Shown here one piece after another: positions 1 to 29,302 of a stretch of DNA of 29,302 nucleotides. The notes beneath the pieces are model-generated. The model ran no database searches and was not told the origin of the DNA. It saw only the letters and a program-made list of their open reading frames with translations. The translations under genes and the position numbers were made by a program. Position 1 is the stretch's first letter. Each line of letters opens with the position of its first letter. Origin of the DNA: Bacteroidales bacterium (GTDB lineage Bacteria; Bacteroidota; Bacteroidia; Bacteroidales; VadinHA17). The stretch spans positions 1 to 29,302 of the forward strand of contig JAAZAP010000256.1 of the NCBI GenBank assembly GCA_012514255.1, in the 5' to 3' direction.

Positions 1-126
1 GAGAAAATAGGCATATTTTTACATCAGAGTCACTGCAGTATTGTTCCCGAAAACACTGCACTCTTGTTCCCAAATTTACTGCACTTCATTTTCCCGAAAT
101 CACTGTATTTCTTTTTCCTGTTTACA
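1..126. mobile_element. Terminus of an IS21-like insertion sequence (partial, continues left of window)
   Basis: On the minus strand the element begins at 126 with TGTAAACAGG and runs leftwards off the window. It carries several imperfect direct copies of a roughly 23-bp unit. A TG...CA end plus multiple direct terminal repeats is the known layout of IS21-family ends, where the IstA transposase binds. The boundary at 126/127 is where the URO-D reading frame stops looking like its family. No istA or istB coding sequence lies inside the window, so the family assignment rests on the end structure alone. Another element with repeated ends remains possible. Confidence 0.6.
31..123. repeat. Four tandem ~23-bp imperfect direct repeats
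   Basis: On the plus strand the units start at about 31, 54, 77 and 101. Each has a CACTGCA-like head (CACTGCAG, CACTGCAC, TACTGCAC, CACTGTAT) followed by a T-rich stretch and TTCCCGAAA or a close variant. Copies become more diverged towards position 123. No unique spacers lie between units, so this is not a CRISPR array. The likely role is a ladder of transposase-binding sites at an IS21-like end. Confidence 0.75.
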
Positions 127-989
127 GTTTGTTTCTTTACATAATCGCAGAGTATTTTGTAACGGGGCTTGAAGAACCTTCGAAATGTATCAGGATCCAT
201 GAATGGTCCGGTTTTCATTCCCAGGTCATCGCCGAAGCGGATCACGTCGACGATGTCACCCAGCGAGGTACACTTCTTTTCCAGCCCGGTCAGGTGCATT
301 TCAACAAGCTTGTCAAGCATCTGAGACAGTTTCTCCGGCTCCACCAGCAGGTCAGTCAGGAGGTTATCCATCCTCCTGATGAAGAATCCCAGTTCCAGAA
401 GTTTCACTCCTCCTGACATGACAAGGGCTTTGCCTGAAGATTCCTTCAGGCTGATCAGTCTTTCCCTCAGTTCCGCAGCATTCAGGTTGGAGGCGTGTGA
501 ATGAACCACCCAGCTTATTTTCTTCAGTGCAGCGTCCAGGTTGTCAAATGTCTCAGGGTATCCGTTCTCGTATGGGAAGTACATCTGATCGAAACATGTT
601 GCTCCGGCGGGCATCTTTGACAGAACTGTCCCGTTAGTGTCGAATGTCTGCCATGAGCCGTCAGGCATCTTTACGGGACGATACCATTGAGGGAACTCAA
701 CCCGGTTGCCGTCAGCCAGTTCGACCTCGTACCAGTCACCGCTTTCTGCTGATATCCTGTTTATATCGAGGGCATCTACCCCGAACAGGTCAATGATCTC
801 CATGTCAACATTAGCCAACTGCTGTACGACATCAAATATCCGTGTCGGCCGGTTAATTCCCAGGTGCTTTTTAAGGTTGTTGTATGCTATGGCAGAAATG
901 CCGGTTACGGTTGAGGCGCCAAGGTCAACAGGTATCCTGTCAGGCTGCCTGTGATTAATTGTAGCAATGATTCTTTCGTGTGAGGTCAT
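127..989 (-). pseudogene. URO-D-fold methyltransferase-like protein, 3' end lost to an insertion
   Basis: About 287 residues of a uroporphyrinogen decarboxylase-family protein remain. The N-terminus has the family's R-Q-P-D-R-I-P-V-D pattern (HRQPDRIPVDLGAS), followed by a DVVQQLANVD segment and, near the end, GDDLGMKTGPFMDPDTFRR. Family members in such loci are usually corrinoid-dependent methyltransferase-like proteins of roughly 340-380 residues. Here the sequence leaves the family after CDYVKKQ and continues as a junk tail encoded by the repeats at 31-123 (ORF end near 30). The lost part would contain the conserved HSCG-type segment, so the protein is probably inactive. I chose the ATG at 989 because the upstream in-frame start (1049) lies upstream of the predicted promoter and lacks family similarity. 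It is divergent from the GntR regulator. The fold assignment is firm; the substrate is unknown. Confidence 0.8.
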
Positions 990-1009
990 GATTTTCTGCC
1001 ATTCATAAT

Positions 1010-1041
1010 CAAATGTAAAGTTTATTTGGTGCGAAATCAAA
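1010..1041 (-). promoter_or_regulatory. Bacteroidetes-type promoter for the URO-D-like gene
   Basis: Reading the minus strand, TTTG (1041-1038) is followed after 20 bases by TACATTTG (1017-1010). This matches the Bacteroidetes sigma-ABfr consensus TTTG-N19-21-TAnnTTTG. Transcription would start near 1003 and leave a leader of about 13 bases before the ATG at 989. This supports that start codon. Confidence 0.65.
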
Positions 1042-1065
1042 TCCGGCATCCGGCGGCTGGCTGTT

Positions 1066-1086
1066 CAGGAACCGGTTTAATTCCTG
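1066..1086. promoter_or_regulatory. Inverted repeat between the divergent genes
   Basis: CAGGAA (1066-1071) and TTCCTG (1081-1086) are perfect 6-bp arms around a 9-base spacer, and the palindrome AACCGGTT lies across 1070-1077. It sits between the URO-D-like gene and the GntR gene and could be an operator. It does not resemble the better inverted repeat at 2033-2056. The rest of the 990-1198 intergenic shows no clear promoter for the regulator. Arms this short can occur by chance. Confidence 0.25.
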
Positions 1087-1198
1087 TGTCAGGGCGCCAG
1101 GTATTTTCAGGTGCAGGCTTATGCTGTAATTGTTTATGTCCATAATTTGACGAACTTGCATTCAAATAGTTTTTCTGCCCTGGCTTGCAGAAAAGGAC

Positions 1199-1945
1199 AT
1201 GATATCTGAGATGAACTTCAAGATCGATCATAAAAGTGCTTCTCCGCTCCATTTACAGGTTGAGAACCTGCTTCGTGAAATGATAAAGGATCCGGAATAT
1301 GCAAAAGGTAAATTTCTGCCAAGGGAGGTTGATCTTGCAAAGGTCCTGGGGATTTCCAGAAATACGCTGAGACAGGCTACCAATAAGCTGGTTTATGAGG
1401 GATTGCTAATAAGGAAGAAGGGAGTCGGCACCAGTGTAGCCAGTAATGTCGTTCATACCAAGTTGAATAAATGGTTAAGCTTTACCCAGGAAATGAAAGC
1501 CCTGGGCATTGACGTAATCAACTACGAATTGATTGTTACGTGGATTGAGGCTGAAGAGGAGTATGCCGACTTCTTCAGGATACAGCCAAAAAAGACTATT
1601 CTGAAGCTCGAGCGTCTCAGGGGCGATTCCAAAGGCCCGTTCGTCTATTCAGTCTCCTTCTTCCATCCCAGGATCGGCCTCACGGGAAAAGAAGATTTCA
1701 ACCAGCCATTATACGAGATCCTTGAAAAGAATTATGCCACAGTGGCAAAATTATCAAGGGAGGAGATCAGTGCCGTTGCCGCAGACGGGTCACTTGCGAG
1801 AAAGTTAAAACTTCATACCGGAGATCCTATACTCAAACGAAAGAGATACGTCTTTGATCCGGGTGGCAGGCCAATAGAATATAATGTGAGCTACTACCGT
1901 ACTGACAGTTTTGTCTACAACGTTGAGAGCGAGAGAGAACTCTGA
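1199..1945 (+). CDS. GntR-family (HutC subfamily) transcriptional regulator with UTRA domain
   Basis: This is a 248-residue cytoplasmic regulator. Residues about 14-80 form the GntR winged helix: an L-P-R-E-V-D-L-A segment, the recognition helix GISRNTLRQATNKL, and the wing EGLLIRKKGVGTSVA. Residues about 95-240 match the UTRA effector-binding domain, with the usual LERLR strand and the YNVSYYRTD ending (standing for E-x-SYYR). UTRA regulators respond to small ligands such as sugars or sugar phosphates. The gene faces into the PUL, so it probably controls the promoter at 2017-2024, where a palindrome overlaps the predicted start site. ATG 1199 is followed by a second ATG at 1211 (MNFKIDHKS); the second would also fit the family's N-terminus. 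The ligand cannot be told from the sequence. Confidence 0.9.
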   Translation: MISEMNFKIDHKSASPLHLQVENLLREMIKDPEYAKGKFLPREVDLAKVLGISRNTLRQATNKLVYEGLLIRKKGVGTSVASNVVHTKLNKWLSFTQEMKALGIDVINYELIVTWIEAEEEYADFFRIQPKKTILKLERLRGDSKGPFVYSVSFFHPRIGLTGKEDFNQPLYEILEKNYATVAKLSREEISAVAADGSLARKLKLHTGDPILKRKRYVFDPGGRPIEYNVSYYRTDSFVYNVESEREL

Positions 1946-2016
1946 GGCACAAAAATAATTCCAGGCAATTCACAGCTTTTTTTGACATCAATGTTCTTTT
2001 TTTAAGTAATTTCTAG

Positions 2017-2024
2017 TAACTTTG
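2017..2024 (+). promoter_or_regulatory. -7 element of the PUL promoter (TAACTTTG)
   Basis: TAACTTTG matches the Bacteroidetes TAnnTTTG -7 element. The -33 region (about 1993-1999) is only T-rich, so the site may need an activator. Transcription would begin near 2031 and leave a leader of about 70 bases before the ATG at 2102. Confidence 0.55.
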
Positions 2025-2032
2025 ATAAATAT

Positions 2033-2056
2033 ATATGTTCAGACATTTGAACATAT
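2033..2056. promoter_or_regulatory. Perfect 9-bp inverted repeat at the predicted PUL transcription start; candidate operator
   Basis: ATATGTTCA (2033-2041) and TGAACATAT (2048-2056) are perfect 9-base arms separated by 6 bases. The repeat begins about nine bases after the -7 element, so a bound regulator would block initiation. GntR/UTRA proteins bind such AT-flanked palindromes, which makes the regulator at 1199 the natural candidate. The same sequence could form a hairpin in the leader RNA, but it is AT-rich. Confidence 0.5.
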
Positions 2057-2101
2057 TAAAATAAAATAACCCTTGATTAAAAACCTAACCCCTAAAAAAT
2101 C

Positions 2102-2977
2102 ATGAAAAAAAGAATTCTGCTCCTTTCTGCTATCGCCGTCACGGTGATAGGGTTTACTGTATTCCTTGTTTCGTGCAAGAAGGATATCGTCACCGAAATG
2201 ACCATCGATAGGACAGCTACATCTCAACTCGATATTGGTGATGAAGCTATAGCTGTCATAACAATAAAGACTGATGGTGTGAAGTCTTTTAAATATTATA
2301 AACTCATTGACAATGTGAGAGATGCGGGAACTGAAGCAAAAGCAATGCTTGTCAGGAGTGAAGACACTTATACCTACAACTTCAGTTATGAGGTCCAGGA
2401 GTTCGATGACCTTCATACTCTGGGATTTGAGTTTGAGCTAACTGATGACGAGGACCTGGTAAAGACTGTTGGCCTGGTTGTCAATATCAACATTTCGCTC
2501 AAATCAATGTTTGTGAAATATGACTGGAAGGTTACTGCAAGCACCTGGCTGGGAACGGATGTTCTTACAGCGGCTGATGCAGCTATTGTCTACAGGTTCA
2601 ACGAGGATGGTACTTATCAGGAAGATCTGGGCGCTGATTATGCTGATGACTTCCATCATTTCTGCTATTGGGTTTTCAAGGATACTCCAACTAAGGGTGA
2701 TACTGTTGCAATCGTGCGACTGGTCAGAAGGTTGAAGCAGGGCGATACGGCTGTTGATGAATACTATGACTATAACATCACCACTCATAGTGAGACGGAG
2801 ATGAAGATGTACTGGGATCTGGCAGTATGGGGACTGATGGATATAGAGAATACATTCAAATCACAGCCAAAAGGAGCTTTCGTTCCTTATGGAACAGCCG
2901 AGATGGAGGGAATTGTCAATGCCAATGCTTCACTTAGCTGCAGCAATATAGACCAGTCCTTACTGATAATACCATAA
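2102..2977 (+). CDS. Unrecognised lipoprotein at the head of the PUL
   Basis: The 291-residue product has a lysine-rich start, a hydrophobic stretch and the lipobox FLVSC, with Cys25 as the lipidation site followed by KKD. It is therefore an envelope lipoprotein, possibly surface exposed. I do not recognise the mature part. Residues about 30-135 look like a beta-rich Ig/cadherin-like domain (TSQLDIGDEAIAVITIKT, then FEFELTDDEDL). Residues about 140-270 resemble lipocalin-like lipoprotein domains of Bacteroidetes, with WKVTASTWLGTD and YRFNEDGTYQED. It is the first gene after the promoter and operator-like repeat and precedes susC by about 180 bases. In PULs such genes often encode surface glycan-binding or accessory proteins; that role is inferred here from position only. 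Confidence 0.85.
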   Translation: MKKRILLLSAIAVTVIGFTVFLVSCKKDIVTEMTIDRTATSQLDIGDEAIAVITIKTDGVKSFKYYKLIDNVRDAGTEAKAMLVRSEDTYTYNFSYEVQEFDDLHTLGFEFELTDDEDLVKTVGLVVNINISLKSMFVKYDWKVTASTWLGTDVLTAADAAIVYRFNEDGTYQEDLGADYADDFHHFCYWVFKDTPTKGDTVAIVRLVRRLKQGDTAVDEYYDYNITTHSETEMKMYWDLAVWGLMDIENTFKSQPKGAFVPYGTAEMEGIVNANASLSCSNIDQSLLIIP

Positions 2978-3005
2978 TTATTATGTTTTCTTTCAGGTTC
3001 ATGTT

Positions 3006-3042
3006 TGCCTGACGGGCAGTCTGCTGAATCGTCTGTCAGGCA
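3006..3042 (+). other. Intergenic stem-loop between the lipoprotein gene and susC
   Basis: TGCCTGAC (3006-3013) pairs perfectly with GTCAGGCA (3035-3042), and four more inner pairs are possible if G-U is allowed. No U-run follows, so it is unlikely to be a simple terminator. A smaller hairpin, TTGCC/GGCAA, lies at 3084-3099. In Sus operons intergenic hairpins can set relative transcript levels; that function is an inference here. No clear promoter was found for susC in 2978-3154. Confidence 0.45.
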
Positions 3043-3154
3043 CCCATGAAATGTAGTCATTGCGACTATAAAGATCTATTCTCTTGCCGGAACAGGCAAT
3101 GAATTTCTGTGAGTGCGTTATGTGCCTTCTGTTTATCAGTGAAACATTTTTGAA

Positions 3155-6100
3155 ATGAAAAACTCTATACTGTTTTTAGCGTGCCTTTTATTTGTAAATA
3201 CAGCTTTCTCCCAGGAGTTGATAATCCATGGAAAGGTTGTGGATGAGGACAAAGTGCCTATGCCCTCCGTCACTGTTGTCATTGACGGAACTACCACCGG
3301 CACTGTGACAGATGCTGAAGGTAAATTTACTCTTACTGCTGACAAAAGCACTGCCAGAACCATCACCTGCTCGTTTGTTGGGTATTCAAAGACCAGCGTC
3401 AACCTAGCAGATGGTGTCACGTACTATGAATTCACCATGGTCCCAGAAACGACTGAACTGGATGCCATTGTGGTGATAGGATACGGTACACAGAGGAAGG
3501 AAGATGTAACTGTTTCCATTTCATCGGTGAGGGCAAAGGAGATAGACTCTCCGGCCATCACCTCACTTGATCAGTCGCTACAGGGGCAGGCATCAGGTGT
3601 CGTCGTCAGCCAGTCATCCGGCAAACCTGGAGCACCTGTCTCCATCCGCATCAGGGGTACGACATCCATTAACGGTACTAATGAACCCTTGTATGTCATT
3701 GACGGCATCCCGATAATAACCGATCCGGCGGAACTGACCACCGGTACGATACAGGGCTCGGCAATCAATCCCCTGACAAGCATCAATCCGCAGGATATAG
3801 AGTCGATGCAGATATTAAAGGATGCCTCAGCAACAGCAATTTATGGAGCACGGGGCGCCAATGGAGTAATCCTGATAAACACCAAAAGGGGCAGGACAGG
3901 TGCGCTCCAGGTCAATCTAAACTTTTCATGGGGCCTCCAGCAGCTGGCGAAGGGAATAGATCTTCTTAATGCCAGGGAGCTGGCGGAACTGGGGAATGAC
4001 GCTGTCACTGAAGCAAGGAAATATTATCCGGAAATTGCATATGGAAGCAACTTCGCTGTTCCAAGCCGGTTCGGAGAAGGAACCGATTGGCAGGGCGAGA
4101 TATTCCGCATCGCTCCTCTTTCAAACAGCCAGATCTCCCTGCAGGGTGGCAGTGAGAATACGGTATATTTTCTCTCTGCAAACCTGGTGACCAACCAGGG
4201 TATTATTCATAATTCCGATTTCAATAAGGGTACAATCAGGGTGAACCTCGACACCGAGCTTTCAGAAAAAGTCAAAACCGGCATTAACCTGAACATGTCG
4301 CAATCTGTAAGTCATGGTGTAACCACTGGCGTCCCGAATGTGGCATCCAGTGTAACCGCGATGGCCCTGCTGTTCAATCCCGGACAGGAAGTCTACGACT
4401 CGACACAGGTGGGGGGCTATACCTATGAGAGCAATACCATTAACGCAATCCCCAACCCGGTTGCCGAAATGAATGAGACCGACATCGTGATCACCACTGA
4501 CAGGATGATAGGTGATTTCTATATAGACTGGGATATCATCAAAAACCTGCAGTATAAATTCAAGATAGGTGTAGATGCCTTCTTCAATAAGGAACAGCAG
4601 TACATTCCAAGTTATATTAAACGAGGACAGGATAAAGGCAAAGGGTCGAACGTTGATATAAAGGGCTATACCTGGCTGATGGAAAATACACTGACCTGGA
4701 AGTTTGCCACTGACAAGCATCATTTCAACGTGCTTGCTGGTCAGACTGCCCAGAAATTTGTATCTGAAAAAGCAGAGATAGCTGTAGAGCGGTTTGAAGA
4801 TGAAAGGCTTACTTACTATAACCTTGGTATGGGGCTTGACAAAACAATCTATTCCGGTTACAGCTCATGGGCCATGTTATCAGGGCTGGGAAGGATCATG
4901 TATGATTTTGACAGCAAATACTATCTGACTGTCTCGGGGCGGCTTGACGGATCATCAAAGTTCGGAATAGAAAACAAGTGGGGGTTCTTCCCGTCGGTTT
5001 CTGCTGCCTGGCGTATCTCGAAGGAAAGATTCTTCGCGGATATCGAATCCATTAATGATCTTAAACTAAGGCTCAGTGCCGGAAGTGTCGGGAACGAAGG
5101 TATCCCTTCCGGAGCCACATTAAGTCTCATGGGGACGCATCAGTATTTCTATGGTGAAGGGTCGGGCGCTGAAGTCATCGGGACATATGTCTATTCTCTT
5201 CAGAACAATGACCTGAAATGGGAAGTTACCCGGCAGTATGATGCAGGGATCGACCTCAGCCTTCTCAGATCAAGGATTGAGTTCACCACGGAGGCCTACC
5301 TGAAAAACACTTCTGACCTCCTGCTCTATCTGCCTGTGAACAGATCATCGGGATTTGAATATGTCTGGGCCAACGTTGGTGACCTTCAGAACAGGGGCAT
5401 TGAATTCTCACTGAACTCTGTCAACTTCGAGGGTGATTTCAGGTGGAGCACCCGCCTGAACTTCTCTTTCAACAGGAATGAAGTGACGAACCTTGACAAG
5501 TCAGATAACATTTACGGGACTTCCGTCATGAATATACTCGACTGGACCATGATCAGTGAGGGTCAGCCGATAGGCGTGATCTACGGGTACAAGTCGGACG
5601 GCATTATTCAGCTTGATGAAGATCCGGCCGAAGTACCCTTCTTCCCGTCCAAGATAGCCAGGTGGGGTGACCGCAAGTACGTAGACAAAGTCCCTGACGG
5701 GAAGCTGACGGTTGATGATTACTACGAACTGGGCAATGCCAATCCCGATTTCTCATATGGTTTCAGGAATACATTCTCATACAAGAATTTCTCACTCGAT
5801 ATTTACATCCAGGGTGATTATGGAAATGAGATCGTCAACTTCAACAGGATCCAGCTTGAGAGCTTTGACGGGTTCCAGAACAACTCTGCCGTGGCACTTG
5901 AGAGGTGGACTGAGACAAACCCAACAAATGAATATCCGCGGGCCAATGCATCGTCTCATGGCATCATCATGTCCGACGTATGGGTTGAAGATGGCTCATA
6001 TGCAAGGCTTAAACAGGTTATCTTCTCCTATAACCTGCCGAAGGATCTCCTGAGCAGGGTGAAGATAAGCAATATCCAGCTTTCACTCAGCGGGTACAAT

Positions 6101-6238
6101 CTGTACACCCTTACAAAGTACTCCGGATATGATCCGGAGGTTTCGATATTTGGAGGGAGTGTCTTCGGCAAAGGAGCGGACTATGGGGCCTATCCGACTG
6201 CCAGATCAGTTCTGTTCAGCATCAATGCAACCTTCTAA
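3155..6238 (+). CDS. SusC/RagA-family TonB-dependent outer-membrane transporter
   Basis: The 1027-residue protein is an outer-membrane active transporter that imports oligosaccharides using TonB energy, working with the SusD lipoprotein encoded next. A signal peptide covers residues 1-19 (ending NTAFS before QE). A carboxypeptidase-regulatory-like domain spans about 22-98 (IHGKVVDEDKVPMPSVTVV). The SusC signature follows, with LDAIVVIGYGTQRKEDVT near 102-119. The plug carries IRIRGTTSINGTNEPLYVID at about 164-183. The beta-barrel fills the rest and ends in a terminal Phe (SINATF), as needed for outer-membrane insertion. Length is normal for the family and there is no break. It is followed by susD after 17 bases. 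The substrate is not predictable from this protein. Confidence 0.97.
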   Translation: MKNSILFLACLLFVNTAFSQELIIHGKVVDEDKVPMPSVTVVIDGTTTGTVTDAEGKFTLTADKSTARTITCSFVGYSKTSVNLADGVTYYEFTMVPETTELDAIVVIGYGTQRKEDVTVSISSVRAKEIDSPAITSLDQSLQGQASGVVVSQSSGKPGAPVSIRIRGTTSINGTNEPLYVIDGIPIITDPAELTTGTIQGSAINPLTSINPQDIESMQILKDASATAIYGARGANGVILINTKRGRTGALQVNLNFSWGLQQLAKGIDLLNARELAELGNDAVTEARKYYPEIAYGSNFAVPSRFGEGTDWQGEIFRIAPLSNSQISLQGGSENTVYFLSANLVTNQGIIHNSDFNKGTIRVNLDTELSEKVKTGINLNMSQSVSHGVTTGVPNVASSVTAMALLFNPGQEVYDSTQVGGYTYESNTINAIPNPVAEMNETDIVITTDRMIGDFYIDWDIIKNLQYKFKIGVDAFFNKEQQYIPSYIKRGQDKGKGSNVDIKGYTWLMENTLTWKFATDKHHFNVLAGQTAQKFVSEKAEIAVERFEDERLTYYNLGMGLDKTIYSGYSSWAMLSGLGRIMYDFDSKYYLTVSGRLDGSSKFGIENKWGFFPSVSAAWRISKERFFADIESINDLKLRLSAGSVGNEGIPSGATLSLMGTHQYFYGEGSGAEVIGTYVYSLQNNDLKWEVTRQYDAGIDLSLLRSRIEFTTEAYLKNTSDLLLYLPVNRSSGFEYVWANVGDLQNRGIEFSLNSVNFEGDFRWSTRLNFSFNRNEVTNLDKSDNIYGTSVMNILDWTMISEGQPIGVIYGYKSDGIIQLDEDPAEVPFFPSKIARWGDRKYVDKVPDGKLTVDDYYELGNANPDFSYGFRNTFSYKNFSLDIYIQGDYGNEIVNFNRIQLESFDGFQNNSAVALERWTETNPTNEYPRANASSHGIIMSDVWVEDGSYARLKQVIFSYNLPKDLLSRVKISNIQLSLSGYNLYTLTKYSGYDPEVSIFGGSVFGKGADYGAYPTARSVLFSINATF

Positions 6239-6255
6239 CCGCAAAACTTAAGAAA

Positions 6256-7722
6256 ATGAAAAAAATCATCATATTTCTGACGGCCCTGTTGCTTGCGCTT
6301 GGCAGCTGCCAGGATTTCCTGGAACAAGACCTCCGTTCTGAACTGAACTATGACAATTACTTCATGTCAGAGAGGGATCTGACAAGCTTTGCCGACGGCA
6401 TGTTCGGCGGGCTTATCACGTGGACCTGGACTGGTGGGGGGTTGTTTTTCAATAATTACTGGGTCTTGCAGGACCTGGCATCAGACAACTGCTATGAAAC
6501 CGGTCCCTCGATCGATATGCTTGATCTGTCACAATTTACCTTTGATGTCAATAATGCCACTGTGTATTATGTCTGGGTTGGCTGCTATGAGGTAATAAAT
6601 TCAACCAATGTCCTGCTTGAGGAATCAGAGAACATAAAAGATTATTCAAAGCCGGAGATAAAGAATCACCTTCAGGGTGAGGCCTATTTCCTTCGTGGTA
6701 TGCTTTACTTTGACCTTGTCCGGTTGTTCGGCGATGTGCCGCTTCAACTTTTTTCCACAAAGACTGCTTCCGAGACCCAGATAGCCAGGACACCGGTAGC
6801 CCAGGTGTATGAAAGTGTAATTAGTGATCTTGAAAAAGCAGAACAGCTGCTTGCCGTGAATCCATTTCCCGACAGGGTGGCAGGAATTCCCACAAGCATG
6901 ACCGCATCGGCATTGCTGGCAAAGGTGTATCTGACAAGGGGTGCGCTGAACAATAATGCAGCGGATTTTGCCTCGGCTAAAACCTGCCTTGAAAAGGTGC
7001 TTGGTCACTATACTCTTGAGCCCGAGTATGCTGATATCTTTAAGATCAGCAAGGCAAATTCGGGCGAGATACTGTGGGCCATCAATTTCAGCGGAACACT
7101 TGGTGAAGGATGGACAACTAACCAGTTTATTGTACGCCTCATGCCAACCACCATCTCAGACAATGGCACCCGTAACGGGCAGGGCTGGGAACGGCCGCTG
7201 GATATCCTTTATGACAGCTTCTCGGAAACTGATGAACGAAAAGCAGCCACCTTTATCACCGAGTTTGAGGGAGAGGCCTTTGACGGGCCTTTCATAAGGA
7301 AATATTGGGACCAGGAGGCTGAGGGAGGCAGGCAGAACGGAGAATCTGATGCCGACTATATCTATCTCCGTTATTCGGATGTGTTGCTGATGTATGCTGA
7401 GGTACTTAATGAGATTAACAATGGGCCTACCGTTGAAGCATATAACGCTATAAATGATATACGTGACAGGGCAGGGCTTGACGACCTTGCTGACGGAATG
7501 AGTTACCAGGCATTCAAGGATGCCGTGTTGCAGGAACGGCAATGGGAGTTCGTAATGGAGGGGCACAGGTGGTTTGACCTTGTCAGAATGGGAAAGCTTA
7601 TGGATCGGGTTCAGCTGGCAAAGCCCACCGCCAATATCCAGGCTCACCACATACTTTTCCCTATACCTCAGAAAGAAAGGTACCTCAATCGTAACCTGAC
7701 CCAGAATGAAGGATACAATTAG
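6256..7722 (+). CDS. SusD/RagB-family surface glycan-binding lipoprotein
   Basis: This 488-residue lipoprotein (lipobox ALGSC, Cys18) is the surface lid of the SusC transporter. The SusD hallmarks are visible: the N-terminal QDFLEQDLRSE segment, a TPR-like helical core (GEAYFLRGMLYFDLVRLFGD), and the C-terminal RWFDLVRMGKLM and LFPIPQKERYLNRNLTQNEG. Length is typical and the frame is intact. It starts 17 bases after susC and its last 17 bases overlap the start of the isomerase-like gene, so the genes are co-transcribed and the next one may be translationally coupled. Tryptophan-rich stretches near residues 50-70 (TWTWTGGG) might contribute to sugar stacking, but this is only a guess. Confidence 0.96.
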   Translation: MKKIIIFLTALLLALGSCQDFLEQDLRSELNYDNYFMSERDLTSFADGMFGGLITWTWTGGGLFFNNYWVLQDLASDNCYETGPSIDMLDLSQFTFDVNNATVYYVWVGCYEVINSTNVLLEESENIKDYSKPEIKNHLQGEAYFLRGMLYFDLVRLFGDVPLQLFSTKTASETQIARTPVAQVYESVISDLEKAEQLLAVNPFPDRVAGIPTSMTASALLAKVYLTRGALNNNAADFASAKTCLEKVLGHYTLEPEYADIFKISKANSGEILWAINFSGTLGEGWTTNQFIVRLMPTTISDNGTRNGQGWERPLDILYDSFSETDERKAATFITEFEGEAFDGPFIRKYWDQEAEGGRQNGESDADYIYLRYSDVLLMYAEVLNEINNGPTVEAYNAINDIRDRAGLDDLADGMSYQAFKDAVLQERQWEFVMEGHRWFDLVRMGKLMDRVQLAKPTANIQAHHILFPIPQKERYLNRNLTQNEGYN

Positions 7723-9490
7723 CCAGAACGAAATATATCAGCCAAATTTCAATAAAGTACCTGTACTTCGTGTTTCGGAATTCAACGACGGTTATTTAAG
7801 AGGTTGGGAGAATATCTTCAGGGCAATATCCGGGAGGATGAAAATTGATCCCGGACAGAAAACAGTCATAACAGTTGATTGTAACCTCGGAATTTATTAT
7901 GACGAGTTACTCCGGGTATTCTCCCAAAAACTTAATCCTGACCTGGTCATTACCAGTAACGACTATTTCATGTCCCCGGATGAAATCCAGAGGATCACAT
8001 GGCCTGATGTGACTGATGACAGGATATTCGGGTATCTTACACGGTTAAATTTCTCAGATCTTACGGACAAAAACAAAGCAGGCCTCTGTCGTGATAAAAT
8101 AAGGGATATAACTGATGGGGTGGTGCTTGTCTTTGGCTACGGAGCTTCTTTAATTGCTGAGATGCCGACAGTTCTTGTCTATGCCGATATGCCACGCTGG
8201 GAGACAGAGCTGCGGATGAGGGCTGGTACCGTTGAGAATCTCGGCCTCAGGAACAGCCAGGAGCTGGCAGAGACAAAGTACAAGAGAGCGTTTTTTGTTG
8301 ACTGGAGGGTGTGTGACAGGCACAAGAAAAAGCTTATGGCCAGGTGGGATTTCATTCTTGACACAACATTGATGAATGATCCAGGGATGATAACAGCCTC
8401 TGCCTTCAGCCGGTCACTTCGAAAGGCCCTGACCACCCCTTTCAGCATTGTCCCCACCTTTGATCACGGTATATGGGGCGGGCAATGGATGAAAAAGATG
8501 TTAGGCATTGATCCTGAGCCTGAAAACTATTCGTGGTGCTTTAATTGTATCCCGGAAGAGCAGAGCCTGATGCTTGACTTTGGAGAAGGACACTTCGAGA
8601 TGCCTTCTGTCAACCTTGTATTTGCGTATCCGGCAGAGCTGCTGGGAGAAGCTGTATATGGAAGGTTCGGTGATGAATTCCCGATCAGGTTTGATTACCT
8701 CGATACCATGGATGGCGGCAACCTCAGCCTGCAGGTGCATCCGGTCACGGAATACATCCAGGAGAAGTTTGGGGTTCATTATACCCAGGACGAAAGCTAC
8801 TACATAATGGATACCGGTGAGAATCCTTCCGTTTATCTTGGATTGAAAGAGGGTATCAATCCCCGTGAGATGATTGACGACCTTAACAAAGCCCAGGATG
8901 ACGCCGTTGTGTTTGATGATGTAAAATACATCAACAGGTGGCCCGCTAAGAAGCATGATCACTTCCTTATTCCCGGAGGTACCATCCATGCTTCTGGTAA
9001 GAACTGCCTGGTACTGGAGATCAGCGCCACAACCTATATTTTCACCTTTAAGCTTTGGGACTGGGGGCGCCTTGATATTGACGGCAGACCACGGCCGATA
9101 AACATCGATCATGGCAGGAATGTGATTCAGTGGAACAGAACGACTGACTGGGTAAGACAAAACCTGATAAACCGCGTCACGAAGATCTCTGAGGGAGACG
9201 GGTGGACTGAGGAGTTCACCGGCCTGCACGAAAGAGAGTTCATCGAAACGAGAAGACACTGGTTCTCAAAGAAGGTAAATCATAACACCCACGGGGGCGT
9301 GAATGTACTGAACCTTGTTGAGGGTCGCGAGATCATTGTTGAAAGTCCTGATGACTCATTTGAGCCCTTCATCATTCATTATGCCGAGACTTTCATTGTC
9401 CCGGCAAGCGTCGGTACCTACACTATCCGACCTTATGGCGAATCTGAAGGGAAGCTGTGTGCAACCATTAAAGCATATGTAAGAACTTAA
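7706..9490 (+). CDS. Class I mannose-6-phosphate isomerase-like protein with extra N-terminal domain
   Basis: The 594-residue cytoplasmic protein (no signal peptide) has a C-terminal half, from about residue 260, that resembles type I phosphomannose isomerase, a zinc enzyme interconverting mannose-6-P and fructose-6-P. All four zinc-ligand positions appear present: Gln343 and His345 in LSLQVHP, Glu363 in QDESYYIMD, and His428 in PGGTIHASG. The FKLWDWGR motif follows. Residues about 1-250 form an additional domain recalling uridine/phosphoribulokinase-like proteins (ITVDCNLGIYYDELL, then FVDWRVCDRHKKKLM), but I see no P-loop GxxxxGK. The whole is longer than the usual 300-400-residue ManA. The ATG at 7706 lies inside susD and no other early Met is available. 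Its place in the PUL suggests it handles released mannose or a related sugar. The true substrate may differ. Confidence 0.85.
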   Translation: MKDTISQNEIYQPNFNKVPVLRVSEFNDGYLRGWENIFRAISGRMKIDPGQKTVITVDCNLGIYYDELLRVFSQKLNPDLVITSNDYFMSPDEIQRITWPDVTDDRIFGYLTRLNFSDLTDKNKAGLCRDKIRDITDGVVLVFGYGASLIAEMPTVLVYADMPRWETELRMRAGTVENLGLRNSQELAETKYKRAFFVDWRVCDRHKKKLMARWDFILDTTLMNDPGMITASAFSRSLRKALTTPFSIVPTFDHGIWGGQWMKKMLGIDPEPENYSWCFNCIPEEQSLMLDFGEGHFEMPSVNLVFAYPAELLGEAVYGRFGDEFPIRFDYLDTMDGGNLSLQVHPVTEYIQEKFGVHYTQDESYYIMDTGENPSVYLGLKEGINPREMIDDLNKAQDDAVVFDDVKYINRWPAKKHDHFLIPGGTIHASGKNCLVLEISATTYIFTFKLWDWGRLDIDGRPRPINIDHGRNVIQWNRTTDWVRQNLINRVTKISEGDGWTEEFTGLHEREFIETRRHWFSKKVNHNTHGGVNVLNLVEGREIIVESPDDSFEPFIIHYAETFIVPASVGTYTIRPYGESEGKLCATIKAYVRT

Positions 9491-9502
9491 TAAGGGTTGA
9501 TA

Positions 9503-11839
9503 ATGAAAAAATCAATTTTTCTCCTGGTGCTACCGGCACTGATATTCCTGGCCGGCTGCAAAAATGATAAGCCTGATAATGATCTGGCAGCCGATGCCAT
9601 ACCATCACTTGAGGAGCTGTCAGGCGTCTGGGTTTCTAAGGATACGGTTGAAATGGAACCGTCAATAAGGAATTTCCATGGACAGGCTTTGCTGAACAGG
9701 GATATGACATCAATCAGCTGGTTTGTCTCCGCACCTTTCTCCGGAGGGTATCATACCGGGACACTGAGGATTAACGGGAAAACACCAAAAGTCAGCACCT
9801 GGCGGTGGCAGCCTTACCAGGCGTTGCGGAAGGGCAGCTCTGATAACCTGGAGATACTGAGCTCCACAAGGATGTTATTCGAAAAGGATGCAGTCATGTG
9901 GGAGGTGGATATCACCAACAGGGATACGGTCTCCACGGAGGTCAGTATTGAACTTGACCTTATCGGATTTATCTCCAAATACGGCGGGGACTGGCAGTGG
10001 TGGTACCCCTATCCAAGCATGTCAGGCACGGTCACCAACCGCAATGAAGAGGTTGAGAACATAAGGGAGCACCTCGGCGAACAGGTATTCGAAAAAGAAG
10101 GCATGGCTTGGGAACTTGTCAACGGCAAGCCTGCACTGCAGAAGGTTATGATGAGGTGGCCCAGCGATGCAGAAATTATGAACTCTAAAAAATTCAATTC
10201 ATCTGTAGATAACAATGCAGTCTATATTTATGATACGGAATCGGAGGCAATCACCTCTTTTTCCGTTGTCACCGTCCCGGACAGACTGGATGCCCGGAAT
10301 TGTGGCGGAACAGCCTCATGGCAATACAAAATGCAACCGGGTGAAACCAGGACCATCAGGTATCTCATGTCTTACGGAGACAATCTGGAAACAATAAGAC
10401 AGAACGTCACCGACTGGTCTGCCGGTTTTGATACCCTGTTCAGTGGAATTAAAGATAGCTGGGAAGAGAAATGGAATGAAATATTCAGGCCTGGCAATTC
10501 ACTCATCTCAGGATGCTTCCCCATCCTGGAGACTGATGATACTGTTGCACGAAAGGTTTATTATACAAGCCCGCTGACCATGCTTTACCTGATAAACACC
10601 AATCTCCCGCAGCACAGCAAGGTGTTTCTTACAGGCGGGCCGCGCTGGGGCGCATCAATCACTTTCTTCTGGGACATCACGCTGTGGTCAACTTTATGGG
10701 CCGTTGTTGATCCGGTAATGATGAAGGAACATATATCTTCATGGATACTGATCGACCCGAGCAAGTATTACGGCAAGGACAATTTCGGAGGCAAAGGTGT
10801 CGGGAATGGCTACTCTGCCAATTACTGGGCGCTTTTTCAGCTTATCCGCGATTATATTTCTGTTTCGGGTGATTATGACTTTCTCGATGAGACCGTCGGT
10901 GAAAAAACAGTCCTGCAGCATCTTGATGATTACGCAATTAACTGGAAGAAGATATCCCTTTACGGTTCAGAAGGGTGCACCGATGATATTTACAGGCTGG
11001 CCGATTTCGGCGACGATGAATGGAACCTGCTCGAGTGTGTCCCCACCTATAAACATATCGTGCCCTCTTTCAATATCGGCTATGCGTGGATGATGCGTGA
11101 GACGGCCAAGCTACATCAGCATCGCGGTGAACACGAGAAGGCTGATTCACTGAACACCATGGCTTCGGACATGATCGGGCGCATTCTTCAGCTTTATGCC
11201 GGAGACGGAGTATGGAACAGTCTTTATCCCGGAAACAAAATGATTGAGGTCCGTCACTGTCTTGATTTTGCCTTCTTCGGCAAGTATATCCCTGATGACA
11301 TTCCTGCAGATATCAAGAGTGAGATGCTGCGCTTCCTGGATGAAGAGCTGATGACTGATCACTGGATGAGGGCTCAGTCGCTCAAGGATCTTGCAGCCGA
11401 CAAGTCTGACCGTGCAGACCATGGTCCCTTCGGGGCCTTTGACGGCTGGCCGGTTGATATCATGGATGCGCTCACACAGATGGGCTTCCCGCAACAGGCA
11501 CTTGATTTCTACCATGCGGTTGAACCCGTCACCTATGAAGGGATATGGGCTCAGGCCCATGAGTTGTGGGGAGAGAATAAAACGAACAAAAAGGCATTGG
11601 TAAGGATACCTGAGCGCGACTGGTGCAACAGGGAATCATCTTCTGGTACAGCGTTCGCCCAGACCATGCTCAAGGACTTCTTCGGATTCTACCCGGATCC
11701 TGATGGTACGGCTATTAAAGCCAGGCAGGGCTTTCAGTTCGACGGGAGAATGCATCACGTGTATTACAGAGATGAATACTATACCATTGTATACAAATCG
11801 GGCAAGCCGGTCATGATAAAAGAAAAGCTGTTGAAGTGA
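9503..11839 (+). CDS. Lipoprotein with six-hairpin glycosidase-like catalytic domain
   Basis: The 778-residue lipoprotein has the lipobox FLAGC (Cys19). I chose ATG 9503 rather than the in-frame TTG at 9497; TAAGGG lies upstream as a weak ribosome site. Residues about 25-310 look like a beta-sandwich (VSTWRWQPYQALRKG and WWYPYPSMSGT). From about 330 to 760 the pattern is that of an (alpha/alpha)6 barrel as in GH63/GH37/GH15-type enzymes, with FFWDITLWS around Asp391, then WNLLECVPTYKHIVPSFN and GPFGAFDGWPVD. Asp391 in the WD motif and a later Glu (for example in WCNRESSSGTAF) are candidate catalytic acids. I cannot name the CAZy family. It probably hydrolyses an alpha-linked oligosaccharide at the cell surface or in the periplasm. 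The gene follows the isomerase by 12 bases. Confidence 0.75.
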   Translation: MKKSIFLLVLPALIFLAGCKNDKPDNDLAADAIPSLEELSGVWVSKDTVEMEPSIRNFHGQALLNRDMTSISWFVSAPFSGGYHTGTLRINGKTPKVSTWRWQPYQALRKGSSDNLEILSSTRMLFEKDAVMWEVDITNRDTVSTEVSIELDLIGFISKYGGDWQWWYPYPSMSGTVTNRNEEVENIREHLGEQVFEKEGMAWELVNGKPALQKVMMRWPSDAEIMNSKKFNSSVDNNAVYIYDTESEAITSFSVVTVPDRLDARNCGGTASWQYKMQPGETRTIRYLMSYGDNLETIRQNVTDWSAGFDTLFSGIKDSWEEKWNEIFRPGNSLISGCFPILETDDTVARKVYYTSPLTMLYLINTNLPQHSKVFLTGGPRWGASITFFWDITLWSTLWAVVDPVMMKEHISSWILIDPSKYYGKDNFGGKGVGNGYSANYWALFQLIRDYISVSGDYDFLDETVGEKTVLQHLDDYAINWKKISLYGSEGCTDDIYRLADFGDDEWNLLECVPTYKHIVPSFNIGYAWMMRETAKLHQHRGEHEKADSLNTMASDMIGRILQLYAGDGVWNSLYPGNKMIEVRHCLDFAFFGKYIPDDIPADIKSEMLRFLDEELMTDHWMRAQSLKDLAADKSDRADHGPFGAFDGWPVDIMDALTQMGFPQQALDFYHAVEPVTYEGIWAQAHELWGENKTNKKALVRIPERDWCNRESSSGTAFAQTMLKDFFGFYPDPDGTAIKARQGFQFDGRMHHVYYRDEYYTIVYKSGKPVMIKEKLLK

Positions 11840-11876
11840 TTCCGGAAGCCGGCATGAACCCTCCATGGCATGCATA

Positions 11877-13274
11877 ATGAACATCAGATCTGTTGTCATA
11901 TCGAAATCCTGTCTCTCAGTCATGTTATTGTGCACGGGGATGATGCCTTGCACCATATACGCACAGAACGTGGTATGGGAGGCGCAGGATCACTTCAATA
12001 AGTTCAATAACGTTGAGGGAGGCTGGCTTGCTTCCGATGCAACAATTTCGCTTCCTCTTCCTGACAATAAAACTCTCTGGTTGTTCGGCGACAGCTTTAT
12101 CGGAGAAAAAAACGGGGAGTTCGGTATCAATCCGCTGAAATCAAAATTCATAAATAACTCCGCAATCATTGAGACCACGGAGGGACTAACGACACTGTAC
12201 GAGGGCACCCTTGCAAATCCTTCATCATTCATCCCCGGGGAGGGGTCCGATTACTTCTGGCCCGAACATGCCGTCATCGAGAATGACACGGTAAAAGTCT
12301 TTTCCGTCAGGATAAAGAATGTGGATTACGGTACACCAGGATTTAACTTCCAAGTCGGAACGACATATAAGGCTTCGTACAAGTATCCGGGATTTGAGCA
12401 TATCTCGACCACGAAATTCCACTCCGTGACCGACTCTACATTCCGTTTCGGGGCCTGCGTCGTGAGGAGCGATCAGCATACCTATATCTTCGGAGTGAGA
12501 GATACTACCATAGGTGTCTTCAAATACCCTTTGCCATACCTCGCCCGCGTATCACAAACCATTGAAGAACCGTGGGAGTTTTTTGCGGGGGCCGATACAT
12601 GGTCCCATGACCTGGCTGACGCAGTGCCAGTGGGCGACCGTGCGATGAGCGAATCATTCTATGTTTACGAAAAGAACGGCAAGTTTTACCTGATGATGCA
12701 TGAGATATGGCTGGTGGGTGAGCTGTGGATCCTTGAGGCGGATAAGATCACCGGACCATGGAATACCAAATCCTCCGGAGGCACCGAGAACAGGTTCGCG
12801 GTTATCAGGAAACCAAGTACAAATATTACTTATAATCTCTTTGCCCACCCCCACTTCCAAAGTGAAGGGAAGATTCTCATTTCATTCAATGTGAATACTA
12901 CCAACTTCAACTCAATATACACCGATACCCGTAATTACAGGGGCCGTTTCTTCTGGCTGGACATTGAGGGTGCGGTTACCGCTTCCATACCTGATACCAT
13001 AAAGCTGTTCAGCACCCCGGTCGGTATCGGACCCGAACTATCCGGAAATGAACAGGGCAGGATCTCTTATCAGCCTGCAAGCAGAAGCCTTCATATACAT
13101 GATGTGCAGGCTTCATACCTGGTAAGCATTTACGGCCTTGACGGCAGACTCTACATGTCACTCAGGATTGAAGACGACACGGAGATAGACTGCAGCCACC
13201 TCCCGCACACTATTATGATCATAAGTCTGAGGGGAGACAATAGTATAGAGACGAAAAAGGTACTTCTGAGATAG
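11877..13274 (+). CDS. Secreted DUF5005/DUF4185-like beta-propeller protein with T9SS-type tail
   Basis: From the ATG at 11877 (an earlier ATG at 11865 adds four residues) the 465-residue product has a signal peptide ending TIYAQ. It then has the propeller signature shared with the genes at 16283 and 17527: GGWLASDATISLPLPDN followed by TLWLFGDSFIGEKNG. Later shared blocks are DYFWPEHAVIENDTVKVFS and FGACVV. This fold belongs with the five-bladed DUF4185/DUF5005 propellers, some of which have been shown to be arabinan-cleaving glycoside hydrolases (GH183). The last 70 or so residues (YLVSIYGLDGRLYMSLRI, then HLPHTIMIISLRG) match a type IX secretion C-terminal domain, so this copy is probably secreted. 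A hydrolytic or glycan-binding role is inferred from family and PUL context. Confidence 0.8.
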   Translation: MNIRSVVISKSCLSVMLLCTGMMPCTIYAQNVVWEAQDHFNKFNNVEGGWLASDATISLPLPDNKTLWLFGDSFIGEKNGEFGINPLKSKFINNSAIIETTEGLTTLYEGTLANPSSFIPGEGSDYFWPEHAVIENDTVKVFSVRIKNVDYGTPGFNFQVGTTYKASYKYPGFEHISTTKFHSVTDSTFRFGACVVRSDQHTYIFGVRDTTIGVFKYPLPYLARVSQTIEEPWEFFAGADTWSHDLADAVPVGDRAMSESFYVYEKNGKFYLMMHEIWLVGELWILEADKITGPWNTKSSGGTENRFAVIRKPSTNITYNLFAHPHFQSEGKILISFNVNTTNFNSIYTDTRNYRGRFFWLDIEGAVTASIPDTIKLFSTPVGIGPELSGNEQGRISYQPASRSLHIHDVQASYLVSIYGLDGRLYMSLRIEDDTEIDCSHLPHTIMIISLRGDNSIETKKVLLR

Positions 13275-13362
13275 CATGATCGCTTTATGTGGTTTGCATT
13301 GTAACCGCGATAAACATCTTGTGTCTGTGATATTAATAAAAGATACATATAAATCATTGCTC

Positions 13363-16251
13363 ATGAGAAAGCATATCCTCCTCCTTATATTTTCCGGGCT
13401 GTGTACAGGAATGTGGGCACAGAATGAGTTAAAGGACCCGGCCGATTATGTTGATCCCCTGATGGGAACATCTGTACCGCAGTGGACACTGTTCCCCGGA
13501 GCCACAACCCCGTCAGGGATGGTGAAAATCAGTCCTGATAACCAGGGTAGCGGATGGAAGGCAGGATATGATTATGGAGCGGAGAATATAGCGGGCTTCA
13601 GTCATATTCATTCAAGGACCATGGGAGGCCTTCTCATCATGCCTGTCACGGGGGTGCTGAAAACTACCCCCGGAAATCCGAAGTATCCGGGTTCCGGCTA
13701 CCGTTCGCGCTTTAGCCACGGTAATGAGTCCGCACTGCCCGGCTATTATTCGGTTTTCCTCGATGATTATAGAATAAAGGCAGAGCTTACATCCACAACC
13801 AGGACAGCTTTTCAGAGGTACACATTTCCGGAGACGGATACAGCAAGGATACTGATCGATCTGAAAATTCCGACAGACAATGGTTACGAAATACTTGAAG
13901 CCTGTGTCAGAAAGATCAGCAGCACGGAAATAGAAGGTTTCTCAACGCAGCAAAGCCTGCTGGGCGCTGAAGCCAACAGGTACACCCTTAACTTTGTGAT
14001 ACGCTTCAGCAAGCCTTTTGAGACGTTCAACGGATGGATCGGCGAAGAAGTGATTCACAACACGGGGGAGCTCCGCCTGTTGTACGAAGATGAAGATACC
14101 GGTGTCTTTCTGAACTTCACAACCGGGGAAGGAGAAGAAATACTTGTTCAGTCAGCAATATCACTCGTGAGTATTGATCAGGCCAGGATAAACCTGGAGA
14201 CGGAGCTGAAACCATTTGGGTGGGACTTCAACAGGGTAAGGGAAAAGAGCCTGGAGGATTGGAATAGTCTTCTCGGGAGTATAAGAGTTGAGGGTGGGAA
14301 CGATGCCGATCTTAAAATGTTCTATACCGGCATGTACCGTGCTTTTGCAGGGCAGACCACCTGGAGCGATGTGAACGGCAAATATGTCGACATGTATGAG
14401 AAAGTGCAGCTCCTTAGCGACCCGGCTTACCCTGTATACGGATGCGATCCTGCAGGGCCGGGCACTATTGCCCTGTTTCAGCTCAGGAATCTGTGCCAGC
14501 CTGACCTGGCAAATAAATGCGTCAGGTCTTTACTTGAGTTATATGCAAAAGGAGGATGGATCGCCGAGGCTGCGGAAGGAATTGAGTATTCCGGCACAAT
14601 GGCTTCGTCATACGGCATCCCGATGATGGCCAGTGCTTACCAGCAGGGTATTCGCGATTTCGATACAACCTGTATGTACAAGGCTATAGTGCATGACCGG
14701 ACAGTGCCCGGGGTGCCTCATGCAGGAGGAGGGTTTGCTGGAGCAATCTTTCTTGATGGTTATATTAAGTCAGGCCATGTGAGCGGAACGACAGACTCGG
14801 CTGCAACCACCTTCGGATATGCCTACAGCGACTGGGCTGCAGCACAGATGGTAAAAAAATCAGGTAATGTATCTGACTTCAAGACATTCACGAAAAGAGC
14901 ATTCAGCTATCAGAATGTGACTGATCGGGGCAACAGCTTTTTATCCAAGTTTGTCCCGCATGATGTAAGCGGAATGTTCATACCCTCCGGTTGGGAGGAA
15001 TTGATCGGCATGCTGGAAAAAAGCATTGAAGGATCTATCAGTTCACGGGAATCCGGTAAGTCAGACCCCGGTCTGATAAAGACAGCCCGCTATTCGGGTG
15101 GATACAGTACTGAACAGTCACCTCTGCAGGTTGCCTGGCTCTTTAACTATACAGGCACACCATGGCTGACACAAAAATGGACACGTGAAGTGATGGCTGA
15201 ATACTTATCCGGAAACGCAGCCAGCATCACCCCGGGCCTTGATCCAGCACAGGCAGGGGCATTGTACGTAATGAGCGCCATCGGGCTTTTTCAGACCGAT
15301 GGCGGTACCTCATCAGAGCCATTTTTTGAGATTGGCAGTCCCATTTTTGAGAAGATCACAATCAATCTTGACAAAAAGTACTATCCGGGAGGAAGGTTCA
15401 TCATTATTGCAAGCAACACCTCTGATGCAAACATTTACATCAGGCGAGCCACCCTGAACGGTGCTGATCTCAGCAGACCATGGTTCAGCCAACCGGAACT
15501 GGCTGACGGCGGGATCATTGAGCTGGATATGCGATCAAGGCCGAACCATAAGTGGGGCAGCAATGCTGATGATGCGCCGCCATCGATGAGCACCCGGCTG
15601 ACCCGGGAAGAGACCGATGCTATCATGAAGTATGATAAGTATGCCGAAGACCTTGCAGCATGGAACCAGGCCCTCAGGGCTTATTACTACCATAAGAAAG
15701 AGCACTTTGAGACCTTGCCAGACACGGAAGATGAGATAATCTTTCTTGGCAACAGTATTACCGATAACAGCGAATGGTGGGAGCTCTTCGGTGACCCTCA
15801 CATCAAGAACAGGGGTATTGGCGGGGATGATACTGACGGAATTCTTGAGCGTCTTGATGAAGTCACAGGATCCAATCCGTCGAAGATCTTTATTATGATC
15901 GGTACAAATGACCTGTCTAACGGTAAAAGCGTTGAATATATAGCTGATAATTACAGGAAGATTATTGAGCGTATCCGGCAATCTACTCCGGGTACAAGGA
16001 TCTATATCCAGAGTGTCCTTCCTACAGATGATGCGGTACATTACACGCGCCGCAACACTGATATTATAAGGATCAATGACCTCCTGAAGCAGATCGCTGC
16101 GGAGAACGGGCTGGCATATATTGATCTGTTCGACATCTTCAAACTGGGGAACAATAAGTTAAATCCAGCCTACAGTATTGACGGACTGCACCTTAACGGC
16201 AAAGGATATCTGGTCTGGAAGAATGCGATCATAAAGTACGTTGAGGAGTAA
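13363..16251 (+). CDS. GH92-like alpha-mannosidase fused to SGNH/GDSL esterase
   Basis: I set the start at ATG 13363, which gives a signal peptide (MRKHILLLIFSGL...MWAQ) and 962 residues; the longer frame from 13276 has no such peptide. Residues about 25-760 follow the GH92 plan: YVDPLMGTS, FPGATTPSGMVKISPDN, GFSHIHSRTMGG, FGYAYSDWAAAQM and WLTQKWTREVM. GH92 enzymes are calcium-dependent exo-alpha-mannosidases. The usual catalytic block G-D-E-D...SAWYV is here GLDPAQAGALYV (Asp627), so one acidic residue may be missing. A possible acid is Glu408 in GIEYSGTM. Residues about 790-962 are an SGNH hydrolase: FLGNSIT (Ser798), RGIGGD, GTND (Asn849) and DGLHLNGKGY (Asp940, His943). This half should remove ester groups such as acetyl. 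Together they could de-esterify and trim an acylated mannose-type glycan. Confidence 0.88.
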   Translation: MRKHILLLIFSGLCTGMWAQNELKDPADYVDPLMGTSVPQWTLFPGATTPSGMVKISPDNQGSGWKAGYDYGAENIAGFSHIHSRTMGGLLIMPVTGVLKTTPGNPKYPGSGYRSRFSHGNESALPGYYSVFLDDYRIKAELTSTTRTAFQRYTFPETDTARILIDLKIPTDNGYEILEACVRKISSTEIEGFSTQQSLLGAEANRYTLNFVIRFSKPFETFNGWIGEEVIHNTGELRLLYEDEDTGVFLNFTTGEGEEILVQSAISLVSIDQARINLETELKPFGWDFNRVREKSLEDWNSLLGSIRVEGGNDADLKMFYTGMYRAFAGQTTWSDVNGKYVDMYEKVQLLSDPAYPVYGCDPAGPGTIALFQLRNLCQPDLANKCVRSLLELYAKGGWIAEAAEGIEYSGTMASSYGIPMMASAYQQGIRDFDTTCMYKAIVHDRTVPGVPHAGGGFAGAIFLDGYIKSGHVSGTTDSAATTFGYAYSDWAAAQMVKKSGNVSDFKTFTKRAFSYQNVTDRGNSFLSKFVPHDVSGMFIPSGWEELIGMLEKSIEGSISSRESGKSDPGLIKTARYSGGYSTEQSPLQVAWLFNYTGTPWLTQKWTREVMAEYLSGNAASITPGLDPAQAGALYVMSAIGLFQTDGGTSSEPFFEIGSPIFEKITINLDKKYYPGGRFIIIASNTSDANIYIRRATLNGADLSRPWFSQPELADGGIIELDMRSRPNHKWGSNADDAPPSMSTRLTREETDAIMKYDKYAEDLAAWNQALRAYYYHKKEHFETLPDTEDEIIFLGNSITDNSEWWELFGDPHIKNRGIGGDDTDGILERLDEVTGSNPSKIFIMIGTNDLSNGKSVEYIADNYRKIIERIRQSTPGTRIYIQSVLPTDDAVHYTRRNTDIIRINDLLKQIAAENGLAYIDLFDIFKLGNNKLNPAYSIDGLHLNGKGYLVWKNAIIKYVEE

Positions 16252-16282
16252 CTCTGTTGAAACACATCTTTAGGACATTGAT

Positions 16283-17479
16283 ATGAAAAGCAAAATCCTT
16301 ATTGCAGCATCGGTTGCACTGATCGTGGTTTGTTGCAGCCCGAAATCAGGTGATAATGCCCCCCGCTACCGTATTGAGCCCCTGAAGCCGCTGACCTTCA
16401 CCAGTGAACCTGCAACGCAATGGACTGCGCTGATGGAGCGGACTTCCGGCTGGTTCGGTGCAGACGGCATTTTCTCTATTCCTCTTGACGGCATTGAAGA
16501 TCAGGAGAACGAAGACAAGAAGACGCTTTTCATCTTCAGTGATACATATATAGGCGAGGTGAAAGACAATGTGCCGGTTCCGGGTAACATAATGGTCAAC
16601 AACACAACAGCCTGGATGTCAGGGATCATACCGGAGAAACAGGCAATCGTTTTTGAATACAACAAAAACAAGGAAGGAGATCCGGTCTCGTATTTCAGCC
16701 CTGACAACAAAAACAGCATTGAGGGAGAGTACTTCTGGCTTGGAGACGGATTTATCAATCAGGCCCAAAAGAATTCTCTTTACATCTTCGCCTATCATGT
16801 GCACAAGACTGGTCCCAACGTTTTTGATTTTGAAGCCACCAATGTCGCTCTCCTGAAAATAAAGAATCCGACTCCCGAGGGAATGGCAGTTTATGAGCAG
16901 ATATCCACCGGTCTGGGCTTTGTGCATCCTGAGCTCGGAAGGATATACTTTGGCAGCGCGATCTTTGTGAACACAAGAAAGGCAGGGGCTCCCAGCCCCG
17001 ATGGATATGTTTATATCTACGGGATAGCAGAGGGTAAGAAGTCCCTTCTGGCCGCCCGGACAAAACCGGCTGACTTCGAAGACACAGACAGCTGGACTTT
17101 CTGGAACGGAAAAGAGTGGGTCACCGGAAAAGAGAACGTCGCACCCATTACTGAATCAGTTTCGAATGAGCTTAGTGTGACACCCACCGGTGACGGCAGG
17201 TACCTGCTGACTTTTACGGTCATGGGGATATCGGATAAGATAGGTATCCGTGTCGGCACCAGCCCCGTCGGGCCTTTCGGAGATATCAATGAGGTCTATA
17301 CCTGTCCCGAGTATGCTGAGAAAGAACTGCTGCCATACAACGCCAAGGCACATTATCATCTTTCAAAACCCGGTGAACTCCTGATTAGCTACAATACCAT
17401 AACTTTCAATTTCTGGGAAGATATTCAGAGAGATGCAACCATTTATCACCCGCGGTTCATTAAGGTCATGTATAAATAG
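16283..17479 (+). CDS. DUF5005/DUF4185-like beta-propeller protein, second copy
   Basis: The 398-residue product begins MKSKILIAASVALIVVCCSP, an export signal ending in a Cys pair that may serve as an atypical lipobox (Cys17 or Cys18). The mature part is related to the proteins at 11877 and 17527. Signature blocks are GWFGADGIFSIPLDG, KTLFIFSDTYIGEVKDN, EGEYFWLGDGFI and, late, LLPYNAKAHYHLSKPGELLI. Unlike the first copy it has no T9SS tail and ends PRFIKVMYK just after the propeller. The copies differ widely in sequence, suggesting old duplications and perhaps different linkages. It starts 31 bases after the GH92-SGNH gene and is followed by the third copy after 47 bases. The enzymatic activity is unproven. 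Confidence 0.78.
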   Translation: MKSKILIAASVALIVVCCSPKSGDNAPRYRIEPLKPLTFTSEPATQWTALMERTSGWFGADGIFSIPLDGIEDQENEDKKTLFIFSDTYIGEVKDNVPVPGNIMVNNTTAWMSGIIPEKQAIVFEYNKNKEGDPVSYFSPDNKNSIEGEYFWLGDGFINQAQKNSLYIFAYHVHKTGPNVFDFEATNVALLKIKNPTPEGMAVYEQISTGLGFVHPELGRIYFGSAIFVNTRKAGAPSPDGYVYIYGIAEGKKSLLAARTKPADFEDTDSWTFWNGKEWVTGKENVAPITESVSNELSVTPTGDGRYLLTFTVMGISDKIGIRVGTSPVGPFGDINEVYTCPEYAEKELLPYNAKAHYHLSKPGELLISYNTITFNFWEDIQRDATIYHPRFIKVMYK

Positions 17480-17526
17480 ACAGTAAAGACTTAAAAGCGT
17501 TAATTGTAATTCCAAACATTCATCCG

Positions 17527-18726
17527 ATGAAAAAACGCAGGTACATTTCAGGCAGGTCACTCATTTTTATTGTGTTGTATGGACTTCTGATATGCCAGGC
17601 CTGCAGGACCGGCACCAGGCCGAAGGCAGAGACTGTCACGGTGGATGATCAGTTCAGGTCAGTATTCTATTCTGATTCAGGAGGAATTACCGGTGCCGAC
17701 GGACTTTTTTCCTTCACGTTGCCAGATGGTTCCTCACTTTTCCTGCTGGGTGATTGTTTCCTGGGAGTGATAAAAGACGGTGCACGTGATCTCACGACTC
17801 CCATGCTGCGTAACGCCTTCAATCTTATTAATAAGGATGAGATTGGCACAAGAGCAATTTTCAGGGGGACGATTGATGCTCCGCAGACGCTAATGGAACC
17901 CGTAAATGAGCCGGGCGATTCCACATACCGATGGTACTGGCCGGGCCACGGCTTCGTGAGAAATGACACAATTTATGTATTTGCCCTCAGCCTGGTGAAT
18001 GACACTTCCGTGGTAATAAATATCGGGCTTCCCGATGGAGCAGATGACAAGACAACTGATATGGCTGAGACAATATTCTCATTCAGGATATCTAACATTG
18101 ACCTGTTATCGTTCAGTTATCCTGATTTCAGGCTTCTTGAGACGCACAGGGTGGAGATTGATTACCCGGTCAATCAGATCGATTTCGGCAACTGCGTCAT
18201 GATCGATGAAGGGTACGTTTATATTTACGGAACGAAGAACCTTCCTGGCAAAGCTGAAATCTATGCGGCACGTGTACCGTTTGACAGCAGGGTCCTTTAC
18301 CGGGACTGGGAGTACTCCACGGGTGATGGTTGGGAGAAGGATATCAGCAGGTCAGTGTCCCTAGATATTAACATTTCGGTCTCTGAGCAATTCAGCATCT
18401 TCAGGTACGGGGAAAAATATATCCTCCTTACTCAGGAAAGGGCAGGCTCTGATATCTATACCTATATTTCTGATTATCCTGACAGGGACTTTCATAACAG
18501 GAAGTTCATTTATCATACACCCGAGCCTGAGGCTGACACAAACAAACGGGTCTTTACATACAACGCCCTTGCTCACAGGCAGTACATTGTAAACAACAGG
18601 TTACTGGTGACATACTGCGTGAATTCCTTAAACCCATGGGATATCTTTGAAGATGTGGAAAAATACCGGGCACGCTTCATCAGGGTGCCAATGAAGCTGA
18701 TATTAAGAGAGGAAGCCATGAAATAG
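17527..18726 (+). CDS. DUF5005/DUF4185-like beta-propeller lipoprotein, third copy
   Basis: This is a 399-residue lipoprotein with the lipobox ICQAC (Cys26). It is a paralogue of the products at 11877 and 16283, with GGITGADGLFSFTLPDG, SLFLLGDCFLGVIKDG, YWPGHGFVRNDTIYVFALS, DFGNCVM and the C-terminal FTYNALAHRQYIVNNRLL followed by YRARFIRVP. The aspartate in the GD block and the WPGHGF/WPEHAV motif recur in the copies and are plausible active-site or sugar-contact positions. It is the last clear PUL enzyme on this strand. Downstream comes a 780-base region of decayed sequence rather than another enzyme. The function is inferred from family and context. Confidence 0.78.
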   Translation: MKKRRYISGRSLIFIVLYGLLICQACRTGTRPKAETVTVDDQFRSVFYSDSGGITGADGLFSFTLPDGSSLFLLGDCFLGVIKDGARDLTTPMLRNAFNLINKDEIGTRAIFRGTIDAPQTLMEPVNEPGDSTYRWYWPGHGFVRNDTIYVFALSLVNDTSVVINIGLPDGADDKTTDMAETIFSFRISNIDLLSFSYPDFRLLETHRVEIDYPVNQIDFGNCVMIDEGYVYIYGTKNLPGKAEIYAARVPFDSRVLYRDWEYSTGDGWEKDISRSVSLDINISVSEQFSIFRYGEKYILLTQERAGSDIYTYISDYPDRDFHNRKFIYHTPEPEADTNKRVFTYNALAHRQYIVNNRLLVTYCVNSLNPWDIFEDVEKYRARFIRVPMKLILREEAMK

Positions 18727-18911
18727 AGCTGCAAATCACCACGGCTGCAGAAGTACAGAAATATTTTCCGGATGATGGAAGTACTGTCGGTTATAATGAG
18801 TACAAGGAGTGTTTGAAAGGTATGACCGAGCCCATTGCTGATCATATGGGAGCAATTATATCAATGGAACACAAGGATAGCTTGATGATAACAACAATAA
18901 CAAAGAAATAA
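18727..18911 (+). other. Gene-poor stretch with an open frame lacking a clear start
   Basis: Between the third propeller gene and the FISUMP remnant there is no convincing gene. One frame stays open through this stretch to a TAA at 18909-18911, encoding among others AEVQKYFPDDGSTVGYNEYK. It opens within the end of the preceding gene in another frame. The only ATGs in it are late, for example 18822, which would give 29 residues. It reads like coding sequence rather than random DNA, so it may be the tail of a lost gene. I do not recognise it. Confidence 0.3.
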
Positions 18912-18960
18912 TTAAATCCCTGAGCAGAATGGTGATGAAGCGGATACAGATGCAGACACT

Positions 18961-19343
18961 CAGTACTCTTCGGGAGGCCCGGTAACAGATGTTGATGGCA
19001 ATGTACCCGACGGTCCAAATCGGAGATCAGGTCTGGATAGCATGTACCGTATTCTTCTGAATAGACAGCACTGATAGACTTCCTGGGAGGGGAAAAAGCG
19101 GCTTATACTATACTTTCGTAAACTGCCGCCGACACATACGGATTCAATGCGACTCCCGCAGGAGCATTATGCGGGTGGGGATTTATTCCCGGCTCATGAG
19201 TCTATTGGTCAGCAACAGCAGGCGGAGAAAATGGTGCCAGGGTCCCCTATGCAGTTCTGGTCTCATTTTGGGTCGACAGAATAATAGTTTCATCGGAGCC
19301 TCAATCCTCTGGTTTTGGTGTTCGTTGCCTGAAAGACAAGTAG
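18961..19343 (+). pseudogene. Decayed FISUMP-family (Fibrobacter succinogenes paralogous domain) gene
   Basis: Pieces of the FISUMP lipoprotein domain appear in order but in different frames. First comes VTDVDGNV from about 18985. Then TVQIGDQVW follows from about 19010, frame-shifted. From 19077 a third frame gives DFLGGEKAAYTILS, a stop, TYGFNATPAGALCGWGFIPGS, another stop at 19197, VYWSATAGGENGARVPYAV and the typical FISUMP ending GFGVRCLKDK before TAG 19341-19343. The normal domain has about 100 residues between the QVW and LGG motifs; only about 13 codons remain here, so an internal deletion has occurred as well. Two frameshifts and two stops make it a clear pseudogene. FISUMP proteins are surface lipoproteins of poorly known role. 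No start codon could be placed. Confidence 0.75.
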
Positions 19344-19381
19344 ACTGGAGGTAAATTGCCGGGGTAAAAAAAACTTTCGGG

Positions 19382-19446
19382 GACAAAGAGACACAACTTT
19401 GGGACGATTAGCAAAACGTCCCTCGCCGCGGTGACAGAACTTTGTC
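19382..19446 (+). other. Nested inverted repeats upstream of the M29-like gene
   Basis: GACAAAG (19382-19388) pairs with CTTTGTC (19440-19446) and encloses a second perfect stem, GGGACG (19401-19406) with CGTCCC (19417-19422). Within the outer arm TGACA/TGTCA can also pair locally. No U-tract follows. It could be a leader RNA structure for the gene at 19510 or a protein-binding site. I found no matching -33/-7 pair nearby. Confidence 0.3.
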
Positions 19447-19509
19447 ATGAAATACAGACGAAGCATTTCGGATCAAATATAATTTTTCAGACAATTAAAA
19501 CTCCCGACG

Positions 19510-20715
19510 ATGAAAAAAACAGTGATCTTAATTACCGCCTTTCTTGTAATGTTGCCCGGCCTTATTGTAAAGGCGCAGGTAACCACTGACAAGGCCAAAT
19601 CTGACGAAACAGAACTGCTTGCACAAAAGATTGTCAACCAATGCGCCAACATAAAAGAAGGCGAATTCGTCCTTATTGAGGGCGGAGTACGTGAACTGGA
19701 ACTGCTTGAAGACATCACCATCAATGTGGCAAAGAAGGGGGCACACCCTCTTTTGTTAATCGGCAGCGACAGAATGACCAGGAATTACTATACTGAAGTG
19801 CCTGAAATTTATGACTCAATGCCTCCGGAACTTGCCTTAAAGATTTATGGTTTCATTGATGCATCCATAGGCATTGCATACAATGAAGATCCGGATCTGC
19901 TTGCAGATATACCTGCCAAACGCTTTGCGGTGATAAACCAGGCAGCCGCACCGGCAACTGACCTGTTTGTCAGCCGAAAAATAAAGCAGGTAGGTATCGG
20001 CAACGGCCTTTACCCAACGGAGGCCAGGGCAAAACAATTCGGAATAACATTCAAGGAACTGTCAGACATTTTCTGGAAAGGAATGAATGTTGATTACAAG
20101 GTGCTGGAGGCCACAGGAAATGAGATGAAGAAAGTATTTGAAGCCGGCAATGAAGTTCATATTACCAATCCCAATGGGACCGACTTTAAAGTAAATATTT
20201 CGGGCAGGAAGATCATCGTTCTTGACGGAATAATGTCAGACGAGGACCTCAAAGAGGGTTTTACCGGCGCACAGGTTTATCTTCCTGCCGGGGAGGTTGT
20301 CCTGACGCCTGTCCCCGGTACCGCTGAGGGGAAAATAGTTGTTGCCTCTGACTTCGGATCAGGAGTTGAGGCGAAGGATATTATTCTCGTCTTTCAGAAA
20401 GGGAAGATAGTCTCTATGACAGCGAAGTCAGGGATTGAACGACTTAAGGAACTATATGATGCATTTGCCGAAGGAAAAGATGAATTTTCTTTCATTGATA
20501 TCGGGACTAATCCAAATGTGACCATCATACCCGGCAGCAAGCTTGCTTGCTGGATGCCTGCCGGGATGATTACAATTGGAATCGGAAATAACCTCTTTGC
20601 AGGCGGGGAAAACAAGTCCACCTTTGGATATAATTTTCATATTCCCGGCAGCACCCTGACCGTTGACGGCAAGGTGCTGGTGGATGGTGGCACTCTCGTA
20701 CCAGTAACAAAATGA
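19510..20715 (+). CDS. Secreted M29-family aminopeptidase-like protein, some metal ligands apparently missing
   Basis: The 401-residue product has a signal peptide (MKKTVILITAFL... ending VKAQ). The mature part resembles M29 (thermophilic metalloprotease, aminopeptidase T/AmpS type) enzymes, with ANIKEGEFVLIEGG near the N-terminus, VHITNPNGTDFKVNISGR in the middle, and the ligand-bearing LPAGEVVLTPVPGTAEG. From memory of the family, the C-terminal motifs normally read H-x-ALG and then GG-x-x-x-S-x-LH-x-D. Here they read ITIGIGNNLFAGGENKSTFG followed by YNFHIPG, so two His and one Asp ligand seem replaced. M29 enzymes are usually cytoplasmic, so the signal peptide is also unusual. It may be inactive, bind substrate without cleaving it, or use a different metal site. 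The gene stands apart from the PUL after the decayed region. Confidence 0.75.
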   Translation: MKKTVILITAFLVMLPGLIVKAQVTTDKAKSDETELLAQKIVNQCANIKEGEFVLIEGGVRELELLEDITINVAKKGAHPLLLIGSDRMTRNYYTEVPEIYDSMPPELALKIYGFIDASIGIAYNEDPDLLADIPAKRFAVINQAAAPATDLFVSRKIKQVGIGNGLYPTEARAKQFGITFKELSDIFWKGMNVDYKVLEATGNEMKKVFEAGNEVHITNPNGTDFKVNISGRKIIVLDGIMSDEDLKEGFTGAQVYLPAGEVVLTPVPGTAEGKIVVASDFGSGVEAKDIILVFQKGKIVSMTAKSGIERLKELYDAFAEGKDEFSFIDIGTNPNVTIIPGSKLACWMPAGMITIGIGNNLFAGGENKSTFGYNFHIPGSTLTVDGKVLVDGGTLVPVTK

Positions 20716-20750
20716 GCTCGGTATAACTTAATAATTAAAATATTAAGCCA

Positions 20751-21632
20751 TTGAAAACCAAGATCTTTATACAGATTATTGCGGTCATTTTGTTCGTGGC
20801 TCTCCTGCCGGGAAATGCCCAGGAACTTCTGACCGACGGTGGTTTTGATACCACAACTGAAATCCCACTTGTCACGGGTGACCCATCACCCGATAACGCC
20901 TGGTACCTGTATCAGTCGCCTTACGTGACTGCTTCAGCGTACATTGAGAGCGGAATCTGCGTCTACAATATCCCAGCAGACGGATACCCGGGTGACTACA
21001 CGGGGGACATCCAGCTGATACAGTCAGGATTCATCCTGCAGCAAAATCATATGTATCGTCTTTCCTATGATGTCAGGGCTGATGCTGAGCGCGACTACGG
21101 TTTGTTTCTTGGAGAGGCGGGAGGAAACTGGAACAGTCTCATCGGGTATGACAAGTATGACCAACATGCCACAACAGAGTGGCAGACGGTTGTTATCGAC
21201 TTCAAAACGCCACTGATTTTCCCGTATCATAAACTCATCTTTGAGCTTGGTGCCTTTGCCGTAACCACCTACTTTGACAACATATCACTGACAGATCTTG
21301 GTCCATACACACCTTCAATCGGTATCCTCGGGACTTCACTGAGCGGCTGGGACACTGATGTTGATATGCAGACAGCCGATGGAATTCATTATACTCTACA
21401 GCAATACCTTGCTGCCGGAATGGTGAAATTCAGACAGGATGATACCTGGCTTGTCAACTGGGGAGGAACTGAATTCCCATCAGGCACGGGTTCAAGTTAC
21501 GGACCCAACATTATGGTAACCAACCCGGGAACCTATGATATCACTTTTAACAGGGAAACTGCAGAGTATTCATTCACCTGTATTGACAACTGCTCTGCCT
21601 TCGTGGGCATTGCCGGGATGGTGGTGGGATGA
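20751..21632 (+). CDS. 5' part of a frameshifted secreted carbohydrate-binding protein
   Basis: A TTG at 20751 starts a clear signal peptide (MKTKIFIQIIAVILFVALLP, cleavage after NAQ). An in-frame TAA lies shortly upstream and no early ATG exists. Residues about 25-185 look like a CBM4/9-type carbohydrate-binding jelly roll (ELLTDGGFDTTTEIPL at the start, FELGAFAVTTYFDNISLTDL at the end). Residues about 190-275 are a SusE/SusF-type repeat (GWDTDVDMQTADGIHYTL, VKFRQDDTWLVNWGG). The frame then stops at 21630-21632, in the first residues of a second copy of this repeat, which continues in another frame. The intact protein would be about 640 residues. It is probably a secreted or surface glycan-binding protein. 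Confidence 0.75.
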   Translation: MKTKIFIQIIAVILFVALLPGNAQELLTDGGFDTTTEIPLVTGDPSPDNAWYLYQSPYVTASAYIESGICVYNIPADGYPGDYTGDIQLIQSGFILQQNHMYRLSYDVRADAERDYGLFLGEAGGNWNSLIGYDKYDQHATTEWQTVVIDFKTPLIFPYHKLIFELGAFAVTTYFDNISLTDLGPYTPSIGILGTSLSGWDTDVDMQTADGIHYTLQQYLAAGMVKFRQDDTWLVNWGGTEFPSGTGSSYGPNIMVTNPGTYDITFNRETAEYSFTCIDNCSAFVGIAGMVVG

Positions 21633-22701
21633 CATTGATATGACAACCACCGACGGAATCACATATACCCTTACCGGTTATCCATTCAACCAGGGGGAAG
21701 TTAAATTCAGGATGGATAATGGATGGGAAATAAATTGGGGGAATTATGAATTCCCTGCAGGCTACGGTTACCAGGACGGGCCCAACATCCCGGTTCCAGC
21801 GGGGACCTATACTGTAACATTTAACAGGTTGACAGGAGAATATGCTTTCACGGCAACATCATGCCCGGTTCCGGGGATAATATGTCCTTCCTCCATCTAT
21901 GCATCAACTGATCCGGGCCTTTGCGGAGCCTATATCTATTACCCCGACGTAATACCTGCTCCGAATTGCGGCGGTGAGGGCGTAACGGTGACCCAGACCG
22001 AGGGCCAGCCCTCCGGTTCCTTCTTCCCGACGGGAACGACGACAAATACATTTGTCCTGACAAATGCTGAAGGCGCTACGGCAACATGCAGTTTTGACGT
22101 ATATGTCTGGGACGGTGAAGCACCGGTTGTGTCAGGCCTGAAGGAGAACTATGATCCATTATGGCCGCCTGACCACAAGATGGTACAGGTTCCGCTGGAA
22201 TACTCAGTCCTCGACAATTGCGGCAGCACCGAATGTCAGCTTTATGTTTACAGTAACGAGCCGGACGACGGAACAGGAGACGGAGACACGGCTCCTGACT
22301 GGGAAATCATTGACGCACATACTGTCATGCTGAGGGCCGAAAGATCCGGCACCGGAAACGGAAGGGAATATCATATTATCATCGAATGCCGTGACATGTC
22401 ATGGAATTATTCATACAATGAGATCATTGTCATGGTCCCGCATGACATGAACGGGATAGCGCCTTTCATGACCTATATCTGGCCAAACCCGACTGAATAT
22501 GACTTTTACCTGCAGGTGGAATCAGATTCTGATAATCCCATACAGGTATCGGTTACCAATGCAACAGGAAGGGTGCTCTCAAAATACCTGATAAGTAATA
22601 ACGAGACTATCAGTTTTGGCAGTAACCTGATGCCGGGAACCTATTTCGTAAACGTGAAACAGGGCAGTTACTCTGAAACAATCATGGTGTTCAAGCAGTG
22701 A
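21535..22701 (+). CDS. 3' part of the frameshifted secreted protein: SusE/F-type repeat, HYR domain, T9SS tail
   Basis: The open frame begins at ATG 21535 but its meaningful sequence starts about 21622, where it takes over from the upstream fragment. The second SusE/SusF-type repeat (DDIDMTTTDGITYTLTGY, VKFRMDNGWEINWGNYEFP) is followed by an HYR domain (CPSSIYASTDPGLCGAYIYY to TCSFDVYVWDGEAPVV). A cysteine-containing domain of the LWPPDHKMVQV type follows, with SNEPDDGTGDGDTAPDW and LRAERSGTGNGREYHI. A T9SS type A sorting domain ends it (YIWPNPTEYDFYLQV, then LMPGTYFVNVKQG). With the 5' part this makes one gene with a frame break near 21621. It is followed by a strong terminator. Confidence 0.72.
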   Translation: MISLLTGKLQSIHSPVLTTALPSWALPGWWWDDIDMTTTDGITYTLTGYPFNQGEVKFRMDNGWEINWGNYEFPAGYGYQDGPNIPVPAGTYTVTFNRLTGEYAFTATSCPVPGIICPSSIYASTDPGLCGAYIYYPDVIPAPNCGGEGVTVTQTEGQPSGSFFPTGTTTNTFVLTNAEGATATCSFDVYVWDGEAPVVSGLKENYDPLWPPDHKMVQVPLEYSVLDNCGSTECQLYVYSNEPDDGTGDGDTAPDWEIIDAHTVMLRAERSGTGNGREYHIIIECRDMSWNYSYNEIIVMVPHDMNGIAPFMTYIWPNPTEYDFYLQVESDSDNPIQVSVTNATGRVLSKYLISNNETISFGSNLMPGTYFVNVKQGSYSETIMVFKQ

Positions 22702-22743
22702 TTGTTGCTTTGATATTTTGCCTGTTCAGTTAGTCGTGAGGAT

Positions 22744-22778
22744 AAGATCCTGCAAATCGGATGTTTGCAGGATCTTTT
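22744..22778 (+). terminator. Strong intrinsic terminator between convergent genes
   Basis: AAGATCCTGCAAA (22744-22756) pairs perfectly over 13 bases with TTTGCAGGATCTT (22764-22776), with a 7-base loop and trailing T residues. It ends the plus-strand genes. The minus-strand radical SAM gene stops at 22782, so the hairpin may serve both directions, though the U-run is weaker on the minus strand. Confidence 0.85.
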
Positions 22779-22781
22779 CAT

Positions 22782-24425
22782 TCAGCGCCATGATTCCTCC
22801 TGGAGCACCCTGAGGTTTTCCCGGAAGACTCCGCAAATCTCATTGTGTCTTTTGGCCGATTCCAGAGCTATTTTATCAATTCTTTCCTGCCCCTCTGAAG
22901 GGGACCAGCCTGACTCGTAAAAGTCGAACAATCCGGACAGAGTTTCTGCGAGGAAAAGATTTCCCTGAGCAAGAGTCTCCAGGTAAACAGATTTTTGTCT
23001 CTCTACAATTTCATTTAGTTTTCCGAAATGATCCCAGACTGCAAGGTAATTCCTCACCCATTTTGCAAGATTCACGGCGCCTTCGCGGCCCCATAGCCAC
23101 TCAGCAAAGCAATCTGAAACTGCCTCCCAGCAGGCGTTAAGGGCCAGGGTCCGGAAATTATAATCGAATTTCCCGGGCCGGCCAAGGAGCCGGCCGGCTT
23201 TCCTTAATTCTCTTTCCACACGGGTGCCGAAGTAAGGCATGAGCTTCAGGAAGGTAATGGGCACGTTGCTGTCGCTGCAAATCCCCTCCAGAAAACGCAG
23301 GTTCTCCCTGAGTGATGAAAAAGTTGATTCAGGCTGGAACAAAATATAACCATAATCAAACCCGATTTCGAGTTTCCGGAGTACCTCAACGCCATACCTG
23401 GCAGATTCCACTGTCATCTTTTTGTTATACCTGTTCAGCCCTTCGTTTGTCCCGTCCTCCAATCCGATGAATACCATAAAGAGTCCGTGCCTTTTCATCA
23501 TTGAGAAGGTCTCCGGCTCAATCTCATCAGGTCTGCAGTTCATCTTCCAGATTATCCTGTTCAGAAGGCCCGTCCGCTCAATTTCACTGCAGAACGACTT
23601 CATCCAGAAATTGCCGCCGGCAGTTTTTACCGGATTATCATCATCCTGAAAGAGAAAAATCCTGCATCCGCCATCAGAGTAAAGATGTAACATTTCTTCC
23701 ACAACAGCCTCGGGCCTCCTGATACGCTTAAGGGGCCCGCCTGCCTGCCTGTAATACTCTCCTGTATTGCAGAAGGAACAATTATATGTACAGCCTCTTC
23801 CTGATATTATTGTGGAGTATCGCTTGCCCAGCGCATACTCCCTGAGAGGTCTCCGGTAAGGATATGGGAAACTGTCAAGGTCCTTCTCAGGATCCCGGAG
23901 TGGCGTCCTGAATACCCTTCCATTTTCCCGGTATGCCAGGTTTCTCAGTTTTCTCCAGTCGGAGTCTGTCGTGAAACAATTTACAAGCTCAAGGAATGTG
24001 TATTCACCCTCAAACCTGACTATGGAATCAAGTTCGGGAATAAATCCGAACAGTTCTTCGGGATAGAGGCTGGCATAATGGCCTCCGGCAGTGAAGTGAC
24101 AGTCAACACCACCCTCTCTCAGGTATCTGGCAAGTTCGGTGAATTCACCCAGGCAGGTTTCGAAGATCACCGAGAATCCCACCACGACAGGACTCACTCT
24201 TTTTATGGCTGCCAGGATTTCCTCATTGTCATACCTTATATCGATCATCCGGCAGGTGATTCCGGCTCCAGCCAGCATGGACATAAGATACCCCACCCCC
24301 AGGTTTTCTTCTTCGCCGAAGGCAACTAATAAAACAGGTTTCAAAGAAGGATTCAAACCTTGCTTTCGAGGTTGTTTATTATATTGATCATTCCTCCGAT
24401 CAGTTTTTCTTCCTCCTGAGCGCAT
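22782..24425 (-). CDS. B12-binding-type radical SAM protein
   Basis: The product is up to 547 residues. Residues about 30-150 form a cobalamin-binding-type Rossmann domain (PVLLVAFGEEENLGVGYLMS, then FTAGGHYASLYPEELFGF). The radical SAM core follows, with the 4Fe-4S motif CTYNCSFC (Cys212, Cys216, Cys219) inside SGRGCTYNCSFCNTG. Blocks such as FLFQDDDNP, MNCRPDEI, FIGLEDGTNEGLNRYNKK and GYILFQPESTF are typical of the B12-radical SAM group, which includes methyltransferases. The roughly 150-residue C-terminus (FDYNFRTLALNACWEAV onward) is helical and unassigned. The ATG at 24425 overlaps the small upstream gene by 73 bases. A TTG at 24356-24354 overlaps that gene's stop as TTGA and starts right at the domain (MNPSLKPVLLVAF), so I think it may be the true start. 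Substrate unknown. Confidence 0.85.
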   Translation of the reverse strand: MRSGGRKTDRRNDQYNKQPRKQGLNPSLKPVLLVAFGEEENLGVGYLMSMLAGAGITCRMIDIRYDNEEILAAIKRVSPVVVGFSVIFETCLGEFTELARYLREGGVDCHFTAGGHYASLYPEELFGFIPELDSIVRFEGEYTFLELVNCFTTDSDWRKLRNLAYRENGRVFRTPLRDPEKDLDSFPYPYRRPLREYALGKRYSTIISGRGCTYNCSFCNTGEYYRQAGGPLKRIRRPEAVVEEMLHLYSDGGCRIFLFQDDDNPVKTAGGNFWMKSFCSEIERTGLLNRIIWKMNCRPDEIEPETFSMMKRHGLFMVFIGLEDGTNEGLNRYNKKMTVESARYGVEVLRKLEIGFDYGYILFQPESTFSSLRENLRFLEGICSDSNVPITFLKLMPYFGTRVERELRKAGRLLGRPGKFDYNFRTLALNACWEAVSDCFAEWLWGREGAVNLAKWVRNYLAVWDHFGKLNEIVERQKSVYLETLAQGNLFLAETLSGLFDFYESGWSPSEGQERIDKIALESAKRHNEICGVFRENLRVLQEESWR

Positions 24426-24568
24426 TTTTGAAAATACTCAAGAAACATGGTCGCCAGAGCCTTCCGTTGTGCGGGATTAAGATCCTGCGCAGTGAAATAC
24501 TGAAGAGCGTGCATTGGGAAGGGCCTTGGGTAGGGCCTGATAAATTCCCTGTCATCGAAACTTGTCAT
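24353..24568 (-). CDS. Small 71-residue protein between the TIR-TPR and radical SAM genes
   Basis: The 71-residue product has a proline- and aromatic-rich start (IRPYPRPFPMHALQYF) followed by a predicted amphipathic helix (LNPAQRKALATMFLEYFQKC) and an acidic stretch ending NNLESKV. It has no signal peptide or membrane segment. It begins 23 bases after the TIR-TPR gene and its TGA overlaps a candidate TTG start of the radical SAM gene, so it is probably co-transcribed and may be coupled. I recognise no family. It could be a partner, a carrier or a substrate of the radical SAM enzyme. It has no Gly-Gly leader or Cys/Ser-rich core that would mark a typical peptide precursor. Confidence 0.6.
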   Translation of the reverse strand: MTSFDDREFIRPYPRPFPMHALQYFTAQDLNPAQRKALATMFLEYFQKCAQEEEKLIGGMINIINNLESKV

Positions 24569-24591
24569 GACTTGATAGTTTAAAGTTAATA

Positions 24592-27060
24592 CTAAAGAGG
24601 TTTATTATAATTGCTTAACTCCCTTGTCATTGTCTTGAATTCAGGGGTTTCTGACAGTTTTTTCCATGATGGATCAATCCTGATGAGGTTCAGTGAGAAC
24701 CATGAAGGATTGGTCAGGAGATATTCCACCTGCCGGATTGCCTCGGGATAATTCCCTGTCATGGCATATATTTTGGCCAGGTTGACAATCATGTCCTGTT
24801 TCACAAGGGTTTCATCACCGGCCAGTTGCACTGCGGTCTTTCCGGCAATGACAGCATCGGTTGCATTCCCCAGGCCGGCATAGGCCAGGCCGCAAAGGCT
24901 GTAAGAATAAGAGTCTTCGGGATTCTCCATAATAAGCTTCTTGTATGTCACCAGTGCAGAGTCATAATATGCCATTGTCATTTGAACATCATCGAGCAGG
25001 CTGCAAGTCAATCCGCACATGAGATACCGAAGTCCCGGAGACTCGAAGTCGTCATTGGCTGATGACTTTAAATCTGTCAGGGCATCACTGTATCTGCCGT
25101 CGTAGATATTAAGGATGATCCTGTAATAATTATCGGTTTCGCCTATTCTTGCCAGGAGTGAGTCAAGCACTTCCCGTGCAGCGGCGGTATTTCCATCTTT
25201 CAACAGGCAGGCATCTATCGCGTTGATGTAGGGTCCGGGCCATTCCGGCAAGACATCTATTGCTTTTCTGAAATGAACCAGGGCGGTATCGAAGCTGTGC
25301 ATAAAGCCAAATGAGGTTCCGATATTGATAAGCACGAGTGCATCCTGAGGTTCGTCAATGATTACCTTCCTTAAAAGATCCTGTGATTTTTGCCATTCGC
25401 CCAGTCTGCGGTAGACCATAGCCATATAGAACGAAGGCTGATAATCAGCAGGATCCATCTCAGCTGCCAGGCTAAATTGTGATAAAGCTTCCCGGTAATC
25501 CCTCACACAGTAATAGTTGTAAAATCCCAGCGCAATGCGTGCATCAGGCAGGTTACTGTCAAGTGCAAATGCCCTTTCAGCGTCGGTCTTGCATTTTTGT
25601 ACATGGGTATCATCGAGCTGACCTGAATAGTATCCCCATGAACGTGCTATGGCTCTCCTGGCATAGGCAAGGGCAAAATCCGGGTCCTCAGCAACTGCCT
25701 TGTCGTACATTGAAATAGCCTCCGTAAAGCTAATGGAGTCGACAAACTTGTTTCCCGCGAGCAGGAAATATTGGGCATTATCAGAAAGAACGTTGGCTTT
25801 GAGAAAGTCGCGATAGGCGCCTGCATTTCTTGTAGGATTTTTCTCGATACGTGCTTTTTCCTCGGGAGTGAGTACTGCCTGGAGGGTTGATGCAGTCTTG
25901 ATGGCTATATCAGTCTGCATACCATGAAGGGCATCCCATGTTCCTTCAAAGACACTGCTCCATAGCTGTTGATCTTTGCGGACATTAATGAGTTTTACCG
26001 TTATCCTGACAATTTCATCGAAGATCTGGCAGTTGCCCTCAATAATATAGTTTGTGCCCAGTTCGTGCCCTATATCGGGTATTGATTTGCTTGTTTCCCT
26101 GTACTTCATAACCGAGGTCCTGGGACGTACTACAAGGTCATTTATCTTGCACAGCTGTGAAATAATCTCATCGGTCAGCGCATCTCCAATCCACATGTTT
26201 CCGTCATCGGCTCCAATAAGTTCGAACGGAAGCACTGCTATGGACTTCTGGCTGAGTCCGGCTGTTCCCCGGAATTTGCCAGGGATTCTTGACAGTCCGA
26301 ACAGGAGTACTGCGATCAGGAGAGCCGGCAACAGGAAGGCAAGAACGCGTTTCAGGAGAGATGGTTTACCGGCTTTGTACCTTGTGTAGGCGTCAGGAGC
26401 CTTTCCCGGTTCCTCCCACGGTTCTTTCTCATCTCCTTTTTCTTTGATTATGGGATGATGATCTGACTGCAGAGCCAGTATGATCTCCCTGACTGCATTG
26501 GCTGTCTTGTTGATCTGGTTGCGGTACCTGGTGCCGGAAAGGTTCCTGTGCTCATCGTCATCGGGGGTAAGGGGTCTGTTGACCCCTGGTTCCCTGTAGA
26601 CAAAATCAATAGCCCTGAGAACGCCTCCTGTCTCATTCTCCACCAGTTGCCTGTCTTCTTCATCAAGTTCATGGATACGTACGGGAAGGATCCGGCTTGC
26701 CACGTTGCCGCTGTGCAGGGTGACCTTCAGCCCGTATCTGTCACAGGAGGCTATCTCTGTAAAAGCCCTGAACTCATGCTGCCATGCAAAGGATTTCGGG
26801 TCACAGTAGGTACGGGAGATGACCGGAATAAAGATCAGGCATTTCAGCTTTTGCCTGAGTGATTCGTCAACATCATGTGTATCAAGAAGTCCGTCATGCG
26901 GATTTAGATCGAAGTAAACAGTAACCTCCTCCTTGAATGTAGATTCAAGTTCCGCTTTCAGATGGTCAACAAACCGGGTAACCCATCCGTCATGCCTGTT
27001 GTCGTTCTGGCGGTAGCTGATAAAGATATCATACTCATATCCCGCGATGAGAGAGGCCAT
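24592..27060 (-). CDS. TIR-domain, transmembrane, FlgO/TolB-N-like and TPR protein
   Basis: The 822-residue protein starts with a TIR domain (YDIFISYRQNDNRHDGWVTRF, residues about 8-155). The position of the catalytic glutamate of NAD-cleaving TIRs is kept: Glu96 in FAWQHEF (W-x-x-E). One membrane helix lies at about 235-258 (LLPALLIAVLLFGL). It is followed by a domain like those of FlgO/adenylate-cyclase-type proteins, running from SIAVLPFELIGADDGNMWIG at about 273 to the LTPEEKARIEKNP area. From about 420 to 800 there are many TPR units (EAISMYDKAVAEDPDFALAY, ALSQFSLAAEMDPADYQPS). The layout suggests a membrane sensor with TPR repeats on one side and a TIR effector or signalling domain in the cytoplasm. 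Whether it cleaves NAD is untested. A related gene lies 118 bases upstream. Confidence 0.88.
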   Translation of the reverse strand: MASLIAGYEYDIFISYRQNDNRHDGWVTRFVDHLKAELESTFKEEVTVYFDLNPHDGLLDTHDVDESLRQKLKCLIFIPVISRTYCDPKSFAWQHEFRAFTEIASCDRYGLKVTLHSGNVASRILPVRIHELDEEDRQLVENETGGVLRAIDFVYREPGVNRPLTPDDDEHRNLSGTRYRNQINKTANAVREIILALQSDHHPIIKEKGDEKEPWEEPGKAPDAYTRYKAGKPSLLKRVLAFLLPALLIAVLLFGLSRIPGKFRGTAGLSQKSIAVLPFELIGADDGNMWIGDALTDEIISQLCKINDLVVRPRTSVMKYRETSKSIPDIGHELGTNYIIEGNCQIFDEIVRITVKLINVRKDQQLWSSVFEGTWDALHGMQTDIAIKTASTLQAVLTPEEKARIEKNPTRNAGAYRDFLKANVLSDNAQYFLLAGNKFVDSISFTEAISMYDKAVAEDPDFALAYARRAIARSWGYYSGQLDDTHVQKCKTDAERAFALDSNLPDARIALGFYNYYCVRDYREALSQFSLAAEMDPADYQPSFYMAMVYRRLGEWQKSQDLLRKVIIDEPQDALVLINIGTSFGFMHSFDTALVHFRKAIDVLPEWPGPYINAIDACLLKDGNTAAAREVLDSLLARIGETDNYYRIILNIYDGRYSDALTDLKSSANDDFESPGLRYLMCGLTCSLLDDVQMTMAYYDSALVTYKKLIMENPEDSYSYSLCGLAYAGLGNATDAVIAGKTAVQLAGDETLVKQDMIVNLAKIYAMTGNYPEAIRQVEYLLTNPSWFSLNLIRIDPSWKKLSETPEFKTMTRELSNYNKPL

Positions 27061-27078
27061 GTTATCCGTTCAATTCTA

Positions 27079-27110
27079 TAAAGTTACGAAAGCGTGAGGG
27101 GCAAGTCAAG
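27079..27110 (-). promoter_or_regulatory. Candidate promoter for the downstream TIR-TPR gene
   Basis: On the minus strand CTTG (27110-27107) is followed after 20 bases by TAACTTTA (27086-27079), one base off the Bacteroidetes -7 consensus TAnnTTTG. The start would be near 27072, about 12 bases before the ATG at 27060. The gene may thus be expressed independently of the upstream paralogue. The rest of 27061-27178 shows no clear terminator. Confidence 0.45.
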
Positions 27111-27178
27111 AATAATTTCACTCAGGCTCACCCCCTTACCAAAGAGATTCAAATTGCTACGCTACTGTACCGTGGCTG

Positions 27179-29302
27179 TCATTCCGGCATGAAATATTTA
27201 TCCAGCAGATTCTGAAGACGAATATCAAACCGGAGTACCGAAAGGTCAGGATTGGCTTTTAGATTATAAAGATTCCTGAATCCGTGTTCAAGGGCAAGTT
27301 CAATATAATCAAGGGCTTCCGGAATGTTATCCTGAACGCACAGCACTTCTGCGAACGAAAAATACTGTGTAGAATCAAGTTCAACAGCCTTATTCAGCAG
27401 CTGCCGCGATAATTCCATCTCGCCAAGCCGGGCAGCCACAGAGGCGAGCGATGTATAGGTTGCGTAATGATCAGGGTAATTCTTCAGCCATAATTCCTCT
27501 GTACTCTCCCTGAACTTCAGGAACCAGGCTCTTGCAGCCTGTTGATCTCCCAGGGCTTCATGACAGCAACCCAGGTTATAATATGCGGAGTACTCTTCAG
27601 GATTACTGATAAGGATTTTTTCAAGGACCTTTATTGCTTCATCATACTTTCCGGTATTCATAAAAGTGTGGGCCAGCCGGTATCTGTTAATCATTAAGCC
27701 CGGGGACAATTCCATGGCCTTTTGATAACACTGTATGCTTTTCTCTGTACTGTCACGGAACAGCCAGGCTGATCCCATATAAAAATATCCCCATGCATTA
27801 TCGGGATTATCCTTGATCATCCTCTCAGCCCAGACATATGCTGAATCTGCATTCCCGATGTACTCTCCGTAGATCCAGAGAATGCCGGAGTATGTCAGGG
27901 TCATGTGAGGATTTAATCTGACAGCCTGCTTATATTCCGGCAGGGCCAACCCGTACTGTCCGTTTTGTTGATGGTACCATCCGAGATTATTACGAACCAC
28001 AGGGTCATCAGGGTACATTTTCTTCAATATCTCCATGTTGGCAATTGCCCTGTTATAGTCGCGTTCAATATTCTCAGCGTAGAAGGCAAGTATGCTGTAT
28101 CGTTCCCTGTCAGTAAGGTTTCCGGCATCCCTGACTGCCTGCCTCATCAGACCCCTTCCGGTTGTATCATTGAATTTCTGGATCAGTATGTTCCCCAGTG
28201 ATGCTTTTGCTGCCACAAATCCAGTATCAATCATGAGTGCATTCTGGTAGTATTCCCTCGCTTTGCTGAAATCAGAGAAGAGATGGCTCTCATAGCCCAG
28301 TGAATATTGTTGCAGGGCCGGAAGTGATGAGGTTGTTACCCTGGTCAGGGGTTTATCCTGCTGTGATATGTCATATCTCGATTCTCCAAGATCCTTGCGG
28401 ATTTTTTGACTTAGCCTGTCTATCACAGGAAGTATCTCCTCATCGGTGCCGGCATAAAGGATCTCTGATTTCAGAGGGTTGCCCGTTCTTGTTTCAATAA
28501 TTTTTGCAGTGATTGCGTATTGATTACCGGCTTTACTTATGCCGGGCACAATCAGGAGGCTTATCCCCTCACGCCGGGCTATCTCACGCCCGGTATTCTC
28601 GTCGATATAGGTTTTATCCGCGATCTTCATCCTTGACATCACCTCAATCATTCTTGACCTGGAAAAGACATTTGCATACCTCGACTGGCCGGCGGAGATT
28701 GAAAAAGCGGTATAAAGAGATTTATCGAAGACAGGATTGCCGGTATGGTTCTCAAAGTCTGTTATCAGCACCCAGTCACGTTTGGAGAATGGCAATGTGG
28801 TGCCGCCCGAGAAAAGATAGAAGGAGATAAGTGCCAGGATGATAATCAGGGAGCCTGAAGCTATTGCCAGCCTCTTCCTCCCTGTCCCTGACATTTTCGT
28901 TCCGGCCTGTCTCTCTTCCGCGATCCCGGAAGAGGAGTCGCTCCCTGACGGCTGATCTGCCGATTGGGATGCATTTGCCCTGACAAGGCCGGTGATCACT
29001 TCATCCACTGAATTGGCAACCTTGTTTATCTGATTGCGATAGCTGATCCTGTGCAGGTTTTTATCAGCGCTATCTTCGGGTTTAAGAGGGCGGTTTACAC
29101 CCGGCTCGGAGTAGACGAACTCAATTGATCTGAGAAATCCTCCCAGTGCTTCTTCAACCAGTGACCTGTCCTCAGGCTTCAGTTCATGTATCTGAACCGG
29201 CAGCACCCGTGATGCCACGTTTCCCGCAGGGAGTTTCACTTTAAGTCCGAACCTGTCACCGGAGGCTATCTCCACAAACGCCCTGAACTCATGCTCCCAG
29301 GC
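27179..29302 (-). CDS. TIR-TM-TPR protein, upstream paralogue (5' end outside window)
   Basis: The frame is open to the right window edge, so the N-terminal part of the TIR domain is missing. The visible 707 residues begin AWEHEFRAFVEIASGDRFG, which matches AWQHEFRAFTEIASCDRYG in the neighbour and includes the W-x-x-E glutamate. The post-TIR segment (SRVLPVQIHELKPEDRSLVE, EPGVNRPLKPED, SYRNQINKVANSV) is closely shared between the two proteins. A membrane helix (LAIASGSLIIILALISFYLF) follows. The next domain (WVLITDFENHTGNPVFDKSL) is FlgO/TolB-N-like but different from the neighbour's, and TPR units fill the rest (YKQAVRLNPHMTLTYSGIL, CYQKAMELSPGLMINRYRL). The effector half is conserved and the sensor half has diverged. 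The GTG near 29275 is not the real start. Confidence 0.88.
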   Translation of the reverse strand, partial: AWEHEFRAFVEIASGDRFGLKVKLPAGNVASRVLPVQIHELKPEDRSLVEEALGGFLRSIEFVYSEPGVNRPLKPEDSADKNLHRISYRNQINKVANSVDEVITGLVRANASQSADQPSGSDSSSGIAEERQAGTKMSGTGRKRLAIASGSLIIILALISFYLFSGGTTLPFSKRDWVLITDFENHTGNPVFDKSLYTAFSISAGQSRYANVFSRSRMIEVMSRMKIADKTYIDENTGREIARREGISLLIVPGISKAGNQYAITAKIIETRTGNPLKSEILYAGTDEEILPVIDRLSQKIRKDLGESRYDISQQDKPLTRVTTSSLPALQQYSLGYESHLFSDFSKAREYYQNALMIDTGFVAAKASLGNILIQKFNDTTGRGLMRQAVRDAGNLTDRERYSILAFYAENIERDYNRAIANMEILKKMYPDDPVVRNNLGWYHQQNGQYGLALPEYKQAVRLNPHMTLTYSGILWIYGEYIGNADSAYVWAERMIKDNPDNAWGYFYMGSAWLFRDSTEKSIQCYQKAMELSPGLMINRYRLAHTFMNTGKYDEAIKVLEKILISNPEEYSAYYNLGCCHEALGDQQAARAWFLKFRESTEELWLKNYPDHYATYTSLASVAARLGEMELSRQLLNKAVELDSTQYFSFAEVLCVQDNIPEALDYIELALEHGFRNLYNLKANPDLSVLRFDIRLQNLLDKYFMPE

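Follow-up and report, generated by a model that had tools for sequence, protein, structure and literature searches.

What could join two predicted membrane-bound TIR proteins, a 71-residue protein and a B12-type radical SAM enzyme in a single bacterial gene cluster? This question is raised by positions 22782..29302 of the window, a stretch of 29,302 nt of the Bacteroidales bacterium contig JAAZAP010000256.1 (assembly GCA_012514255.1). No published description of this gene set was found in the open-licence PMC literature among the matches listed, and the passages retrieved from PMC8195603, PMC7824862 and PMC12088040 do not describe it.

The locus and its gene boundaries

The cluster consists of four tightly packed minus-strand ORFs (Table 1), with 118 bases between TIR1 and TIR2, 23 bases between TIR2 and the small gene, and an overlap where the small gene meets the radical SAM gene. 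A first-pass annotation of this DNA had described four closely spaced genes on one strand. Its gaps stand, with two corrections. The operon is truncated by the window end, where the TIR1 frame is open at 29302 and lacks its 5′ end. The start of the radical SAM gene is most likely the TTG at 24356 and not the ATG at 24425, because its database copy (P0128) is 524 aa long and the TTGA stop/start overlap is conserved in the window and in 9 of 11 relatives, the exceptions being L006 (TTG without overlap) and L052 (ATG). The two genes would therefore overlap by 4 bases and not by 73.

The same four genes are found in the same order in L001-L006, L048 and L049, down to 57% radical SAM identity. This conservation and the purifying selection on the small ORF described below point to more than a chance arrangement. 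The earlier proposal that the four genes probably form one operon is supported. The window seems to carry the 3′ part of a conserved operon. In each of the 11 close relatives the same strand runs on upstream into genes labelled by phmmer as SiaC and RyR-SpoIIE phosphatase; these two genes are known from the relatives and, in the organism of the window, would lie past the window end. Pfam assigns the L001 genes to SiaC (PF09345, 7e-32) and to RyR (9e-17) plus SpoIIE (PF07228, 1e-21). The full unit is thus likely to comprise, in this order, SiaC, the RyR-SpoIIE phosphatase, TIR1, TIR2, the 71-aa protein and the B12-radical SAM enzyme. All 11 loci with a TIR2 orthologue at least 57% identical also have the small gene and a radical SAM gene, but this count is biased because the radical SAM served to find these loci. 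The two upstream genes, seen in relatives, were out of view for the first-pass annotation, which is incomplete in this respect.

Table 1. Features of the cluster, in window coordinates.
Feature	Position	Strand	Basis
TIR1-TM-TolB/TPR protein, 5′-cut	27179..29302	-	707 aa seen; TIR part identified by identity to TIR2 (67%)
TIR1 single predicted TM helix	28814..28870	-	hydropathy 2.4 over 19 residues; K/R: 5 before, 2 after
TIR2-TM-TolB/TPR protein, 822 aa	24592..27060	-	TIR_2 below cut-off, TPR, predicted model
TIR2 W93-x-x-E96, putative NADase glutamate	26773..26784	-	aligned sequences (counts in text)
TIR2 single predicted TM helix	26290..26346	-	hydropathy 2.7 over 19 residues; model helix 235-257
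71-aa small protein, probable radical SAM substrate	24353..24568	-	ORF, conservation, predicted model
F17-P-M-H20, motif [FYW]-x-M of the small protein	24509..24520	-	radical SAM loci and control genes (counts in text)
TTGA, small-gene stop / radical SAM start overlap	24353..24356	-	kept in 10/12 sequences
B12-binding radical SAM protein, 524 aa, TTG start	22782..24356	-	PF02310 5e-17, PF04055 8e-14; start from homologues and overlap
Radical SAM cluster motif C-x3-C-x2-C	23769..23792	-	36/39 ORFs; other 3 (L072, L073, L074) partial

The 71-residue protein and the radical SAM enzyme

The radical SAM protein combines PF02310 and PF04055 with a CxxxCxxC motif, as expected of a B12-dependent radical SAM enzyme. 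Its assignment to a named enzyme was rejected, all NCBIfam scores being far below cut-off; the best-scoring named families are BchE, HpnR and PhpK. It resembles the B12-radical SAM enzymes of RiPP biosynthesis (ApyD, TIGR03975 group) in placing B12-binding and radical SAM domains beside a short ORF, but differs from them in score (69.7 of 750 and 26.3 of 281.85 bits, far below the cut-offs).

The small ORF is under purifying selection, with dN/dS of about 0.08, 0.14 and 0.19 against L001, L002 and L003; for L004 and L005, dS is saturated. The protein of the window matches nothing above cut-off in Pfam or NCBIfam, and none of 37 related small proteins scanned in NCBIfam matched at E < 0.01 (best 0.011). 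Its predicted model, with a loose N-terminal part and a single long helix (32-70), gave no fold match at E 0.001. A short ORF precedes the radical SAM gene at 29 of 31 loci versus 15 of 217 control genes, a short ORF adjoining a modifying enzyme, as in RiPP biosynthesis. These 31 loci were taken from 34, with L071-L073 excluded since each starts at the end of a contig. L070 lacks a small ORF, and L003 was scored as a miss by the overlap rule only, its small ORF being 79% identical to that of the window. The hit at L075 is a 58-aa ORF that lacks the motif given below, next to a radical SAM protein that is 27% identical. The motif [FYW]-x-M, picked after viewing the sequences and before the control count, occurs at 25 of the 31 loci and in 1 of the 217 control genes. 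The small ORF of L059 has a match that is not near the N-terminus, and those of L053-L055 carry W-x-T-D in place of the motif. On these sequence comparisons, the 71-aa protein is the probable substrate of the radical SAM enzyme.

It could instead be a fixed subunit or adaptor of an enzyme whose product is a small molecule, such as a methylated or cyclised cofactor or lipid. We consider this unlikely, but it is the most serious of the competing explanations. BchE, HpnR and PhpK by name act on tetrapyrroles, hopanoids and phosphinates, and the two related solved structures, OxsB and CysS, are of enzymes that act on small molecules. Moreover, in close relatives the small protein is conserved along its whole length with no variable core, and no transporter, protease or RiPP recognition element stood out next to the small gene among the selected neighbours scanned against Pfam. 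Distant loci, however, retain little of the small protein apart from a helical stretch near its C-terminus and the F-x-M motif, and in L066 and L068 this motif occurs twice, a pattern that fits a target site.

The RyR-SpoIIE phosphatase and the TIR receptors

PF02026 matches exceed the Pfam cut-off in all 38 genomes that have one. The RyR-SpoIIE set analysed here comprises 30 of them, SpoIIE being assigned by phmmer label. The RyR ORFs of the other eight lack this label; L083 alone among the eight was scanned against Pfam, and two RyR ORFs of G431 lie wholly or partly outside the stretch examined. A TIR gene adjoins 20 of the 30 RyR-SpoIIE genes, sharing their strand in 18 cases and convergent in two (L091, L092), and eight of these 20 have no radical SAM gene within the stretch examined. 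All 30 phosphatases keep six aspartates that form a putative PPM metal site. The phosphatase half matches PDB 6k4e (3e-27), which we take to be SiaA. SiaB is fused to SiaC in 11 of the 30 loci and separate in L095. Ten of the 11 close loci show no SiaB label next to SiaC; in the other, L005, the stretch begins at SiaC.

All 30 RyR domains share the pattern H-x2-W-x21-H-x16-D, with the spacing of H75, W78, H100 and D117 in the phage protein RyDEP (PF02026). According to the passages retrieved from PMC13232231, these four residues contact a 3′cADPR-derived ligand, and 2′/3′cADPR is bound by six of eight phage RyDEP homologues tested. Unlike RyDEP, the domains described here are fused to a phosphatase and belong to cellular genomes. 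The same passages give H75 and D117 as the catalytic residues; their counterparts are present in 30/30 RyR domains with the same spacing, so the domain could degrade the nucleotide instead of sensing it. It would then be no receptor but a glycosidase or sponge that terminates the TIR signal and serves as a self-limiting brake. This appears improbable: the fusion to a phosphatase with putative metal-site aspartates in 30/30 cases is the arrangement expected of a sensor, and in the retrieved passages (PMC13232231) cleavage is reported for the founding phage protein but not for the other homologues tested. We tentatively keep the receptor reading of the RyR domain.

TIR1 and TIR2 are 67% identical over about 106 residues covering the TIR domain and the linker, and beyond these align only in short stretches at 19-28%, confirming that they share a TIR part and differ in their sensor halves. 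The W-x-x-E glutamate noted in both TIR domains was recovered: it lies within the approximately 106 residues of TIR and linker visible in TIR1 (a full-length relative is L001:4811-7216), and W93 and E96 of TIR2 are invariant in 81/81 sequences, that is, the window sequence and 80 of 120 listed homologues, fragments and near-duplicates being left out. The predicted model of TIR2 has alternating strands and helices (10-114), a helix (235-257), an alpha/beta part (272-374) and TPR-like helices up to 817. TPR families and TIGR04510 match TIR1 over residues 142-461. Among 57 TIR-TPR proteins examined, six had no clear TM helix; in the remaining 51, K/R residues are in excess on the TIR side in 39, equal in six and fewer in six. 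An envelope-type sensor is suggested by the source names of several homologues, TolB-like or FlgO-family. The TM segment, the TPR sensor half, the B12-binding radical SAM protein and the small protein of the first description are all supported, and the small protein is conserved.

The TIR domains could also serve as scaffolds and lack NADase activity. TIR2 reaches 21.5 bits where the TIR_2 cut-off is 28, and a PDB sequence search with the TIR gave no match. Structure comparison leaves the TIR fold unconfirmed, because the listed Foldseek matches of the TIR2 model (best 50 of 1506) are all TPR or other helical-repeat proteins. Nevertheless, the invariance of W93 and E96 argues against scaffolds, to which we give low credence, and for putative NADases.

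Known systems, distribution and a possible cascade

In P. aeruginosa, the phosphorylation of SiaC is set by SiaA and SiaB, according to the passages retrieved from PMC7647112 and PMC8457831. The relatives' loci resemble SiaABCD of this species by a SpoIIE/PP2C phosphatase beside SiaC, in genes past the window end, and differ from it by the RyR domain preceding the phosphatase, the TIR receptors in the operon and, in ten of the close loci, the lack of a SiaB label beside SiaC. TIR1 also matches the TM-TolB-TPR part of TIGR04510 ('putative peptide modification system cyclase', 8.9e-65), whose name ties such proteins to a modified peptide. The score, however, is 219.6 bits against a cut-off of 400, and the best stretch covers profile positions 210-528, after an N-terminal part that is presumably a nucleotide cyclase. 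No paper on TIGR04510 was found in the open-licence PMC literature. In the passages retrieved from PMC7159879, FtsH ternary conflict systems combine a signalling cluster with a predicted radical SAM likely modifying a separately encoded peptide; they are centred on vWA-MoxR/FtsH, and the description given there includes no TIR-TPR, RyR or SiaC.

Thoeris effector types include the ThsA type. The present cluster resembles Thoeris by a TIR with the expected Glu, as judged from residue presence, and, in relatives, by a neighbouring gene carrying a domain of a cADPR-binding family. It differs by predicted membrane-bound TIR proteins with a TolB/TPR half and by a putative reader made of RyR on a SpoIIE phosphatase, with SiaC. 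In close loci the neighbours are SiaC, RyR-SpoIIE, the short ORF and the radical SAM, with no ThsA-type effector beside the TIR. An anti-phage abortive-infection system, close to the role first suggested, might be proposed since Thoeris TIR NADases signal through cADPR isomers (retrieved passages of PMC13232231) and some relatives have numerous TIR genes (at least 27 in G437). PADLOC returned for the four window proteins no Thoeris match and weak candidate-family matches only, PDC-M71B for TIR1 (16.5 bits) and the candidate defence family PDC-M51A for the radical SAM (23.1 bits, the highest score), and a known defence system was rejected. Because the linked genes encode a partner-switch regulator and a phosphatase rather than any killing effector, and the homologue names point to the envelope, we regard the anti-phage role as quite improbable and favour signalling.

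Among 117 genomes of one family, 39 carry the TIR, 30 the RyR-SpoIIE and 27 both (Fisher p 4e-14, inflated by shared ancestry); 34 carry the radical SAM, 26 of them with the TIR (p 6e-10, likewise inflated by shared ancestry). SiaC is present in 117/117, and its presence alone is therefore uninformative. RyR-SpoIIE is lacking in 12 of the 39 TIR genomes, assemblies of unstated completeness. The first-pass annotation had held that TIR-TPR genes regularly found without the radical SAM and small genes would speak against it, and had called for a neighbourhood survey. Close loci keep all four genes; 13 of the 39 TIR genomes lack the radical SAM at E 1e-40, and at 11 of 34 loci the radical SAM and short ORF stand beside TPR proteins without a TIR label. 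An obligatory four-gene unit was thus rejected, the contrary outcome being found in part. Across 395 genomes sampled evenly from the phylum, and leaving G003 aside, six have this TIR type, 25 have RyR and none has both; the TIR-RyR link is therefore seen in one bacterial family only, and a universal TIR-RyR partnership was rejected. That the genes are chance neighbours without common function is highly implausible: the arrangement with TIR has been seen in a single family of shared ancestry, but its order is kept down to the identity given above, the overlap is coupled and the short ORF is enriched before the radical SAM gene. As judged from gene neighbourhoods, the cluster is made of two modules, TIR receptors with RyR phosphatase and short ORF with radical SAM, that meet on the predicted TolB/TPR sensor.

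From the gene content, order, domains and putative active-site conservation observed, we tentatively infer, at somewhat less than an even chance, the steps and activities of a membrane-receptor cascade joining TIR, RyR phosphatase, SiaC and a radical-SAM-modified small protein. TIR1 and TIR2 would sit in the inner membrane, with periplasmic TolB-like/TPR sensor halves and cytosolic TIR domains that, upon a stimulus, would convert NAD to an ADP-ribose-type nucleotide. The RyR domain of the SpoIIE-type phosphatase would bind this nucleotide, and the bound phosphatase would alter SiaC phosphorylation, SiaC then releasing or engaging a partner (partner switching). The translationally coupled radical SAM enzyme would act on the 71-aa protein, modifying it at the F-x-M-H motif or close by. 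Once modified, this protein may tune the TolB/TPR half, a target suggested because in this family the small protein/radical SAM pair adjoins this half with or without TIR. It is more doubtful that these steps make up a complete receptor pathway, in which the membrane TIR makes an ADP-ribose-type messenger, the RyR domain reads it to control dephosphorylation and the modified small protein is a ligand or gain control, as a bacterial parallel of cADPR-to-ryanodine-receptor signalling.

If the cascade is true, TIR-derived nucleotides would control a phosphatase and a partner switch, and so serve regulation in place of a killing effector. Their reader would in that case be a RyR domain of cellular origin, bringing the long-standing question of whether ryanodine receptors bind cADPR within reach of tests on a small protein from bacteria. 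The cluster could represent a new bacterial route of signal passing through membrane sensors, an NAD-made signal, a phosphatase switch and small-protein modification. As a compact and coupled pair inside a signalling operon, the small protein and the radical SAM enzyme lend themselves to testing how B12-radical SAM chemistry works on a protein.

Extent and conservation of the operon

The first-pass annotation had proposed four same-strand genes, coding for two TIR-TM-TPR proteins (here TIR1 and TIR2), a 71-residue protein and a B12-type radical SAM enzyme. All four open reading frames were found on the minus strand, with the intergenic distances of 118 and 23 bases that it had claimed; TIR1 is truncated at the window end. 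For the radical SAM gene, TTG 24356 should be taken as the start, because the database copy is 524 residues long and the TTGA stop/start overlap recurs (10 of 12 sequences). The small ORF behaves as a genuine gene in its evolution; pairwise dN/dS was 0.012/0.16, 0.071/0.49 and 0.12/0.64 for the related loci L001, L002 and L003, respectively.

A genome collection queried with the radical SAM sequence provided six first loci, all from MAGs titled Bacteroidales or Bacteroidetes, in which this enzyme is 57–89% identical to that of the window and the order TIR1, TIR2, small gene, radical SAM is always kept. By profile search, radical SAM was detected in 34 of 117 genomes of one family; six of these were the first loci, and regions were fetched around the other 28. 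The 11 loci of a close group (L001–L006 and L048–L052) all carry, on one strand and in this order, genes for SiaC (a partner-switch regulator), RyR-SpoIIE (a SpoIIE-type phosphatase with a ryanodine-receptor domain), one to three TIR-TPR proteins, the small protein (identified separately in L003 and L048) and radical SAM. Pfam matches in L001 were 7e-32 for SiaC, 1e-21 for SpoIIE and 9e-17 for RyR. The operon thus likely comprises six genes, with SiaC and RyR-SpoIIE, known from relatives, predicted beyond the window end; given this gene order, the window would show four of the six, one of them truncated. It is nearly certain that the operon is real and conserved. Its parts are of known kinds, and we did not find their arrangement described in the literature searched.

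TIR proteins and RyR-SpoIIE

Of the 117 family genomes, 39 have a TIR of this type, 38 have RyR and 30 have the RyR-SpoIIE form; SiaC is present in all 117, so that its presence alone is uninformative. TIR was found in 27 of the 30 RyR-SpoIIE genomes versus 12 of the 87 others, a comparison in which Fisher values overstate independence. Of the 30 RyR-SpoIIE genes, 20 have a TIR gene directly beside them, which runs on the same strand in 18 cases and convergently in two. Among the remaining loci, the TIR gene lies, seen from RyR-SpoIIE, past a convergent radical SAM and small ORF in L059 and L060, and about 3 kb away in L070. L071 and L098 are truncated by contig ends, and no TIR was labelled within the fetched stretches of L081, L082, L089 (where a TPR ORF is truncated by the contig end), L090 and L097. 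Eight of the 20 TIR-adjoined loci (L091–L096, L099 and L100), two of them on short contigs, had no radical SAM within the fetched stretch; the genomes of L095 and L096 (G435 and G437) encode it elsewhere. In a sample of 395 genomes spread over the phylum, minus G003, the TIR type was found in six, RyR in 25 and both in none. The TIR-RyR link is therefore seen in one bacterial family.

Residues H235, W238, H260 and D277 of RyR (L001 numbering) are invariant (30/30), and H-x2-W-x21-H-x16-D is present in 30 of 30 RyR domains. In the phage RyR protein RyDEP (PF02026), passages of a 2026 preprint give H75, W78, H100 and D117 as ligand contacts, and 2'/3'cADPR as bound by six of eight phage homologues (PMC13232231). 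We consider it an even chance that RyR is a reader of the TIR product. The phosphatase half of RyR-SpoIIE matched 6k4e, a 'putative serine phosphatase' (3e-27), which we take to be P. aeruginosa SiaA. Excerpts of published work describe SiaC Thr68 phosphorylation as set by SiaA and SiaB (PMC7647112) and SiaD as bound by unphosphorylated SiaC (PMC8457831).

All 81 aligned sequences keep W93 and E96 of TIR2, and W-x-x-E lies within residues 71–130 in 54 of 57 TIR-TPR ORFs (at least 500 residues, fetched loci). The window's TIR falls below the Pfam TIR_2 cut-off; 15 of 16 members matched TIR_2 with E-values no higher than 0.1, the lowest being 1.4e-4. The TIR2 model has a mean pLDDT of 80.9, lower across the TIR part. 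TIR-TPR proteins have one transmembrane segment after the TIR, clear in 51 of the 57, and K/R residues are more numerous on its TIR side in 39, equal in six and fewer in six. This excess is suggestive of a TIR in the cytosol with the sensor half in the periplasm. The whole chain, in which a cascade from receptor through nucleotide to phosphatase is joined by a protein-modification pair, is the most likely reading; it is put forward tentatively, at somewhat less than even confidence, its activities being predicted from sequence.

The small protein and radical SAM pair

A short ORF (same strand, 55–115 residues, ending no more than 125 bases upstream of the radical SAM start or 75 bases past it) precedes radical SAM in 29 of 31 loci with upstream sequence, versus 15 of 217 control genes (other genes of at least 200 residues, same loci); with an F/Y/W-x-M motif, the counts are 25 of 31 versus 1 of 217. 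L066 and L068 contain Y-I-M in two copies. In the model of the 71-residue protein, the loose N-terminal part carries the motif and residues 32–70 form one long helix. The small protein is, somewhat probably, the substrate of radical SAM.

Ahead of the pair stands a TIR-TPR gene in 18 of the 34 radical SAM loci and, in 11 more, a TPR gene that carries no TIR label; TIR-TPR is downstream in two, and neither is visible in the last three, two of which are truncated at that end. In the phylum sample, 6 of 395 genomes, including G003, have a radical SAM match with E no higher than 1e-60. The five further enzymes (36–39% identical) are each preceded by a 66–77-residue ORF with W-D-P-x-P-x-W, and no TIR or TPR gene was labelled within the fetched stretch. 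On this evidence, the pair seems older and wider than its TIR link.

Neighbouring and variant arrangements

Features of the window and of related loci
Location	Strand	Feature
Window 1199-9490	+	GntR regulator, SusC/SusD-type pair, then further ORFs; predicted polysaccharide-utilisation type locus beside the operon
Window 13276-16251	+	One 991-aa ORF, GH92 glycoside hydrolase and GDSL-like lipase domains
Window 20751-22701	+	Pair of ORFs (293 and 388 aa) that overlap in different frames, HYR and Por secretion tail in the second; looks like an interrupted copy or a sequence error
L001:11725-13968	-	One 747-aa ORF, ends similar to the window 20751-22701 pair
L005:17685-20495	+	Same TIR type, FGE-sulfatase domain and alpha/beta-hydrolase region in one 936-aa ORF
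L081:11952-14075	-	AraC-type HTH and TPR half near RyR-SpoIIE; predicted DNA-binding output in the place occupied elsewhere by TIR
L083:7897-13082		TrkA_N protein (569 aa), RyR near C-terminus; adjoins DUF4062-AAA/NACHT-TPR protein (1130 aa)
L088:2181-7870	-	TIR-NB-ARC-TPR protein (1036 aa), RyR ORF (643 aa) downstream; predicted different kind of TIR adjoining RyR

The RyR arrangement of L083 is similar in L084, L085 and L087, with neighbours of 1193–1261 residues (the Pfam scan covered L083 only). In two genomes of the phylum sample, G055 and G152, the operon's TIR type is found in divergently oriented pairs of genes, with 533–536-residue open frames beside 708–880-residue ones.
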